The translations under genes were made by a program, and so were the position numbers. A model generated the notes under the pieces. The model ran no database searches and was not told where the DNA came from. It saw only the letters and a list, made by a program, of their open reading frames with translations. Below, one piece after another: positions 1 through 64,000 of a stretch of 64,000 nt of DNA. Numbering within the stretch: the first letter of the stretch is position 1; the number at the start of each line of letters is the position of its first letter. The DNA comes from Anaerotignum sp. MB30-C6 (GTDB lineage Bacteria > Bacillota > Clostridia > Lachnospirales > Anaerotignaceae), in contig NZ_CP133078.1 in the NCBI RefSeq assembly GCF_030908465.1, positions 1,488,001 to 1,552,000 on the forward strand, in the 5' to 3' direction.

Positions 1-1090
1 CATTCACCATAGTTTAGTCCCTAAATATATTCAAAAAGAAATTATAAGCTTATTTAATAGTGGTGCGTTGATATGTCTTTTTTCTACTACAACAATAACT
101 GAAGGGGTTAATACTACTGCAAAGAATATAATCATTACCTCTAACAAAAAAGGGATAAAACCTTTAAAACAGTTTGATGCTAAAAATATAGCTGGACGAG
201 CTGGAAGATTCGGACAACATTACTTAGGCAGAGTTGTTGATTTAGACAACGACTTCAAAGAAATTGCAGATGGAAATCAAGAAAATATCGCACATAAAAA
301 TTATGATAAAGATTCACCAAAAACAGATATAGATTATCAAATAACAAAAGAAAAATATTTATCTGAACAAGATAAGAAAGAAAAGGATTTTATACAGAAG
401 CAAATTGATAAACTTGGAATTCCACCAGAAGTGTTTAATTCATTTAGAGTGGTTGGGCCAAAGGATAAGCTTATACTATATTCTAAAATTATGAACCTGA
501 GTCCATCTCAACTTATGGAGATTAAAAATGTTTCTGTAACTTTGGCAAGAAGCAATGTAAGTAGTTTGGATTGGAAAGGGTTCCAGCTTATTATGAACAT
601 AGTGGATCCAATAGTGAAAGAAGATAAGCTTAAAAATTTAATTGAATGCAAAACAGGCGATACTCAAACATATTCATTGATTACTGTTTTATTAAATTCA
701 TATCTTGATGGCGGCTTTTTGTCAATGGTGAAATATTATACTGACAGAAAAAACTCACCCAAAACTAAGGACGAAGCTATTCGTACTGTTGCAGACTATG
801 TATATAATGTTTTTAAATATCATTTAGTAAAATATTTAGGAGTTTTTGATATTTTCTATCGATATAGAATTTCCACAATGCAAAATAAAGAAATTGATGA
901 AATTTCAGGTTTAGGATTATTGTTACAAAAGCTCGAATACAATGCACTTAATCCTAAGGCAAGAAGAATAAGCGATTTTGGTGTTCCATTCAAAGTCGTG
1001 AAATATTATGATAGCGATGGAAGAGGAAAAAAGAGTTTTGATAAGTATGAGGAATATGTAGATGCAAGTATACAATCATTATTAGATTAG
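1..1090 (+). CDS. Ski2-like superfamily 2 helicase, C-terminal part (5' end outside window)
   Basis: The open frame enters from the window edge (frame of base 2), so the first internal ATG at 68 is not the start. The visible part holds a helicase motif V-like stretch (FSTTTITEGVNTTAKN) and a motif VI stretch (NIAGRAGRFG), the arginine-rich finger of Ski2/Hel308-like SF2 helicases. Motifs I to III lie off the window. The remaining ~280 residues carry no domain I recognise. Enzymes of this family unwind nucleic acid with ATP and are common partners in phage-defence operons such as Hachiman. The next gene starts 30 bases downstream on the same strand, so the two are probably co-transcribed. Helicase identity is firm; the defence role is inferred from context. 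Confidence 0.85.
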   Translation, partial: IHHSLVPKYIQKEIISLFNSGALICLFSTTTITEGVNTTAKNIIITSNKKGIKPLKQFDAKNIAGRAGRFGQHYLGRVVDLDNDFKEIADGNQENIAHKNYDKDSPKTDIDYQITKEKYLSEQDKKEKDFIQKQIDKLGIPPEVFNSFRVVGPKDKLILYSKIMNLSPSQLMEIKNVSVTLARSNVSSLDWKGFQLIMNIVDPIVKEDKLKNLIECKTGDTQTYSLITVLLNSYLDGGFLSMVKYYTDRKNSPKTKDEAIRTVADYVYNVFKYHLVKYLGVFDIFYRYRISTMQNKEIDEISGLGLLLQKLEYNALNPKARRISDFGVPFKVVKYYDSDGRGKKSFDKYEEYVDASIQSLLD

Positions 1091-1120
1091 ACTTTATTGA
1101 TATAAATTATAGGAGGCCGT

Positions 1121-2551
1121 ATGGAAAACGCATTAACGATTCGTGATAATCCCACTGAAATTGCTAATATTATAGAAACTTCAAACAATATGCATTTATC
1201 AGTATTGGAGGCAATTGGTTTGCCTACAGAAAATATTTTATCTTCAATTGATGAAAGGAAAGTAGCGATTAGAAATTTGCCGTATGTGATAGAAAAAATG
1301 AACACACCACTATTGAGTGATGCGTATTATCTTTCTAAGTTTTTTGTGGCTGTAGCAACTGGATTATTTGATGCTGCGCTAAATTATCTATGGGATGAAA
1401 CAATCAAACAACTTAGAATTCGTATAATCAACGGAGATATTAAGTATTTTTATGATGTGGTAATATCGGATGATAGAAGAAAAAATTTTTCGTCTCCAGA
1501 GGACTTGCTAAAGTTAGATGATTTTGATTTAATCAAAGGTGCATTGCAAATAGACTTGATTTCGCAGATAGGTTATAAGCATTTAGATTATATTCGCTTT
1601 ATGCGTAATTGGGCCAGTGCAGCACATCCAAATCAAGCGGAATTAACCGGGTTAAACTTGATATCATGGTTAGAGATATGTATCAAAGAGGTTATTGCTA
1701 CACCTCCTTCAAATATACAAGTAAGAATAAATCAATTACTTACGAATATTAAATCTGAAGTAATCGATGAAGAACAGGCAGAAACAATAACCATATTTTT
1801 CACGGAACTTAGTAATGATAAAGCCGATGCTTTAGCCAAAGGCTTTTTTGGTATATATATAGATCACAATACTACTCAGCAAACGAGAACAAATATAAAC
1901 AATCTTGCACCTGCTTTATGGCAAGTTATTTCGGAAGAAATCAAATCCGACTTTGGAATAAGATATGCTACTTATGTAGCGAATGGAGATAATCAGACTA
2001 AAAATGAAGCTAAAAGGTTTTTGGAAATTGTTGACGGATTATCATATTTGCCTGATTCTGTAAAGGTTCCTCAAATAAAGTCAGCAATAGATAATTTAAT
2101 GGTTGCTCACAATAATTTGAACAATTTTTACAACGAACCATCGTTTGCCAGACAGTTGCGTAGTGTTATTGGCACGCATGGTACAGTACCCGCGCAATTA
2201 AATTATCCGTATGTAAAAGTTCTTATTTCTGTATTTCTAACAAATGGTAATGGCGTGGCATGGTCGGCAGAGCCAATTTACATCGAACTAATAAAGGGTT
2301 TTAACCCTAAACAGGCATTTATAGCATTGACTTCATTTATAGATGACGGAATAAAAAGTAAACTCCAGTTTTCCTTATGCAGACAGAAGTATGAAGAGCT
2401 ACTTGGCTATATTCAGCCAAATATCACCTCCGATGGTGTATTATCTTTGCTAGATGAGATAAAGCCACGAATTAGAAATTTATCAAATATTACAAACAAT
2501 GATAAGCTAATTCAAAAAATATCTTTTTTCAATAAGAATTATTTAGGATAG
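1121..2551 (+). CDS. Unknown protein with a HEPN-type R-x6-H motif, partner of the helicase
   Basis: This is a 476-residue soluble, largely helical protein of no family I can name. Residues 160-190 contain RNWASAAH (R162, N163, H169), which matches the R-x4-6-H signature of HEPN RNases, often with polar N after R, followed by a predicted helix. HEPN proteins usually cut RNA as toxins or abortive-infection effectors. The rest (200-476) is without recognisable motifs. A clear GGAGG lies just before the ATG at 1121. It follows the helicase gene by 30 bases, suggesting one operon. The HEPN reading rests on one motif and could be chance; an unrelated structural or sensor protein is the alternative. 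Confidence 0.6.
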   Translation: MENALTIRDNPTEIANIIETSNNMHLSVLEAIGLPTENILSSIDERKVAIRNLPYVIEKMNTPLLSDAYYLSKFFVAVATGLFDAALNYLWDETIKQLRIRIINGDIKYFYDVVISDDRRKNFSSPEDLLKLDDFDLIKGALQIDLISQIGYKHLDYIRFMRNWASAAHPNQAELTGLNLISWLEICIKEVIATPPSNIQVRINQLLTNIKSEVIDEEQAETITIFFTELSNDKADALAKGFFGIYIDHNTTQQTRTNINNLAPALWQVISEEIKSDFGIRYATYVANGDNQTKNEAKRFLEIVDGLSYLPDSVKVPQIKSAIDNLMVAHNNLNNFYNEPSFARQLRSVIGTHGTVPAQLNYPYVKVLISVFLTNGNGVAWSAEPIYIELIKGFNPKQAFIALTSFIDDGIKSKLQFSLCRQKYEELLGYIQPNITSDGVLSLLDEIKPRIRNLSNITNNDKLIQKISFFNKNYLG

Positions 2552-2587
2552 TTTATTTATGCTATTTTCCTTTAAGTTGTATATCAA

Positions 2588-2689
2588 ATGCCAGAACAAA
2601 AGAAAATCACAATTATTACACCAAATCCATCAGCAAATTTGCAGTACATGGCATTGATTTTACGAACAAGAAAAGAACATAAAGGATAG
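2588..2689 (+). pseudogene. Remnant of a serine recombinase N-terminus
   Basis: A 33-codon frame begins MPEQKKITIITPNPSAN, closely matching the first residues (MSEQKEITIIPPNSKH) of the intact serine recombinase 1.2 kb downstream. After about 17 residues the likeness is lost and the frame ends. No good ribosome-binding site precedes it. The simplest reading is that a second recombinase copy stood here and was deleted down to its first codons, probably when the RhuM gene that follows came in. Confidence 0.5.
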
Positions 2690-2713
2690 AAAATTACAGA
2701 TTGGAGGTGCACC

Positions 2714-3757
2714 ATGCAAAAAAAGAAAAACGAAATAACTATTCATAGTTCTGCAGCGGAATACCTGACTTATGTAGCTGCGGTTGGTGATGCCGCTAAT
2801 AGCATAGAAATGCGCTATGAAGATGAAAATATATGGCTGACACAAAAAATGATAGCACAGTTGTATGATGTAAGTTTACCGACTGTCAATGAACACATTA
2901 AAAAGATTTACGACGATGGAGAACTTATGGAGGAAGCAACTATTCGGAAATTCCGAATAGTTCAAACGGAGGGCTCACGACAGGTAAATCGTGAGGTCAT
3001 CCATTATAATCTTCAGCTGATTATTGCTGTTGGATTCAAGGTAAATAATGACCGAGCTGTGCGTTTTCGTAAATGGTCAGGTCAAATTGTAAAGGACTAT
3101 ACCATTCAAGGTTGGACAATGGATAAAGAACGGCTGAAAAAAGGCCATATGTTCACAGATGAATATTTTGAGCGTCAGTTACAGAATATCCGTGAGATTC
3201 GCCTATCGGAGCGAAAGTTCTATCAAAAAATTACTGACCTTTATTCTACAGCGTTTGACTATGATAAGGATGCAAAAACGACTCGCAAATTCTTTCAGAC
3301 AGTACAGAATAAGATGCATTGGGCTGTTCACAGACATACAGCTGCAGAACTGATTGTAGAGCGTGCCGATGCAGATAAAGAACATATGGGTCTGACTACA
3401 TGGGATAAGGCTCCTGACGGAAAAATTGTTAAGGCAGATGTGTCAATTGCCAAAAACTATCTGAACGATAAAGAGATGTCGTATATGGAACGAATTGTAT
3501 CCTTATATCTTGATTATGCGGAGCTGCAAGCAGAACGTCAAATCCCCATGGGCATGGAGGATTGGGCAAAGCGTCTGGATGGTTTTTTGGAGTTTAACGG
3601 AAACGAAATCCTCACAGATGCAGGAAAAATCAGTGCGGAGCAGGCAAAACTTCATGCAGAAACAGAATTTGAAAAATATCGAATTGTTCAGGACACCCTG
3701 TTTATGTCTGATTATGATAAGTTTTTGATGGAGCTAGAAGAACAAGCCAAAGAATAA
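2714..3757 (+). CDS. RhuM family protein
   Basis: A 347-residue protein with the layout of RhuM proteins. The N-terminal region contains a DNA-binding-like segment (ENIWLTQKMIAQLYDVSLPT), followed by the family stretch around residues 75-130 (REVIHYNLQLIIAVGF, then VRFRKW). The C-terminal half has a helical segment with KNYLNDKEM and LDYAELQA. RhuM proteins lie on genomic islands in many bacteria; their biochemical role is unsettled. A GGAGGTG site precedes the ATG. It sits between a recombinase relic and an intact recombinase, so it is mobile-element cargo. Full length for the family. Confidence 0.85.
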   Translation: MQKKKNEITIHSSAAEYLTYVAAVGDAANSIEMRYEDENIWLTQKMIAQLYDVSLPTVNEHIKKIYDDGELMEEATIRKFRIVQTEGSRQVNREVIHYNLQLIIAVGFKVNNDRAVRFRKWSGQIVKDYTIQGWTMDKERLKKGHMFTDEYFERQLQNIREIRLSERKFYQKITDLYSTAFDYDKDAKTTRKFFQTVQNKMHWAVHRHTAAELIVERADADKEHMGLTTWDKAPDGKIVKADVSIAKNYLNDKEMSYMERIVSLYLDYAELQAERQIPMGMEDWAKRLDGFLEFNGNEILTDAGKISAEQAKLHAETEFEKYRIVQDTLFMSDYDKFLMELEEQAKE

Positions 3758-3835
3758 CTCATGCAATAAAACTAACATTTCTTCCTTTAAAGTATTTCAG
3801 CTATAATAAGCTATATCTTAAAGGAGGTATGATAA

Positions 3836-5197
3836 ATGTCAGAACAAAAGGAAATTACAATTATTCCACCAAATTCAAAGCATGATAGGCATGTGAGAGT
3901 GGAGCAAAAGCAACTTAGAGTGGCTGCCTATTGCAGGGTAAGTACACGCTTTGAACAGCAGGAAAACAGCTATGAAGCTCAGGTGAAGTACTATACTGAG
4001 AAGATAGCTGCCAATTCCAAGTGGAGCTTTGCAGGCATATTTGCTGATCAAGGCAAGCCGGCAACCAGCATCAAAGAAAGGGATAGCTTCAACGATATGA
4101 TTGCAGACTGTTACGCCGACAAAATTGATATGATTCTTACAAAATCCATCAGCAGATTTGCAAGGAATACCGTTGATTTTTTAAGAATCATTCGTGAGCT
4201 TAAAGAACGGCAAATTCGTATTGTTTTTGAAAAGGAAAACATTGATACCATGGACAGCACTGGCGAATTACTTATCACCATACTAAGCAGTCAGGCCCAA
4301 GAAGAAAGTCGTAATCTCAGTGAAAATACCCGTTGGGGCATTGTTAGAAAGTTTGAGCAAGGCATTGTTCAAGTAAATCATATGAAGTTTATGGGCTATA
4401 CAAAAGATGCCGATGGAAAGCTGATCATAGTGCCGGGGGAAGCGGAGGTTGTCAGAAAGATATTTGATTTGTATTTACAAGGATTAGGGCTTGCTTGCAT
4501 CGCTAAAGAACTACAGGCACAGGGCATTAAAACTGTTACCGGCTTGGATAAATGGCATCCGGGAACAATTCACAAAATGCTTATTTGCGAAAAGTACATT
4601 GGAGATGCTATGCTACAGAAAACATATACAGTTGATTTTCTGACCAAGAAAAAGGTAATGAACGATGGGATAGTAAAGCGATATTACATCAAGAACAATC
4701 ACGAGCCAATCATTAGCAGAGAGCAGTATGCTCAGGTACAAGAAGAACTGAAAATGCGCAAGAAGCGTGGGCTTAAATACAGTTCTAAATACCCGCTAAG
4801 TGGTTTGATTACTTGCGGTGATTGCGAAAGTAGTTATATACGCTGTATATGGCACAATAAGAAAGATGGAAAAATAGCAGTCTGGAGATGTAAGGAAAGG
4901 ATAAAAACCGGTTCACCAAACTGTAAGATATCTTGCAGTTTGAAAGAAAAGTTGGTGTATGATGTGTTGGTGGATAGCTTATCTTCCCTGCTTGCCGCTG
5001 ATAAAAGCACTTTATCATCAATGGAGTTACAGGATATTGCCCGAATCAAAAAGGCGTTTATGAATAAGCAAATCACCCCAAAATCCATTGAACAGATTAG
5101 GTTAAGCAATATCGTAGCTTCAATTACTGCATTAAATACCAAGCAAATAGAAATTAAGTTCCATTCTGGAATGACATTGGTGAAAGATTTATGCTAA
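3836..5197 (+). CDS. Serine recombinase (resolvase/invertase family)
   Basis: A 453-residue site-specific recombinase. The resolvase domain occupies about residues 28-175, with the catalytic serine in YCRVSTRF (S36) and the downstream Arg-rich segment SISRFARN. It continues with a Recombinase domain (~190-300) and a Zn-ribbon-like Cys set (ITCGDCESSY, then WRCKERIKTGSPNC) around 320-370. The C-terminus lacks the long coiled coil of the largest family members. A strong AAAGGAGGT precedes the ATG. It is distinct from the larger recombinase on the opposite strand, with which it is convergent, and probably belonged to another element. It appears complete. Confidence 0.92.
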   Translation: MSEQKEITIIPPNSKHDRHVRVEQKQLRVAAYCRVSTRFEQQENSYEAQVKYYTEKIAANSKWSFAGIFADQGKPATSIKERDSFNDMIADCYADKIDMILTKSISRFARNTVDFLRIIRELKERQIRIVFEKENIDTMDSTGELLITILSSQAQEESRNLSENTRWGIVRKFEQGIVQVNHMKFMGYTKDADGKLIIVPGEAEVVRKIFDLYLQGLGLACIAKELQAQGIKTVTGLDKWHPGTIHKMLICEKYIGDAMLQKTYTVDFLTKKKVMNDGIVKRYYIKNNHEPIISREQYAQVQEELKMRKKRGLKYSSKYPLSGLITCGDCESSYIRCIWHNKKDGKIAVWRCKERIKTGSPNCKISCSLKEKLVYDVLVDSLSSLLAADKSTLSSMELQDIARIKKAFMNKQITPKSIEQIRLSNIVASITALNTKQIEIKFHSGMTLVKDLC

Positions 5198-5318
5198 CAA
5201 TTAAATAAATTGTTCAGAATAAAGCCTTCAAAATTATTATCGTTTGAAAGTTTTATTGCGTACAATTTTGACTTTTGATAAAATTGTGCAGGTTCAACGG
5301 TCGATTGAGGACAATAAA

Positions 5319-7046
5319 TCACTTGAGATTTTCAAGAAAAAAGGGTGCCGCCAAGGAATTAATAGGTCTTGGCTGTATACTTATTGTCTCCTCAAGGCAC
5401 GTTGAGACGTGCGTACTTTTGTCCCACAAAAATTCGCAAACATCTCCACCGTCCTTATAAACTGGAAAATTGAATAAAATGGACTTCAGAGGTAGCTCTG
5501 ATTCATCACATGGGAAAATCTCTATTTCTTTGATTAGCGAAGAAATTAGGGATTTTTTCTCTTCATCGCTGATTTTGTCATATACCTTATCGAAGTTTGC
5601 CAACAGGGTGTAGATATTCTCCAAGGTAATGGCATCCTGCTCCACGGCTTTGCGGCGGAGCTTTACATCCTCGATTTTTTCTTCAAGCTCTACAATGATG
5701 TCATATAGACCATCAAGCCGGAGGGTCATATCGTGAAGCTTGCGTTCTCTGAAACGGGTATCCTCCGGCAGGCTGTCAATTTCATTTTCAAGGCGAGTTT
5801 TATTCAAATCTACTTCTCTAAGTTTACCTTCGTAATTTTTCAGCTCTCTATCAAGAGTGGAGGTATCAATCTGTTTCCCTATTTTTGATTTTATTTCGGC
5901 TGCAAAATTCTCATTCTTAATCAGCTCTCGGATTGCTTCAATGACAAGCGGCTCAATGTCAGTTTTTTTAAGCATTGCTTTGTAGTCGCAGCTTTTTCCT
6001 CTGGCGGTGCGAGCCTTGCTGCACACATAATAATAAATCTCTTTATATGTACCGTCTTTGTTTGTCCATGCGTGTTTATTGGTGTACATCGGTCCGCCAC
6101 ATTTAGGGCATTTTAAGATACCACTTAACAAATGTGCTCTGTCCCGACCAATTTTAGAGGGAGATTTCACACCTGTTATTTCTCGCTTTCCATGTGCCTG
6201 TTTCCATAGCTCCTCACTGATGATAGCATCGTGCTGACCGTCTGCGAGAATGTAGTCATCTTGATGTACTTGGCGATATTCATTCTTAGTGCCTTTGACC
6301 TTTTCTCTTGTGCGTCTGCCAAAAGCAATTTTTCCATAGTACACAGGATTGTCGATTATCATTCTGATAAAATGGGTGCTCCATTGCGTTAGCGTACCAT
6401 TATCCCGTTTGACTTTTTGAATACCCTGCAAGTTAAGATAGTTGGCGATTTTATAAAATCCCATATTTCCATTTACATATTTATCAAAGATAATGCGTAT
6501 CGCTTCAGCTTCATCTTCTTGGATAAAAAGCTGCTTATCTTTGAGATAGTAGCCATAGGGAGCAAAGCCACCATTCCAACCGCCTTGACGGGCTTTTTCC
6601 TTTCGCCCGTTCATAGTCTGCTCAATGATATTTTCACGCTCTATTTCAGCAACAGCAGACAACACAGAAATTAAAAGTTTACCGCTTGTCTGCGATGAGT
6701 CAATTCCTTCCTCAATGCAAATCAAATTCACACAAAAGGATTGAATATGCTCCAAAGAATTAAGAATATCTGCGGCATTTCGCCCGAAGCGAGAGAGCTT
6801 ATAAACTAAGACATAATCAATGCTCAATCCGTTTTCAATATCATTAAGCATCTGTTTAAAGGCAGGTCTGCCCTCAATGGACTTGCCGGACTTGCCTGCC
6901 TCTTCATAAATATTTACGATTTCCATTTCTTCTCTATCTGCAAATCGCTTTAAGCTGTTTTTCTGTCCGTCCAAGCTGAAGCCGTCAACCTGCATTTCGG
7001 TACTTACACGAGGGTAAAGTACACATCTTTTTCCACTCCTATTCAT
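5319..7046 (-). CDS. Large serine recombinase (element integrase/excisionase)
   Basis: A 575-residue recombinase. The resolvase domain (~1-145) has the catalytic serine in YPRVSTEM (S15) and the SRFGRNAAD segment. The Recombinase domain follows at ~160-290, a zinc beta-ribbon (CPKCGG, then CSKARTARGKSC) at ~310-350, and a long charged coiled coil at ~385-470. It would cut and rejoin the element's att sites through a Ser-DNA link. I chose the ATG at 7046: GGAGG abuts the earlier ATG at 7052 but stands 7 bases from this one. The last ~30 residues, beyond the presumed att site, look like out-of-frame flanking DNA and may replace the original C-terminus. Confidence 0.93.
   Translation of the reverse strand: MNRSGKRCVLYPRVSTEMQVDGFSLDGQKNSLKRFADREEMEIVNIYEEAGKSGKSIEGRPAFKQMLNDIENGLSIDYVLVYKLSRFGRNAADILNSLEHIQSFCVNLICIEEGIDSSQTSGKLLISVLSAVAEIERENIIEQTMNGRKEKARQGGWNGGFAPYGYYLKDKQLFIQEDEAEAIRIIFDKYVNGNMGFYKIANYLNLQGIQKVKRDNGTLTQWSTHFIRMIIDNPVYYGKIAFGRRTREKVKGTKNEYRQVHQDDYILADGQHDAIISEELWKQAHGKREITGVKSPSKIGRDRAHLLSGILKCPKCGGPMYTNKHAWTNKDGTYKEIYYYVCSKARTARGKSCDYKAMLKKTDIEPLVIEAIRELIKNENFAAEIKSKIGKQIDTSTLDRELKNYEGKLREVDLNKTRLENEIDSLPEDTRFRERKLHDMTLRLDGLYDIIVELEEKIEDVKLRRKAVEQDAITLENIYTLLANFDKVYDKISDEEKKSLISSLIKEIEIFPCDESELPLKSILFNFPVYKDGGDVCEFLWDKSTHVSTCLEETISIQPRPINSLAAPFFLENLK
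5397..5412. other. Candidate recombination/attachment site at the element end
   Basis: An inverted repeat, GCACGT-TGAG-ACGTGC, lies inside the 3' end of the large recombinase gene. On the plus strand the same bases encode RHVETCVLLSHK, which closely resembles the C-terminal HVETVVLLS motif of RlmCD/RumA rRNA uracil methyltransferases. The rumA 3' end is a known insertion site for clostridial and streptococcal elements. The recombinase frame continues about 30 codons beyond this point. I infer that the element boundary lies here; the other junction is not visible. Confidence 0.4.
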
Positions 7047-7056
7047 AGTCATACCT

Positions 7057-7071
7057 CCAATAAATTATTGG
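7057..7071 (-). promoter_or_regulatory. Perfect palindrome over the recombinase ribosome-binding site
   Basis: CCAATAA-A-TTATTGG overlaps the GGAGG that serves the recombinase start. It could be an RNA hairpin hiding the ribosome-binding site or an operator. Seen directly; the role is inferred. Confidence 0.4.
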
Positions 7072-7080
7072 AAAACATCT

Positions 7081-7242
7081 CTATTCAGCACGATTTATCT
7101 CATTTAAAACTTCTGCACCATGCTTTTCGATAATCTGAGAAAGCACATTTATGAAATCCTGATATGCTTTTGTTTTCTCAAATTTATGATTGGGGGCAGG
7201 AGCTTTAATAGCATCACTGGGGATATTTTTGACATTTTCCAT
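7081..7242 (-). CDS. Small element protein of unknown function (53 aa)
   Basis: A 53-codon frame begins MENVKNIPSDAIKAPAPN and ends with LNEINRAE. A perfect GGAGGTG stands 6 bases before the ATG, and the stop lies 34 bases before the recombinase start, so the two are probably co-transcribed. The C-terminal half is predicted to be one amphipathic helix. Position next to the recombinase suggests a recombination accessory role, but there is no recognisable excisionase motif. I do not recognise the family. Confidence 0.6.
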   Translation of the reverse strand: MENVKNIPSDAIKAPAPNHKFEKTKAYQDFINVLSQIIEKHGAEVLNEINRAE

Positions 7243-7849
7243 TCGCAATCACCTCCAAGTGCATTGCTTACATAGAGTATAAGCAATTTTGTTATTTATG
7301 AAAAGTTTGTCATCACGTTATAAATAGCATAAATAAACGCACCGCAAATTTACTTTAAATAAAAGTGCGGTGCGATTAAATTCACCTGTTTGCCGTATTT
7401 GCCACGCACCCCGACAAAGGGGATATTTTGAGTTGCTGTTGGCACAGCTATCATAGCCCCGTTGTACCGTAGCTTGTCCTTTCAAAAGCCACGCATACCG
7501 CAGGAACTCCCCCTGTTTCTATCGTCTTGGGGGCGTAACGTCACGAAGTATCATTGTCCCTTATGGGGTCATTGCGGCGAACGTGCTACCGCTCGGTCTA
7601 ATGGCTGCATTTATCGCTTCGACTACTGGAATATCCATGCTCATAAAGGCTCTAATCAATTATTTGGTTTCCTATTTTGGCAAGAGTGTTACAGCAGTCA
7701 TCATGGCGATGCCCATTATGTCGCTTTGCTTTTCAGCCACATAAGTTTCGTACTCAAAATACCGTATATTCGGTTGTCAAGGAACATGGGGAAGGATTTT
7801 ACCTCCCTCTATATACCCTGACTTTTTTCCTTAGGAAACGGAACGTGAT
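7243..7849. other. Intergenic stretch with a hairpin and a possible hydrophobic gene relic
   Basis: At 7338-7346 and 7366-7374 stand the arms CGCACCGCA/TGCGGTGCG of a strong hairpin. From about 7558 to 7749 one plus-strand frame without an ATG or ribosome-binding site reads as a run of hydrophobic residues (for example VPYGVIAANVLPLGLMAAF), as if left from a membrane protein. The overlapping longer plus frame starting at 7462 has no such character. Nothing else could be identified. Confidence 0.3.
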
Positions 7850-8217
7850 TTAGAAAAAACTTTTTAATTTTTTTTCTATGGTATGTAATCCTCTTTCTAT
7901 ACCAATACGGACAGCTTTTTCACTTACACCTTCTGCTTCGGCAATGGCAGTCTTACTCATGCCCATAAAATAATGAGCGTAGATCCGTTTTGCCTGCTTG
8001 TCCGGCAAAGAAGCAATGGCAGAATGGAGCTGCTGACTTGTGAGCTTACGTTCGTAAATCTCATCGGGTGAAAGAGATATAAACAAGATGTCGTGTTCAA
8101 TTCCATCTTTACGATCAAGAGAGTAGTACGCTTTGTAGCGGTATTTTTTTCTTTCGTATGCGGACTCTGTTCTTGTGTATAGTAGGGATAATAATCTTTC
8201 AAATTAATTGTTTTCAT
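7850..8217 (-). pseudogene. Sigma-70-region-4-like element regulator, internally deleted and frameshifted
   Basis: The ATG at 8217 opens MKTINLKDYYPYYTQE, the usual start of the sigma-like ORF of Tn1549-type elements. Then the frame changes: the remainder of the protein (SAYERKKYRYKAYYSLDR onward, through SLSPDEIYERKL, PDKQAKRIYAHYF and the C-terminal HTH SKTAIAEAEGVSEKAV) runs in another frame to 7850. Compared with the family, about 20 codons between these parts are missing, and the loss is not a multiple of three. The protein normally regulates excision or transfer genes. A C-terminal HTH fragment could still be made only from a non-standard start. Confidence 0.7.
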
Positions 8218-8458
8218 GGTTTTACCATCCTTTCGATTTTTTGAGTTTGCTGAAATCGAAAGGATAGTGGTGGAGAGCGGCAGTGAAGCTCTATAAACAC
8301 AAAAGAGTCCGGCTGCATAGCGCAATCGGACATAAGGGAATTATTAGCAATTATATAATGATGTGTGTGTTCATGTTTGTGGTCATTATATCCTATTGGG
8401 GAATATAAGCTTTTTTTAATAAGCTATAAATTGTCAAGTTTTGTCGATGAAAAATTAA

Positions 8459-8487
8459 CACGGCGATACCTCCTTGATACCGCCGTG
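8459..8487. terminator. Hairpin with 7-bp arms
   Basis: Arms CACGGCG and CGCCGTG enclose a 15-base loop. Read on the minus strand it is followed by TTAATTTTT and could end transcription from the ANT(9) gene. Confidence 0.45.
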
Positions 8488-8545
8488 TCCAAAAAAAGGG
8501 CAACTTTAACATACCCTCCGTAAATCCATTTTTGAAAAAGAAAAT

Positions 8546-8577
8546 CGGCGGCTTTGATTGTTATTTCAAAACCGCCG
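8546..8577 (-). terminator. Candidate terminator downstream of ANT(9)
   Basis: A GC-rich hairpin (CGGCGG against CCGCCG) stands about 100 bases after the ANT(9) stop; on the minus strand it is followed by ATTTTCTTTTTC. Confidence 0.5.
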
Positions 8578-8674
8578 TTAGGTTAACTCTATTCTGTTTA
8601 GGCGCATAATAAACTTGCCGCCACAACAACGGTTTTTTTTATTTCCGTCGGGCGGTTCTTACGTTATAAAGAAT

Positions 8675-9484
8675 TCAATGTGACAAATCATAATCTTTTA
8701 CTCTGTTAAGCGATTTTTCGATGGACTGCTTCATAAATGTTACAAGTGAAGTTATCTCTGCATTTAAATCATTCCAGCAATCCTCACATTCCCCTAAATA
8801 TGCTTTACGAGCTGTTTCCAGTAACATGGCAAGTTTTTGGGGAAGTCTGGGAATTGCCCACTCTGCTGCGGCATCTTTTGTACAAATTTCGCCTGTAGAG
8901 GTTGTAAACCACATTCTGGCTAATGTCAAAAGCACATTTCTTTCATCACCTTTGATACTGGTAACCAAGCTCGGTAATGAACATTTAATTGCTTTTTGAA
9001 TGTCTTTTTTGGAGATAGGCTCTATTATTTTCATTACTTCTGGCCCTTTCAAAGATAAACTATAACTTCTTGCCTGCCATAAGAGAATAGCTACATCAGG
9101 GTCATAATCTGCCTGTGGGATATCCCCAGCCTCCATTTGTTCACGTAGCCATTCCCCATACATATACTCATATTTCGGTGGAAAACGCCACGGGGCAACA
9201 TCTTTCAGATTGACTACCGTTACTTCGAGTGGTCTTTTATCGCTGCATCCAATTTTCCCGGATATAAGCATTAACCGCTTTGTTAGCTCACTTCGCATTG
9301 CTTCTGACATATGACCGTTAATAATAACTAAAATGTCGACATCACTGTCAATGTGCAAATCCCCGAGTATCGCTGAACCGTATAGATAAATACCTATCAA
9401 CTGATTTTCAAACAGTTCTTCAATCACTTCCAATAGCTGAAGAGCTTGACTTGGTATGTTTTTGAAATTATCATTATATTCCAT
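8675..9484 (-). CDS. ANT(9)-type aminoglycoside (spectinomycin) nucleotidyltransferase
   Basis: A 269-residue enzyme that would transfer AMP from ATP to spectinomycin at the 9-hydroxyl. The nucleotidyltransferase signature is LYGSAILGDLHIDSDVDIL, with G36, S37 and the metal-binding D48 and D50. Further family marks are SGKIG, RPLEVTVVN, PWRFPPK, GEWLRE and KGDERNVLLTLARMW. The set fits ANT(9) better than the ANT(3'')(9) AadA group (for example SGKIG and GEWLR). Length is normal. It lies in the element beside a nucleoside phosphorylase on the same strand, as resistance cargo. Exact allele and substrate range cannot be told by eye. Confidence 0.9.
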   Translation of the reverse strand: MEYNDNFKNIPSQALQLLEVIEELFENQLIGIYLYGSAILGDLHIDSDVDILVIINGHMSEAMRSELTKRLMLISGKIGCSDKRPLEVTVVNLKDVAPWRFPPKYEYMYGEWLREQMEAGDIPQADYDPDVAILLWQARSYSLSLKGPEVMKIIEPISKKDIQKAIKCSLPSLVTSIKGDERNVLLTLARMWFTTSTGEICTKDAAAEWAIPRLPQKLAMLLETARKAYLGECEDCWNDLNAEITSLVTFMKQSIEKSLNRVKDYDLSH

Positions 9485-9527
9485 GTAAAAGTCCCTCTTT
9501 CAAACGTAAAATTTCTTGTTTCTATTT

Positions 9528-10304
9528 TCATACTTCATCTTCCAACAAAACAACCGCATCTAATGCCAATCGCAGAGAAACAGCCATACTTTCTTTTCCC
9601 CAGTTTCTCTCCCGATAAGCAGTTGTATCGGCAAGGGTATCGGCTGTAAACAGTATCATTGCCCAAGTAATGCCCCTAAACCGGGCACAGGCAGCCAAGC
9701 CGGAACATTCCATTTCTACTACCCGACATCCTTCTTCTATACGATAACGTATCATTTCTTCCGTTTCCCGATAAAAACCATCAGTAGTCCATGTTTTTAC
9801 TTCCATAAAGGCAAATCCAGCTTGGGCTAAAGCTGTTTTTACAGCCTGTATGCCTATTGGGGATACTGCAATTTCTCTGGACGGCAATAAATAATGATAA
9901 GAAATTCCTTCATCTCTTAAAGCTGATACTGGAATTAGAAATTCATTTTCGGAAACATCTACCAATGCGCCACAGGAACCCGTAGAAACAACTTGTGTTA
10001 CTCCTCTGGCAATAAGATATTCCAAAAGCTGGACTGCCGCTGCTGCCCCTAAAGGCGCTTGGCAGAGACAAACTTTTTTACCTTTATGCACACATTCATA
10101 AATAGGGTAGACTTTGGTTATTGTCTCAAACTTGTCGATTTGCGTTCCTTGATGTGTCTGTACATAACGCTCTATCTCATCAAGCAGGAAAGCAAATACA
10201 GCTTTTTTCGGTAATGGCTGAAGTTCCTGTCTATCAGGGCGGATTACAGCTTCCTGTACAGTATCATATTCTAAAATAGGATATTCACTTTTTATTAATG
10301 CCAT
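9528..10304 (-). CDS. Nucleoside phosphorylase (PNP/UDP family)
   Basis: A 258-residue protein of the PNP/UDP phosphorylase superfamily, which splits nucleosides with phosphate into base and ribose-1-phosphate. Visible marks are the phosphate/ribose region around VVSTGSCGALV and the active-site stretch VVEMECSGLAACARFRG with the E-M-E ribose-binding motif. It ends 43 bases before the ANT(9) start on the same strand, and the two probably form one cargo unit; the pair is metabolic plus resistance, with no obvious functional link. Whether uridine or purine nucleosides are used is not clear. Confidence 0.85.
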   Translation of the reverse strand: MALIKSEYPILEYDTVQEAVIRPDRQELQPLPKKAVFAFLLDEIERYVQTHQGTQIDKFETITKVYPIYECVHKGKKVCLCQAPLGAAAAVQLLEYLIARGVTQVVSTGSCGALVDVSENEFLIPVSALRDEGISYHYLLPSREIAVSPIGIQAVKTALAQAGFAFMEVKTWTTDGFYRETEEMIRYRIEEGCRVVEMECSGLAACARFRGITWAMILFTADTLADTTAYRERNWGKESMAVSLRLALDAVVLLEDEV

Positions 10305-10403
10305 ATATGTACCTTTCTATAAATTAATCTTTAACTTACCTTACATAAAATTTAACATTTTTGAATGCTTTTTTAAACCTCGTAAACAGTTATAAAATGA
10401 AGA

Positions 10404-10428
10404 GGAGCCAAAGCTAACGCTTGGCTCC
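10404..10428 (-). terminator. Terminator-like hairpin after the CD3324-type regulator
   Basis: Arms GGAGCCAA and TTGGCTCC stand 10 bases after the regulator's stop; followed on the minus strand by TCTTCATTTTAT. Confidence 0.65.
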
Positions 10429-10437
10429 CTTTACAAG

Positions 10438-10707
10438 TTACTTTTTTATATGTCTCAATATCCTCTGGATACTTTTCTCTGACAAAAAATACTTTTTTGC
10501 CAAAGAAGAAATAGTTATTCCATTTTGCCATTCCTGATAAATATTGTGGTTCCTTGTTGCAAGGATTTCTTTTGTATCAGTTCTATCGCCCCACTTTTTC
10601 TTTAGATCAGAACGTCGAGGAATATACAAGATTTCGCCATCAATATATTCCTGTATCTGGTGCAACAACTCCTCTGGCAAAACATCAGTTGCCTTTACAT
10701 AGCCCAT
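10438..10707 (-). CDS. CD3324-family HTH protein (Mor-like activator fold)
   Basis: An 89-residue protein common on clostridial mobile elements. It opens MGYVKATDVLPEELLHQIQEYIDGE-like, continues with IPRRSDLKKKWG, and ends in a helix-turn-helix (GITISSLAKKYFLSEKSIQR) of the Mor/CD3324 type. Such proteins are presumed DNA-binding regulators of the element; the target is unknown. A GGAGG precedes the ATG. It is alone between two hairpins. On the minus strand, about 120 bases upstream, GTACAAT near 10850 could be a -10 box. Confidence 0.8.
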   Translation of the reverse strand: MGYVKATDVLPEELLHQIQEYIDGEILYIPRRSDLKKKWGDRTDTKEILATRNHNIYQEWQNGITISSLAKKYFLSEKSIQRILRHIKK

Positions 10708-11059
10708 TGCTTTCCTCCTAAAAATTACTTCAGGAATAGCAAAGGCTATTACATTTTAGGTATTAAATTTTTGTGCAATAGCCCTTGCTATGCACAAACC
10801 ATCCTAACTAAACGCATATATATAATCCTCCTAATAGAGTTATAAATATATTGTACCATAATCCCAAACCCAAGAAAAGCATAAGGGAGTATAATTTTGG
10901 GGTTTTGCTTATTTTCGGCTTTCCACTAACTGGCAAGCAGGGCATACGGGTGACCACCGTATGCTTTTGCTTGTTGGGGAGTATCCCCAACCCCCACTGA
11001 AACGATGATAAATCATCGTGCCACGCCCCATAAATGGTGCTGTAAAATCACAGGGTAGC
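10708..11059. other. Intergenic stretch with hairpins downstream of the relaxase, oriT candidate
   Basis: Arms GCATACGG (10942-10949) and CCGTATGC (10957-10964) form a strong hairpin, and a second stem (11044-11054 with 11071-11081) spans the relaxase stop codon. Hairpins beside a relaxase gene are typical of oriT, but no nic consensus is certain. The part at 10740-10790 also has short repeats around AATAGC. Confidence 0.35.
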
Positions 11060-12448
11060 TTATCGCTGATCCTGTGATTTTTCTTTTGCCGTTTGTTCCT
11101 GTTCCAGTCCTAAAAGGCGGTCAATGTTTGCCTTTGCAGTCAGAATATCTTGCATTTCTTTTTTTGCAGTATGGTACTTGCTGTAAGTCTTATTTTTTAT
11201 GGAAAACAGCTCATCACATTCAGCTTGCAGGGCTTTGATTGTGGGGAGCTTTTTTACACCAAGTTCCTCAAAAGCCACCTTTGCCGCTTTGTGCAAAGTG
11301 AGGTCGGCACGGTGTTCCTCATAAAACTTTTTAGAGTAGACTGCCTTGCGGTAGTCGGTGTAAACATCTCGTGTTTTGGCATAGTTAAAAATGTGTTTTT
11401 TAAGAGCCTGTATTTCAGCAATACGCTTTTCAGCGGTCTTAATTTGCGTGTTCAGCTCATCAAAAGTGGCGGTGCATTTCTTCGCCTTTTCCTCTAAATC
11501 GGAGTAGGCAAGGAGCTTGTGTTCTTGCAGAAAATTAACGGTCTGTGCCATCTGCTTTAGGTTGAAAATCTTTGCCCACTGCTCATATCCTTTGCCCTTG
11601 CCATGCTGTAATTTTGCCTGTATATCCACAAGCAAATTGACGGATTTTTCTGGCTGTCTTGGCTGTTTAGTAGTTGGCTTTTTAACCTCTCTTTGTCGGG
11701 CTTTACCCTCAATGATTGCCTTAATTTCATCTTCGGAATATCCCTCACCAAGTGAACGCAGACGGATAAACTTTTTCTGTTCAGTACACTTAAATCCATA
11801 ATGCTTACCGCTTTTTATTTCATAGCCTGCACTCTGCATAAGCTGTAAAAACTTATCAAAGGTTTTTGGCTTTTGGGCAAGCACTTCATCAATGGTCTGT
11901 CTTAATTTATCGGAGTGGGAGAGGGGCTTATTATCGCCAAGCCATTTGCCATAATGACCTTTGGAGCGTTTGGGATTTTCGATAATGGAAAGCCCATTTT
12001 CAAGACAAATGCGGTCGGAAATTTGAGCAAGAGTCTTGCCGCTTCTCTTAAAATCTCGAAACTTTCTTGTGCAATCGAGAGAGGTAGAATTAAAGATAAT
12101 GTGATTATGAATATGGGCTTTGTCTATGTGTGTTGCAACGACAAATGCGTGTTTGCCTTTGGTCAAGCTCATACCGAGTTCATAGCCAATTTTATTTGCA
12201 AGCTCGGGTGTAATTTCCCCGGGCTTAAAGGACTGACGTATCTGATAGGCAATGACATTGCTTGCTTGTTTTCTGCCTGTAATATCATCATATTGTCGCT
12301 TAGAGAGCATAAACTCGCCTTGCACTGTTCGTGGGTCGCACTGGTAAGAGGATAGCAGTTCGCCGTCCTTTGTTTTGTCAGGATTTTTAGCATAATCGGT
12401 GCGGTCGGCAAGGCAATCTGCTATGGATTTTCCTTTGTTTTGGTGCAT
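11060..12448 (-). CDS. MOBP-type relaxase (start codon altered)
   Basis: The relaxase would nick oriT and lead the strand to the recipient. Residues 107-120 hold HIDKAHIHNHIIFN, the three-histidine HUH metal site (H112, H114, H116). The catalytic Tyr should lie near the N-terminus. Related proteins begin MATTRLI; here the same reading, IATTRLIA, starts at 12472 with ATC where ATG is expected, exactly placed behind AAGGAGGTGTTTTT. The first true ATG (12448) is 8 codons later and has no ribosome-binding site. The C-terminal half (250-460) is charged and helical. Length is otherwise normal. The protein is likely poorly made, unless ATC starts are tolerated. Confidence 0.85.
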   Translation of the reverse strand: MHQNKGKSIADCLADRTDYAKNPDKTKDGELLSSYQCDPRTVQGEFMLSKRQYDDITGRKQASNVIAYQIRQSFKPGEITPELANKIGYELGMSLTKGKHAFVVATHIDKAHIHNHIIFNSTSLDCTRKFRDFKRSGKTLAQISDRICLENGLSIIENPKRSKGHYGKWLGDNKPLSHSDKLRQTIDEVLAQKPKTFDKFLQLMQSAGYEIKSGKHYGFKCTEQKKFIRLRSLGEGYSEDEIKAIIEGKARQREVKKPTTKQPRQPEKSVNLLVDIQAKLQHGKGKGYEQWAKIFNLKQMAQTVNFLQEHKLLAYSDLEEKAKKCTATFDELNTQIKTAEKRIAEIQALKKHIFNYAKTRDVYTDYRKAVYSKKFYEEHRADLTLHKAAKVAFEELGVKKLPTIKALQAECDELFSIKNKTYSKYHTAKKEMQDILTAKANIDRLLGLEQEQTAKEKSQDQR

Positions 12449-12492
12449 GGCAATTAGTCTTGTGGTAGCGATAAAAACACCTCCTTAGAGAC

Positions 12493-12522
12493 AAGAAAAA
12501 AGAGCTGCCGTGTGGCAACTCT
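12493..12522 (-). terminator. Terminator after the HNH-type pseudogene
   Basis: Minus-strand stem AGAGTTGCC/GGCAGCTCT is followed by TTTTTTC, right after the stop at 12536 and just ahead of the relaxase ribosome-binding site. Confidence 0.75.
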
Positions 12523-12535
12523 TGGACACAACATT

Positions 12536-13745
12536 TTATTGAACTTTATCAACAGAAGATAAGAAAGTATTTAATCTTTCAAACTTTCTAAAGGTATATA
12601 AACTTGCATCAATTTCTGCATTCCTAATAAGCTTGTTTATGAGCATTGGATAGGACACAACCTCAGTTTCGCTTCCTATGCAAGTAATTTGTCTAAATGT
12701 ACTGTTGTTTAATTTATCATTTTCATCAAAATATAGCAACAAACTTTTAAGATGAACTCCCATTTCATTCTTTAGATATGACCTTGCTTCTTCCTTTTCC
12801 ATATCCTTAAATTTATCTACATCGAAATAGTCGCTTCCCAATTTTGCAGAGAGTACATCTGACATATCCTTCTTCAGCGATTCTTTTTGTATTGCTACTT
12901 CCACTCGTTTTTTAAACTCGTTCAAATCCATGCAAGGTTCCACATTAAAATACATTGCATAAGTAAGAATATGCTTGGGTTTTCTTATACTCAAATTTGG
13001 AATTGAGCGATTGATTTTTTGAAGAAGTTGCAAATAAGTTTCAAGAACACTTTCTTGAGTATTCCATTCATCAGACAAAAGTACATAATATTGAAAAGTA
13101 TTAAATAAATCCACATAGCACCAAAGGTTGTTGTCTTGGCTAAACAAAATCAAATTGTGATACAACTCCATTTGTGTATTCAATTCGATATATTCATCAA
13201 TAGGATTTAAAGCAACAAACGGGATTACTGGATATTTGAACGAAATGCTTTCTATTTCTTCTTCTTTCGATTTTACATCTATCCCTTTGCTTATCAGTTC
13301 AAAGGATATTCCCTTATCCAAAGCAAAATTAAAGGCAATTTTCCCAATCCCATTTTTAAAGGAGATGTTTTCAACAAGGAAATCATAAGATAATATTTCA
13401 AACTTCAGTTTAGAAACATCACATCTTAGTTTTTTGCTTAGTTCATAACAGGCTACTACTTTCCCGTTTTTTATCAAAACATCATAGACTTCATTATCAT
13501 AGATTGCTTTTCCCGTGTACGGAGGGTGTGAATTTGTATTGTTAGTTTTGGCAAAATCTTCTATTTTGCTAATTATAGGTAAATGTCTTTGTAAAGGGTG
13601 CATCAATATATTTACTCAAATAATTATTGCATACTTCACAGCATATATCATCGGACTCATATAATCCACCTATTGCATTTTGTATAATGTGTTCCTTGCT
13701 TCTTTTCAAAATATCTTTACCACAGTAAACGCATTTATCTCGCAT
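12536..13745 (-). pseudogene. HNH-type protein gene broken by a frameshift
   Basis: From an ATG at 13745 (preceded by GAAAGGA) one frame reads CVYCGKDILKRSKEHII and later CCEVCNNYLSKYIDAPFTK, an HNH-like zinc finger: C-x2-C, then K-E-H, then C-x2-C-N-N. That frame stops at 13569. The rest of the protein (HLPIISKIEDFAK onward, ~350 residues) continues in the next frame to 12536, so one base was gained or lost near 13585-13592. The gene at 20619 has the same finger layout. The long C-terminal part has no domain I recognise. It is inserted between the relaxase and MobC modules and looks like defence or toxin cargo. Confidence 0.65.
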
Positions 13746-13814
13746 TATAATTATTCCTTTCGTTGAAATTATTGACCATCCATGAATTTGAAAATAACAG
13801 AGGAATGGCTAATA

Positions 13815-14459
13815 CTAATTGTCCTGCCAACTCTCAACCACCAAATTATAATAGTAGGTAGCCAATCTTTCCAAACAATCATGTATATCACTGAATATCT
13901 CAACAAAATTTTCTAAATCAATAGCTACATTGTCAAATTTGTTTAAATAAAAATGATTTTTTGACCGACTGTTCAATGGGTATCTGCTAAAATCAATATT
14001 ATAGTAAGCTGTATTTACATCTTTGGTTTCGCCTATCGTTTTTGAAAGTTCATCTAAATACAGTTCTAAGTTTATTACCATTTTATTGAATTCGTTTTCG
14101 GGTCGAGTATCATCAAACCCAAATTTTTTAATTTTCTCCTTTGCAGTAAGCCATATTCCTCGTATATCGTGGTTTTCTTTATAAGTAGATTTATAACCAA
14201 GTAAAATATTCAAGCTCCAACAAATTGATTTTCCATACAATTCGATTGCATGATTTACCGAAAAGAACATAGGGAAAATTAAAATGTCTGCTTTTTTATC
14301 TCTGTTGTCATTTACGCATTGCTGTGCCAACATAATGGCACTTTCAAAATATCCATCAGCAATAGTATTCATATTGTGAATTGGTTGATGATGGTTTGTT
14401 CTCCAATTCATATAAGCGGTTTTATCAACATCTGCATTATAGCTAAATACATTTTTCAC
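13815..14459 (-). CDS. Unknown cargo protein (214 aa)
   Basis: A soluble, helical 214-residue protein not assigned to a family. It contains FPMFFSVNHAIELYGKSI around 62-80 and KENHDIRGIW near 93-103. The N-x-A-I-E-L-Y-G-K pattern recalls all-helical proteins of the HEPN or related nucleic-acid groups, but the R-x4-6-H signature is missing. It lies 70 bases upstream of the broken HNH-type gene on the same strand. A GAGGAATG stretch precedes the ATG. Base composition is more A/T-rich than the surrounding transfer genes, in line with later acquisition. Confidence 0.6.
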   Translation of the reverse strand: MKNVFSYNADVDKTAYMNWRTNHHQPIHNMNTIADGYFESAIMLAQQCVNDNRDKKADILIFPMFFSVNHAIELYGKSICWSLNILLGYKSTYKENHDIRGIWLTAKEKIKKFGFDDTRPENEFNKMVINLELYLDELSKTIGETKDVNTAYYNIDFSRYPLNSRSKNHFYLNKFDNVAIDLENFVEIFSDIHDCLERLATYYYNLVVESWQDN

Positions 14460-14550
14460 TGTAACATTCCTCCACGCAACTCCTAATTCTAATTTGTTTA
14501 CTAAATTATACCATGCACCTCCCTAAATTTCATCAACAGCTTTTGAACGA

Positions 14551-14629
14551 AAAAAGCAGAAGTGCCACCACAAAACAAGGGTCAAGATAAACGGCTTTGC
14601 CGCCATCGCTTTATGGTGAAACTTCTGCT
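14551..14629 (-). terminator. Long terminator hairpin after the small membrane protein
   Basis: Minus-strand arms AGCAGAAGT and ACTTCTGCT close a long stem-loop that ends in TTTTTTCG. It lies just after the stop at 14640. Confidence 0.7.
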
Positions 14630-14639
14630 CCTCGTAGTA

Positions 14640-14924
14640 TCAAATGGCTTTCAGCCGTTCGTTTATTCCGTCCACCGTGCCGATGAGCCAAGTTGCAAGC
14701 ATGGGTACTCCGTAAGGGCTGATGAGGTAGGCGGCAAGCAGTGCCTTTAAACCTTTCCCGACTTCCCCCAATAGCACCATTATGGCAAGTGCCAGTATAA
14801 ACAGGAGAAGTGCAAAAACGGATAGCAGCATGGAGCTGAATAGGCAGAGAAATTGGCACACAAACACGATAACAGACAATATAAGGGTAATGGGGAACAG
14901 CAATATTTTCAGCAGTATTCGCAT
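14640..14924 (-). CDS. Small element membrane protein, CD1845-like
   Basis: A 94-residue protein with a hydrophobic core of two to three membrane segments (from MRILLKILLFPITLILSVIV to about residue 60), then KALLAAYLISPYGVPML and a short polar tail. The layout matches the CD1845-type protein of Tn1549-like elements. The start at 14924 is chosen over the upstream ATG because AAAGGAGGTCGGT lies directly before it. It follows MobC by 66 bases on the same strand. Its role in transfer is not known. Confidence 0.75.
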   Translation of the reverse strand: MRILLKILLFPITLILSVIVFVCQFLCLFSSMLLSVFALLLFILALAIMVLLGEVGKGLKALLAAYLISPYGVPMLATWLIGTVDGINERLKAI

Positions 14925-14990
14925 GATACCGACCTCCTTTTTTTGAGATAAGCATAGCATGGCTTTTTCTTTCTGTCCATGATACAGATT

Positions 14991-15326
14991 TCAAATCGCC
15001 GCAAGCCGGAGCATGATTTCCTCCGCAGCAGTCCAAAGTCTGTCATAGCTTTTTCGTAAATCCTCAATGTCCTCACTGTAAAAACTGCCTGTTTCATGTG
15101 CCCGTTTGGTAAGCTGATTTAGGCTGTTAGAGGTTACTCTCAGCACTCGTACAAGCTCTCTAACATCGGCGGTGTTAAGGTGAATAATAAGCCCATCAAT
15201 CGCCATTTTGCGAAGATAGGCTTCGGTGTTCTTAGTGCCAAGCTCCTGCATTTTCTGCTCAATCAATTCTTTTTCCTGCTTGGTTACTCTAAGCTGAATA
15301 CGGATATTTCGCTGTCTGTTTGACAT
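14991..15326 (-). CDS. MobC-like relaxosome accessory protein
   Basis: A 111-residue protein starting MSNRQRNIRIQLRVTKQE, a ribbon-helix-helix-like N-terminus, followed by NTEAYLRKMAIDG and RELVRVLRVTSNSLNQLTKRA, the conserved helix of MobC/BfmRR-type mobilisation proteins. It binds oriT and assists the relaxase. Its ATG overlaps the stop of the giant-gene fragment upstream. In intact relatives the relaxase follows soon after; here about 2.5 kb of added DNA intervenes. Confidence 0.88.
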   Translation of the reverse strand: MSNRQRNIRIQLRVTKQEKELIEQKMQELGTKNTEAYLRKMAIDGLIIHLNTADVRELVRVLRVTSNSLNQLTKRAHETGSFYSEDIEDLRKSYDRLWTAAEEIMLRLAAI

Positions 15327-16272
15327 TAGCGTTCCTCTCTTTCTGATTTGGATTTTTGGGGGTGCATAGAACCCTTTGGCGGTGGCTGCTTTAAGCTATC
15401 CAAGATAGAGGGTCGCACCCGTTTGGCTACTACCTCGGTATCCCTTGAGGGTGCAGACCGCATGGCACTCATGTTGAGCTCATTATCAAGAATAACAAGC
15501 CGTGCGATTTTGTCCTTTAACTCCTGTTCCTGCACAAAGGGCTTTTGCACCTCAATCTTTGCCGCCGCCTGCTGATTATATAAGTTTTCAAGCTCTTTCT
15601 GTACCGCCTGTAACCGCCCCTGCATACCGTTTAAGGCATTGTCAATACGGGTAAGATTTCCTCTTGAATCAAGCCCCAATTTTGCTGTATGGCTCATTGC
15701 TCCTTTGAGGGTGAGAGTATGCTCATTGCCAAAGGCAGCATAGCTCAAATACATGGTAAAGCCTTTGTAACTGCCGATTTCCACGGGGTCGCTGTTCTTC
15801 ACTTCCTTGCAGGCTTCAAGAATTGCCGCCCCTGCATTGTCTTTGTCGGTGAGAATATCGCCCTTAATGGTAATCTTAAAATCATCTTTTCCAAACTCAT
15901 TTTGCACTTTCGGGGTATGCTCTGCCAGTGTCATAATGTCCTGCTCAAAGCCTTTGATGTAACCCTTGTGCCGTTCAATGCTTTCGGGGAAATGCTTTAT
16001 TTCAGTTTTGGGGTATCGCCTGTTGGGTCAAGCAGGGCAATTCCCGTAGAGCCACGGCGAACATATCTGTTCATTTTACTGTTCCACAGCTCATAATCAG
16101 CACAAGCCGTTGCATCGGGTCTTTGTGCGTAAATCATAAGCTGTTCATGGTATGGGTATTTATATAGCCGCCCCACGGTGGCAAGAAAACCTGTCCAGTT
16201 GGCAAGGCTGCTTGTCAGCTTTTCGGCGGTATGCTCTGCAAGCTGTGCAAAAGCTTGGGTTTTTGTTGGCAT
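15326..16272 (-). pseudogene. Giant SNF2/N6-methylase-type element gene reduced to its two ends
   Basis: The first ~91 codons (16272 down to ~16000) encode the usual N-terminus: NWTGFLATVGRLYKYPYH, IYAQRPDATACADYELW and RRGSTGIALLDP, followed by a stop. Just after, in another frame, comes HFPESIERHKGYIKGFEQD, the C-terminal part of the same kind of protein, running to 15326 through FGKDDFKITIKGD. In complete elements these parts are separated by the helicase and methylase domains, normally well over 1000 codons. A large internal deletion, out of frame, joined them near 15998-16005. The C-terminal piece has a usable ATG at 15934 but no clear function. Confidence 0.8.
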
Positions 16273-16298
16273 AAAAAATCTCCTTTCATTTTTGAGTA

Positions 16299-16336
16299 TA
16301 AAAAATGCCTATCAACTTTTACATTGGTAGGCGTTA
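16299..16336 (-). terminator. Terminator downstream of the HExxH cargo gene
   Basis: Minus-strand stem AACGCCTACCAA/TTGATAGGCATT is followed by TTTTTATAC. A second small hairpin (ATGTGATAAATAATCACAT) stands upstream. Confidence 0.65.
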
Positions 16337-16382
16337 AGTGAGAATGTGATTATTTATCACATTTTTTTAGATTTACAATAGT

Positions 16383-17774
16383 TTATTTAAATCCATACTC
16401 TTTATTTGCAATAGCTATACTGCACATATTATAACAATCTTGTGAAATTAACTTGACTATATCTTTTTGACTTGATTCTTTTAATAAAGAAACGTCAAAT
16501 TTGATACCGGAACTTTTGAAAATATCCTCACACATTTCGGGTGTTAAACCAGTAGAACAAATCTGAACTAAAGTTATATTATTTCTACAAAATACCAAAG
16601 AAGAATAGCCTTCCATTTCTATTAAGCAGAATTTTTGGTTTTGAAAATATTCGCTTATGTTTTGCCAAGAACTTAATAAAGATTGCTCCATTACTATGTA
16701 TATCATCTTATGCTGTAATTCATTTTCTATTAAATTTTTTATACGAGAAAACAGCTTGAATTGGTGAAATACAATCGTGTTATTTACCTTAGATAAAATC
16801 AGCATAAGTGAACTTATATCGTATTGTGAGATAAATTGTTTAGATGTGCCTCTATCATAAATATATAGCAAAGATATAAACTCTAATCCGCCTAACAGAT
16901 TATTAAAATGCAAATGCTGATTTGGTGATGCTGTCAGCTTCTTTAGAATGTCAGTTAATTCAATATATTCAGTTTGAAGCTTTTCATTTGTATCTTTAAA
17001 TGGAAACACTTCTAATAAAGCACAGTTCAACTTTGAATTTACTTCAATATAGTTGTTGAATTTAAGTGCATCTATCCTATCTTGTATAATGTTAAGAACA
17101 CTTGAATTAGAAAAAAGCTTCATTATTGTTTCTCTACACATCTTTGTAGGATTTTCTTCTTTAAAAGTTGCGTCATAAATCGATTCAACTAGGTCTGCCT
17201 CACTCTCTTGGAATATATGTTTCATGATTATTTTAAACCTATTGTTAGGCAAAAATATTTTAGAATTATCTCCGTGAGAAATAAAGCGTTGCCAGTCCTT
17301 CGAAGATAAAAATTCCCATAATTTTAATTGATTTATATCAATATCAAATGATATTGTTGTTGCATAAAATACTTTTTCAGCAATTTCTTTGACATTAGAT
17401 TTAGACAACTGTTTGTTAATAAGTTTTTTTCCATCACATAAATATTTATAATATTTTTTATTTGATTTTAATTCTTGGACTTTTTGATTAAAATAATCCT
17501 CATCATTATTTTCAAGAATCCATAAATATTCAATAAGTGTAGCAGATATTTCTTGTGCCTTATTAAAGCTTGTAATTAGTTCATCCATTAACCATTTTTT
17601 ACTGTCATCTATTAATGAAATTTTTTCTAACATGATAATAAAAAAACCAAGCGAAGACATTGATGTTGTTACTTTATGAGCATTTTCATGTTGGATTATA
17701 TGATTAGAACTAGAATCCATATTAGATGAGTTTAAAAGTGTATCATTTCCAAATCTATATTGACCTTGAAGCAT
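16383..17774 (-). CDS. Unknown cargo protein with an N-terminal HExxH motif
   Basis: A 463-residue protein; start at 17774 is set by AGGAGGTTCT. Residues 29-33 read HENAH, the zinc-binding HExxH signature of metallopeptidases, followed by a hydrophobic helix (SLGFFIIMLEKI). The rest is charged and helical with no known domain. There is no signal peptide. The DNA is strongly A/T-rich compared with adjoining transfer genes, and the gene separates the giant-gene relic from the TTRAP gene, so it is inserted cargo. A peptidase or toxin is possible; the motif alone could be chance. Function unknown. Confidence 0.65.
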   Translation of the reverse strand: MLQGQYRFGNDTLLNSSNMDSSSNHIIQHENAHKVTTSMSSLGFFIIMLEKISLIDDSKKWLMDELITSFNKAQEISATLIEYLWILENNDEDYFNQKVQELKSNKKYYKYLCDGKKLINKQLSKSNVKEIAEKVFYATTISFDIDINQLKLWEFLSSKDWQRFISHGDNSKIFLPNNRFKIIMKHIFQESEADLVESIYDATFKEENPTKMCRETIMKLFSNSSVLNIIQDRIDALKFNNYIEVNSKLNCALLEVFPFKDTNEKLQTEYIELTDILKKLTASPNQHLHFNNLLGGLEFISLLYIYDRGTSKQFISQYDISSLMLILSKVNNTIVFHQFKLFSRIKNLIENELQHKMIYIVMEQSLLSSWQNISEYFQNQKFCLIEMEGYSSLVFCRNNITLVQICSTGLTPEMCEDIFKSSGIKFDVSLLKESSQKDIVKLISQDCYNMCSIAIANKEYGFK

Positions 17775-17902
17775 AGAACCTCCTATGATTAAATAGTAAA
17801 ATATCATACATTGTAATTTCCCAATAAATTGTTTTTATTTTTATTGTACTATATTTAACCGCATAATTCTATGTTTTGTCACAAAAATGAGTAGGCTTTC
17901 GC

Positions 17903-18127
17903 CTACTCAAAATCAGCCACAAGCTCACCCGAAAGGCTCTCAAATTCCTCATCACTCATGGATGACAGCTTATCCATAACCGTTTTGGTAAGTGCAAGCA
18001 GTTCTGTTTCATCTGCCGCAAGGTGGTTTTGCATTTCCGAAAGCTCAGAGAGCAAATCAGCCCTTGAGCCTGTATTGTAAATGCACATCAAATTGCTTTC
18101 CTCTACTGTAAATCTACTCATAATCAT
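17903..18127 (-). CDS. Transposon-transfer assisting protein (TTRAP family)
   Basis: A 74-residue acidic protein with the family pattern MSRFTVEESNLMCIYNTGSRADLL and DETELLALT. TTRAP proteins are found on conjugative transposons and are thought to help transfer; the mechanism is not known. Its start overlaps the stop of the ArdC-like gene upstream by 4 bases (ATGA type), so translation is coupled. The ATG at 18121 (third codon) is equally possible. Confidence 0.85.
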   Translation of the reverse strand: MIMSRFTVEESNLMCIYNTGSRADLLSELSEMQNHLAADETELLALTKTVMDKLSSMSDEEFESLSGELVADFE

Positions 18128-20457
18128 CGCTCCATTTCCGCACCGATTGAGGGTGCTTTTTTTGATTTTTCGTGGTGCTGTGATGGCTTTGTTGCAAGCT
18201 GTTCCATAACCGATTGTTTTTCTTCCCTGCGTGTAGCAGCAAGCAAATCCATAAGGGAGATAGGCTTGCCGTTTTCGGATTGTTCCTCAAGCTCTGCCAC
18301 AGTAGGCTGATTGTTGATGATACCGTCAATCTGATTGAAGTTTTGCTCTGTGGACAGCTCAGCAGTGCGGAGGGGGTTATCTATATTCACAATAGCAAAG
18401 GCACGGGTGCCGTTGCCCATAATGAGATACGCTCCGTTATCTGAAGAATGATGATAGCCGTAGCCTGCCTGCTCCATTTGCTCCTTGGTCATAGTGGTAA
18501 GTGAAAAACTACCTCTTGGGGTATCAATTTTTTCACCTGTCACATAGCTGTCCGGCACAAGGGGTGTCGGCTCTAAAAACTGTGGCAGTTCCTTAAAACC
18601 AAAGCTATCCACATAATGACAGGATACAGCGCCATCTACATTCAAGGCAACGATGTCACTGACAGAAAGCGAATGTCCCTTAAAATCTGTGGGGTGGTTT
18701 ACATTAAACTGCTCATACAGCTTATTAAGAGAATGGCTTTTATCGCCGTCATAATCAGTAAGAGGGGCGGCATAGACAAGCTCATAGTTGCCACGCTCTA
18801 CGGTCAGTCCAAGACTATTGAGCTGCGTTGTTCCCTTAAAGCGGTAATCACGCATATCCTCACTGCATTTTAGCTGATAAATGGCATAAGCATTTTCGTC
18901 TTGTTCCATGAAAAGCTGTTCCTTGACTTCTTGTGAGAGCTTGCCATCGCCTTTTATTTCTTCATACTCCTGTAATGCAAGCCAGTCTACTTTTTCGATA
19001 CCAAACAGACCATCGTGATTTTCAATATCCACACGGTCAAAAGCCATCGCTTCGATGTTGTTCTCATAAAGCAAATATATGGCTAAATCCTGTTCCCACA
19101 GCTCTATGGCTCGCTCTTTAGAAAGCGGTAACAGCTCATCGGCGGTATAACCATAGGCATTGCGGTCATCAATGCTCACCGTGGGGTCGGGCATAGGATA
19201 GTCATGTTGGATAGGCTCATCAATCCTCTGTTCCTCGGTAGTTCTGCTTTCAAAATGTTCCATTAGGTCATCAAAGCCGTTCCAAACATCGTCAAGCACC
19301 AGTTTGCCGTCACCGTCCACAATAACACAGGCAGCACCGTCACCGTGTTCCTCATGCTCAAGAAGATAGTATTTTGTGCTGTCCACCACCTCGGTATCAA
19401 CTACATACCAAGTACCGATATGTCCGTCCACCGCAATGTTATAGCCGTCCTCGGTAATCTGCCCTTTGTTAAGGTCGGGGGCTTGCTCCGGCACAGATGC
19501 TTCAGTGGTCAAATCAATGCCACGCTCTTTTACAATTTCAGCAAAATGGGTATCAATGCCGGTTATCAGCTCTGATGAGGTTTTGTTGATGGTTTCCAGT
19601 GAAGCCCGAAGCTCGGCAAGTTCCTTGCCTTTGCTCCAAGAAGCAATATATCCCAAGCTATTCTCGGCGGTTTGTATGCCGTAATAGCTGCAAACAGCAA
19701 AGGAAATACTTTCTGCTTCAACTTCCTCTGTGTTGCGGTTTTTGGGCTTATTGGGCATTGGATTTTCGCCCTGCTGTGCTTGCAGCTCTTTTGCTATCTC
19801 TCGGTTATGCAAAAGAGAGTGTGCTACCTCGTGAATGGTGGCAGAAACGGTCTGCGCCCCGCTCATGCCCTCACGGATTGCAATGCGTTTTTCCTCTGTG
19901 TGATAGTAACCGTCGGTATCCTTGGGAAGTGGCATAATTTCAAGGGGAACAGGTTCGGTGCGTTTAATAGCTTCCATAAACACCTCAAATTGTGCCACAT
20001 TGCCTGTTAAATCGCTTGCAAGGGTGGGTAACGGCTCGCCCTCGGTTTGGGATACATCAAATACAGATACCACACGAAACATTGGTATCTGTACTTCCAC
20101 TTCCTCGGTCTGCACCTTGCCGTTTGTATCAAGGATAGGGGCTTTGGTTTGTGGGTCGAGTTTATCTCGTTCCTCCTTGATTTTATATGGTGTAGGTGCA
20201 ATAATTTTAATGCTTTTTTCGCCCTTTTTTACAAAGCGTGAAAAGCCATCTCGCCATTTGTTAAAGCCTGCCACAAGAGTGGCATCGGGCTTTTGCATGG
20301 AGATAAGCATGGTGTTGTTAAACGAGTATTTGTGAAAACGGCTCATGGTCTGAAGATAGCTTTTGTATTTGTCGCTCTTAAAAAGCTCTTTGATACCAGT
20401 TTCAATGCTGTCGGTTATTTCTTTTAACCGTTCTTTGGGGTTTTGTTTTTCTGGCAT
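18124..20457 (-). CDS. ArdC-like antirestriction / YodL / DUF4316 multidomain protein
   Basis: A 777-residue protein. Residues ~10-135 form the ArdC N-terminal ssDNA-binding domain (FHKYSFNNTMLI, PDATLVAGFNKW). A zinc-peptidase domain follows with H209-E210-x-x-H213 (IHEVAHSLLH) and EVEAESISFAVCSYYG. Residues ~330-385 match an LPD-type domain, ~510-560 a YodL domain (AYAIYQLK...MRDYRF), and ~640-740 the DUF4316 domain (VPDSYVTGEKI, TPRGSFSLT). In relatives these protect incoming ssDNA from restriction. The frame is complete with a GGAAT-type site before the ATG, and TTRAP is coupled downstream. Confidence 0.88.
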   Translation of the reverse strand: MPEKQNPKERLKEITDSIETGIKELFKSDKYKSYLQTMSRFHKYSFNNTMLISMQKPDATLVAGFNKWRDGFSRFVKKGEKSIKIIAPTPYKIKEERDKLDPQTKAPILDTNGKVQTEEVEVQIPMFRVVSVFDVSQTEGEPLPTLASDLTGNVAQFEVFMEAIKRTEPVPLEIMPLPKDTDGYYHTEEKRIAIREGMSGAQTVSATIHEVAHSLLHNREIAKELQAQQGENPMPNKPKNRNTEEVEAESISFAVCSYYGIQTAENSLGYIASWSKGKELAELRASLETINKTSSELITGIDTHFAEIVKERGIDLTTEASVPEQAPDLNKGQITEDGYNIAVDGHIGTWYVVDTEVVDSTKYYLLEHEEHGDGAACVIVDGDGKLVLDDVWNGFDDLMEHFESRTTEEQRIDEPIQHDYPMPDPTVSIDDRNAYGYTADELLPLSKERAIELWEQDLAIYLLYENNIEAMAFDRVDIENHDGLFGIEKVDWLALQEYEEIKGDGKLSQEVKEQLFMEQDENAYAIYQLKCSEDMRDYRFKGTTQLNSLGLTVERGNYELVYAAPLTDYDGDKSHSLNKLYEQFNVNHPTDFKGHSLSVSDIVALNVDGAVSCHYVDSFGFKELPQFLEPTPLVPDSYVTGEKIDTPRGSFSLTTMTKEQMEQAGYGYHHSSDNGAYLIMGNGTRAFAIVNIDNPLRTAELSTEQNFNQIDGIINNQPTVAELEEQSENGKPISLMDLLAATRREEKQSVMEQLATKPSQHHEKSKKAPSIGAEMER

Positions 20458-20618
20458 AGGGATGTATTCCTTTCAATATTTACATTTGGGTGTTTCTTTC
20501 TTTTTGGTGGCATGGTAAAATTAGTAATAAGGAAACCGCCCAATTTGATTTGGACGGTACAAACTCTTAAATATGTTTTTTAGTTGCAATTTACAAATAG
20601 AGGAGGAGGAAACTAATT

Positions 20619-21548
20619 ATGATATGTGCATATTGCGGAGAAGAATCAAAAGGTACAAAAGAACATATTATTTCTTGTGCTATATTAGATTTGTTCCCAG
20701 AGTGCTTTGCCACAATTGATAATATAAGAGGTAAAATTCATCAAGGAGACCCAATGGTGAAAGATGTCTGTGCAGTGTGCAATAATAAAAGAATTTCTTA
20801 TATTGACTCTTATGCTAAACAATTTGTTAGCACATACTTTATTCGTAAATATGATAAAGACGATAGTTTAGAATTTGAGTACGATTACACCTTGCTTCAA
20901 AAAGTTCTTTTAAAATATTCATATAATGATTTGCGTTCTCGCAAGGAAGATACTTCGTTCTTTACTAAATCCGTTTTAGAATTTTTGATGCATGAAGATA
21001 TTACTCAACCTCTAAGAAATGTAACCCTCTTGAGCGGTCTTGCTGTTAATACTTCCCCTGCTCCTGATTATATGTTCGGTAATAACAAGATTAGATGGGG
21101 CAAAAATCCTGCAATGCTCTCTAATAGCATTATCGAGCGTATAAACTATGAAACAGGAGAAATTCACCATAGAGAGAACAATTCTCGGCAAGAATTTGAA
21201 AAACTGAATTTTTCATATGTTTTTAGGTTTAACAGTGTACAATTTTTGTTATTGTGTTGGGAACATGATATTTCAGATGAGGAACTGCAAAAAAACAATA
21301 TTATACTCAAATATCAATATCCATACACTATGCTAACTGAAGAAGGTCATCATTCGCTGTCACGATGCACAAGTGAAACCACATATCATTTTGAAATGTT
21401 AATTGATGTTAGTTGGGGGCAAGGGATTTTTGATGATATAACTTGGATGCGTGGTACTTATTCAGATTCCAGTCAGCAATACTTAAAAGAAGTGGAAAAG
21501 GCGTGGAATAAAGAAGAAGAAAATCTTGCGAAAAAATTTCCACGATAA
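20619..21548 (+). CDS. HNH-type zinc-finger protein, probable endonuclease cargo
   Basis: A 309-residue protein. The N-terminus is CAYCGEESKGTKEHIIS, then DVCAVCNNKRISYIDSYAKQF: a C-x2-C, K-E-H, C-x2-C-N-N layout of small HNH nucleases. The C-terminal 230 residues are unassigned. It stands on the plus strand amid minus-strand transfer genes, so it is an insertion; its stop lies 10 bases from that of topB, in convergent order. GGAGGAGG precedes the ATG. The finger resembles that of the broken gene at 12536-13745. Defence or homing roles are both possible. Confidence 0.7.
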   Translation: MICAYCGEESKGTKEHIISCAILDLFPECFATIDNIRGKIHQGDPMVKDVCAVCNNKRISYIDSYAKQFVSTYFIRKYDKDDSLEFEYDYTLLQKVLLKYSYNDLRSRKEDTSFFTKSVLEFLMHEDITQPLRNVTLLSGLAVNTSPAPDYMFGNNKIRWGKNPAMLSNSIIERINYETGEIHHRENNSRQEFEKLNFSYVFRFNSVQFLLLCWEHDISDEELQKNNIILKYQYPYTMLTEEGHHSLSRCTSETTYHFEMLIDVSWGQGIFDDITWMRGTYSDSSQQYLKEVEKAWNKEEENLAKKFPR

Positions 21549-21558
21549 ATTTGTCAAT

Positions 21559-23622
21559 CTACTTTTTCACACCAAACTCCATTGTGAAATTCACATACTG
21601 CCCACCAGTGTCATCAAGGATAGCCACACAGTCATAGGTCTTGCCTGTCTTTTTGGAATAGCAGCCTGTGAGAGCTACCTTGCCGTTTTTGAGAAGCTCT
21701 GTAACAATCGCTTTTGTTACGGACTTTTTCTTTGCCGTGAAAAAGCGATTTTCTTTCCAAATGGCAAAACCACAAGCCTTATCTGAACAGCAAAAGCCCT
21801 TTTTGTTCTCGGTGACAGCACCACTGCAACGAGGGCATTTTCCTACGCTTTCACGGTCAGATGGGAAAAGAGTATCAGCTCCCTTAATTACTTCATAGGT
21901 CTTTACAAGGGCAGAGGTCATATTCACAATTTCTGATAAAAACGCATCAGCGGTCAGTTCTCCACGCTCCACAAGTTTTAGCTTTTCTTCCCACTCGGCA
22001 GTCATAAGCGGTGACTGCACCTGTTCGGGCAGTACGGTGATAAGGGCTGTGCCTTTGTGGGTGGCAGTGAAATATTTTACCTTTTTGTCACCTTTTCTTT
22101 CTGCAAGCCCCGATTTAATCAGCTTTTCCAAAATGCCTGCTCTCGTTGCCGGAGTGCCAATGCCTTTACGCTCGGTATCTACCTCGGCTTTGTTGGCATT
22201 TTCCATAGAAGAAAGCAGGGTGTCATCTGTAAAAGGCTTGGGCGGTGAGGTTTTGCCCTCTTTCATTTCAGCCTTTGCGGTAAAGACTTCTCCCTGGGCG
22301 ATACTCGGCAGGGCTTGGTATTTATCCTCTTTGTCCTGCTCGCCTTTATAGAGCTTTTGCACTGCCTTAAAACCGTCTTGAATTACGGTTTTGCCTTTGG
22401 CGGTAAAAAAAGACTCACCGCATTTTGCCGTGATAACTGTTTCGCTAAAACGGTGGGTATCACCTATGGCAACCAAAAGACGAATAGCAAGAAGAAGCAG
22501 GGTTTCACGCTCTCCGGCAGGCAAGCTCTGCACATCAAGCACCTTGATATTCATAGTAGGGATAATGGCATGGTGGTCGCTAACCTTTGAGCTGTCAATG
22601 AACTGTGCTGTATTTACTGGCAGCTCGGTAGCTTGTGGCATAAAAAATCCTGCCGTAGCTTTGGCTAAGACAGGAATAGTGTTTTCCATATCCTCGGTTA
22701 AAAATCTGCTGTCTGTTCGGGGATAGGTGATATACTTCTTTTCATAAAGGCTCTGTGCATACTGCAAGGTCTGTTCGGCGGTAAAGCCCAACAGTTTATT
22801 GGCTTCACGCTGTAAGGTAGTAAGGTCATAGAGCTTGGGCGGTTTTTCCGTCTTTTCCTTTTGCTCCACGCTTTCTATTGTGACATTTTGACCGTCACAG
22901 GCCTGCAAGATTTGCATAGCTTGTGCTTTACTTTTCAGCTTTTCGCCTATGAGAGAAAATCCATTACAGGTAAGGTGTACCATATAAAACGGCTCGGGCT
23001 TAAAGACGGAGATGGCTGCATCACGCTCACAAATCATAGCAAGGGTGGGTGACATCACCCGCCCAATGTTTAGAGTCTGCCCATAAAGGACAGAGAAAAG
23101 ACGAGTGGCATTGATACCAACAATCCAGTCCGCTTTTGCCCTGCACAGTGCCGCTTGATAGAGGTTGTCATATTCTTTGCCGTTCTTTAGATTTTCAAAG
23201 CCCTTTTGAATAGCCGTATCCTCAAGGGAGGAAATCCAAAGTCGTTTGACAGGCTTGTTACAGCCTGCCTTTTCATAGACAAGGCGGAAGATTAGCTCAC
23301 CCTCACGCCCTGCATCGGTGGCACAGATAACGGTATCTACTTGGCTGTCGTTTAAGAGCTTTTTCAGTACAGTAAACTGCTTTTTGGTACTGGATGAAAC
23401 TTGGTACTGCCAAAGGGCAGGAAGTATGGGTAAGTCCCCATACCTCCATTTTGCATATTTTTCATCGTAGCTGTCAGCGGCGGCAAGTTCCACCAAATGC
23501 CCCACGCACCACGATACAATGTAATTATTCCCCTCGGTGTAGCCGTCCTTGCGGCTTGTTGCACCCAATATCTTAGCGATACTCTGTGCAACGCTTGGTT
23601 TTTCTGCAATGACTAACTGCAT
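21559..23622 (-). CDS. topB: DNA topoisomerase III of the element
   Basis: A 687-residue type IA topoisomerase that would relax or decatenate DNA during transfer. The TOPRIM domain begins MQLVIAEKPSVAQSIA with E7 and continues to ATDAGREGELIF. The active-site Tyr lies in KKYITYPRTDSRFL. The C-terminal zinc-finger region has CPRCSG and CCSDKACGF. I chose the ATG at 23622 because of AAGGAGGGATAAAAAT before it; the longer frame from 23676 lacks a site. The upstream small gene ends 5 bases before the ATG. Full length for plasmid/ICE TopB. Confidence 0.93.
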   Translation of the reverse strand: MQLVIAEKPSVAQSIAKILGATSRKDGYTEGNNYIVSWCVGHLVELAAADSYDEKYAKWRYGDLPILPALWQYQVSSSTKKQFTVLKKLLNDSQVDTVICATDAGREGELIFRLVYEKAGCNKPVKRLWISSLEDTAIQKGFENLKNGKEYDNLYQAALCRAKADWIVGINATRLFSVLYGQTLNIGRVMSPTLAMICERDAAISVFKPEPFYMVHLTCNGFSLIGEKLKSKAQAMQILQACDGQNVTIESVEQKEKTEKPPKLYDLTTLQREANKLLGFTAEQTLQYAQSLYEKKYITYPRTDSRFLTEDMENTIPVLAKATAGFFMPQATELPVNTAQFIDSSKVSDHHAIIPTMNIKVLDVQSLPAGERETLLLLAIRLLVAIGDTHRFSETVITAKCGESFFTAKGKTVIQDGFKAVQKLYKGEQDKEDKYQALPSIAQGEVFTAKAEMKEGKTSPPKPFTDDTLLSSMENANKAEVDTERKGIGTPATRAGILEKLIKSGLAERKGDKKVKYFTATHKGTALITVLPEQVQSPLMTAEWEEKLKLVERGELTADAFLSEIVNMTSALVKTYEVIKGADTLFPSDRESVGKCPRCSGAVTENKKGFCCSDKACGFAIWKENRFFTAKKKSVTKAIVTELLKNGKVALTGCYSKKTGKTYDCVAILDDTGGQYVNFTMEFGVKK

Positions 23623-23626
23623 ATTT

Positions 23627-23791
23627 TTATCCCTCCTTATCCTGTTTAGGGGCTTCGACTTTTTCATGCACAACAATCAGTTTGCGGATTTTCTGCTCCT
23701 TTTTGGGCGGTCTGCCCTTGGCAGGAGCAGAGGAATACTGCGGCTTCTGCATCATCATTTTTTCAAATACGCTGTCTGTAAAATAGGTCAT
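23627..23791 (-). CDS. Small basic element protein (54 aa)
   Basis: A 54-codon frame: MTYFTDSVFEKMMMQKP, then a Pro/Lys-rich centre (GRPPKKEQKIRK) and EKVEAPKQDKEG. It begins by an ATGA overlap with the stop of the DUF4366 gene and ends 5 bases before topB, so it lies in a tight transfer operon. Small proteins of this opening are usual at this place in Tn1549-like elements. Function unknown. Confidence 0.75.
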   Translation of the reverse strand: MTYFTDSVFEKMMMQKPQYSSAPAKGRPPKKEQKIRKLIVVHEKVEAPKQDKEG

Positions 23792-24498
23792 TTCACATCG
23801 TCCTCGCTTTCCGCTGCAAAATCCTCCTGTTCCTCAGAGATAGGCTCATATTCCTCATCGTCCTCATCGCTGTAATCATATTCATTTACATTGGGGTTGC
23901 TCTGCGGCTTTGTCTTATTTTTTGCTACCTTGAAATAGTAGAAAATACCACCACCGATTAAGCTCACCACAAGGACAAGTGCCAAAATCCCCACTGGATT
24001 GCCTTTTTCCGTTTCGGGCTGTGGCTCGTCAGTAGGAGCGGTTACTTCGGCGGCTTTGCCTGTGCATTTTGTTTTGTCAGTGCTGCATACAGGGCAATCG
24101 GCATTTACTGCACCCACTTCGCATTTATCGGTACAAGAGCAAACTTTAGGCTCTACTGTGCCGTCCTCCATAAGAGCAAGCAAGTCAGCTTCGTCTACCA
24201 TGTTGAGCAGATAAACATTGTCCTCTTTGCCTGCTCGGTCGATGACAAGATAGAAGTAGTTGCCGTTCTTGGATACAGCGGTAATGAACTGCTTATCAAT
24301 CTCGTCTGTTCGCTCCAAATCGTCCACAAGGGTTAAATTGCCCTCGGGGGTAAGAGGGGTGGTAGACGATGTTTCGGTGGTGACAGGCTCTGTGGTATCT
24401 TCTCCACCACCACTGGCAAAGGCTGTGGTAGAAAAAGCGGTAAAGCAAAGCACCGTCACAAGTATAACGGCGAAAATACGGATTTTAGATTTCTTCAT
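23788..24498 (-). CDS. DUF4366 exported membrane protein
   Basis: A 236-residue protein. A signal peptide (MKKSKIRIFAVILVTVLCF...TTAFASG) leads to a Thr/Ser-rich linker, then the DUF4366 domain with YFYLVIDRAGKEDNVYLLNMV, a Cys-rich stretch (CSCTDKC, CPVCSTDKTKC), a membrane span (GILALVLVVSLIGGGIFYYF) near 175-195 and an acidic tail. It would display the domain outside the membrane with the tail inside, as part of the conjugation apparatus. The start at 24498 is set by CAGGAGGAAAAC. It overlaps DUF4315 by 14 bases. Confidence 0.88.
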   Translation of the reverse strand: MKKSKIRIFAVILVTVLCFTAFSTTAFASGGGEDTTEPVTTETSSTTPLTPEGNLTLVDDLERTDEIDKQFITAVSKNGNYFYLVIDRAGKEDNVYLLNMVDEADLLALMEDGTVEPKVCSCTDKCEVGAVNADCPVCSTDKTKCTGKAAEVTAPTDEPQPETEKGNPVGILALVLVVSLIGGGIFYYFKVAKNKTKPQSNPNVNEYDYSDEDDEEYEPISEEQEDFAAESEDDVK

Positions 24499-24715
24499 TC
24501 TTGTTTTCCTCCTGTTTTTCAGATAAAAAAGGCACACCGCTTTTGCTGCGGTATGCCATAATCACATCGTTTAAATTTTCTGTGCTGATTTTTGCACCTC
24601 GGATAAGCCCGATAATTTCAAGGTTTTCAAACTCGGTCTTTTGCTTATTCAGCTCGTCCCATTTCTCTTGCAAAAGCACCATTTTGTCCTCAGTTTTCTT
24701 CATATCGGACAACAT
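24485..24715 (-). CDS. DUF4315 family protein
   Basis: A 76-residue protein with a coiled-coil N-terminus (KKTEDKMVLLQEKWDELNKQK) followed by NLEIIGLIRGAKISTENLNDVI, the mark of DUF4315. In related elements it follows the cell-wall hydrolase and VirB4 genes; none is present upstream here. The ATG at 24703 (MKKTEDKM) is an alternative start. No good ribosome-binding site is visible ahead of 24715, in agreement with a truncation of the operon at this point. Confidence 0.82.
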   Translation of the reverse strand: MLSDMKKTEDKMVLLQEKWDELNKQKTEFENLEIIGLIRGAKISTENLNDVIMAYRSKSGVPFLSEKQEENKNEEI

Positions 24716-25339
24716 AACTTAATTGTTGGTTTTTTTCAGGAGTATTGTTGCAGTTATACATATCCAAAGAACTATCTCCTCTCGTTGAGAATTACTACGA
24801 TACTGCTTGTAATGTTGGGACAATTCACAATTATCCTACACTATAATATGTTGACTAATATTAAATGGTTCAAAACTTTTCTGTCTCCCATTCCAAGTGG
24901 GCATTAAATATATTTAATAAAAAAGCATGGAGAAGATGCTCGGTGGGGCGTTCATGGGGTGCGATTATTTTTAATAGATTGTTGCCAGAGGCTGTCCATA
25001 CTGTAGGCATCAGATGAATTCAGATACTGTTTCACGAGACCGATGCTCGTTCTACTTAATCAGATGAGGGGAGATGCATCATAATGAATAAATGGCGCTG
25101 TCCCACAGGGGCTCCACCTGACCAATCCTTGTGAATTTGAAGAAAAGGAAGCCAAAAAATTTACAAAAATATTCTATCTGAGCTGCTGCCATACCCTATG
25201 GTGGTAGCTCACTTTCATTCGTAGATTGGATAGGTTTGTAGGTTCTCACCAAATCATCTACAAAAACCATCTTAGCCTTGCAACGACTTAAGGCACAGGC
25301 AATGAAAACGCCACAAAAATAAGGATATTTAGTTTTACC
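24716..25339. other. Degenerate intergenic DNA at the broken end of the element
   Basis: No convincing gene on either strand. The T4SS genes expected next to DUF4315 are absent. The stretch is full of stops and probably holds scrambled element DNA. Confidence 0.4.
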
Positions 25340-25417
25340 ATGTTATTGTGCTTTCTGATGACCTATATCGTGATTATAGTCTATGAAATCATTCGTTCCC
25401 TTGGCGGAATGCTGTAA
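25340..25417 (+). other. Short hydrophobic frame, possible conjugation-module relic
   Basis: A 25-codon frame (MLLCFLMTYIVIIVYEII then RSLGGML) ends 30 bases before the DUF4320 relic. It could be the tail of a small membrane protein of the same module. No ribosome-binding site. Confidence 0.3.
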
Positions 25418-25446
25418 GGGGGGGGGCAGAAACTAAAATAAATAAA

Positions 25447-25846
25447 ATGAAAAGGGCATTCAAAAAAAATCGTGGTGAAGGATATATTGATGTGGTGGTG
25501 CTTGTTCTTTGTACCATGCTGGTGATTTCTGTGGCGGTTAAAGTGTTTCCGTCCTACATCGTCAAACAACAGGCGGATGCATTTGCTACAGAACTTGTGA
25601 GAGAGGCGGAAATTGCAGGACATGTGGGGACGGAAACCTCAAGGTGAGAACAGTTTCTCTCCGAAAAAACAGGAATCAACCCAAACTGTTGTCTGAACAA
25701 AAATAGGAAAAATTTATCTGAATGAGGAAATTTCTGTGATTGTTAGCTATGAAGTGAATATTGGAATGCTCAATAGTTTCGGCTCTTTTTCTATCACTTT
25801 AAAAGCAATGGGAAAAAGCGAGGTATATTGGAAATGGCCACAGTGA
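25447..25846 (+). pseudogene. DUF4320 family protein, broken
   Basis: The first 66 codons (FKKNRGEGYIDVVVLVLCTML with a membrane span, then QADAFATELVREAEIAGHVG) are the start of a DUF4320 protein, found beside TadB/TadC-like genes in clostridial conjugative elements. A TGA follows ETSR; in the same frame EQFLSEKTGINP continues, then a frame change and another TGA (Trp position in VV*TKIGK), and the remainder (KIYLNEEISVIVSYEVNIG to SEVYWKWPQ) runs to 25846. The gene is thus broken at two or three places. It does not belong to the Tn1549-like set and shows that a second element once stood here. Confidence 0.75.
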
Positions 25847-26029
25847 TGCTGAGTTAATCTCATTTTAATAAAGAAATATTGGCGAAAATTCACAATGGTC
25901 CTGTTACTTGTGTTATTAAAATTCCTGAGCAGATTAAGTTTGTATATTGTTTAATAGACAAGAGGGATAGTATTTGGTATACTTTTAGTACTTTATGGTT
26001 TCTGAAATCAAAATTATTTAGAGGGGAAC

Positions 26030-26485
26030 ATGAAAATGACGGAATTTGATATACGCCAATGTGTTAATTATATCACATTAAATAATACAAAGAAATTGAG
26101 TGAAATCTTTGGAAAGTGGCTAGATGGCTCTGGTATTACGAGGATACAGTGGATTGCACTCTTCTTTTTAAAAACCAACGGTAAACTCTCTCAAAGAGAA
26201 CTTTCACAGGCAATGGAGATTAATGATTCCAGCGCTTTAAGGTTGGTTGACCGATTGGAAAGAGATGGTTTTGTAACCCGCACGAGAAGTAAGGAAGATC
26301 GAAGAGTCATTCATTTGGATTTGACACAGAGAGGTTCAGACCTCATGGATAAATTATTGCCAATTGGTGAGCAGTTTAACCAAGTCCTCATCCAAGGGAT
26401 ACCACAAGAAGAAATTGAAATTTTTATCAACGTTCAAACAAAGATGTATAAAAATATCATAAATGACGAAAGATCTCAGATATAG
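26030..26485 (+). CDS. MarR family transcriptional regulator
   Basis: A 151-residue winged-helix regulator. The HTH is NGKLSQRELSQAMEINDSSALRLVDRLERDG (~58-88) and the wing is RTRSKEDRRVIHLDLT. Proteins of this family bind palindromes as dimers and respond to small molecules or oxidants; there is no Cys here except C12, so a thiol switch would have to use that one. A GAGGGGAAC site precedes the ATG. The next gene has its own promoter with a near-palindrome over the -10 box, a likely target. Ends at a terminator whose loop contains its stop codon. Confidence 0.9.
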   Translation: MKMTEFDIRQCVNYITLNNTKKLSEIFGKWLDGSGITRIQWIALFFLKTNGKLSQRELSQAMEINDSSALRLVDRLERDGFVTRTRSKEDRRVIHLDLTQRGSDLMDKLLPIGEQFNQVLIQGIPQEEIEIFINVQTKMYKNIINDERSQI

Positions 26486-26505
26486 CTCTGAGATTTTTAT
26501 TTTTG
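26473..26505 (+). terminator. Intrinsic terminator of the MarR gene
   Basis: Stem ATCTCAGA/TCTGAGAT (26473-26480, 26487-26494) with TTTTATTTTT behind it. The MarR stop codon lies in the stem-loop. Confidence 0.85.
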
Positions 26506-26518
26506 TGCAAAAATCTTA

Positions 26519-26565
26519 TTGATTTTAAAAATCCTATTTGCTATAATAATAATTGCATAGGCAAA
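26519..26565 (+). promoter_or_regulatory. Sigma-A promoter with overlapping operator candidate
   Basis: TTGATT (26519-26524), 17 bases, TATAAT (26542-26547). The half-sites TTTGCTAT (26537-26544) and ATAGGCAAA (26557-26565) form a near-palindrome over the -10 box. It drives the AhpD-like/Lpd/LplA genes; binding by the adjacent MarR protein is inferred. Confidence 0.65.
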
Positions 26566-26600
26566 CTTTAGTATGACAAATAAAAAATGGAGGTTATCTT

Positions 26601-26954
26601 ATGTACAATGTTAGAGAAATGTTGAATGGTTTTGTAGGTGGTTTAGAGAACTTAGCGACAACAAATGGTGAAGCCGTAGGCGCATTTATGGGTTTACTTG
26701 GTGCAACATATGAGCCAGGTGCAGTAGATATTAAGACAAAGGAACTTATCAGTGTTGCTATCGGATGTTACAACAGATGTGAATATTGTATTGTATACCA
26801 TTCATATAAGGCTCTAGAAGCTGGTGCTACTAAAGAAGAAATCATTGAAGCGGCAATGGTTTCAGTAGCATTTGGCGGTGGACCTTCAATGGCGTATTCT
26901 GTAACGTTATTAAAAGAGTGTTTAGAAGAATTTGCAAATGATTTTACAGCGTGA
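26601..26954 (+). CDS. AhpD-like carboxymuconolactone decarboxylase family protein
   Basis: A 117-residue CMD-fold protein. It carries the complete AhpD-type redox signature E-x11-C-x2-C-x3-H: E48, C60, C63, H67 (KELISVAIGCYNRCEYC then IVYH). In AhpD these residues form a disulfide/peroxidase centre reduced by a lipoyl domain. An extra C56 is present. A GGAGG precedes the ATG. The gene lies 13 bases before the dehydrogenase that carries its own lipoyl domain, which is the partner AhpD needs. I infer a lipoyl-dependent disulfide or hydroperoxide reductase; the substrate is unknown. Confidence 0.87.
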   Translation: MYNVREMLNGFVGGLENLATTNGEAVGAFMGLLGATYEPGAVDIKTKELISVAIGCYNRCEYCIVYHSYKALEAGATKEEIIEAAMVSVAFGGGPSMAYSVTLLKECLEEFANDFTA

Positions 26955-26967
26955 ATAGGGTGATGAA

Positions 26968-28677
26968 ATGAAAGATATTATAATTGACAAGATGTCTGGT
27001 CATGATCAAGAGGCGAAAGTTGGACAAGTTAAAGTAGCCGTTGGCGATGAAGTTCAAGAGGGAGATATCCTACTAACGCTTGAATCAGGTAAGGGTGCTG
27101 TTAAAATTTTAGCGAGCGTTCATGGTCTGATTCAGTCTTTAGATGTCCAAGATGGCGATGTCGTAAAGAAAAATCAGAAAGTTGGTGTCATCAAAGTCGC
27201 TGCAGGTTACCAATGCGAGAAAACTGATCCACCAAAGAAAAAGGGCTACAGTTTTGGAATCAGCACCCCGATGAAGGAAGACATTCACTGTGATGTCTTA
27301 ATCGTTGGGGGCGGTCCTGGAGGTTACGTAGCAGCCATTAGAGCATCGCAACTTGGCAAGAAAACGGTTTTGGTTGAGAAAGATGCCCTCGGAGGTACGT
27401 GCCTTAACTACGGTTGTATTCCAACAAAAGCTTTAGCGCACAGTGTCGAAGTTCTAGAAGAGATGAAAAGTGCTTCTAAACTGGGCTTTCAAGTGGATAA
27501 CATCCAAATAGATTTTCAAAAAACCATGGCCAATAAGGATCAGGTTATCCAAACCTTGGTCGGTGGTATTGGGGGTTTGATGAATAGCCATCAAATTCGA
27601 GTAATCGATGGTGAAGCTGTTGCAATAGATGCTCAAACTATTGTCGTTAAGACTAAGAAGATCGATGCGACGATTAAATTTGATAAATTGATCATTGCCG
27701 TGGGATCTAGTGCCTTTAAATTGCCGATTGAGGGAAGTGACTTGTGTGATATTCTCACCAGCACAGAAGTACTGGGGCTTAAAGAATTACCAAAATCATT
27801 AACCATTATCGGTGGCGGTGTCATCGGTATGGAAATCGCATTTATTTACAATGCACTAGGGAGTGATGTCAGTGTCGTGGAGTTCTTGCCTAGAGTGATG
27901 AGCGTATTAGATTCTGATGTCAGTGATGTGGTATACCAATCAGCCATTGAAAGAGGCATTAAAATCTATGAAAGTGCGAAGGCGACAAGCATTCGTGAGA
28001 CGCTAGATCAGACCTTTGTAACGGAAATAGAAGTAGAGGGCCAAGCGCATCTCATCAGTAGCGAGAAAGTTCTTATGGCGGTTGGTCGTAAAGCGAACTT
28101 AGATGCACTTGATCTTGAAAAATTGGAAGTAGAACTTAATAAGCGTTCAAATGGTATCGCTGTTAATGAACACATGCAGACCAGCAATGAGAATATCTAC
28201 GCAATCGGAGATGTAACCAATATCATTCAATTGGCACATGTGGCTTCTCATCAGGGGATGGTAGCAGCTGAGCATATCGCAGGACAAGATAGCAAAATGC
28301 ATTACGATTTAGTTCCTTCAACCATTTTTACAATGCCAGAAGTTGGCGCAGTTGGACTCAATGAAGTAACTGCTCAAGCAGAAGGTTACTCAATCAAAGT
28401 GGTTAAATTTCCATTTATGGCATCTGGTAAAGCAGTTGCAATGCATGCTACAGAGGGCTTTGTAAAGCTTATTGTTGATACGGAGAACCAGGTACTCTTG
28501 GGTGGAGCAATTGTGGGAGCGCACGGTACAGATTTGATTGCGACGATCAGTGAACTCATTAGAAGTAAAACAAAAATCCCAGATGCCCTTGAAGCCATTT
28601 ATGCGCATCCAACCTTAGGCGAAACCATTCATGAGGCTTTATTGATGGCAGATGGAAGAGGAATTCACTTTGGATAA
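26968..28677 (+). CDS. Dihydrolipoamide dehydrogenase with N-terminal lipoyl domain
   Basis: A 569-residue protein. Residues 1-78 form a biotinyl/lipoyl domain with the modifiable lysine in LESGKGAV (K42). Then comes the FAD site DVLIVGGGPGGYVAAI, the redox pair C145/C150 in GGTCLNYGCIPT, the NAD site SLTIIGGGVIGMEIAF, and the C-terminal dimer-interface HPTLGETIHE with the catalytic His-Glu pair. It passes electrons from NADH through FAD and Cys to lipoyl-lysine. No E1 or E2 genes lie nearby, so it does not look like part of a ketoacid dehydrogenase or glycine cleavage set. It overlaps lplA by 26 bases. Confidence 0.95.
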   Translation: MKDIIIDKMSGHDQEAKVGQVKVAVGDEVQEGDILLTLESGKGAVKILASVHGLIQSLDVQDGDVVKKNQKVGVIKVAAGYQCEKTDPPKKKGYSFGISTPMKEDIHCDVLIVGGGPGGYVAAIRASQLGKKTVLVEKDALGGTCLNYGCIPTKALAHSVEVLEEMKSASKLGFQVDNIQIDFQKTMANKDQVIQTLVGGIGGLMNSHQIRVIDGEAVAIDAQTIVVKTKKIDATIKFDKLIIAVGSSAFKLPIEGSDLCDILTSTEVLGLKELPKSLTIIGGGVIGMEIAFIYNALGSDVSVVEFLPRVMSVLDSDVSDVVYQSAIERGIKIYESAKATSIRETLDQTFVTEIEVEGQAHLISSEKVLMAVGRKANLDALDLEKLEVELNKRSNGIAVNEHMQTSNENIYAIGDVTNIIQLAHVASHQGMVAAEHIAGQDSKMHYDLVPSTIFTMPEVGAVGLNEVTAQAEGYSIKVVKFPFMASGKAVAMHATEGFVKLIVDTENQVLLGGAIVGAHGTDLIATISELIRSKTKIPDALEAIYAHPTLGETIHEALLMADGRGIHFG

Positions 28678-29647
28678 ATTCAAAAAACATACATTAGTAA
28701 TAGGTAGGAAAGCAGATACCATTGATAATCTTTCGATTGAAAACTACCTTATGAAACGATGCGAGCCCGATGAAATCATACTCTTCTTATGGCAGAGTCA
28801 TCACACCGTGGTTATAGGGTGTCACCAAAACCCCTATAAAGAATGCAACCTACCCCTTATGGAAAAAGACCAAGTTCAATTGGTTAGACGTAAATCGGGT
28901 GGTGGTGCAGTGTATCATGACCTTGGAAATTTGAATTTCTCATTTATAACGCATTTAGATCGAGCGGATGTTCAAAGAAATTATCAATTGGTTATTAAGG
29001 CGTTAAAGGCTTTTGGGATTGAGAGTACACTAAGTGGTCGCAATGATTTGACGGTCTCGGGCAGTAAATTTTCTGGGAATGCTTTTCTAGAAGAAGATGG
29101 TGTTCACTGTCATCATGGTACTTTACTGATTGAATCCTCTTTAGAGCTATTGTCAAAGTATTTGACACCCTCTAAACTAAAAATTGAATCCAAGGGCATC
29201 GACTCTGTGAGATCTAGGGTTGTCAATTTGAGTACACTTTCAGAAAAGTGTACTGTATCAGAAGTGAGGCATCAATTGATTGAAACGTTTAAGTCAGCGT
29301 TCGACGGCGTCTTCCATGAAGAGGGAACAATTTTGCCAGAATGTTATGAGGCGTATAAATCTCATTATGATCAGTGGTCGTGGCAAATAGGGAGTATTCC
29401 GCAGTTTAATATTGAATACGAATCCCGTTTAAGCTGGGGGAGTATCATGGTTCAGCTGGAAGTGCAAAAGGGTATTGTCGAAAACTGCCATTTGTCTACG
29501 GACGCACTAAATGATGAAAACTTTCAACAATTAGGCCAGGCTTTCATAGGTAAACGATATCAAAAAGAAACTATTTATCAGTGTATTCATCAATGGATTT
29601 CCGATGAGACCATTAGAAGAGATCTTATTGAGATGATAATAATTTAA
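28652..29647 (+). CDS. Lipoate-protein ligase A
   Basis: A 331-residue ligase that activates lipoate with ATP and joins it to a lysine of a lipoyl domain. Marks: LWQSHHTVVIGCHQNPYKE, RRKSGGGAVYHDLGNLNFSF and SGSKFSGNAF, then the small C-terminal domain. It starts inside the dehydrogenase gene; a TTG at 28670 behind GAAGAGGAA would be an alternative start. The likely target is K42 of the adjacent dehydrogenase, making the operon self-sufficient for lipoylation if lipoate is taken up. Followed by a strong terminator. Confidence 0.93.
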   Translation: MEEEFTLDKFKKHTLVIGRKADTIDNLSIENYLMKRCEPDEIILFLWQSHHTVVIGCHQNPYKECNLPLMEKDQVQLVRRKSGGGAVYHDLGNLNFSFITHLDRADVQRNYQLVIKALKAFGIESTLSGRNDLTVSGSKFSGNAFLEEDGVHCHHGTLLIESSLELLSKYLTPSKLKIESKGIDSVRSRVVNLSTLSEKCTVSEVRHQLIETFKSAFDGVFHEEGTILPECYEAYKSHYDQWSWQIGSIPQFNIEYESRLSWGSIMVQLEVQKGIVENCHLSTDALNDENFQQLGQAFIGKRYQKETIYQCIHQWISDETIRRDLIEMIII

Positions 29648-29654
29648 AAAATTG

Positions 29655-29698
29655 AAACTGTTGCACTAAATAATGATTTAGTGCAACAGTTTTTTTTA
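29655..29698 (+). terminator. Strong intrinsic terminator of the lipoyl cluster
   Basis: A perfect 16-bp stem (AAACTGTTGCACTAAA against its complement) with a 6-base loop and T8. Confidence 0.92.
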
Positions 29699-30083
29699 TG
29701 GCAACAAATAAATCCCAGACTTGAGAGTAAGGGATTTATGGTAAAAATATATATGACCAAACACATTAACTTACAAAACAATTACGATAACTGGGTCATT
29801 TTATCCAGAATGGTGTCTGATGCTAAATTTTTCGTAGTATCCGTTTTCAAGAAAATACCCCTCAATCAAGGAAGCAGTAGGTCTTGGCGACATTATTTTT
29901 GTCTAGTCAAGTTATGTTGAGGTTGTATGTCTGTTGCAAGGAATAAAACTTTTTCGGAGTGTATCTGTAGATCCCCCCGTAAACTTTGCGTTGTTTGTTA
30001 CTCAATGATCTTTTATTTTACGTGTATGAAAAGAGAGGTTCTTGCCTCTATGGGGATGCTCCTACCATAATCGTATAACTAAT
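29699..30083. other. Intergenic stretch between convergent units
   Basis: Nothing coding is convincing. It contains short hairpins (AAATCCC/GGGATTT near 29710-29740, GAGGTTCTTGCCTC near 30037) that may end trp transcription on the minus strand. Confidence 0.4.
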
Positions 30084-30854
30084 CTAATTTAAGCTACGTT
30101 TCATTTTTGCCACATAATTAGCAAGAGGAGCTTCGGCATTTTGCCCATATTCCTCAATGATTTTTACAATGGCACTGCCCACAATCACACCATCGCAAAA
30201 GTTGGAAATTTCTTTCACTTGCTCCGGGGTTGAGATACCAAAACCAACGCAAATAGGAATATTTGAAGCAGCCTTGATGGTTTGCATCATCATCTGAAGG
30301 TCTGTCGTGATTTCCTTTCTGACACCGGTTACACCCATAGAAGAAACAACATAGATGAAACCCTTGCCTTGCTGTGCAATCATGGAAATTCTATCCTCCG
30401 ACGTTGGCGCAATGAGAGAAATGAGGTCAACCTCATTTTCATTTGCATAAGGCAAAATCTCAATTTTTTCTTCAAAGGGTAAATCAGGAATAATAATTCC
30501 ATCTATGCCTACGGCCCTACATTTTTGAAAGAATTTTTCATAGCCATAGGAAAAAACAGGGTTTAAGTAGGTTAAAAACACCAAGGGTACGTCTGTTTTC
30601 TGCCGCACACGCTGCACCATATCGAATATTTTATCAGTTGGGGTGCCTGCGTTTAAAGCCCGAATGTTTGCACGCTCTATGACCTTGCCTTCGGCGATTG
30701 GATCGGAAAAAGGAATGCCAATTTCAATTAAATCAGCGCCTGATTTTTCCATTGTTAGGATATATTGTTCGGTTTTTTCAAGGCTTGGATCTCCTGCAGT
30801 TAAAAATGCGATAAATGCTTTGCCGTTTTTGAATGCGTTATTAATTTTACTCAT
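30084..30854 (-). CDS. trpA: Tryptophan synthase alpha subunit
   Basis: A 256-residue TIM-barrel enzyme that splits indole-3-glycerol phosphate into indole and glyceraldehyde-3-phosphate. The catalytic Glu and Asp are in [15 protein letters not shown]; phosphate is bound by VGFGIST and GVIVGSAIV. It forms the alpha-beta complex with TrpB, whose gene overlaps it by 8 bases upstream. Last gene of the operon. Length normal. Confidence 0.97.
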
Positions 30855-32586
30855 GAAAATGAACCCCCTTATGTCTTGCGATGGCAGCTACGTCTTTATC
30901 TCCTCTGCCTGATATACAAATAATAATGACACTGTCTTTATCCATTGTTGGTGCAACCTTTTTGACATAGGCAAAGGCATGGGCAGATTCGATTGCCGGA
31001 ATAATGCCCTCTGTTTTGGAAAGATATTCAAAGGCATCAATTGCCTCATCGTCGGTGATGGGTACATAGGTTGCTCTGCCTGTATCATGGAGATTTGCAT
31101 GCTCGGGACCGATGCCCGGATAATCCAGCCCTGCGGAGATGGAATAAACCGGGGCAATTTGTCCGCATTCGTCCTGACAGAAATAAGATTTCATTCCATG
31201 AAATACGCCCAAGGTTCCATTGGCAATGCTTGCGGCATTTTTATCGGTATCCACGCCATGGCCTGCTGCTTCGCAGCCCACAAGTTGTACCGATAAATCG
31301 GGGATAAAATTATAAAACATACCCATTGCATTACTGCCACCGCCAACACAAGCTACCACCATATCGGGAAGTTTATTCTCTGCCTCTAAAATCTGAGCCC
31401 TTGCTTCTTGGCTGATAACACTTTGAAAATCACGTACGATGGTTGGAAAGGGATGAGGCCCCATAACGGAACCCAAAACATAGTGAGTATCATGAACCCT
31501 TGCAGTCCATTCACGCATGGTTTCGTTTACGGCATCCTTTAAGGTTTGCGTACCGCTTTTAACTGTGTTTACCTTTGCACCTAATAGTTCCATTCTAAAA
31601 ACATTTAACGCTTGTCGTTGGGTGTCCTCCTTACCCATGAAAATTTCGCATTCCATGTCTAGCAATGCCGCGGCGGTTGCCGTTGCAACCCCATGCTGAC
31701 CTGCACCAGTTTCAGCAATGACTCTGGTTTTTCCCATTTTTTTCGCAAGAAGAACTTGCCCCAGAACGTTGTTGATTTTATGAGAGCCTGTGTGGTTCAA
31801 ATCCTCTCGTTTAAGATAGATTTTTGCACCGTCTAAATCCTTGGTCATTTTTTCGGCATAATATAAAAGAGAGGGTCTGCCTGCATAGTTATTTAAAAGC
31901 TCATGTAACTCAGCTTGAAATGCCTTATCATTTTTATAAAATTCATATTGTTGCTCCAAATGAATGATTTCATTCATCAATGTTTCAGGGATATATTGCC
32001 CGCCATGTACTCCAAATCTACCTTTTGTCATTTTTACACTCCTCACAATTTCCATTATTTTTTTCTTATCTTTCACGCCATTTGTTTCAACGCCACTTGA
32101 AATATCAATCCCAAAAGGGCAGAAGCTCTTTGCTTGAGCGATGTTTTCTATATCAATTCCACCAGCAATGAAAAAAGGCTTTTCTGTTTTTGGGATGCGC
32201 ATCCAATCGAAGGACTGCCCACTTCCGGCGATTGCAGAATCAAACAAAAGAAAATCTGCATTTAGAGGGATTTTTTCCCCTATACGCAGTGCCTTGATGA
32301 CAGGCACATTTAATTTTTCTATGTAAGCTTCTGTTTCTTTTCCATGTAATTGAACCACATCAATAATTTTTTCGTCTATTGCTTTTTGCACTACTTGGAT
32401 GTTTTCATCCACAAACACACCAACAGCTTGAATATGAGGATTTAACCTCGCTTTCAATTTTTTTGCCTGAGATAAGGTGACCTGACGCTTGCTTTTTGCA
32501 AAGACAAAGCCAATATAATCAGGCAGTGACTCATTTACAAAGTCAATATCCTCCTCTCGAAACAGACCACAAATTTTTATCTTCAT
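30847..32586 (-). CDS. trpF-trpB: Fused phosphoribosylanthranilate isomerase / tryptophan synthase beta
   Basis: One 579-codon frame. Residues 1-185 are TrpF: KICG with the catalytic Cys6, [16 protein letters not shown] with the catalytic Asp, and AGGI. Residues 186-579 are Trp[19 protein letters not shown]-binding Lys in [16 protein letters not shown], and [10 protein letters not shown]. No stop or linker lies between. The TrpB part begins with its own Met (ATG at 32031) preceded by GAGGAGTG 6 bases away, so TrpB can also start internally. Thus both a fusion and free TrpB may be made. It overlaps trpC by 4 and trpA by 8 bases. Confidence 0.95.
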
Positions 32587-33317
32587 AATAAGCTCCTTAG
32601 TTTTGACATCATTGCAACCTTATCCTTACTTCTCATAAGGGTTTCGCCAATCAACACGCCGTCTACGCCATAATCAGAAAGAAGCTTAATATCTTCGGGG
32701 GTTTTAATTCCGCTTTCTACAACATACAAAACATCATCTGGAACATACGCTCGCAAGGATAGCGAAGTTTTCATATCTACTTCAAAAGTTTCCAAATTTC
32801 GGTTGTTTACCCCCACGATTTTTGCACCGCAACGTAAGGATTTTTTCAGCTGGGGCAGACTGTGGCTTTCTACTAAGACAGATAACCCTAGGGATTCTGC
32901 CAGATTGAGAAAAGCTTTCAGTTTTTCTTCTTCTAGAATTTCTGCAATCAACAGTACAGCAGATGCACCGCAAAGTTTCGCTTCGTAAATTTGATATGGA
33001 TCAATAATAAAATCCTTTCGCAATGTTGGTGTTTTTACGGCACTACTGACTTCTTTTAAATATTCGATGCTGCCTTTGAAAAATTTCGGCTCGGTGAGGA
33101 TGGAAATGGCAGCAGCACCTGTCTGTTCATACTCCTTGGCAATGGACAGGTAAGGGAAATCTTCGGCAATCACCCCCTTTGAAGGGGAGGCTTTTTTAAT
33201 TTCGCAAATGAAGGACATTCCATCCTGTTCTAGGGCTTTTTGAAAAGGAAAATCGAACTGGGATTTAATGTTATCCATTCTTTTTTGTGTGTATTCCATA
33301 ATTTTATCAAGAAACAT
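32583..33317 (-). CDS. trpC: Indole-3-glycerol phosphate synthase
   Basis: A 244-residue TIM-barrel enzyme that cyclises carboxyphenylaminodeoxyribulose phosphate. Marks: [17 protein letters not shown] with the catalytic Lys, [29 protein letters not shown] and VESGI. It overlaps trpD by 11 bases and trpF by 4. Slightly short at the N-terminus but all key residues are present. Confidence 0.97.
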
Positions 33318-34326
33318 ATGTCACCTCATTTGACATTTGAATGAATTTTTCCAGCTGTTTCATGGCTTTACCGCTATCAATGATTTCTTCAACTTCTTTG
33401 ATGGCATCTTCTAAAGAAATTTTTTTTGAAATATATAAAGCGGCGGCGGAATTTAGAACAACTGCATCACGCTTTGGACTTTTTTTACCCCGTAAAATTT
33501 CTTTGATGATTTGTGCATTTTCTACGGCATCGCCGCCTTCCAGTTCCGATTTATCACAACGGGTAAAGCCAAACTGTTCTGGCGTGATTTCATAGGATTT
33601 CACCCAGCCGTTTTTCACTTCACAAACTGCGGTGGGAGAGGAAAGAGAAATTTCATCCAGACCATCCAGACCATAAACCACCATTGCGTTTTTTACACCT
33701 AGATTGCAAAGTACCTTGGCAATCGGCTCCACCAAAGCCTTCTTATAAACACCCAATAACTGCATGGTTGCTCCCGCAGGATTGCAAAGAGGACCTAGAA
33801 TATTAAAAACAGTACGAATGCTTAGCTCCTTGCGGATGGGTGCCACATATTTCATTGCAATATGATAGTTTTGAGCAAACATAAAGCAAAGCCCAATTTC
33901 CTTGAGCAACTTAGCACTTGCCTCGGGAGGAATTGTTATGTTCACACCAAGGGCTTCCAAAACGTCTGCCGCACCGCATTTACTGGATGCGGAACGATTG
34001 CCATGCTTTGCAACGGGTACGCCAGCGGCAGAAACCACAATTGCCGAGGTTGTGGAGATATTGAAGCTATTGGAATGATCGCCGCCTGTGCCTACAATTT
34101 CAAGGGTTTCTTGCTCATGGAGGAGTTTGACGCAATGATTTCTCATACCAGCGGCGGAGGCTGTAATTTCTTCAATGGTTTCCCCTTTTAAAGATAGGGC
34201 AGTTAGATAGGAAGAAATTTGAACATTACTTGCTTTTCCACACATGATTTCGTCCATTACAGTATTTGCTTCGTTATAGGTTAAATCTTGCTTTTTGGAT
34301 AATTTAATGACTGCTTCTTTAATCAT
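33307..34326 (-). CDS. trpD: Anthranilate phosphoribosyltransferase
   Basis: A 339-residue enzyme that joins anthranilate to PRPP. Marks: VGTGGDHSNSFNIST, KHGNRSASSKCGAADVLEALG and RTVFNILGPLCNPA. The gene overlaps trpG by 4 and trpC by 11 bases, showing coupled translation. Confidence 0.97.
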   Translation of the reverse strand: MIKEAVIKLSKKQDLTYNEANTVMDEIMCGKASNVQISSYLTALSLKGETIEEITASAAGMRNHCVKLLHEQETLEIVGTGGDHSNSFNISTTSAIVVSAAGVPVAKHGNRSASSKCGAADVLEALGVNITIPPEASAKLLKEIGLCFMFAQNYHIAMKYVAPIRKELSIRTVFNILGPLCNPAGATMQLLGVYKKALVEPIAKVLCNLGVKNAMVVYGLDGLDEISLSSPTAVCEVKNGWVKSYEITPEQFGFTRCDKSELEGGDAVENAQIIKEILRGKKSPKRDAVVLNSAAALYISKKISLEDAIKEVEEIIDSGKAMKQLEKFIQMSNEVTYVS

Positions 34327-34898
34327 TTATTTTTCACCTCCAAGAAGTTTTTTATGATTTTCTGGCCGTGGTTCGTAAGGATGGACTCGGGATGAAACTG
34401 TAAACCAAAAATGGGATATTCCATATGGGCGATTGCCATGATTTCTCCATCGATGGTGTTGGCGGTAATGGTAAGAGTATCGGGCAATGTTTCTTTTTTT
34501 GCGGAGAGGGAGTGATACCGTGCTACGTGAATAATACCAGGTACATCATTAAAAAGAGTGGAATTGATATTGAGCAGTGCTGTTGACTGTTTTCCGTGCA
34601 TCAGATCCTTGGCATAGGAAACGGTGCCGCCGAATGCCTCGAAAATTACCTGATGTCCAAGACACACACCGAGGATTGGAATGCGGCTACCCAGCTCATT
34701 CACAACCTGAATACAGATGCCTGCATCCTTTGGCTTTCCGGGCCCAGGAGAAAGAACGATATGGGTAGGGGAGAGTGCCTTGATTTCCGCCACGGTCATT
34801 TCATCATTTCGGATTACTTTGATTTCAGGATTTATCCTACCCATCAATTGATAAAGATTATAGGAAAAGCTATCGTAATTATCGATTAACAAAATCAT
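34323..34898 (-). CDS. trpG: Anthranilate synthase glutamine amidotransferase subunit
   Basis: A 191-residue class I amidotransferase that supplies ammonia to TrpE. Catalytic Cys in GVCLGHQ, His-Glu in LQFHPESILT, and the opening LLIDNYDSFSYNL. It could also serve PabB, as no separate pabA is seen, but the place right after trpE (no gap) and before trpD assigns it to Trp synthesis. Confidence 0.96.
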   Translation of the reverse strand: MILLIDNYDSFSYNLYQLMGRINPEIKVIRNDEMTVAEIKALSPTHIVLSPGPGKPKDAGICIQVVNELGSRIPILGVCLGHQVIFEAFGGTVSYAKDLMHGKQSTALLNINSTLFNDVPGIIHVARYHSLSAKKETLPDTLTITANTIDGEIMAIAHMEYPIFGLQFHPESILTNHGQKIIKNFLEVKNK

Positions 34899-36362
34899 TT
34901 AAAAACCTCCCTCTGCTTTTTCAAGCGCAATAATCACTGCTTTTGCTTTATTTATACATTCCTCATATTCCTTTTCTGGAACACTATCGGCAACAATGCC
35001 TGCACCAGAACGAACAAATATTTTTCCGTTTTTTTGAAAGCAGAGGCGAATAGCAATGCAGGTATCCATATTTCCCTTGAAATCCAGATAACCTATTGCA
35101 CCACCGTAAATCCCTCGTTTGTTATTCTCCAGTTCATTGATTACCTGACAAGCACGGATTTTTGGTGCACCGGAGAGTGTACCTGCCGGCAGAACGGCTT
35201 CAATGGCATCTATGGCACAAAGGTCTTCTCTGATTTCACTTTTTATGGTTGATCCGATATGCATGACATGGGAAAAACGCAGTACAGATTGATAATTTTC
35301 TACGGAAACACTGCCAAACTTGCTGATTTTCCCCAAATCATTCCGCCCTAAATCAACCAGCATATTATGCTCCGCAAGTTCTTTTTCGTCGGACAATAAT
35401 TCTTTTTCCAGAGATTCATCTTCCTCGTCACTCAGACCTCTTTTTCTGGTGCCCGCAAGGGGAAAGGTATGTAAGATACCATTTTCCAATTTTACCAGAG
35501 TTTCGGGGGAAGCACCTGCCATTTCCATTTTGTCACTACCAAAGTAGAACATATAAGGTGAGGGATTTGTTGCTCTCAGGCAGCGGTAGGTATTGAAAAG
35601 GCTTCCTTCAAAATCTGCTTCTAATCGATTGGAAAGTACCACCTGAAAAATATCGCCTTCGTAAATATAATCCTTTGCTTTTTCTACCATTTGACAATAT
35701 TCATGACAATTAAAAAGAGGCTTAAAGTCAGATTTTAGCGTGCCTTTCCATTCCGTTGTAATGGGATTGGTTTGAAGATAGTTTTTGATTTTTTCTATTT
35801 CCATGATTGCCTTTTTGTAGTCATCCTCAAGTGCTTCGGATTCGATATTTACAATTAGATAAAGGCGTTGCTTTAGGTTGTCAAAAACAATGACTTTATG
35901 AAAAAGCATAAGATCCATATCGTTGAAATTTTCTTCATCTTTAACATCCAGATTAATGGTTGGTTCACTATATTTGTTGTAGTCGTAGCCAAAATAACCA
36001 ACCAATCCCCCTGTAAAAGGCGGCATATTTTCTAGGTTTGGAGATTTATACCAATTCATGAGGGATTTAAGGTAGATGCTGGGATTACCTAGAGAGACTT
36101 CTTCTTCTATGTCCTTTTTCACATGTATTTTTCCGTTGTTACAGGTGATTTCCATAATGGGATCGTAGCCCAAGAAGGTGTATCTGCCCCAGACTTTTGA
36201 ATCTTCCACGCTTTCTAATAAAAAGCAATGGCTGGAAATAGACTTTAGGGCTTTTAGCACTGCCATGGGCGAGAACATATCCGAAGGCATTTCGCTGGTA
36301 ATGGGGATGAAGTTGTAGTGCGTTGCAAGGTGTCGTGCTTGTTCTAGTGTTGGTTTAAACAT
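34899..36362 (-). CDS. trpE: Anthranilate synthase component I
   Basis: A 487-residue chorismate-using enzyme. The N-terminal domain carries a Trp-feedback region with LLESVEDSKVWGRYTFLG (the LLES motif). The C-terminal domain has SPEMF-like PSPYMFYFG, SPETLVKLENG, GTRKRG, ELLSDEKELAEHNMLVDLGRND as parts of the chorismate site, and LSGAPKIRA. First structural gene of the operon, about 30 bases after the attenuator. Sensitivity to tryptophan is expected from the LLES motif; not proven by sequence. Confidence 0.97.
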   Translation of the reverse strand: MFKPTLEQARHLATHYNFIPITSEMPSDMFSPMAVLKALKSISSHCFLLESVEDSKVWGRYTFLGYDPIMEITCNNGKIHVKKDIEEEVSLGNPSIYLKSLMNWYKSPNLENMPPFTGGLVGYFGYDYNKYSEPTINLDVKDEENFNDMDLMLFHKVIVFDNLKQRLYLIVNIESEALEDDYKKAIMEIEKIKNYLQTNPITTEWKGTLKSDFKPLFNCHEYCQMVEKAKDYIYEGDIFQVVLSNRLEADFEGSLFNTYRCLRATNPSPYMFYFGSDKMEMAGASPETLVKLENGILHTFPLAGTRKRGLSDEEDESLEKELLSDEKELAEHNMLVDLGRNDLGKISKFGSVSVENYQSVLRFSHVMHIGSTIKSEIREDLCAIDAIEAVLPAGTLSGAPKIRACQVINELENNKRGIYGGAIGYLDFKGNMDTCIAIRLCFQKNGKIFVRSGAGIVADSVPEKEYEECINKAKAVIIALEKAEGGF

Positions 36363-36390
36363 ATTCCATTCCTCCTAAAAAAAATAAAAA

Positions 36391-36430
36391 AAATCCCCCT
36401 CGGCTCACTTGCGTAAACCGAGGGGGATTT
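36391..36430 (-). terminator. trp operon attenuator terminator
   Basis: A perfect 13-bp stem (AAATCCCCCTCGG with its complement) and 14-base loop, followed on the minus strand by a T-run broken by single As. It lies between the leader peptide and trpE and would stop transcription when tryptophan is plentiful. Confidence 0.92.
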
Positions 36431-36458
36431 AGAGTTTCAATACGAGTATTTTTTCGCT

Positions 36459-36578
36459 TTAAAACGAACTATATTGAAAACTATATTCCTCTAATCCTCT
36501 GCACGACAAAGTGACCCTGTTTGAATTAACAGAGCTCCACCAACGCCATGTAAAAGATTTTGTAGAAATATAGTTCAT
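36459..36578 (-). CDS. trpL: trp leader peptide (39 aa, Trp-Arg-Trp-Trp)
   Basis: A 39-codon frame starting at 36578 behind GGTGGTGA. It reads MNYISTKSFTWRWWSS at the N-terminus: three Trp codons out of four (W11, W13, W14), where a ribosome would stall when charged tRNA-Trp is short. Its 5' part (GAACTATATT as RNA sense, 36567-36576 region) is exactly complementary to AATATAGTTC near its end (36466-36475), a 10-bp pairing that could form or break with the ribosome's position. No T-box motif was seen. Ribosome-mediated attenuation is inferred from this layout. Confidence 0.8.
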   Translation of the reverse strand: MNYISTKSFTWRWWSSVNSNRVTLSCRGLEEYSFQYSSF

Positions 36579-36610
36579 TAAGAATTCACCACCATACTAA
36601 ATTTTTCCAT

Positions 36611-36639
36611 AATATAACATCGATTTATTGATGTGTCAA
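36611..36639 (-). promoter_or_regulatory. trp operon sigma-A promoter
   Basis: Minus strand: TTGACA (36639-36634), 17-base spacer, TATATT (36616-36611). Transcription would start near 36604, about 25 bases ahead of the leader peptide. Confidence 0.85.
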
Positions 36640-37019
36640 GAAGAAATTTTAATGAGTTTCATTTTATTTTTTATTTTTGAGGATAAAAGATAGGAAAAAT
36701 GTTGATTGGATTGTATTAAAATACTTTTAGCAGGCAATAAAATCAATACAAACAATTACAAAAAATAGTCTTTTTCAAGAAAGAGTAGGTGAGAATATTT
36801 TAAAATGATGGCATTACTATTACTTATACTCCTCGTTATATTGCCTGATATTAAATTAACGAATACTTGCTTTATGCATAATTATGAAAAAATACAAGGC
36901 CGATATACCACTAACCATTTCGATGGCATAAGCAGTCTGGTAAAGAAAAGTTGATTCCTATAATTAAAAAATAAAACAAGCTGAAAGGAATAAAAGTACA
37001 AGTTCTGGTGTAAACTCAA
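36640..37019. other. Non-coding, degenerate stretch
   Basis: Only short frames. A short frame near 36804-36953 contains MHNYEKIQGRYTTNHFDGIS; a similar string (LHGYEKISKQEDKYD) occurs near 37394-37445. The two may be relics of one duplicated gene. Nothing further identified. Confidence 0.3.
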
Positions 37020-37207
37020 AAATCTATTATAAGATAAGGTATAGTTACTAAGGGCAACCGATTTGGGAAGAAGGTCTTAGATTATATTACTTTGCCTAGG
37101 TGATGGTTGTATCCTTCAATAGCATTGGTTATATAAATAAGCCGTCTAACAGCTTCTGTGTACTTGAAATAGATGGATAAAGTCATCCAATGATTGTGCC
37201 ATGACTT
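37020..37207 (-). pseudogene. IS256-family transposase remnant
   Basis: The minus strand reads EAVRRLIYITNAIEGYNHHLGKV, the end of an IS256/mutator transposase (family: R-R-[LI]-I-Y-T-T-N-[AP]-I-E), followed by a stop and SKTFFPN in place of SKTVFP. Only this C-terminal piece survives. Confidence 0.7.
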
Positions 37208-37795
37208 TTAGATTTTAGGATATTTGGCATCCCATACAAGTATTCTGCGAGAAAATATTAGTGCTGTAAAAATTATTGAGAAGCCTGAAAAGAATATCAG
37301 CTAAATCTGTATTTTTAGGACATAGCTCAAAGAACTATGAGTATATTCCTGATTTTGAAAGCCTGCCTTATGATATTAAAACTAATAAATTTTTGCATGG
37401 TTATGAAAAAATTTCAAAACAGGAAGATAAATATGATTCGAAATAAAGATGATATAGTGGAGGACTATTGAAATCTTATTATAGTAAAAATGGGAGGCCG
37501 TAATCATTTTGTGATTTTATCAGTCTAATGCTTAAATCTGTAACTTTGCAATAATATACTATATGATTTTAATTTTAAGATGTATAATTTATAAAAATAC
37601 TTCAGAGGAGTTATATTTATGAATATTACATCTTTTTTTATATACTGCATTATTGTCAAGCTTTGTTATTCATACTACAATGCACTATCTACTTTAATAA
37701 TAATTCATTCAACGGTTATTATGATTTACAAAAAATGTAAAATGTTTTATACTAGTATTAACGATCATACCGACAAATTACATGGAAGGGAGTTA

Positions 37796-38983
37796 ATGAT
37801 GAAAAAGATAATCGTTAAAATCTTGGGGATATTAGTAGTATGGACTTTATTCCTGCCAAGCACAAGTGCATGTGCTTACGAGGAAAAAACAAGCTGGAAA
37901 GAACTTGCTTCTATGCCCACTTCTAAATTCTCATTTCAATCAGAAGTAATTGATGGTAAAATTTATACCACTGGAGGTTGTTGGAACAGCGATTACACAA
38001 AAAATTTAGCACTCACAGAAGCTTATGACCCTTCTACAAATACATGGGCGAATCTAGCTTCTATGCCCGCTCGGTGGGAATTCGAAACAGAAGTTCTTGA
38101 TGGTAAGCTTTACGTCATTGGAGGGACCAAGATGGATACTTGGGAACTTATTTCATCTACAGATGTTTATGACCCTTCTACAAATACATGGACAACGTTG
38201 ACATCTATGCCTATAGCTCTGGCAGAGGTTGACGGCTTTCAGACAGAAGTTGTTAACGGTAAAATCTATGTCTTTGGAGTTATTCCAGACGGTACTTGTA
38301 CATCAGTAACTGAAGTTTATAATCCCACCACTGATACATGGGCTATTTTGGCTCCTATGCTAACGCCTCGTGAGGGATGTCAAACAGAGGTCATTGACGG
38401 AAAAATTTATGTCATTGGAGGATATAGAGGTTTGCTCAAAATCGGGGGTGCTTCCAATGTCGATTCTCTTTCCTCTGCAGAAGTTTATGATCCTTCTACC
38501 GACAAATGGACGACGCTGGCTTCTATGTCAGAAACAAGGTGTTACCTTCAAACAGAGGTCATTGACGGAAAAATTTATGCCCTTGGAGGTTGGAACGTTA
38601 AGGTTGGAGATATCACAGGAAAGGTACTATCATCAACAGAAGTTTATGACCCTTCTACAAATAGATGGACGACACTGGCAGATATGTCCACACCTCGCCA
38701 AATTTTCCAAACAGAAGTCATTGATGATAAGATTTACGCCGTTGGTGGCTATGGCCCCTTTTACACTGATAATCAATTATTATCACCCTTAGATTATGAT
38801 AATAGATTATCATCAACAGAAGTTTATGATCCGTCCACGAATAAATGGACGACGCTGGAAAATATGTCAAAAAAAAGATCTTGTCTTCATACAGAAGTAA
38901 TTGATAAGGTCATTTATGCCATCGGTGGAGCGAATTCCACCTATTTGGAATCCTATGCTGTTCCTACTAGTGCAACAAAATAA
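37796..38983 (+). CDS. Secreted Kelch-repeat protein
   Basis: A 395-residue exported beta-propeller protein. I take the ATG at 37796 (GGAAGGGAG before it); the frame is open further upstream but without signal. A signal peptide (MMKKIIVKILGILVVWTLF, then PSTSACA) is followed by six to seven Kelch repeats of about 50-60 residues, each with EVIDGKIYxxGG and VYDPSTNxWTTLxxM. Such propellers bind proteins or carbohydrates at the cell surface. No cell-wall anchor is visible. It stands alone between a promoterless A/T-rich stretch and a terminator; its partner is unknown. Confidence 0.88.
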   Translation: MMKKIIVKILGILVVWTLFLPSTSACAYEEKTSWKELASMPTSKFSFQSEVIDGKIYTTGGCWNSDYTKNLALTEAYDPSTNTWANLASMPARWEFETEVLDGKLYVIGGTKMDTWELISSTDVYDPSTNTWTTLTSMPIALAEVDGFQTEVVNGKIYVFGVIPDGTCTSVTEVYNPTTDTWAILAPMLTPREGCQTEVIDGKIYVIGGYRGLLKIGGASNVDSLSSAEVYDPSTDKWTTLASMSETRCYLQTEVIDGKIYALGGWNVKVGDITGKVLSSTEVYDPSTNRWTTLADMSTPRQIFQTEVIDDKIYAVGGYGPFYTDNQLLSPLDYDNRLSSTEVYDPSTNKWTTLENMSKKRSCLHTEVIDKVIYAIGGANSTYLESYAVPTSATK

Positions 38984-39003
38984 ACGTGACTAGTATTTCA
39001 TGT

Positions 39004-39068
39004 AAGTGCCTCAAAAATGATATCTAGCAAATAAAGACTAGACATTATTTTTTTGAGGCACTTTTTTT
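39004..39068 (+). terminator. Terminator of the Kelch gene
   Basis: Arms AAGTGCCTCAAAAA and TTTTTTGAGGCACTT, then a T-run. Confidence 0.88.
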
Positions 39069-39943
39069 GTTTATGAATCAGATTAACTAGTCTGAAAGTT
39101 CAACTGAGAAAGGAGGAATGGGAAGACATCAGTCTTTATAATTGTTTCTGCGTATCTGTGCCGGTTATAGCATAGGCCAGTGCTTTTTTAATTTCTCATT
39201 AGTGGTTGAAGAAACTGGAGGAACTAGGAAGGAGAAGCACTCCTTATATATTAGGGAATCTTAGATATTTTTCTGAAATAAAATAAGTTGCAAAGCTATC
39301 GATGTACACTGTCATTCATTATTTTTAGCGAAAAGTTAATGTAACAGAACAAAGAGAAATATAATGAAAGTTTGAAATTTATATAAGTATGAGGAAATCC
39401 TACATCGAATAAAAGTGAGAGGAAATTTTGTATTCAAATTGTCCTCTCACTTTTATTTATCAATAATGTAAGCGATTCAAAGGTATTTTTGCAAAGTTTC
39501 TTCAAACATGCTCATTTAGGAACCTACCCTTAGTAATCGGATGTGTTAATCTTGCAGACTCCATTCCGGTTTTTTGGTGAGATTATAAAGTTCTGACACA
39601 GGGAGCGATAAGGAAAGGAAGATATGTTGTCAAAAGAATTGCCTTTAATGTGGACAAGGCCTTACTCTTTGAATAATTCTGGGAAAGTTCTTTGAAATAA
39701 GTAATTTAAATTATGGTGGTGTGTTAGACAAACCATTTCCAGTTCAGTTTTTTAAAAATATTAAGCTTTTTCTTGAAAGATCTTGATTTTGGAAGGGTTA
39801 TACATGGTTTTATTTTTAGTTGAATTAACTTGAAAAATAAATTCAAACCTTTCAATTTTAGTAAAGCTAATGCAAATTCGTTGTCTTTGTATTCACAAAC
39901 TGCAACTGTATAATTTTATAAAAAAGGAGGTCAGATAACGAAT
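39069..39943. other. Intergenic stretch upstream of pct
   Basis: No gene is convincing. A perfect-stem hairpin (TAAAAGTGAGAGGA/TCCTCTCACTTTTA, 39410-39455) followed by TTTAT would end transcription from upstream. The last 150 bases must hold the pct promoter, but no clear -35/-10 pair stands out. Confidence 0.45.
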
Positions 39944-41509
39944 ATGAAAAAAATTACAGTATTGAAGCCGGATGAAGCAGTTAATCTGGTAAAGGATGGT
40001 GATGTATTAACGACTAGCGGTTTTGTAGGATGTGCAAATGCTGAGAGTCTTAATAAGGCATTAGAGGGAAGATTTTTAAGAACGGGTTCGCCAAGAGATT
40101 TAACGTTAATCTATGCTGCTTCCCAAGGAAATCGGGATGGCCGTGGTGCAGAACATTATGCACATAAGGGTTTGCTCAAAAGAGTGATTGCAGGGCATTA
40201 TAACACGGCTCCAAAGTTAGCGGAGATGATAATTGCTAATGATATTCAAGGATACAATATACCTCAAGGAACGCTGCTTCATTTATTTAGAGATATTGCA
40301 GGGGGGAAACTTGGAACCTTAACAAAGATAGGCTTACATACTTTTGCAGACCCTAGAAATGGAGGTGGTTGCCTCAATAGTATAACAACAGAGTGTATGA
40401 GTAAGGTCATAGAAGTGGATGGTCAAGAGGTATTATTTTATAAAACTTTCCCTATTGATGTAGCGTTTATTCGTGGTACATACGCCGATGAATACGGCAA
40501 TATATCCTTTGAAAAAGAAGTATCCCCTTTGGAGGGTACTTCTGTTGCACAGGCTGTATATAATAGCGGCGGCAAGGTCATTGTTCAGGTTGAAAAAGTT
40601 GTGCATGCAGGAACCTTAGACCCCAAATTGGTGAAAATTCCAGGAATATATGTTGAAGCCGTTGTTGTCGCCGAAAGAGACGGGGATCATCAGCAGTGCT
40701 TTGACTGTTCATACGACCCAGCTTTAACGGGAGAAGTGAGGGTACCCACTAACATGATCCCGACAATTCCTTTAAATACAAAAAAGGTGATCGGACGACG
40801 TGCAGCCATGGAATTAAGAAGTGATACAGTAATCAATTTGGGCGTTGGTATACCTGAATATGTTGCGGCAGTTGCTGGAGAGGAAGGAATTGGAGGCTAT
40901 TTCACACTAACTGTGGAGTCAGGGCCTATTGGAGGGATTCCGCAGGGTGGAAAAAGATTTGGTTCTAGCTTAAACCCAGATTGTCTGATTGATCAACCAT
41001 ATCAATTCGATTTTTATGATGGTGGTGGTTTAGACTGTGCATTCTTAGGGTTAGCACAGGCGGACGAGGAAGGAAATATAAATGTAAGCCGTTTCGGCCC
41101 AAGAATTGCTGGTTGTGGTGGATTTATTAATATTTCACAGAATGCGAAGAGCCTTGTTTTTTGCGGAACCTTTACAACAGGGGGGCTGAGGGTATCGATT
41201 GGTGATGGCAAAATTAAAATTTTGCAGGAAGGCAAGCAAAAAAAATTCCTGAAGACTGTGGAACAAATAACCTTTAATGGTCCATATGCCGTACAAAAAG
41301 AACAATCCGTAAAATACATAACGGAAAGAGCGGTGTTTGAGCTGCGTAAAGATGGAGTTTATTTGACAGAACTAGCACCTGGTATTGATTTACAAACTCA
41401 AATTCTTGACTTGATGGACTTCACCCCAAAGATGGAAGATAATGTGAAAATTATGGACAGCGCTATCTTTAGAGATGAGTTAATGGGATTAAATAAAGAG
41501 CGTGAATGA
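39944..41509 (+). CDS. pct: Propionate/acetate (lactate) CoA-transferase
   Basis: A 521-residue class I CoA-transferase, very close in sequence pattern to the Clostridium propionicum propionate CoA-transferase (QGNRDGRGAEH, FRDIAGGK, DPRNGGG, FEKEVSPLEGTS, FDFYDGGGLD, NVSRFGPRIAGCGGFINI). The catalytic Glu is E325 in TLTVESGPIGG. It would move CoA between propionyl-CoA or acetyl-CoA and acids such as lactate. AAAGGAGGT precedes the ATG. A VOC protein and a lactate permease follow, consistent with uptake and activation of lactate. Lactoyl-CoA dehydratase genes are not in the window. Confidence 0.92.
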   Translation: MKKITVLKPDEAVNLVKDGDVLTTSGFVGCANAESLNKALEGRFLRTGSPRDLTLIYAASQGNRDGRGAEHYAHKGLLKRVIAGHYNTAPKLAEMIIANDIQGYNIPQGTLLHLFRDIAGGKLGTLTKIGLHTFADPRNGGGCLNSITTECMSKVIEVDGQEVLFYKTFPIDVAFIRGTYADEYGNISFEKEVSPLEGTSVAQAVYNSGGKVIVQVEKVVHAGTLDPKLVKIPGIYVEAVVVAERDGDHQQCFDCSYDPALTGEVRVPTNMIPTIPLNTKKVIGRRAAMELRSDTVINLGVGIPEYVAAVAGEEGIGGYFTLTVESGPIGGIPQGGKRFGSSLNPDCLIDQPYQFDFYDGGGLDCAFLGLAQADEEGNINVSRFGPRIAGCGGFINISQNAKSLVFCGTFTTGGLRVSIGDGKIKILQEGKQKKFLKTVEQITFNGPYAVQKEQSVKYITERAVFELRKDGVYLTELAPGIDLQTQILDLMDFTPKMEDNVKIMDSAIFRDELMGLNKERE

Positions 41510-41525
41510 ATAAGGAGGATTTTTT

Positions 41526-41975
41526 ATGAAACCTATGAGAATGCACCATGTTGGTATTGTAATACCTACAATTGAAAAAGCACAGGAAATTATGGACTTA
41601 CTTGGCCTAACAATAGATTACACAGGTTATGTAGAAGCTTATGAGGCAGATCTGATTTTTACAAAGCATGGGGAGTTTGATTCACCTATTGAATTTATTA
41701 TTCCTCAAGGAGGTGTATTAAAAGATTTTAATGAAGGTAGAGGTGGAATTGCCCACGTTGCATTTGAAGTTGAAGATGTCGAAGCTGTTGCGAAAGAGAT
41801 GCAATCAAAGGGCAAGAAAATGCTTGAAAGTGCTTCTGTTCCTGGTACAGAAGATATTAAGGTGAATTTTTTAAGACCAAAGTATTCAAATGGAATATTA
41901 TTTGAATTTGTAGAAACGGTGGGCCCAATTAACTATAGCTTCCAGAAGGAAGGAGAAGAAGGGGTCTCATTTTAA
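41526..41975 (+). CDS. VOC-family protein, methylmalonyl-CoA epimerase-like
   Basis: A 149-residue vicinal-oxygen-chelate protein with two beta-alpha-beta-beta-beta modules: MHHVGIVIPTIEKAQE at the N-terminus and GGIAHVAFEVEDVE at ~78. Candidate metal ligands are H8, a Glu/Gln of the FIIPQGG area, the His of IAHVAF and the Glu of LFEFVE. The pattern is nearest to methylmalonyl-CoA epimerases or glyoxalases. It follows pct by 16 bases with GGAGG. It may epimerise a CoA ester such as lactoyl-CoA; this is inference, and the substrate cannot be read from sequence. Confidence 0.82.
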   Translation: MKPMRMHHVGIVIPTIEKAQEIMDLLGLTIDYTGYVEAYEADLIFTKHGEFDSPIEFIIPQGGVLKDFNEGRGGIAHVAFEVEDVEAVAKEMQSKGKKMLESASVPGTEDIKVNFLRPKYSNGILFEFVETVGPINYSFQKEGEEGVSF

Positions 41976-42129
41976 CAGGAAATCCGGTACTGGATATTAA
42001 AACAAAAAGGCACTTTCAAAATTCACTCGGATTTCGCATGGATATTAAAGAGCTGCTTTACTTTGGAGGTGCCTTCATTTAAATGTTTTATATTTAGCCG
42101 TTCTTATTCATATTATATGGAGGAAAATT

Positions 42130-43620
42130 ATGGATTCAAATTCTTTTTTACTTGCTTTAACTCCAATTATTATTGTTGTTATGGGGGTTGTTGTTTTAAA
42201 ACTGCCAGCAATGTATGTTGCTGTATTTACGCTCATATACACGATTGAATTGGTTATGTTTGGTTTTAACCTCGATTTTTCTCTTGTGAAAACGCAAGTG
42301 ATAGATGGTATCGTTGATGGTTCCAAAATGATATTTATGATTTGGGCAGCATTTTTAATTTTGAATATGCTTCTCAAAACCGGTGCAATGGATAAAATTA
42401 AGGAAATCATTACAAATCTTACGAGTGACAGAAGAAAACAGGTTATCATTATTGCATTTTGCTTCGGTGGCTTCTTGGAAGGTGTTGCAGGTGCTGGCAC
42501 CCCCTCTGCGATTGCTGCCCCATTCCTTGTTGCATTAGGGCTACCTGCGTTGCAGGCTGCGATAGCGGCGCTAGTCTTTAATGGCATTGCAGCATCCTTG
42601 GGGGCAGCCGGTTTAACTACGATTGGTGGCTTTGCAGCATTTTTAGACGTTGTAGATGTAATGGATATCGGAATGTTCACATCTTTCATCCATTTCTTTG
42701 GAGCGATTTTAGCCCCATTTATTGTTCTATATATTTTGTATGGTAAAAAGGCCTTTGATAAAGGGATTGTAGTTTTCAGTTTGGTAACAGGAATTACTTA
42801 TGGTGGTTTTATGGTTCTTGTAGCAACATTTGTCGGGGCTGAATTTCCAACTATCTGTGCGGGTATTTCATCATTACTTGTAGCAGTTGTGTATATAAAA
42901 TTTATAGACAAAAATAAGCCTGTTGCTGAAGAATTTACCTTTAAACTAGATGAAAATGCCCCTAAAAGTAAAATCAATCCAGTCGTTGCTTTGTCTCCTT
43001 ATTTAATTCTATTGGTATTGCTACCAGCGGTTAGATTTTTTGCCCCAGATTGGTTCATTGGCTTAGGTTTTGCTGTTTGGATTGGCATTACTATTTTCAT
43101 TACTTGTTGCTTAGGTGCTATTGTGCTACATGATGTTAAAAGTATACCTTACTATATGGTGATTTCATTTAAAAGTGTTATTGGTGCTTTAATTGCGATG
43201 TGTGCCCTTCTTGCATTATCTAATCTAATGAATACCGCAGGTCTTCTATCAATCATAGCAAGAACACTGGCGGAAACAACAGGCGCTTTCTATCCGGCTG
43301 TTGCGGTATTGATTGGTTCGTTAGGTTCCTTTGTTACAGGAACAACGACAGGCTCGAATATTTTATTTGCACCTTTACATTACGAAGCAAGTAAACTTTT
43401 AAATATTAAAGTGGCACCCGTATTTGCAGCGCAAAGTGCAGGCGGTGCATTAGGAAATATGATCTGTACAAATAATGTTGTAGCAACTTGTACAACGGTT
43501 GGATTGCAAAAATCCGAAGGATTGGTTATGCAAAAGGTGCTTAAGCCCATATGTATCTTATGGGGTGTATATGCATTATTAGCATTATTTAATACATATA
43601 TTTTGGCAGCTCACTTATAA
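42130..43620 (+). CDS. lctP: L-lactate permease (LctP family)
   Basis: A 496-residue membrane protein with about 12-14 hydrophobic segments. Family motifs are GGFLEGVAGAGTPSAIAAP, GSLGSFVTGTTTGSNILFAPL and QSAGGALGNMICTNNVVA, typical of the LctP/LldP lactate/H+ symporters. GGAGG stands before the ATG. It follows the VOC gene by 155 bases, which contain a weak hairpin (AAGGCAC/GTGCCTT, 42008-42081), so expression might be partly separate. With pct it forms a lactate uptake and activation unit. Confidence 0.9.
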   Translation: MDSNSFLLALTPIIIVVMGVVVLKLPAMYVAVFTLIYTIELVMFGFNLDFSLVKTQVIDGIVDGSKMIFMIWAAFLILNMLLKTGAMDKIKEIITNLTSDRRKQVIIIAFCFGGFLEGVAGAGTPSAIAAPFLVALGLPALQAAIAALVFNGIAASLGAAGLTTIGGFAAFLDVVDVMDIGMFTSFIHFFGAILAPFIVLYILYGKKAFDKGIVVFSLVTGITYGGFMVLVATFVGAEFPTICAGISSLLVAVVYIKFIDKNKPVAEEFTFKLDENAPKSKINPVVALSPYLILLVLLPAVRFFAPDWFIGLGFAVWIGITIFITCCLGAIVLHDVKSIPYYMVISFKSVIGALIAMCALLALSNLMNTAGLLSIIARTLAETTGAFYPAVAVLIGSLGSFVTGTTTGSNILFAPLHYEASKLLNIKVAPVFAAQSAGGALGNMICTNNVVATCTTVGLQKSEGLVMQKVLKPICILWGVYALLALFNTYILAAHL

Positions 43621-43718
43621 TATGGATTATCTTTAATTGAAATATCATTCTCTGTATATATAAAATAGTACACAGAAATTCTAAACAGATACTTAGAAAT
43701 TAAAATAGCAAAAAAGAA

Positions 43719-43780
43719 AAAAGCTCCGTTGCTCCTACAAGGTTTGGTTTTATAAACTTTGTAAGCCGGAGTTTTTTTTA
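43719..43780 (+). terminator. Terminator after lctP
   Basis: A long interrupted stem (AAGCTCCG...CTACAAGGTTT against AAACTTTGTAAG...CCGGAGTT) ending in T8. Confidence 0.82.
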
Positions 43781-44086
43781 CGAGAAATTTCTTTTAGGTT
43801 ATGATGCAAATAGTAATTATGCTTACGTCTCTCTTTGAAATGTTAGCTAGAGACTGGGATTTATGGGATTTTGAATCTCTTAACAAACTTTCTAACTTCC
43901 ATGCAGAAGGAGCCTTTTTATTTTTAATCAGATTTCATTTCTGGGTGAATTTTTAAAAGGATGAGTTTAAAATTATGAATTGTATAAAACGGCAAAGTAT
44001 ATACTGCTTTTTTCGACAATAAATGTTATCATAGAACAAATACAATTTATACCACTGGAAATAGTGATGTAATAACGGAGGTAATT

Positions 44087-45574
44087 ATGATGAAAATTAG
44101 TAATTATGCGTATGTATTAAAAACTCTTATTGGTATCGCAAATGTAAAGATGATGAATGTGGCAAAAAATGTTGATTATGACATTTCTTATATAAGCAAG
44201 TGGTGTAATGATAATAATCTTCCACCGAAAAAAAACATCTGTGGTATCAATAAAAGGCTTGCAGAGCTTTTTGCCAGTGAAATTGTATCACATAAAACCT
44301 ATTCTATCGTTTCCAGAGAATTAAATCTGATAAATATTGATGATCAGCAAAATAAAGAGGAATTGATTGAAAATGAAATTTACAAAGTCTTAATGTCTTC
44401 TTACGAAATTTCAGAAAGTACCTCAAAGAAGAATTGGCAGGAAAAAACAAGTACTGTTATAACAGGAAGAAAAAGAATTGTTGAATACTTATCAAAAACA
44501 ATTAGGGCAATCATTGAAAACTCCAATAGTGACATAAATCTCATCTGTACATTAGACATAGATCGCTTACTTCAAATTTATGGTGCCGTTTATCTACGCC
44601 CGTATCATTTAAAGAATAATATACGTATATTCGCAAACTTGGGATTAAATATAAATCTATTAAAAACAAATTATGAGGGCGCATTAAATAGAATTTATTC
44701 TTTATTGAATTCCAAGTTGGAGTGTGAATTCACACTATTTAACAATTCCAAGGTTGAGAAATATAATGTTTTAGTAATACAGGATAAAATAGCCTTTCTG
44801 TTTTCCGTTGATTATAATGGAGATATAGATATGGCAATTGAAATAAAGGATAAAGTAGCTGTAAATGAAATATACTTTCAGGCAAATTCAAAACTTAAAG
44901 CTACAAATATTATCCTACGCCCTACAGATAATTCGAGTATGGAACACGGTGGCTTTCGAACTAAGTTTTATACAGCACCAGAGTTTGAATTCTTTTCGGT
45001 ATATGGCTTCGAGTTTTTTTTACCAAAGGATATTGTTGACAGCCTTAGCAGAGAGGCTGTTGCCCAAAGCGGGAATAAAAATATGGCTGCAGTAGTAAAA
45101 AAATTACAGATTGCCTGGGAGGAACGTTTTATAAATGCAGAAATAAATTTTACTGTTCCAAAATCTGCAGTGATGAGATATGTCGAAAAAGGTGTGATGT
45201 ATTATATGGATGTTCATTATCAGGCCACGGTGGAGCAAAGAAGACAGCATGTAAGACAATTTATAGAACATATGAAAAAGAATAGAAAAATAAATCTTTT
45301 TATTTTAGAGGATGATTATTTCCTAGAAGAATTTTTTCAGATTTCCATTTATTTTAACCACAAAATGCTTTTTCTTAAAAAGAATAGCCATTCAATTAAA
45401 AATGGTGCATCACGGTATTATGTTTTAGCAAATGAAAAATATATTCAATATGTAAAAGAATATTTTAGAAATTCATTAAGCAAGAATTCTTTAGTTAAAT
45501 ATAAAGTGGAGGAGATTGAACATATCGTGAATAAAAATGAAAAGATGATTTTGCGTATGTTAGATTTAAACTAA
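44087..45574 (+). CDS. Putative HTH regulator of unknown family
   Basis: A 495-residue protein. The first ~75 residues (NYAYVLKTLIGIANVKMMNVAKNVDY, then SYISKWCNDNNLPPKKNICGINKRLAELF) look like a small HTH of the Xre/phage-repressor kind, with Y-I-S-K-W as recognition helix. The remaining 400 residues have no domain I recognise: predicted mixed alpha-beta, no membrane span, a conserved-looking KIPKSAVMRYV-like centre. GGAGGT precedes the ATG. It follows the lactate cluster and may regulate it, which is a guess from position. Confidence 0.6.
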   Translation: MMKISNYAYVLKTLIGIANVKMMNVAKNVDYDISYISKWCNDNNLPPKKNICGINKRLAELFASEIVSHKTYSIVSRELNLINIDDQQNKEELIENEIYKVLMSSYEISESTSKKNWQEKTSTVITGRKRIVEYLSKTIRAIIENSNSDINLICTLDIDRLLQIYGAVYLRPYHLKNNIRIFANLGLNINLLKTNYEGALNRIYSLLNSKLECEFTLFNNSKVEKYNVLVIQDKIAFLFSVDYNGDIDMAIEIKDKVAVNEIYFQANSKLKATNIILRPTDNSSMEHGGFRTKFYTAPEFEFFSVYGFEFFLPKDIVDSLSREAVAQSGNKNMAAVVKKLQIAWEERFINAEINFTVPKSAVMRYVEKGVMYYMDVHYQATVEQRRQHVRQFIEHMKKNRKINLFILEDDYFLEEFFQISIYFNHKMLFLKKNSHSIKNGASRYYVLANEKYIQYVKEYFRNSLSKNSLVKYKVEEIEHIVNKNEKMILRMLDLN

Positions 45575-45762
45575 TTGAAATTATATTATATACGAAAGGA
45601 TATATACTTCGAGGTCAACTTGCTCTATTTTTAATGAAGCTAGCTCGGACAAGCGAAGAGCACAGTTAAGAAAGATAGTAATAATGTAATTGTTACGGGT
45701 AGTACCATAATGTAAACAAGAGGATAAATAATGGCTCTTGAAAATGTATCCAGAAACTCTGT

Positions 45763-46443
45763 TTGAAAAGGGAGGTGTTAAATATTAAAAAGGTGAAAGA
45801 ACTGCAAAAACAAAATAATAAATTAAATGAATATATAAATTTAGAAAATCAAGGGAGACTCACGGATATGATTTGCTATATTCGTGGTGCTGGTATTTCT
45901 GATTATAAACAAGAATTAGTGCGAAGAGATTTAATTGAAATGGTTTTATCCATACAAGAACGAGGAGAAAATATAAACAACGTTATAGGTGGAGATTTTA
46001 AAGAATTTTGCGATAATGTGATAGCAAATTTACAGCCAAGGACTATAAAAGAAAAAGTGTTGATTACCTCAAATGTTTTTTGTATTGGATTATCAACCTT
46101 TTTTACATTAAGAATCATATTTTCAAAGGATACATATGCACATGGTTTGTTTGCAAAAGAAACGGTAAATTATAGTTTACCAATAACACTTGGAACTATT
46201 ATTTTCACTATAATTATGTTGATTTTCTCAGGGATAATCGTAGAAGTAATTACAAAAAAACCATATAAAAAACAAGAAGGTTCAATAGTAGTTGCAACAA
46301 TCATAGCAACTTTTATTTTAACCGCTAAATTTGGAAAAACAGTTATTTTTACTGTAAATATTTTTACTGCAATAGGTGTAGTTATAGTTTTATTTATTAT
46401 ACATAAATTTTTAAGTAAAGTTTATTTTGATTTATATAAATAA
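45763..46443 (+). CDS. Small membrane protein of unknown function
   Basis: About 215-226 residues. The N-terminal ~90 are hydrophilic and helical (LQKQNNKLNEYINLENQGRL), then four hydrophobic segments (~112-130, 140-165, 175-195, 200-218) with a short basic tail. The start is not settled: TTG at 45763 would lie inside GAAAAGGGAGGTG, the ribosome-binding site; GTG at 45793, or ATT at 45784 at the ideal distance, are better placed. No family recognised. Confidence 0.55.
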   Translation: MKREVLNIKKVKELQKQNNKLNEYINLENQGRLTDMICYIRGAGISDYKQELVRRDLIEMVLSIQERGENINNVIGGDFKEFCDNVIANLQPRTIKEKVLITSNVFCIGLSTFFTLRIIFSKDTYAHGLFAKETVNYSLPITLGTIIFTIIMLIFSGIIVEVITKKPYKKQEGSIVVATIIATFILTAKFGKTVIFTVNIFTAIGVVIVLFIIHKFLSKVYFDLYK

Positions 46444-46449
46444 AATAGA

Positions 46450-46610
46450 TAAATAACACTTCTGAGTATTGCTTAATCCATCTAAAGATAGTGGATATGG
46501 AAACACCGTATTACTTTGACAGTTGGGTTTGAGTTTTGCCATTTGGTAAAAAGCAACAATGCTTTTCTAAAAACATCATCATATTTAGGGTAATGGGCAT
46601 AAAGAACCTC
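46450..46610 (-). pseudogene. Transposase HTH (orfA-like) remnant
   Basis: The minus strand reads KYDDVFRKALLLF and, in a second frame, YGVSISTIFRWIKQYSEV, the typical target-recognition HTH of IS3/IS150-type orfA proteins. The frame change and missing parts mark a relic; no inverted repeats or orfB were found. Confidence 0.55.
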
Positions 46611-46705
46611 CTTCTATTGTATGTAATTAATTGTAATACATAAATAGTTTTTGTGTCTACTTTTTCAATATAATACTATTGATAGGTTCATATTAATGTA
46701 TAATA

Positions 46706-46752
46706 TAGCCTAATTATTAATGCCGAAAATAGGTTGAATGATAATTAGGCTA
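46706..46752. terminator. Bidirectional hairpin ahead of the VTC operon
   Basis: Arms TAGCCTAATTAT and ATAATTAGGCTA are perfect over 12 bp with a 23-base loop, followed by TTTGCTTTTT on the plus strand. Confidence 0.6.
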
Positions 46753-46854
46753 TTTGCTTTTTATTTTCCCAGTGACCGTTCAATGTCATATACATCGCTG
46801 TTTTTTGATGGTATAATAGATATTATTATCAAATTATCAATTAAATTACATTTA

Positions 46855-46882
46855 TTGACATATAGTCAAAAAATCTTATCAT
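46855..46882 (+). promoter_or_regulatory. Candidate sigma-A promoter of the VTC operon
   Basis: TTGACA (46855-46860), 16 bases, TATCAT (46877-46882). It would give a ~290-base untranslated leader before the VTC gene, in which I see no known riboswitch; the closer region may hold another promoter. Confidence 0.4.
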
Positions 46883-47177
46883 GAATATGGTAAGGTATGC
46901 GATAAAAGTATTCATTATAGGTTCATTTTTTAGACATAGATTATGGTTTTTTCTCAAGTATCTTTATATATTTTTACTCGGAAATAATGGTTGGTGTTTA
47001 ACTAGGCTGGGACGGATTTCTTTAAAGAAAAACTTTGTTTTAGGTGGTTTTGTATTATATGTTTAATCGATTTTTCCTAGTGACTTCTTTTAAAAAGGGA
47101 CATTGGGAATTGTGATTTTAGGTTGGTCTTGGCTTGAAAAGGATATTACTTTTTTATGGTTTTTGGAGGGAGTATGA

Positions 47178-47873
47178 ATGAATGTTGTTTTAAGAAGAGA
47201 AGAAAAGTATGTAATCGCCAATCAGGAGGCTCTTTTATACTCTTCTCATCTGGAAAATACTTTGAATAAAGATGAATTTTCTCAGAACGGCAGCTACATG
47301 GTACGTTCTTTATATTTTGACACCATTGATGATAAGGATTTTTTTGATAAAATAAACGAACAGGAAATAAGAAGAAAAATAAGGCTACGGATTTATGATA
47401 CATCTGCTGAAGTTGCAAAGCTGGAACTAAAACAAAAACAAGGTGTCTATCAAAAAAAAACAAGTATAACGATTGCCAGAGAAGACGCTTGTGGGTTGAT
47501 TTCCTGTGACTTTTCGGTTTTATTAAAATATGACAATCCCTTTGCCAATGAATTATACACAATCATGTCGATGGAGTGTTATCGACCGAAAACGATAGTG
47601 GAATATGGGCGTATGGCATATATGGCGAAGGAAAATCATATTCGCCTGACTTTTGATCATGATATTCGGGCAAATGAAAGCAATTTTAATCTATTCGATA
47701 AGGATTTACAGCTAAGCCCTGTATTTCCCATGGATTCAGTCGTTTTCGAAGTGAAGTACGATCAGTTTTTATTGGGCTATATTTCTGAAATGATTGCTTG
47801 CATCAATCGTCGACCTGTATCATCAAGCAAATACTGTATGGGTCGATCTATGGGGTATCCTTTATACTTATAA
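47178..47873 (+). CDS. VTC-domain protein (polyphosphate polymerase-like)
   Basis: A 231-residue VTC domain, of the CYTH/triphosphate-tunnel kind. Marks are RREEKYVI at the N-terminus, RSLYFDTIDDKDFFDKINEQE, RRKIRLRIYD, KLELKQKQGVYQKK, KTIVEYGRMAY, RLTFDHDIRA and VFEVKYD; the many Lys/Arg/Glu on beta strands are the tunnel ligands. In yeast Vtc4 the domain makes polyphosphate from ATP. GGAGGGAG precedes the ATG. It opens an operon with DUF4956 and CotH, a pairing common in bacteria, whose product is not well established. Confidence 0.88.
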   Translation: MNVVLRREEKYVIANQEALLYSSHLENTLNKDEFSQNGSYMVRSLYFDTIDDKDFFDKINEQEIRRKIRLRIYDTSAEVAKLELKQKQGVYQKKTSITIAREDACGLISCDFSVLLKYDNPFANELYTIMSMECYRPKTIVEYGRMAYMAKENHIRLTFDHDIRANESNFNLFDKDLQLSPVFPMDSVVFEVKYDQFLLGYISEMIACINRRPVSSSKYCMGRSMGYPLYL

Positions 47874-47892
47874 GAGATTAGGAGAAATTGAC

Positions 47893-48600
47893 GTGAATAA
47901 ATATTTATACGATATCATTAGTAATACAGGAAGTTTGAGTGTTGAAGACATTATACTGCGAATTATTTTTTCCGTAGTGATGGGATGTATCATTTTTTTA
48001 TCATATCGCATGACCCATACGGGAACGATTTATAGCCATAAATTTAATATTACACTGCTTACCTTAACGGTTTTAACAACTACGGTAATGACCGTAATTG
48101 GGAACAACATTGCGTTATCGTTGGGTATGGTTGGTGCCTTGTCCATTATCCGTTTTCGAACCTCCATTAAAGATAGCAGAGATACTGTTTACATATTTTG
48201 GACAATTATTGTTGGGATTTGTTCCGGTGTGGGGGATTATACGGTGGCAACCGTGGGCAGTATTGCGGTATTTGTTGTACTGCTTCTATTTGGACGTGTA
48301 AAAAGCAATAATCGAATTTTATTGATTGTTAAGGGCTCCCGTTTATTAGAGGAAGAAATACGTAGAACTATTTTTACCTATTTTCCAAAACCTCCTGTAT
48401 TGAAGGTGCAAAACAGTAGTGCGGAAAAGGTGGAAATGATTTTTGAGCTGAACAAAAAACTATTGGACTCAGCCCAGAAAAAGGAAATGAACCGGGCATT
48501 AGGGGAAAAACGAGACAGCAAGACTATTTTGGATTTATTATATCATTTGGGGGACGTGGATTATGTAAATATTGTTGTTCAGAGCGATGAGATTTCGTAG
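47893..48600 (+). CDS. DUF4956 membrane protein
   Basis: A 235-residue protein; GTG start at 47893 behind TAGGAG. Four hydrophobic segments in the first ~140 residues, with the conserved loop GNNIALSLGMVGALSIIRFRTSIKD (shortened: SLGMVGALSIIRFR), and a cytoplasmic C-terminal alpha-beta domain. DUF4956 proteins go with VTC proteins in many genomes and may be the membrane partner of the polymerase. It lies 19 bases after the VTC gene. Confidence 0.88.
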   Translation: MNKYLYDIISNTGSLSVEDIILRIIFSVVMGCIIFLSYRMTHTGTIYSHKFNITLLTLTVLTTTVMTVIGNNIALSLGMVGALSIIRFRTSIKDSRDTVYIFWTIIVGICSGVGDYTVATVGSIAVFVVLLLFGRVKSNNRILLIVKGSRLLEEEIRRTIFTYFPKPPVLKVQNSSAEKVEMIFELNKKLLDSAQKKEMNRALGEKRDSKTILDLLYHLGDVDYVNIVVQSDEIS

Positions 48601-48608
48601 GTGATTGT

Positions 48609-50087
48609 ATGAAGTACAAAATAATAAGCATACTCTGCATAATTCTTATGGTGTTACTCCCTATGGGGGTTCGTATGTTAGGTTTGCCCCAGAATAGGTA
48701 TCATCAGCATTTACAAGCACAAGAAAAGCCAAAGTGTACAACCCATGGTAAGGAAACCTTTTGCACCCATATACCCTTAATTAATATTACAACCAAAGAG
48801 ACGGTGCCTGCCCCTTTTCTTTATAATGAGGACGGAAGTCGCACCTTAAATAATAAAATGGTTCAAGCTTCGGTACAATATTTTGATAATCAGGAGTATA
48901 ACAATCATTTAACAGATACCCCGACCGTATCCGAACATGCCCTCATTCGCACCAGAGGGAGAAGTTCCAGAGGTTTTGATAAACAAGGATATTTGTTAAA
49001 GTTTATGGAGGCTGATTTTCTTAACAACAAAAAAGTTTCGTTATCTGGGATGACAGCGGATAGCGATTGGGTGTTACATGGACCTTTTTTGGATAAAACT
49101 CTGATAAGGAATTATTTATGCTATAACTTGGCTGGAGAAATCATGGACTATAGTCCCAATGTACGATTTTGTGAAATATTTATAAACGGAACGTATAAAG
49201 GGCTTTATTTGCTTACCGAAAAAATTGAATATAATGACGAGGGCCGAATTAAATTTACAGAAACAGACCCAGATTTGCCAGCGACCTCCTATATTGTGAA
49301 GTTGGATGAGGAGGGGGAGAATCCACTTTACTCTTTAAATACCTTTAGTGAGTATTCAGGGAAAAATGGCCCGCGAAAAAGAGGGAGCAATAAGCTTGAA
49401 ATCATCTATCCCAATAAAACATTAACTTTGGAACAGAAAGAGTATATTGAAGCAGAAATCTCCAGGTTTGAGAAGGCATTGGTTTCTTTTGATTCTGCAG
49501 ATAAGAACTACGGATACCCATCTTTTATTGATACTGCATCCTTTGTAGATTATTTTATTATCAATGAATTTACCATGAATTCTGATGCCGCCAGACTTTC
49601 AACTTTTTTTTACAAAGATATTACGGGAAAACTGAAAATTACGGTATGGGACTTTAACTCCGCTTTTGACAATTACCTTCCCGTTATGTCGGAACCTCAT
49701 TATTTTATGATGACAGATAAATTTTGGTACGAATATATGTTAAGAGATCAGGATTTCTCTAACAAGATTATATATCGCTATAACGCCTTAAGGAAAACGT
49801 ATTTGAGTGATGAATATTTAGTAGAGTACATTGATGAAACTATAGCCTATCTTGGGGATGCAATTGATCGGAACTATGAGGTTTGGGGATATAGTTTTTC
49901 TCAAGAAGAAGATATGTTGATTCCAACAGAAAGAAACCCAAGAAATTTTGAAGAGGCCGTTGCAGATTTGAAACAAAGCATAATAAAACGCGGTGAATTT
50001 TTAGATGCCAACATTGAAACATTAAAATCTCTGTCCCATGATTCGATAAACAAACAATTTAACCATGATGTAGGTGGGAGATCATGA
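48609..50087 (+). CDS. CotH kinase-family protein, exported
   Basis: A 492-residue protein with an N-terminal membrane segment (IISILCIILMVLLPMGV) and a CotH domain: RTRGRSSRGFDKQGYLLKF, DSDWVLHGPFLDKTLIRNYL, GLYLLTEKIE and TVWDFNSAFDN, the last corresponding to the D-F-D metal-binding motif. CotH proteins are atypical secreted kinases; in Bacillus spores CotH modifies coat proteins. Here no spore genes lie near, and the enzyme acts outside the membrane within a polymer operon. Eight bases separate it from DUF4956; it overlaps the next gene by 4. Confidence 0.87.
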   Translation: MKYKIISILCIILMVLLPMGVRMLGLPQNRYHQHLQAQEKPKCTTHGKETFCTHIPLINITTKETVPAPFLYNEDGSRTLNNKMVQASVQYFDNQEYNNHLTDTPTVSEHALIRTRGRSSRGFDKQGYLLKFMEADFLNNKKVSLSGMTADSDWVLHGPFLDKTLIRNYLCYNLAGEIMDYSPNVRFCEIFINGTYKGLYLLTEKIEYNDEGRIKFTETDPDLPATSYIVKLDEEGENPLYSLNTFSEYSGKNGPRKRGSNKLEIIYPNKTLTLEQKEYIEAEISRFEKALVSFDSADKNYGYPSFIDTASFVDYFIINEFTMNSDAARLSTFFYKDITGKLKITVWDFNSAFDNYLPVMSEPHYFMMTDKFWYEYMLRDQDFSNKIIYRYNALRKTYLSDEYLVEYIDETIAYLGDAIDRNYEVWGYSFSQEEDMLIPTERNPRNFEEAVADLKQSIIKRGEFLDANIETLKSLSHDSINKQFNHDVGGRS

Positions 50088-52231
50088 AAAAGTATTTAGT
50101 TTTTGTTATAATTTCAATAATGTGTTACTTCTTATATGATTACGGTGTTTTTTACAGCGGAATGTTATTTGTACCCAATACGCAAGAAATTGAGTGTTTT
50201 GCAAAGGCCGACAGTGAAAAGCTTTGGGTGGATGAGGGGGATGGCTTTGAAGTATTTGATATAAAAGGAGTGAACCTAGGTCTGGGAAAACCGGGGAAGT
50301 TTGCTACAGATTACAGTATTACCGAGGAAGAATATATCCGTTGGTTTACTCAGATTCAGGAGGTAGGGGCGAATGTTATTCGAACCTATACCATTGCCCA
50401 CGATACTTTTTACAAAGCCTTTTACGATTATAATAAAGACAATCCAAATCCCCTTTATTTAATTCATGGTGTTTGGGTTGACGACTACATGCTAAATTCA
50501 CATCGAGATGCTTTTGATAAAAAATTTGAGGGAGACTTATTAAAAGACTGCAAGGATGTAATTGATATAATCCATGGAAGGCACAAGCGAGCGGCGTTGG
50601 AAACCGTAGGGAAACAGAATTACAAATATGACATATCCCCTTGGGTGTATGGCTATATTGTTGGCGTGGAATGGGAAGGAGACATTGTAGCTTTTACAAA
50701 TGAAACGGCGGAGCAAAGAGAGCAATATAAGGGGAAGTATTTATACACAGAAAATGCAGCAAATTTCGAAATTTTCTTAGCATCCATAGGGGATAGAATG
50801 ATTGAATACGAAACAGAAAAGTATGGAACCCAACGTACTTTGGCATTTTCAAATTGGCCGGCAACGGATCCGTTCCTTTACCCAGAAGATTTGGCAATTC
50901 AATATCGAAAATTTGCAAGGGTTGATGTGGAAAATATAAAGTCGACAAGGGACTTTATCGGGGGCCAATATGCCAGCTATCATATTTACCCTTATTACCC
51001 GGAGTATGATAACTTTTTGGATCAGACCACTGAGAATACCTATCTGTCTTACTTGGCAAGGCTGAATCAGCATCACACACAGCCCGTAGTTATTTCGGAA
51101 TTTGGAGTACCTTCCAGTCGTGGTATGGCTTCTTACGAACAGAATAGAAACCTTGGTAGAAATCAGGGCAATCTGAATGAACAACAGCAAGGTGAAGCGA
51201 TTGTTTCTTTATACAACGATATTAAAAATGCAGGCTTGGCAGGAGGGATAGTATTTATTTGGCAGGACGAGTGGTTCAAACGAACATGGAATACCATTCC
51301 CTATGTGGATCTAAACCAGATTATCTATTGGAGTGATTACCAAACAAATGAGCAAAGCTTTGGTTTATTGTCCTTCGATCCCGGAAAAGAGGAGAGCATT
51401 TGTTATGTGGATGGGGATAAGGGTGATTGGGGAACAGAAGACATTGTTACAAGTCAGGAAGGGCATCAACTATCTGTGAAATACGATGAAAGGTTTATAT
51501 ATTTTCTTGTGGAGAAGGTGGGGTTTGATTATGAGAAGAATAAAATCTATCTTCCTATGGACTTGACTCCCAAAAGTGGCAGCACCCATATCGGTCGACA
51601 CAACATAAAAACCAATAAACCTACAGATTTTTTAATCGAAATTAATGGAAAGAACGAAAGTCGTGTCTGGGTGCAAGATCGTTATCATACGACAAGAGCA
51701 ATTTATGGAAACCAGCTTATCCATAAATATAACCCCTATCAAAATCCACCAGCGAAAGATTCTACAAATTTTGAAAAAATCAATTTGACTTTGCATGAGT
51801 TGAATTATTACAAGGATGATTACCAGATAGAAATCGATGACTATGATTTTGCTAATGAGGGAGAGTATTACACTTTATTGCAAAGCTATGAAACAGGAAA
51901 GCTTCTTCACGGAAATGCAAATCCAAAAGCGGTGGATTTTAATTCTTTGGCAGATTTTTGTTTTGGGAATGGCTTTGTAGAAATCAAAACGCCTTGGCAG
52001 CTGCTTAATTTTTCCAATCCATCCCAGATGAAAATTCACGATGACTATTATGAGCATTTTGGGGTTGAACAAATCAGAGTAAAGGAGATGTTTATCGGAG
52101 TTGGAAGTGGGCAGGAGAAGATTGAAATGAAGTCATTACCTTTAGAAGGTTGGGGGCGTAAGGTTACATACCATGAGCGTCTTAAGGAATCCTATTATAT
52201 TTTACAAAAAGCATGGTTGGAGGAGAAGTGA
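50084..52231 (+). CDS. Exported glycoside hydrolase-like TIM-barrel protein
   Basis: A 715-residue protein with an N-terminal membrane anchor (YLVFVIISIMCYFLYDYGVF). Residues ~55-420 look like a GH2/GH5-type (clan A) TIM barrel: WFTQIQEVGANVIRTYTI, the acid/base candidate in GVEWEGD (E196 or E198), and the nucleophile candidate E339 in VISEFGVPSS. Residues ~450-715 look like beta-sandwich. It is placed to trim or release the polymer made by the operon's GT2. Sugar specificity cannot be read. Overlaps CotH by 4 bases. Confidence 0.75.
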   Translation: MKKYLVFVIISIMCYFLYDYGVFYSGMLFVPNTQEIECFAKADSEKLWVDEGDGFEVFDIKGVNLGLGKPGKFATDYSITEEEYIRWFTQIQEVGANVIRTYTIAHDTFYKAFYDYNKDNPNPLYLIHGVWVDDYMLNSHRDAFDKKFEGDLLKDCKDVIDIIHGRHKRAALETVGKQNYKYDISPWVYGYIVGVEWEGDIVAFTNETAEQREQYKGKYLYTENAANFEIFLASIGDRMIEYETEKYGTQRTLAFSNWPATDPFLYPEDLAIQYRKFARVDVENIKSTRDFIGGQYASYHIYPYYPEYDNFLDQTTENTYLSYLARLNQHHTQPVVISEFGVPSSRGMASYEQNRNLGRNQGNLNEQQQGEAIVSLYNDIKNAGLAGGIVFIWQDEWFKRTWNTIPYVDLNQIIYWSDYQTNEQSFGLLSFDPGKEESICYVDGDKGDWGTEDIVTSQEGHQLSVKYDERFIYFLVEKVGFDYEKNKIYLPMDLTPKSGSTHIGRHNIKTNKPTDFLIEINGKNESRVWVQDRYHTTRAIYGNQLIHKYNPYQNPPAKDSTNFEKINLTLHELNYYKDDYQIEIDDYDFANEGEYYTLLQSYETGKLLHGNANPKAVDFNSLADFCFGNGFVEIKTPWQLLNFSNPSQMKIHDDYYEHFGVEQIRVKEMFIGVGSGQEKIEMKSLPLEGWGRKVTYHERLKESYYILQKAWLEEK

Positions 52232-52255
52232 AAAAAATAAAGAAAGGAGAAATTT

Positions 52256-53431
52256 ATGAATTTTGTTATCCAAATATATATGATTATATGTGTGGCACTA
52301 ATCATTTTCGATATCGCTTTTTTGGTTTTAAAAAATCTGAGAGGGAAAAAATTCGGAGGTAAGGATTCAAAAACTAAGGATTTTCTGATGAAACAGTTTC
52401 GGCAATATAATGCCGAAAAAGGGTTTGGAAAAGAATTAAAGTTTTTTCTGACAAAGAGTATTAGTAAAACAAAGAACCTGGTTGTTTTGCAAAACGTGCT
52501 GGAGGAATTGGACGAACACAAGTCTGAGATTTACCTTGAGATTAAACCCTATATTTTAAACTTGATTACAGAATATAAAGGGAAAAGTGAATATGAAAGA
52601 GCATTTTACGCATATGTTGTTTCTTGTTTGAGTTTTGAGGATGAAAGCCCTACAGAGCAGTTCTATAAAGAATTTTTTTCTTTTTTAGATAGTCAATCGT
52701 TATATACTTTCTCCAATGCTATGATTGGATTTTACCGTTTTAAGGACCCCTATGCATTGAATAATGCAATTAAAAAAGTGGATGAAAAGGGGACTTTTTA
52801 CCACGGAAAGCTATTCGTAGATGGCTTATTGGAATTCAACGGGGATAAGCAAGAGCTTAACCAATTGATGAAAGAGAACTTTTTTGTGTATGCTCCTTCT
52901 ACCCAGGTGAGTATTTTGAACTACTTTAGACAGAATGGTATGGATGAGGGGGATTTTTGTTTTGAAGTATGGCAAAACAAGGATATAAATGAGGAAGTAA
53001 TATATGCAGCCATGCGTTATTTTGCAAAGTTTCCTAGAGAGGAATCGAGGCAAAAGTTCATAACGATTTTAAAGAATGATGATTCTAATTGGATTGAACA
53101 GCTCCTTGCTATTCAAGGGTTGACAAATTATAACGATTTTATGGTTCGGGCTGTAATCAAGAGAAAAAGCACCCATCCGAATTGGTATATACGAACTAAT
53201 GCAGTGGGTTATTTGCATGATAATGGATTGGATAAACACGAAATACTTGAAATACTTAGATTATTCGATCACTTTACCAATGATGCGTTATTGTACCATT
53301 ATCGAGAGGATGAGGAAACTACAAGTTATATCGTAAAAACAATTCAGCGTTTAGAAAGGGAGAAAAACGAAGATACTTCATGGAAGCCAGCGGTGTTGCA
53401 GTACCAGAGGGAGGGGGGGCTTAGTGTTTGA
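52256..53431 (+). CDS. Membrane-anchored HEAT-like repeat protein
   Basis: A 391-residue protein. One N-terminal membrane span (IQIYMIICVALIIFDIAFLVL) is followed by a cytoplasmic, all-helical domain with HEAT-like repeats, best seen in the second half (EEVIYAAMRYFAKFP, WIEQLLAIQGLTNYNDFMV, WYIRTNAVGYLHDNG). Such solenoids hold protein partners. It overlaps the GT2 gene by 8 bases, so it is likely its scaffold or regulator. Confidence 0.7.
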   Translation: MNFVIQIYMIICVALIIFDIAFLVLKNLRGKKFGGKDSKTKDFLMKQFRQYNAEKGFGKELKFFLTKSISKTKNLVVLQNVLEELDEHKSEIYLEIKPYILNLITEYKGKSEYERAFYAYVVSCLSFEDESPTEQFYKEFFSFLDSQSLYTFSNAMIGFYRFKDPYALNNAIKKVDEKGTFYHGKLFVDGLLEFNGDKQELNQLMKENFFVYAPSTQVSILNYFRQNGMDEGDFCFEVWQNKDINEEVIYAAMRYFAKFPREESRQKFITILKNDDSNWIEQLLAIQGLTNYNDFMVRAVIKRKSTHPNWYIRTNAVGYLHDNGLDKHEILEILRLFDHFTNDALLYHYREDEETTSYIVKTIQRLEREKNEDTSWKPAVLQYQREGGLSV

Positions 53432-54902
53432 TTTTTTATATGACTATTTTACTCTGGAATCTGTAAAAACAATTTTATATTATACAGAAATTTTCTTTGT
53501 CATTTATCTATTGGGATATTCTTCATTTTTATTTATTTCCGTTGTAAGTGGAGGTAATGAGCTTTTTGAAAATATGAAAAAGAAAAAATTGCGAAATCAG
53601 ATTCATCATGATTATTATGTACCTATTTCCATTGTAGTACCCGCATATAACGAAGAGGTTACAATAATGGACACGATCCAATCTCTCTTGAACTTGAAAT
53701 ATAAAATTTATGAAATAATAATTGTAAACGACGGTTCCAAAGATCTTACATTAGAAAAAGTAGTAAAGCATTTCAATTTACATAAGGTACATAGGCCAAT
53801 AAGAAAACTCCTTCCTTGTCAAAATGAAATAGATGTATATGAAGGAAAATACCAGAACAAAGTACCGATTACTTTGGTGGATAAGTTCAATGGAGGTAAA
53901 GCAGACGCCATTAATATGGGGATAAATATATCCAAGCATCCTTATTTTATATGTATGGATGCAGATTCCATTTTACAAGAAGATTCTCTAATTAATATTG
54001 CGACACCAGTTTTGGAGAATGAAGACGTAATCGCCGTTGGGAGTATGATTCGGGTTTCTAACGATAGTAGTTTTGTAAATGGGAAACTTGTGAAATTCCA
54101 ATTACCGAAAAAAATTGTTCCCGCTTTACAAGCTTTGGAGTATGAACGTTCTTTTTTAGCGTCGCGTATTTTTTTAGATAAGTTTAATTCAAATTTAATA
54201 ATTTCAGGTGCCTTTGGTTTGTTTAAAAAAGATGCTGTAATTGCCATCGGCGGATACAAGGTTGGATCAATGGGTGAAGATATGGAATTGATTGTAAAGT
54301 TACATTCTTATTACAGAGCCAATCGTTTGCCCTATAAAATCAAATATGCGTATGAAGCAATTTGCTGGACACAAGTGCCAGAACAATTTGGTGACTTATT
54401 AAAACAAAGGAAGCGCTGGTATATTGGTCTTTTTCAAAGTCTAGTTCAGCATAATAATTTGTTAACTACAGGAAGCTATTTATACTATCTTTTTTATGAA
54501 CTGTTTTCACCTTTCATAGAATTGGCAGGTATTTTTATTACCTTACTGGCTTACAAGTTTGGTCTGTTGAACCGAGAATTCATGATTATACTATTTTTAA
54601 CCTATGCGGTTTTTGGTTCTATGTTAACGGTGATTTCCTTTCTGACAAGAAATTTCCTGAGTGATACAAGAATCAGCGCCAAAGATGTATTAAAATCCAT
54701 ATTTCTCTGTATCCCTGAAAATATTATCATGCGTTTTATTTTGGCATGGACTCGAATGGTCTCCTTGTTATTTTACCGAGGAGATAGGACTAACTGGGGG
54801 TCTATAGCCAGAACAAAAATTAAATACGATGAGTGTAGTTTCGGAGATACAGAAAGGGAAAACGAAGAGGATGCAGATGAAAGCGTTACTGCGAATCTGT
54901 AA
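53424..54902 (+). CDS. Processive GT2 glycosyltransferase
   Basis: A 492-residue membrane synthase of the cellulose/hyaluronan/PgaC kind. An N-terminal span (IFFVIYLLGYSSFLFIS) leads to the GT domain with PISIVVPAYNEE (~68-78), VNDGS, D179-x-D181 (CMDADS), the E285-D286 acceptor-base area (GSMGEDMEL) and Q328-R-K-R-W332, the Q-x-x-R-W product-gate motif. Four or more C-terminal spans follow. It would polymerise and pass a polysaccharide through the membrane. No PilZ domain is seen. Last gene of the operon. Confidence 0.92.
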   Translation: MFDFLYDYFTLESVKTILYYTEIFFVIYLLGYSSFLFISVVSGGNELFENMKKKKLRNQIHHDYYVPISIVVPAYNEEVTIMDTIQSLLNLKYKIYEIIIVNDGSKDLTLEKVVKHFNLHKVHRPIRKLLPCQNEIDVYEGKYQNKVPITLVDKFNGGKADAINMGINISKHPYFICMDADSILQEDSLINIATPVLENEDVIAVGSMIRVSNDSSFVNGKLVKFQLPKKIVPALQALEYERSFLASRIFLDKFNSNLIISGAFGLFKKDAVIAIGGYKVGSMGEDMELIVKLHSYYRANRLPYKIKYAYEAICWTQVPEQFGDLLKQRKRWYIGLFQSLVQHNNLLTTGSYLYYLFYELFSPFIELAGIFITLLAYKFGLLNREFMIILFLTYAVFGSMLTVISFLTRNFLSDTRISAKDVLKSIFLCIPENIIMRFILAWTRMVSLLFYRGDRTNWGSIARTKIKYDECSFGDTERENEEDADESVTANL

Positions 54903-55183
54903 GATTCTTTTTTTAATGATTAAAGGATTACGATTGATAGGGTTGAAAGAAAGCTAGCTATAAGGAGTAAATTTTCTTTTTCTTTGTAGAAAAGTTCATA
55001 AAGACAGTTTATCGTCAAGAAGCACAAAAAACAGGGCATCGTGAAAATTGCTGTTCTGCACCGTTAAAATTTATCGAAGGAATCGAACTTGGCATAGTGA
55101 TGTAATTCAGACATTACGCAGGCGTAGGGCTTTACAAAAGCCTCATGTGTCTGTCGCAGACAGAGTACCACTATAGGACTGGT
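54903..55183. other. Intergenic stretch after the polymer operon
   Basis: No gene or strong terminator found. Contains short A/T-rich hairpins only. Confidence 0.35.
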
Positions 55184-55285
55184 ATGCCACATCTAAGGGA
55201 TAACGATACCCTTTTGATGATTGGTTTAAGTCTATTTGCCGGTCTTTTTTCGTGGTTTAAAGGTGCAAAAACAATACCGGATTAA
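55184..55285 (+). pseudogene. Possible sortase-anchor tail remnant
   Basis: A 33-codon frame reads MPHLRDNDTLLMIGLSLFAG, then a short hydrophobic end and WFKGAK. The layout, degenerate LPxTG-like MPHLRD, hydrophobic span, Lys tail, resembles the C-terminus of wall-anchored proteins; the rest of such a gene is missing. Confidence 0.3.
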
Positions 55286-55300
55286 CCAAAGATTGTATAG

Positions 55301-55347
55301 AACCTCCAAACTGATGTTAGCATAATTACTCAGTTTGGAGGTTTTTT
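55301..55347 (+). terminator. Intrinsic terminator
   Basis: Arms AACCTCCAAACTGA and TCAGTTTGGAGGTT are perfect over 14 bp; TTTTTT follows. Confidence 0.88.
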
Positions 55348-55387
55348 ATGCGTTTCAAGTTTTGTGTAAACTCAAAATCTGATAAAG

Positions 55388-55993
55388 GTGAAGGAATGGT
55401 TCGCTAGTGAGTTGAATGGGATTAAGGTTTCTTCGGTATCCAAATCCACTGTATTCCGAGATGAAATGGGTAAAAATATGGCCCTTGGTGTGGTGGAGGG
55501 TATTGAAGATGGAACAACGGAGATCCTTTATGCATTGGATGAGATGGGAACAGCCGTGATGTCTGAAACTAATGATGTTTTGAACGCCTTTCAGCAGAAT
55601 GTGGAATCCAGAGCAGATAAAATTTCTAGCTTTGCAGGATTGTTTGATGCAGTAACACAGAACGTGAAAGTCAGCGCACAATCTTAATTGAAAATCTCGT
55701 CGGTCAGGTGGTGTTGCTGAGCCAGTAGCAGAATGATTTACAGGATTTGATGTCAAGGGTATTCTAACGCAACGCTGGATGAACTTCGGGAGCAAAGGGC
55801 CAAAGGCCGCCGCAGAAATTCATGCATTAACCCAAATGTCAGAATGACGAACTAGGCGCATTCAGAGAACTTTATGTCCAGAAGATTAAGCTTTCCACGG
55901 AATCTGCCATTACTGAATTTTCTGGCTTATACTTAGCGGTTAAGTCTGTGGTTAAATGAAATGGCGGAGAATGCCGCCTATGCAGTGAATAGT
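55388..55993 (+). pseudogene. Phage tail tape-measure protein remnant
   Basis: The first 99 codons (KEWFASELNGIKVSSVSKST, then RDEMGKNMALGVVEGIEDGT and SFAGLFDAVTQN) match the C-terminal region of Siphoviridae tape-measure proteins. After a stop the likeness goes on in other frames (ENLVGQVV, then AAAEIHALTQMS, then YVQKIKLSTESAIT) with several frame changes. A decayed prophage piece; capsid and other tail genes are absent. Confidence 0.65.
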
Positions 55994-56411
55994 AAGAGTA
56001 GTTTATTAAAAGGAACAGAGTGATGAAAAGCTGTATACCTTGATTGTGAAAACTTTCGCTACGGCACTTTTAGAGGGGTTAAATTATGTGGGATATAGTA
56101 TTTTTAATGCCATTCCTAAGATTTTGAACTTTTTCATTTTAATTGACAGTATCAAAATGGCAAAAAATAACATGGATTTCCTTTGATGGCGAGGCTGATA
56201 GAAGAAATAGAATGTTTACATCCACCTATGTCAAGATTTATAGCATTGCTCTACGTGCAGCAAAATCTGTGTCAAATACAAACTAATCAATACGACCACA
56301 TCGTTTTAAAGTCTGCGAGTAAAAAAGTTAGTTAACTGGTTTTTCCTCACCAAGTTGTCCTCCTTACCATATTGTATAGTAGATAGTGTACAAGCCAGTA
56401 AAGGAGGAATT
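55994..56411. other. Non-coding remnant DNA
   Basis: Short frames such as FATALLEGLNYVGYSIFNAI near 56050-56110 look like further phage debris. The last ~50 bases have a promoter-like TATTGTATAGTAGATAG and a GGAGG for the small gene that follows. Confidence 0.35.
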
Positions 56412-56501
56412 ATGATGTGTAGACAAAGATCTAATTGTAGACGATGCTGCTGTTGTCGTTGCTGCTGCTGTTGTCGTTGCTGTTGCCGCTGGTATCGCTA
56501 A
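56412..56501 (+). CDS. Cys/Arg-rich microprotein (29 aa) with an alternative overlapping frame
   Basis: Behind AAAGGAGGAATT an ATG opens a 29-codon frame with 14 Cys and 8 Arg (CRRCCCCRCCC in its centre, end CCCRWYR). The +1 frame, without a start codon, reads VDKDLIVDDAAVVVAAAVV and onward through AGIANEISKKKYKKLFK, stopping at 56541: a hydrophobic Ala/Val helix with a Lys-rich tail, like a small membrane peptide. The loss of two bases (GT) just after the second ATG would explain a shift from an older membrane-peptide gene. The centre consists of an 18-bp unit repeated twice. A terminator follows. Which product, if any, is made is open. Confidence 0.45.
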   Translation: MMCRQRSNCRRCCCCRCCCCCRCCCRWYR

Positions 56502-56595
56502 TGAAATTAGTAAAAAGAAATATAAAAAGTTATTTAAATAATACTGATTTTAAAGGCTAAAATCACTATCTGTTAACAACATTATAGTATGGCTA

Positions 56596-56634
56596 AATAA
56601 GAACTGACCGTTTTAAAGAAGGTCAGTTCTTATT
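56596..56634. terminator. Terminator after the microprotein gene
   Basis: A perfect 14-bp stem (AATAAGAACTGACC/GGTCAGTTCTTATT) with an 11-base loop; flanking T-run suits both directions. Confidence 0.85.
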
Positions 56635-56683
56635 TATTACAAAATACAGCAGTACAAATTAAAACTGCCAGAGGATACCGCCA

Positions 56684-56944
56684 TTGTCATTGGAAAGTAG
56701 AACTTTGACACCATCAGGCGGACGGTATCCCGTAGATATTATCAAAGTGGCACCAATAGAAAAATGGAAAACCGTAATTAACTTCCAGAACAAAAACCCT
56801 CCCCTTGAGTTTCAAAAAGCATCTTACACAAAGTGTTTAGAAATGCGTTCTGCCTATGGTGTTGTTAAATTCACAGATCCTTATACAGGAGAGGCGTATC
56901 TGCCAAAAAGAAATGCATTGCAAAAAAAATACTCTCTATGTTAG
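56684..56944 (+). CDS. Hypothetical protein, possibly a gene fragment
   Basis: An 86-codon frame (LTPSGGRYPVDIIKVAP, KFTDPYTGEAYLPKRNAL). No ribosome-binding site precedes the ATG, and an overlapping frame just upstream (KLPEDTAIVIGK) may be part of the same older gene. Not recognised; it may be mobile-element debris. Confidence 0.3.
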   Translation: MSLESRTLTPSGGRYPVDIIKVAPIEKWKTVINFQNKNPPLEFQKASYTKCLEMRSAYGVVKFTDPYTGEAYLPKRNALQKKYSLC

Positions 56945-57283
56945 ATGTAGTAGGGGCAGAAGTTGCTTTTATTAATTAAAAGGCCTTATTTTATACGGAA
57001 ATAAGCAGTATAAAGTAAAGAAGCTAGTGTTTTCCTTCAAGAAATGGAACAAAGGATTGCGGTATTATAAGTCAGCCAGATTGTAGCGGGCATCATCCTT
57101 TCTTTTGTATCTAAGGGTGTTTTTCAGTATGATTTTGAGGAAAGCTTTGACCCTTTCAGCTCATTCATTCGATTTCCAGAGGCTAGTTAGGTGTTTGATG
57201 TTTGATTTTGAGTGATTTTCTGCCGTTAGACATCTTTCATTGGAATGAGGGTAAAGCTTCTTGTTATCATTCTTTTCATTTAC
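56945..57283. other. Non-coding stretch upstream of the ferredoxin gene
   Basis: Nothing convincing; degenerate frames only (for example YDFEESFDPFSSFIRF near 57130-57180). Confidence 0.35.
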
Positions 57284-57308
57284 GTTGTTTTAACAACATA
57301 AATGTTGT
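57284..57308. promoter_or_regulatory. Overlapping palindromes upstream of the ferredoxin/hcp unit
   Basis: GTTGTT-TT-AACAAC (57284-57297) overlaps ACAACAT-AA-ATGTTGT (57293-57308). Such symmetrical sites suit dimeric Crp/Fnr-type regulators, and a Crp/Fnr gene lies in the region. The regulator is inferred. Confidence 0.5.
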
Positions 57309-57379
57309 GAAATCAATGATAATATTGAACTAATAAAAAACAACATTTTAATAGCGATTCTGAAAAGGAGATGTTTCTT

Positions 57380-57568
57380 ATGAAGTATTTTGTGAACGAA
57401 AGTTGTATTGGGTGTGGGTTATGTGCAATTGCTTGTCCAGAGGTTTTTGAAATGACGGACGCAGGAGTTGCAATTGCTTCCAAAGAAGAAGTTTCCGTAG
57501 ACGTGCTGGATGCAGCAGCACAGGCACAAAGTGGTTGTCCTGTGAATGCCATCGAAAGCGATGATTAA
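57380..57568 (+). CDS. 4Fe-4S ferredoxin
   Basis: A 62-residue ferredoxin. Start at 57380 is fixed by AAAAGGAGATG; the ATG at 57371 lies within that site. Cluster Cys are in CIGCGLC and in SGCPVNAI near the C-terminus, with an additional Cys in IACPEVF. The second Cys set needed for an 8Fe protein is missing, so one cluster is expected. It probably gives electrons to Hcp encoded downstream (cupin gene between). Confidence 0.88.
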   Translation: MKYFVNESCIGCGLCAIACPEVFEMTDAGVAIASKEEVSVDVLDAAAQAQSGCPVNAIESDD

Positions 57569-57579
57569 GGAGGTTATAT

Positions 57580-57921
57580 ATGAATTACATAAAAAATATA
57601 GAACATGAGTCAGCATTGTGTTTAAAAGATGAAGTTTCTGTTCAGGCTGGGCAAATTGTGAGTAAAACCCTAGCTCAGAATCCTCATGTCAGCATTACTC
57701 TTTTTGCATTTTCAAAAGGGGAGGAAATCAGCTCCCATGATTCTAGTGGGGATGCAATGGTTTTGGTACTGGAAGGCACAGGGCAGTTCACCGTGGATGG
57801 TTCTGAATACGTTTTGAGTGCGGGTGAAACCTTAATTATGCCGGCAAAGAAACCTCATGCAGTATTTGCTAAAGAGGCCTTCAAAATGCTGCTCACAGTT
57901 GTTTCTCCCTCAATGAGCTGA
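57580..57921 (+). CDS. Small cupin-domain protein
   Basis: A 113-residue single cupin. Motif 1 is SSHDSSGDAMVLVLEGTG (with one His only) and motif 2 is LSAGETLIMPAKKPHAVF. Metal binding could involve the His of SSHD and the His of KPHAV. GGAGG precedes the ATG, 11 bases after the ferredoxin stop. Cupins of this kind are frequent beside hcp genes in clostridia; the role is not known. Confidence 0.87.
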   Translation: MNYIKNIEHESALCLKDEVSVQAGQIVSKTLAQNPHVSITLFAFSKGEEISSHDSSGDAMVLVLEGTGQFTVDGSEYVLSAGETLIMPAKKPHAVFAKEAFKMLLTVVSPSMS

Positions 57922-57977
57922 TAGAACAAAAAGAAAAATAACATAAAAAATATAAGTAAAATAAAGGAGTAATAATC

Positions 57978-59822
57978 ATGGAAAATAAAATGTTTTGCTA
58001 TCAATGCCAAGAAACTGCAGGATGTACAGGATGCACCCAGATGGGTGTTTGTGGCAAAAAGCCCGATATTGCTGGGATGCAGGATCTGTTAATATATGTA
58101 ACTAAGGGGCTGTCAGCTGTTACCACTGCCCTTCGTGCCCAGGGTGGAGAGGTTTCTTCCACAATTAATCACTTGATTACATTAAATCTTTTCATAACAA
58201 TTACCAACGCCAACTTTGATAAAGAAGCGATCACAGCTCGTATCCGTGGAACATTGGATGCAAAGCGTGAACTGCTTGCACAGGTAAGAAATAGGGAAAC
58301 GTTGCCCGAGGCGTCACACTGGTATGGGGACGCATCTACGTTTGAAGCAAAGGCAGCCAAGGTGGGTGTGCTTTCTACAGAAAATGAGGATATTCGTTCA
58401 TTGCGTGAACTGATTACTTATGGCTTAAAAGGACTTTCCGCCTACTCCAAGCATGCTAACGTTTTGCTGCAAGAAGATGGTGAAGTTGATGCATTTCTCC
58501 AGCGTGCTCTGTCGGCGACTCTGGATGACAATCTTTCCGCAGATGATTTGGTTGCACTGACACTGGAAACAGGAAAGTATGGTGTTTTCGGTATGGCTCT
58601 GCTGGACAAAGCAAATACGCAAGCCTACGGAAATCCTGAGATTACTAAGGTGAGTATTGGCGTGGGTTCTCGCCCAGGAATTTTGGTTTCCGGCCATGAC
58701 CTGCGGGACTTAGAAATGCTGCTTAAACAGACCCAAGAAACTGGTGTGGATGTATATACTCACTCTGAGATGTTGCCTGCACACTACTACCCTGCATTTA
58801 AGAAGTATTCTAATTTTGTAGGAAACTACGGGAATGCATGGTGGAAACAAAAAGAGGAATTTGAAACCTTCAACGGACCAATTCTCATGACTACCAACTG
58901 CATTGTTCCTCCTAAGGATAGCTATAAAGACCGTCTGTATACAACCGGTGCAGCAGGCTTCCTTGGTTGCAAGCATATTTCAGGTGCAATTGGAGAAGAA
59001 AAGGATTTCTCAGAAATCATTGAACACGCAAAACATTGCGTAGCTCCAACAGAAATCGAAACTGGAGAAATTATAGGCGGCTTTGCACACAACCAAGTTC
59101 TGGCTCTCGCCGATCAGGTGGTTGCGGCAGTAAAATCAGGTGCAATCAAAAAGTTTGTGGTTATGGCAGGTTGTGATGGTCGTGCCAAGAGCCGCAATTA
59201 TTATACTGACTTTGCCCAAGCTCTGCCCAAGGATGCGGTTATTCTCACTGCAGGTTGTGCCAAGTATAAGTACAACAAATTGGAACTGGGTGACATCGGT
59301 GGTATTCCTCGTGTATTGGATGCGGGACAATGCAATGACTCCTACTCCTTGGCTGTTATCGCACTGAAGTTGAAAGAGGTTTTTGGATTGGAGGACATCA
59401 ACGATTTGCCTATCGTTTATAACATTGCTTGGTATGAGCAAAAAGCAGTGATTGTACTTCTGGCTCTGCTGTATTTGGGTGTGAAAAATATTCATTTAGG
59501 GCCAACACTTCCTGCGTTCCTTAGCCAGAATGTAGCAAAGGTACTGGTAGAAAACTTTGGCATTGCAGGGATTGGAAATGTTGAGGATGACATAAAGCTG
59601 TTTTTTGACGAAGATACTACAAATGACTTTGTTACTGGTGATATGATAATGAGCGATATTTTGCGTAAATACCCCGAAACTGCTCCTGCACTGATGGAGT
59701 GTGGAATGCATTGTTTAGGTTGTCCTTCCTCCCAGATGGAGACTTTAGCAGATGCATGTATGGTTCATGGGTTAAATGTGAATGATGTATTAAAAGCTGT
59801 AAATAGTAAGGTGAACGGTTAA
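57978..59822 (+). CDS. hcp: Hybrid cluster protein (hydroxylamine reductase) fused to DUF1858
   Basis: A 614-residue protein. The N-terminus has C7-x2-C10-x8-C19-x5-C25, the 4Fe-4S site of class I-type enzymes from anaerobes. Further hybrid-cluster marks are [35 protein letters not shown] and [10 protein letters not shown]. Standard Hcp ends near residue 550; here a DUF1858 domain follows ([18 protein letters not shown], then [11 protein letters not shown]). Hcp reduces NO to N2O or hydroxylamine to ammonia. AAAGGAG precedes the ATG. The upstream ferredoxin is the likely donor. Confidence 0.94.
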
Positions 59823-59888
59823 CGTTAAGATTAAGGTCATGGAATACTTAATTATTCCATGACCACATTTTTAGAAAGGGTTGAGATT

Positions 59889-60500
59889 ATGAGTGCATTT
59901 TTAGGGCCAATTCATTACTGGCTTTATCGTAAAATTCAGTTGCAGGAGGGATTGACGGAAGCAATGTTGTCTTCGATTCTGTCAGAAGAAGAGCGTAATG
60001 CCTTGGAAAACAAGCTAAATATAACTTATGGAATTGTTGAGCGACGCCCGTTGGAAGACGTGATTGATAACGGTAACATCCACGGTTGGTTGCAAGGCCA
60101 AATCGGTATTGCAGAGAAGCGCTTTGCAGCAACAGTTACAGAAATTTTACATGGCGATCCAACAAAAATTGAAGTGCTTAAACAACGGGCATTTCAACTG
60201 GGATTGCATAATCCGTTGTTAGATTCTAATGATGCTCAGGAAATCTATCGAGCTTTGAATGATGTACTGCTGGAAGGCATGCCCTGTGACCACGTCAATG
60301 AAATTTTAGAGCAGAGTGAGCAACGTGTTCGCTGGCACCAGACTGTGGATTTGCATTTACCTTTTTGGGATGCAGTAGGTGGAAAGATTGAAAACTATTA
60401 TGTATTACGAGAGGCTTTTGTTTCAGGGAGTCTTTCTGGCGGTCATTTTTCTTTTCAACGGATAGACGGGCAGTTTCTCATTGAGGAGGTGCAAAGATGA
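59889..60500 (+). CDS. Conserved hypothetical protein of the hcp cluster
   Basis: A 203-residue protein; start at 59889 by GAAAGGGTTGAG. It opens MSAFLGPIHYWLYRKIQLQE and is mainly helical, with NIHGWLQGQIGIAEKRFAA and CDHVNEILEQS further on, ending in a beta-like VSGSLSGGHFSFQRIDG. There is one Cys and no heme or cluster motif. It is coupled to the hemerythrin gene by a 4-base overlap, so it shares its task in NO/O2 stress. Family name not recognised. Confidence 0.75.
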   Translation: MSAFLGPIHYWLYRKIQLQEGLTEAMLSSILSEEERNALENKLNITYGIVERRPLEDVIDNGNIHGWLQGQIGIAEKRFAATVTEILHGDPTKIEVLKQRAFQLGLHNPLLDSNDAQEIYRALNDVLLEGMPCDHVNEILEQSEQRVRWHQTVDLHLPFWDAVGGKIENYYVLREAFVSGSLSGGHFSFQRIDGQFLIEEVQR

Positions 60501-61054
60501 ATTCTATTGAATTAATGGTACAGGAACATAAAAATATTCTTGCCCTTGTAGCGGTAATCCGTAATGCCGGCTGCCGCATATTGGAGGGTGCCCCCATAGA
60601 AGTAAATGATTTTAGGGATATGATTACCTTTGCACGAACCTATGCGGATCAACATCATCATGGGAAAGAGGAGCGGATTTTGTTCCGAGAGATGACGGGG
60701 CGGCTGGGTCCTGCTGCCGTAAAGCTGATTCAACATGGTATGTTGGTTGAGCATGATATGGGGAGGTTTCACTTGGGTGAGCTTGAAGTTGCATTAGAAC
60801 GTTATGAGTCTGCCCCAAACACTCTGGACAAGCTGGAAATTTTGGTAAACGCCGGTGTATGGGCGAACCTATTACAACGTCATATTGACAAAGAGGATAA
60901 TGTAGTTTATACGTTTGCAGGACGTAGCCTTACGGATGATGTGTTGCAGAGCATAAACAGTGAAGTGGAACTTTTTGAAAATCAAGCGGAAGAGAAGGGA
61001 GTTCAGGAGACTGCTTTGAATTTGTTGAAACACCTCACGGAAAAATATTGCTAA
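60497..61054 (+). CDS. Hemerythrin HHE-domain protein
   Basis: A 185-residue four-helix protein with a diiron site: H11 in VQEHKN, H54/H55 with E58/E59 in HHHGKEER, H86 in VEHDMGR, and H129 with D131/E133 in RHIDKEDN. Such proteins bind O2 or NO. Its start overlaps the preceding gene by 4 bases. It stands in the hcp cluster together with a flavodiiron-like domain, so sensing or binding of NO/O2 fits. Confidence 0.92.
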   Translation: MNSIELMVQEHKNILALVAVIRNAGCRILEGAPIEVNDFRDMITFARTYADQHHHGKEERILFREMTGRLGPAAVKLIQHGMLVEHDMGRFHLGELEVALERYESAPNTLDKLEILVNAGVWANLLQRHIDKEDNVVYTFAGRSLTDDVLQSINSEVELFENQAEEKGVQETALNLLKHLTEKYC

Positions 61055-61078
61055 TTCAAAGAAAGAAGGGATATGATT

Positions 61079-61372
61079 ATGAGTTTCGAACAATGGAAGG
61101 AACATATTTCGAATTTTGAACGCATTGATGTTCGTCACTTACAAGGAAACTTTTTCCCTGGTTTACAAAAACGTGCTGCTGGTTTGGATAAAGGTTGTGG
61201 GTTAACAATTATACAAACTTTTGAGCCCCTACCTCTTTATGCCCCTATGGAAGCTCTTGGGTTTGAACATTTTGCGCAACAAGTCGGGGAAGATGAGTTT
61301 CATATTTATTTCTTCCGTGTGCAGAAGACGGAGACGGCTGAGGTGCGCCCTTTCGCCCCCTGGCTTTGTTGA
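61079..61372 (+). CDS. DUF2249 family protein
   Basis: A 97-residue protein with IDVRHLQGNFFPGLQKRA, LTIIQTFEPLPLYAPMEALGFEH and EFHIYFFRV, the TusA-like fold of DUF2249. It has one Cys in GCGLT and one near the end. DUF2249 proteins are often beside hemerythrin and nitrite/NO genes. The ATG at 61079 lies 8 bases from GAAGGG, better than the one at 61073. It overlaps the next gene by 7 bases. Confidence 0.85.
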   Translation: MSFEQWKEHISNFERIDVRHLQGNFFPGLQKRAAGLDKGCGLTIIQTFEPLPLYAPMEALGFEHFAQQVGEDEFHIYFFRVQKTETAEVRPFAPWLC

Positions 61373-61764
61373 ACTATCCCATGATCGATGAAAGACTAGG
61401 CCAAATAGCTGTGGACTTTTGGGATATTACATGGAATGATCAAAAGCGAACGTTGCCTTACGAGATGCGTTTGCTGCTTTCTCTGACGAATGCAGTGGGT
61501 GCGGGGCGAATGCGTCAAGCAACGAGAGAATTGGTAAAGGCGTATATCCATGGGCTTGATTCTGCTGCTCTGGACGATGTATTTGAACTTCTGGCGTGGA
61601 ATCAGGGAATTGGTTATTTCAGTTCGGAAATCGGACCATCGCAGCTATTTCAGGCATACAAACTAATCAAGACTCGTGAGAAATCAGGAAAGAAGCGCAG
61701 CGAAATTGAACATGAATTAAAGGAGAAATTTGGAGAAAAGAATCCCGATGTTAAGGTGCAGTAA
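61366..61764 (+). CDS. Carboxymuconolactone decarboxylase-like protein without the CxxC
   Basis: A 132-residue helical protein resembling the CMD/AhpD fold (PYEMRLLLSLTNAVGAGRMRQATRELVKAYIHGLDSAALDDVFELLAWNQG in parts: TRELVKAYIHG, DVFELLAWNQG). The positions of the C-x2-C of AhpD hold other residues and no Cys is present, so no disulfide chemistry is expected. Coupled to DUF2249 by overlap. Probably a structural or regulatory paralogue. Confidence 0.65.
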   Translation: MLNYPMIDERLGQIAVDFWDITWNDQKRTLPYEMRLLLSLTNAVGAGRMRQATRELVKAYIHGLDSAALDDVFELLAWNQGIGYFSSEIGPSQLFQAYKLIKTREKSGKKRSEIEHELKEKFGEKNPDVKVQ

Positions 61765-61809
61765 CCCTGTTTTTTCACTAAAAATTACGCTAAAAGTGTA
61801 TCTGGGAAT

Positions 61810-62118
61810 GCAGGTGATACCGCACGAAAACTAATTCATAACATGCTGACAATCTCATCCCAAAAAAACTTAACTTTATCATGGCGTATTTTTCATACTT
61901 CAGCAAAGCCTATTCCGGGGCGGTTGCTATCTTATCTTTCTTTCCAGGCGACTCGTGAGGGCAAGCAAAAATTTGATATCCCTTTTAATCGGCAGCAGTT
62001 GGCCGAATACCTAAGTGTAGACCACAGTGCGCTTTCAAATGAATTAGGTAAAATGCAACGGGAAGGGCTGTTTACAGTTCATAGAAACCACTTTTTAATA
62101 AAAACCGACTTGGTATAA
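61810..62118 (+). pseudogene. Crp/Fnr regulator, only the HTH end left
   Basis: From about codon HNMLTISSQKN the frame matches the central helix and C-terminal winged helix of Crp/Fnr proteins (RLLSYLSFQATREGKQ, FDIPFNRQQLAEYLSVDHSALSNELGKM, EGLF). The whole N-terminal sensor domain is missing; upstream in-frame residues do not fit one. The first ATG (61843) has no ribosome-binding site. Confidence 0.7.
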
Positions 62119-62331
62119 AAAATTTTTAATCCATTCACAACACAATTATATTGTTGGAGCAGTCAATCTTTCCTAATAATGGTGTGGTTGTATACTTCAT
62201 CGTGAGCCTATACTTAAGAGTCATTTTTTTTGTTGTTCTATCTAGGCTAAGATTTGACCCGTTTCTTTTAATTTATTTTTCTGCTTTTAGCTTCCAGAGT
62301 GTTTACTATCTATAGATAATTATTTTTGTGA
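62119..62331. other. Intergenic, nothing coding seen
   Basis: Short frames only; no gene, terminator or repeat stands out before the palindrome that follows. Confidence 0.3.
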
Positions 62332-62357
62332 TTTCATGCTGCGTACGCAACATGAAA
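62332..62357. promoter_or_regulatory. 26-bp palindrome upstream of the flavodiiron-type gene
   Basis: TTTCATG-CTGCGTACGCAA-CATGAAA pairs at 12 of 13 positions around 62344/62345. It is the longest palindrome noticed here and lies 88 bases before the gene. A dimeric regulator, possibly of Crp/Fnr type, is the likely binder. Confidence 0.6.
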
Positions 62358-62444
62358 CAGAGAAACTTATGTTAAACTAAAATTATTACTAACATTAACA
62401 ATACGAAACAAAGTATAAATATATGGTTAAAAGGAGGAAAATTT

Positions 62445-63149
62445 ATGAATTATTCAATTTCACATTCATGTACAGTTCTGGGAAAAGTTATCCAAAAACC
62501 AGATCGTAGCTTTTCATTTTTAGCGTATGTCTTGCGAGGAGAAAAGAATGTGCTTATTGATACTGTTCCCGAAAAAGTTGGAGAGACGTTCATGGCCGAG
62601 TTAAAACAGTTAGTTCCCCTTAGTCAGTTGGATGCGATCATCCTTAATCATTCTGAAGAAGATCATAGTGGAGCTCTTGCACTATTGCTGGCTGAAAGGG
62701 CGGATATTCCAATTTACTGCACCGCAGCCTGCAAACATCGTTTGGTTTCCCGTTATCCTAATGCAAATTTTATAGAAGTGGAAAATTTATCAACATTAAA
62801 AGTTGGAACATTTCAGCTTCGCTTTACCCATACGCCAGGGTTGCATTGGGATGACAATATGGTTACTTATTTTGAAAATGAACAAATCTTGTTTTCCAAT
62901 GATTTGTTTGGGCAATATTTGGGATGCGAACCCCCCTTGGATAAAGATTATACCACTGACAGGGTTTTACAGGGAGCAAAAACATATTTTGATAAGGTGT
63001 TTGCACAAGCAACTTCCCATGAAAAACGTGCAATTTTGGGCTTGGCAGACTTAAAATTGGAATGTATTGCACCTGGGCATGGTGTAATTTTGACAGGAAA
63101 GTTAGATGACGTTTTTACTCTTTATCAAACAGAATGCGCTGTGTATTAA
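62445..63149 (+). CDS. Stand-alone flavodiiron-type metallo-beta-lactamase domain protein
   Basis: A 234-residue protein equal to the N-terminal half of flavodiiron proteins (FprA/NorV). All diiron ligands are in place: H69, E71, D73 with H74 (NHSEEDHSG), H134 (GLHWDD), D153 (SNDLFG) and H212 (PGHGV). The C-terminal FMN-binding flavodoxin domain is absent, and the frame ends cleanly. Such enzymes reduce O2 or NO; electrons must come from a separate flavoprotein or rubredoxin, not found in the window. AAAGGAGG precedes the ATG. Confidence 0.9.
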   Translation: MNYSISHSCTVLGKVIQKPDRSFSFLAYVLRGEKNVLIDTVPEKVGETFMAELKQLVPLSQLDAIILNHSEEDHSGALALLLAERADIPIYCTAACKHRLVSRYPNANFIEVENLSTLKVGTFQLRFTHTPGLHWDDNMVTYFENEQILFSNDLFGQYLGCEPPLDKDYTTDRVLQGAKTYFDKVFAQATSHEKRAILGLADLKLECIAPGHGVILTGKLDDVFTLYQTECAVY

Positions 63150-63219
63150 TTGGTCATATCAGGAAAGCAATATAGGTGAAACCGTTGTAAAAGACCTATG
63201 GCTAAAACTTAGGGCCTAA

Positions 63220-63408
63220 TCATTGTATAATTTTAAAAGATGATTCTTTCAAAGCCAGCAAGCCCTCGGAGCGCATTTGTGATAATTCACGTGTTAATGT
63301 GCTGTGATCTGCGCATAGATAAGCAGCCAACTCGAGACGTCCTAAAGGAATATCCAAAAAATGTTTAGTGAGAAGAGGAATGACACCCAAAGTTCTGTCA
63401 CGGGAGGT
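63220..63408 (-). pseudogene. Second Crp/Fnr HTH remnant
   Basis: A continuous minus-strand frame without start: DRTLGVIPLLTKHF, then DIPLGRLELAAYLCADHSTL, TRELSQMRSEGLLALK, ending at 63220. This is the winged-helix end of a Crp/Fnr protein. Sensor domain, start and ribosome-binding site are missing. Confidence 0.7.
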
Positions 63409-63504
63409 TTATAAATAATGAGTGGAAAGTGCGTCAATAGATTATGACGCGAGATTAGGTACTTTAATATTGAAATTCACCTTCGAAATTAACTTTAATA
63501 AATT

Positions 63505-63552
63505 AAAAAAGGAATCAACCAGTGATTTTCTTGCTGTTTGATTCCTTTTTTT
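63505..63552. terminator. Bidirectional terminator
   Basis: Perfect 14-bp arms AAAAAAGGAATCAA and TTGATTCCTTTTTT; serves the Crp/Fnr gene on the minus strand. Confidence 0.88.
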
Positions 63553-63587
63553 AGTATTGATTTTCCAAACTTAGTTTGCTGTTCTTC

Positions 63588-64000
63588 TTAAAGTCGTTCT
63601 TTTACTTGGAATTTATCTGTAGTCTTTTTTATTACGATTGTACGATTATCAATCTCAATAATGCCTTCTTCTTTTAATTTTTTAAGTTCTCTAAACAGTG
63701 AAGGTCTTTGTACACCTAAATAATCTGCCAGTTGCCTTTTACTCATTGGAAGCAGAATTACTGAAGACTTCTGTATGATAGCTTGCTGTTTAAGATAATT
63801 CATAATATTTTCACGAAGTGTTCTTTGTGTAAACATTGCTATCTTTTGATTTATTCCTTGGGAATTTTGTGAGATTGACTTTATATAATCCAGTGTAAAG
63901 TTGTAGTCGTGCAAGAATTCTAATACAGCATTTATATTAATGTGGACAATTTGACAATCTGTAAGACAATAGATATTAAGGGGATAACTGTGGTTTTCAC
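63588..64000 (-). CDS. Crp/Fnr family regulator, partial (5' end outside window)
   Basis: The frame is open to the window edge. The visible ~137 residues are the end of the sensor barrel (NHSYPLNIYCLTDCQIVHIN), the dimer helix (LEFLHDYNFTLDYIKSI) and the winged helix (ILLPMSKRQLADYLGVQRPSLFRELKKLKEEGIIEI). Cys in the visible sensor part (YCLTDC) could matter for redox sensing. It is the only regulator near the hcp region that looks intact and is a good candidate for control of these genes. A terminator follows the stop. Confidence 0.88.
   Translation of the reverse strand, partial: ENHSYPLNIYCLTDCQIVHININAVLEFLHDYNFTLDYIKSISQNSQGINQKIAMFTQRTLRENIMNYLKQQAIIQKSSVILLPMSKRQLADYLGVQRPSLFRELKKLKEEGIIEIDNRTIVIKKTTDKFQVKERL

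Follow-up and report, generated by a model that had tools for sequence, protein, structure and literature searches.

A MarR-linked lipoyl–AhpD redox operon in Anaerotignum and its relatives, with a probable selenocysteine form of the regulator

Introduction

Among the closest described counterparts of the operon analysed here is the NADH–Lpd–DlaT–AhpD–AhpC peroxidase of Mycobacterium tuberculosis, in which electrons pass from Lpd through a lipoyl arm to a CxxC protein, AhpD, with an E-x11-CxxC-x3-H centre; the arm is borrowed from the E2 of a 2-oxoacid dehydrogenase, and AhpC serves as the peroxidase (PMC12028322). Ohr is likewise reduced by a lipoylated protein, SucB, together with Lpd (PMC4486171), and its regulator OhrR has been reviewed (PMC11211675). 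In sHdr sulfur oxidation, the lipoyl protein LbpA works outside 2-oxoacid metabolism and has lipoate ligase genes of its own (PMC6067878), while the SirTM–GcvH-L–LplA2–macrodomain operon combines an operon-specific lipoyl carrier and ligase with a putative redox response (PMC4518038).

Our operon lies in a 64,000-nucleotide stretch of the Anaerotignum sp. MB30-C6 genome, hereafter the window, whose positions we use throughout. It shares with M. tuberculosis the order of Lpd, lipoyl arm and AhpD and the same catalytic centre, but its arm is fused to Lpd, it brings its own ligase, and neither E2 nor AhpC is linked to it. The SirTM operon, with a GcvH-like carrier and control by ADP-ribosylation, is unlike it in both respects. 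Ohr/OhrR resembles it in setting a MarR-family Cys sensor ahead of a lipoyl-reduced peroxidase, yet there the enzyme is the OsmC-fold Ohr rather than AhpD, the lipoyl arm is shared and the sensor Cys lies two residues away; no selenocysteine form of OhrR is described in PMC4486171 or PMC11211675. The LbpA system differs in having Hdr-like complex partners, no AhpD and no Lpd fusion (PMC6067878).

Results

Gene content and layout

The preliminary description had placed genes for a MarR, an AhpD-like protein, a lipoyl-Lpd and an LplA in this region, and four plus-strand open reading frames indeed encode them, all with profile scores above curated cut-offs. They are a MarR-family repressor in its Cys form (26030–26485, 151 aa), an AhpD-like CMD protein (26601–26954, 117 aa), a lipoyl domain fused to dihydrolipoyl dehydrogenase (26968–28677, 569 aa) and the lipoate-protein ligase LplA (28652–29647, 331 aa), which overlaps lpd by 26 bp. 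By match to consensus, a terminator-like hairpin with a 12-bp stem and T-rich tail lies at the marR stop codon (26469–26498, plus strand), and a promoter-like site of ahpD-lpd-lplA, TTGATT-17-TATAAT with TG ahead of the −10 element, follows at 26519–26547 on the same strand. Given these two elements, MarR would be a linked regulator, as opposed to merely heading a single transcript. A predicted plus-strand terminator with an 18-bp stem and a T run (29654–29693) closes the operon.

The AhpD-like protein matches CMD (PF02627; 76.6 bits against a cut-off of 23) and ahpD_dom (TIGR00778; 53.5 against 27.8). Its E48-x11-C60-x2-C63-x3-H67 centre had been read correctly and is invariant in 65 of 65 aligned AhpD sequences; as C60 and C63 are Cys in all of them, the alignment holds no selenocysteine (Sec) at these positions. 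Residues 46–95 match residues 116–164 of M. tuberculosis AhpD (PDB 1gu9), and, if this alignment is ungapped, E48, C60, C63 and H67 correspond to positions 118, 130, 133 and 137. Position 132, which we take to be His132 between the two cysteines of the M. tuberculosis protein, aligns with an invariant tyrosine, Tyr62, so that this histidine is missing here. We rejected the idea that the slow evolution of AhpD is an artefact of an AhpD-based locus search, since the same contrast appears in loci found through MarR (68–75% identity to the window protein for AhpD, 41–42% for MarR and 40–42% for Lpd).

The lipoyl-Lpd scores 521.9 bits with lipoamide_DH (TIGR01350; cut-off 408.8) and 35.8 with Biotin_lipoyl (22.1). 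The lipoyl lysine, K42, sits in a domain fused to the dehydrogenase, as first noted, and is invariant in 43 of 43 aligned sequences, while the CxxxxC cysteines C145 and C150 and the C-terminal H547 and E552 are conserved at 0.98, with one broken ORF. We considered Sec in Lpd and rejected it, as the broken Lpd of locus L012 is interrupted by what resembles a frameshift, and nothing there points to a Sec codon. Profile matches to lipoyltrans (TIGR00545; 333.4 bits, cut-off 280) and the C-terminal domain PF10437 (59.8, cut-off 24) bear out the predicted role of the third enzyme as a lipoate ligase.

Co-conservation and self-containment

Of the AhpD relatives, 64 have a readable ORF; this MarR precedes 43 of them, a lipoyl-Lpd follows 42 and LplA lies near 34, which answers the call for a co-conservation check. 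The gene set recurs in Clostridia, Tissierellia, Mycoplasmatota, a Fusobacteriaceae MAG and a gammaproteobacterium and is not a chance grouping. When 398 genomes of the phylum were sampled independently of AhpD, they yielded seven true MarR orthologues that separate clearly from the rest (E ≤ 7.3e-46; next 4.2e-30), six of which adjoin ahpD. The set does vary: LplA does not adjoin lpd in several Lpd-bearing operons (for example L025, L027, L029, L030 and L047), Romboutsia and Terrisporobacter have the MarR–AhpD pair only, and at locus L064 LplA and AhpD accompany a lipoyl domain that stands alone, with no Lpd fused to it. The loci compared hold no fifth conserved gene family, wider sampling around genome G185 (10 genomes) gave no new member, and no E2 core or GcvH gene, which the preliminary description would have counted against a dedicated path, stands beside the operon in any of 67 loci.

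That everything needed sits in one operon, as had been proposed, is true of some hosts. Both E2 and GcvH are lacking in 12 of 42 operon genomes; LipA exceeds its cut-off in none of these 12, and in 11 of them exactly one LplA does so, adjoining the operon's lipoyl-Lpd. For these hosts, self-containment is therefore a computed result and not a guess. On the complete chromosome of Oceanirhabdus W0125-5, the operon holds the sole lipoyl acceptor and ligase found. In the complete chromosome G004, the biotin motif AMK[ML] is present in each of the four strong Biotin_lipoyl domains outside the operon. The window's own genome, by contrast, encodes E2 at two loci as well as a further lipoyl-Lpd, LipA and two additional LplAs, so the relay need not be isolated there.

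Operator and MarR

A 27-bp palindrome, TTGCTATAATAATAATTGCATAGGCAA, overlaps the −10 element of the ahpD promoter-like site (26538–26564, plus strand) and is the predicted operator. With a motif built from 44 intergenic regions it scores 30.9 bits, the best site in the window (next independent site, 17.2 bits); a second operator-like site overlaps it on the minus strand (26553–26579, 18.8 bits). Almost every locus that has this MarR also has the motif, which was recovered out of sample (L002, L017, L099–L101, L103 and L104) and is missing where MarR is missing, as in the Psychromonas loci L023, L046 and L048. Upstream of marR itself, no site exceeds 8 bits. This conserved predicted operator speaks for the MarR control suspected earlier.

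MarR matches MarR_2 (PF12802) with 59.8 bits against a cut-off of 27 (2.9e-16). Its AlphaFold model (mean pLDDT 91) has a predicted MarR/SlyA fold, with the SlyA–DNA structure 3q5f (Z 17.1, rmsd 1.9, 139 residues aligned) among the matches listed. These listed matches show the MarR fold alone and do not include OhrR, an absence that carries no weight for or against OhrR membership. Cys11, encoded by TGT at 26060–26062 (plus strand), aligns with residue 13 of Bacillus subtilis OhrR, two before Cys15 (with the OhrR sequence used here, the score and coordinates of 1z91 are recovered). Membership of the one-Cys OhrR group was rejected on this offset and on the NCBIfam OhrR score (41.5 against 200 bits). 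The Cys11 column is TGA in 14 loci and TGT or TGC in 31, with no other residue; bearers of the TGA form include Acetoanaerobium pronyense, Lutispora saccharofermentans and Oceanirhabdus. Both this column and the 27-bp operator go beyond the preliminary description.

TGA relatives of MarR

SelB was found in 13 of 13 TGA genomes tested (in one as two adjacent pieces; G185 was left out) and in 22 of 36 Cys genomes; it was not found in the window's genome, whose MarR is a Cys form. At least four switches between Cys and Sec are forced by the starred branches of the tree, and the best tree has six. Downstream of the TGA, RNAalifold predicts a consensus hairpin with a GGUC loop and covariation in the TGA set, and none for the Cys set. 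The stems are 88.8% paired in the TGA set versus 67.4% in the Cys set; the Cys set's pair count also lies above that of its own shuffles, because it is homologous to the TGA set. The apical loop of this putative SECIS is some 49 nt downstream of the TGA, farther than in classical bacterial SECIS elements, and the hairpin is degenerate in L030. Single-sequence codon-shuffle tests of it are weak (about 0.07–0.09 for a typical sequence), Rfam returned a T-box only and no SECIS for six TGA loci, and a locus-only search found no tRNA-Sec within 4 kb of selB in G004.

Known prokaryotic selenoproteins (PMC9312934 Table 1; PMC13188914; PMC12013277) likewise form Cys/TGA pairs in SelB-bearing anaerobic Clostridia. 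These lists contain no MarR or other helix-turn-helix repressor, the nearest entry being FmdB, a "putative regulatory protein".

Discussion

The earlier reading of the locus as a dedicated relay is supported overall. From the gene content, its conservation, the operator, the Cys/Sec pair and the absence of another lipoyl system in some hosts, all computed here, we consider the operon to be, quite probably, a self-sufficient, transferable redox-response module that joins MarR repression and release through Cys11 to an LplA–lipoyl–Lpd–AhpD electron relay. Repression and its release, K42 lipoylation, the direction of electron flow and the identity of the oxidant we infer as follows. MarR bound to the palindrome over the ahpD promoter would repress ahpD-lpd-lplA until an electrophilic oxidant oxidises or otherwise alters Cys11 (Sec in many relatives) in the repressor's N-terminal helix, releasing the operon. 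LplA would then attach lipoate, scavenged in hosts without LipA, to Lys42, and the fused Lpd would take electrons from NADH and hand them on, by way of FAD and its CxxxxC disulfide, to the lipoyl arm. The arm could in turn reduce the Cys60–Cys63 disulfide of the AhpD-like protein, which might then turn over a peroxide or a disulfide or polysulfide.

Alternatively, the same module may respond to and act on sulfane sulfur, polysulfides or low-molecular disulfides in place of peroxides, making the relay a polysulfide or disulfide reductase of anaerobes. Cysteine-based sensing of sulfane sulfur is described for MgrA, OhrR, MexR and E. coli MarR (PMC11211675), the hosts are mostly anaerobes, and among 16 operon genomes tested 7 lack AhpC, the complete G004 being one of them, so that a peroxidase partner of the Mycobacterium type is not required. 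Against this, the AhpD proteins studied to date are peroxidase-linked and the operon neighbourhood holds no conserved sulfur gene, and we regard this version as possible if somewhat doubtful. Those AhpC counts also bear on another role for the AhpD-like protein, that of merely reducing AhpC, a 2-Cys peroxiredoxin whose gene lies elsewhere, as in M. tuberculosis. An AhpC-type 1-cysPrx_C domain does occur in 9 of the 16 genomes, the window's own included; this role is nonetheless unlikely, as AhpC is never inside the operon and PF10417 is missing in G004, G008, G014, G026, G029, G034 and G041, several of which are drafts.

For the regulator, the alternative is that the TGA is a true stop, which either ends a leader peptide ahead of an internal start or marks a set of pseudogenes. 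An ATG or GTG does follow the TGA shortly in some loci, and the hairpin is distant from it. However, the TGA always falls at the Cys column, the residues before it match those of Cys orthologues (MFFNLNK), purine-rich sequence resembling a ribosome site precedes the pre-TGA ATG in many loci, the downstream frame is intact in 14 loci (two on complete or single-contig chromosomes) and every TGA genome tested has SelB, which leaves a true stop very improbable. The MarR of the TGA relatives is, judging from these sequences, very probably a Cys/Sec redox sensor. We hold with considerable confidence that it represents a selenocysteine-triggered MarR family of anaerobic Bacillota, switching repeatedly between Sec and Cys and controlling a dedicated, transferable lipoyl–AhpD relay, of which the window holds a Cys form in a genome without SelB.

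Least credible is the disfavoured reading of lpd and lplA as strays from a locus for 2-oxoacid dehydrogenase or lipoate salvage, beside an unrelated AhpD-like gene: lipoyl-Lpd fusions are common in acetoin and pyruvate dehydrogenases (one occurs in the window's genome) and orphan MarR–AhpD pairs exist, but the genes are co-conserved across phyla without E1, E2 or GcvH, some genomes have no other lipoyl acceptor, and L064 keeps lipoyl domain, LplA and AhpD even in the absence of the Lpd fusion.

If the module works as proposed, the sole use of lipoate in some bacteria would be as a stress-response wire, with neither ketoacid dehydrogenase nor glycine cleavage, and the operon would be a minimal system, provided by nature, in which to measure transfer from lipoyl to AhpD. 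With a selenocysteine repressor, the chemistry of selenium would reach beyond enzymes into the control of genes and connect the supply of selenium with redox state and transcription; the natural Sec/Cys MarR pairs would permit a direct test of what selenium contributes to a sensor. The Sec-form repressors are cut short by gene finders that treat TGA as a stop.

Gene organization and co-conservation

The preliminary description had placed four genes in one operon at 26030-29698. All four lie linked there on the plus strand, as marR (26030-26485), ahpD-like (26601-26954), lipoyl-Lpd (26968-28677) and lplA (28652-29647), with products above the curated family cut-offs, and the claimed E48-x11-C60-x2-C63-x3-H67 motif of the AhpD-like protein and lipoyl-attachment Lys42 of the fusion protein are intact, as is the Lpd active site. 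However, marR probably stands outside the ahpD-lpd-lplA transcript, because a terminator-like hairpin (26469-26498) overlaps its stop codon and a good promoter-like site (26519-26547) precedes ahpD; a strong terminator (29654-29693) closes the three enzyme genes, each of these signals being a consensus match only.

With the AhpD-like protein as query, one search across 84,980 species genomes returned 67 loci (loci are denoted L below, genomes G). Co-conservation, the check proposed, was borne out: in the 64 loci whose AhpD ORF could be read, MarR lay directly upstream in 43, lipoyl-Lpd directly downstream in 42, and LplA was found in 34. Among the hosts, Oceanirhabdus W0125-5 and a Mycoplasmatota strain are represented by complete chromosomes, and Psychromonas and a Fusobacteriaceae MAG also carry the genes. 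When all neighbouring ORFs were clustered, no further family proved conserved; response regulators and transporters occurred only sporadically. Independently, 398 genomes sampled from the phylum were queried with MarR instead of AhpD, and of the seven well-separated orthologues (E <= 7.3e-46; next 4.2e-30) six adjoined ahpD. Across 26 complete operons, mean pairwise identity was 77.6% for AhpD and 51.2, 52.9 and 45.8% for MarR, Lpd and LplA; this far slower evolution hints at a tightly constrained AhpD surface or chemistry. We found no account of the operon in the open-access literature, though earlier notice elsewhere is possible.

Predicted MarR operator

Nearly all loci carry a near-palindrome in the marR-ahpD gap, TTGCTATACTAATAATTAGTATAGCAA in its best form, which covers the −10 element. 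The instance at 26538-26564 is the best site of the 64-kb window (30.9 bits; next independent site, 17.2), while the best sites in five dinucleotide-matched random sequences scored 8.4-20.0 bits. Out of sample, the site preceded ahpD at L002 (30.4 bits), L017 (25.2), L099 and L100 (both 35.1), L101 (32.2), L103 (24.4) and L104 (25.6), and it was mostly absent where AhpD occurs without the operon-type MarR. The suggested MarR control thus gains from a conserved predicted operator that follows MarR presence, a pattern giving direct, though computed, support for control by the operon's own MarR.

Probable Cys/Sec exchange in MarR

Twelve MarR ORFs had anomalously late starts, and upstream of each lay an in-frame TGA precisely in the Cys11 column (TGT in the window, 26060-26062), after a conserved MFFNLNK-like start. 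L011 and L104, the latter from the independent genome G185 and with the sole in-frame TGA among the matches listed in the phylum-wide MarR search, bring the TGA loci to fourteen; the other 31 of 45 tree sequences carry TGT or TGC. SelB was present in all 13 TGA genomes examined (split into two adjacent pieces in G025) versus 22/36 Cys genomes, an association with a chance probability of ~0.006 by hypergeometric count; the window's genome has the Cys form and lacks SelB. On the maximum-likelihood tree the Cys/Sec label needs six changes, at least four forced by well supported branches, as where Lutispora saccharofermentans (Sec) sits beside Lutispora sp. BIN23 (Cys). The MarR of the TGA relatives is therefore very likely a selenoprotein, and repeated swapping of an invariant Cys with Sec, never with anything else, marks out a chemically reactive site.

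RNAalifold predicted a candidate SECIS element, a hairpin whose 7-bp stem carries a GGUC loop, in 13 TGA sequences (alignment columns 63-80) and found no structure in the 31 Cys sequences. Once a second, weaker stem (columns 35-61) is included, paired cells make up 88.8% in the TGA set versus 67.4% in the Cys set, with two-sided changes at pairs 36-60, 39-57, 66-77 and 69-74. The nearest Cys relatives (Sedimentibacter, Lutispora BIN23) have GGCC or GGAC loops through a synonymous change. The hairpin was absent from L030, and codon-shuffle tests on single sequences were weak. The loop sits about 49 nt downstream of the TGA, farther than in the classical bacterial SECIS. Some known elements do not fit the SECIS consensus (PMC9312934).

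Neither a MarR nor any other helix-turn-helix selenoprotein appears in a 2022 table of 87 families, the consulted passages of a 2026 review or the deep-Sep paper (PMC9312934, PMC13188914, PMC12013277). The open-access literature held nothing relevant on selenocysteine together with MarR; prior notice elsewhere is possible.

Cys11 falls in helix 1 of the predicted MarR model (local pLDDT about 72). In a profile alignment it precedes Cys15 of B. subtilis OhrR by two residues; the OhrR sequence used was checked by its agreement with the 1z91 score and coordinates. MarR therefore resembles the OhrR group, but given this offset we rejected membership.

Self-containment of the lipoyl system

No E2 core or GcvH occurred in the 67 loci. 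Of 42 AhpD-Lpd genomes, 22 lack a 2-oxoacid dehydrogenase E2 and 12 lack both E2 and true GcvH (E < 1e-25; weaker matches, on inspection, were biotin carriers). None of these 12 has LipA over the cut-off, and in 11 the single LplA over the cut-off maps, by contig and position, next to the operon's lipoyl-Lpd. Other strong Biotin_lipoyl domains in Oceanirhabdus (G004, G008), and those inspected from G010, G017, G026, G029, G032, G034 and G035, carry the biotin motif AMKM/AMKL; the operon domain mostly reads ESGKG, ESAKG or ETKKG. In the complete G004 chromosome (W0125-5), no lipoyl acceptor or ligase was found outside the operon. The description as self-contained hence holds genome-wide for G004 and other hosts without E2, GcvH and LipA. 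The window's genome differs: near 675-679 kb it has an E2 with a lipoyl-Lpd, near 986-988 kb an E2 with two lipoyl domains together with E1-beta, near 1,093 kb LipA adjoining an LplA, and at 1,145 kb a further LplA; GcvH was not found in it.

Proposed mechanism

We propose that an oxidant would modify C11/U11 of MarR, and that the modified repressor would leave its operator. LplA would lipoylate K42, and electrons would flow from NADH through Lpd and the lipoyl group to AhpD, ending in reduction of an oxidant. Because AhpC is absent from 7/16 operon genomes examined, direct action of AhpD, or action with a different partner, is probable. Sulfane sulfur as well as peroxides is sensed by several MarR regulators (PMC11211675), and by analogy the oxidant here may be either.

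Variant loci and neighbouring genes

In rumen Lachnospiraceae/Clostridiales, L064 (2729-5578) encodes a Biotin_lipoyl domain not fused to Lpd, a 320-aa protein whose start resembles a CobW/G3E GTPase by eye, LplA and AhpD, so that lipoyl domain and LplA accompany AhpD even there; L063 (near 5767-8348) appears similarly arranged. Lpd apparently has two tandem lipoyl domains, not one, at L032 (8382-10403) and L066 (8352-10256). Romboutsia, Terrisporobacter and a related MAG (L034, L035, L037, L054, L056, L057) have MarR-AhpD alone, without nearby lipoyl-Lpd/LplA, and carry an operator-like palindrome. In the stretches examined, the gammaproteobacterium Psychromonas hadalis (L023) has ahpD-lpd-lplA without MarR or operator, as would fit a horizontal transfer limited to the enzymes, and L105 (G387) has a MarR orthologue directly downstream of lpd without AhpD or operator. 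The lpd of Defluviitalea phaphyphila (L012, 8375-10497) is broken between lipoyl and FAD domains, possibly by assembly error.

Directly upstream of the operon in the window lie mobile-element genes (18124-24537) for an ArdC-N/LPD18/YodL protein, a topoisomerase and a CD1107-like protein. Tryptophan genes on the minus strand (30847-32586) include a 579-aa fusion of PRA isomerase and a PLP enzyme (TrpF-TrpB-like), and 37619-38983 encodes a bacterial 454-aa protein consisting mostly of Kelch repeats.
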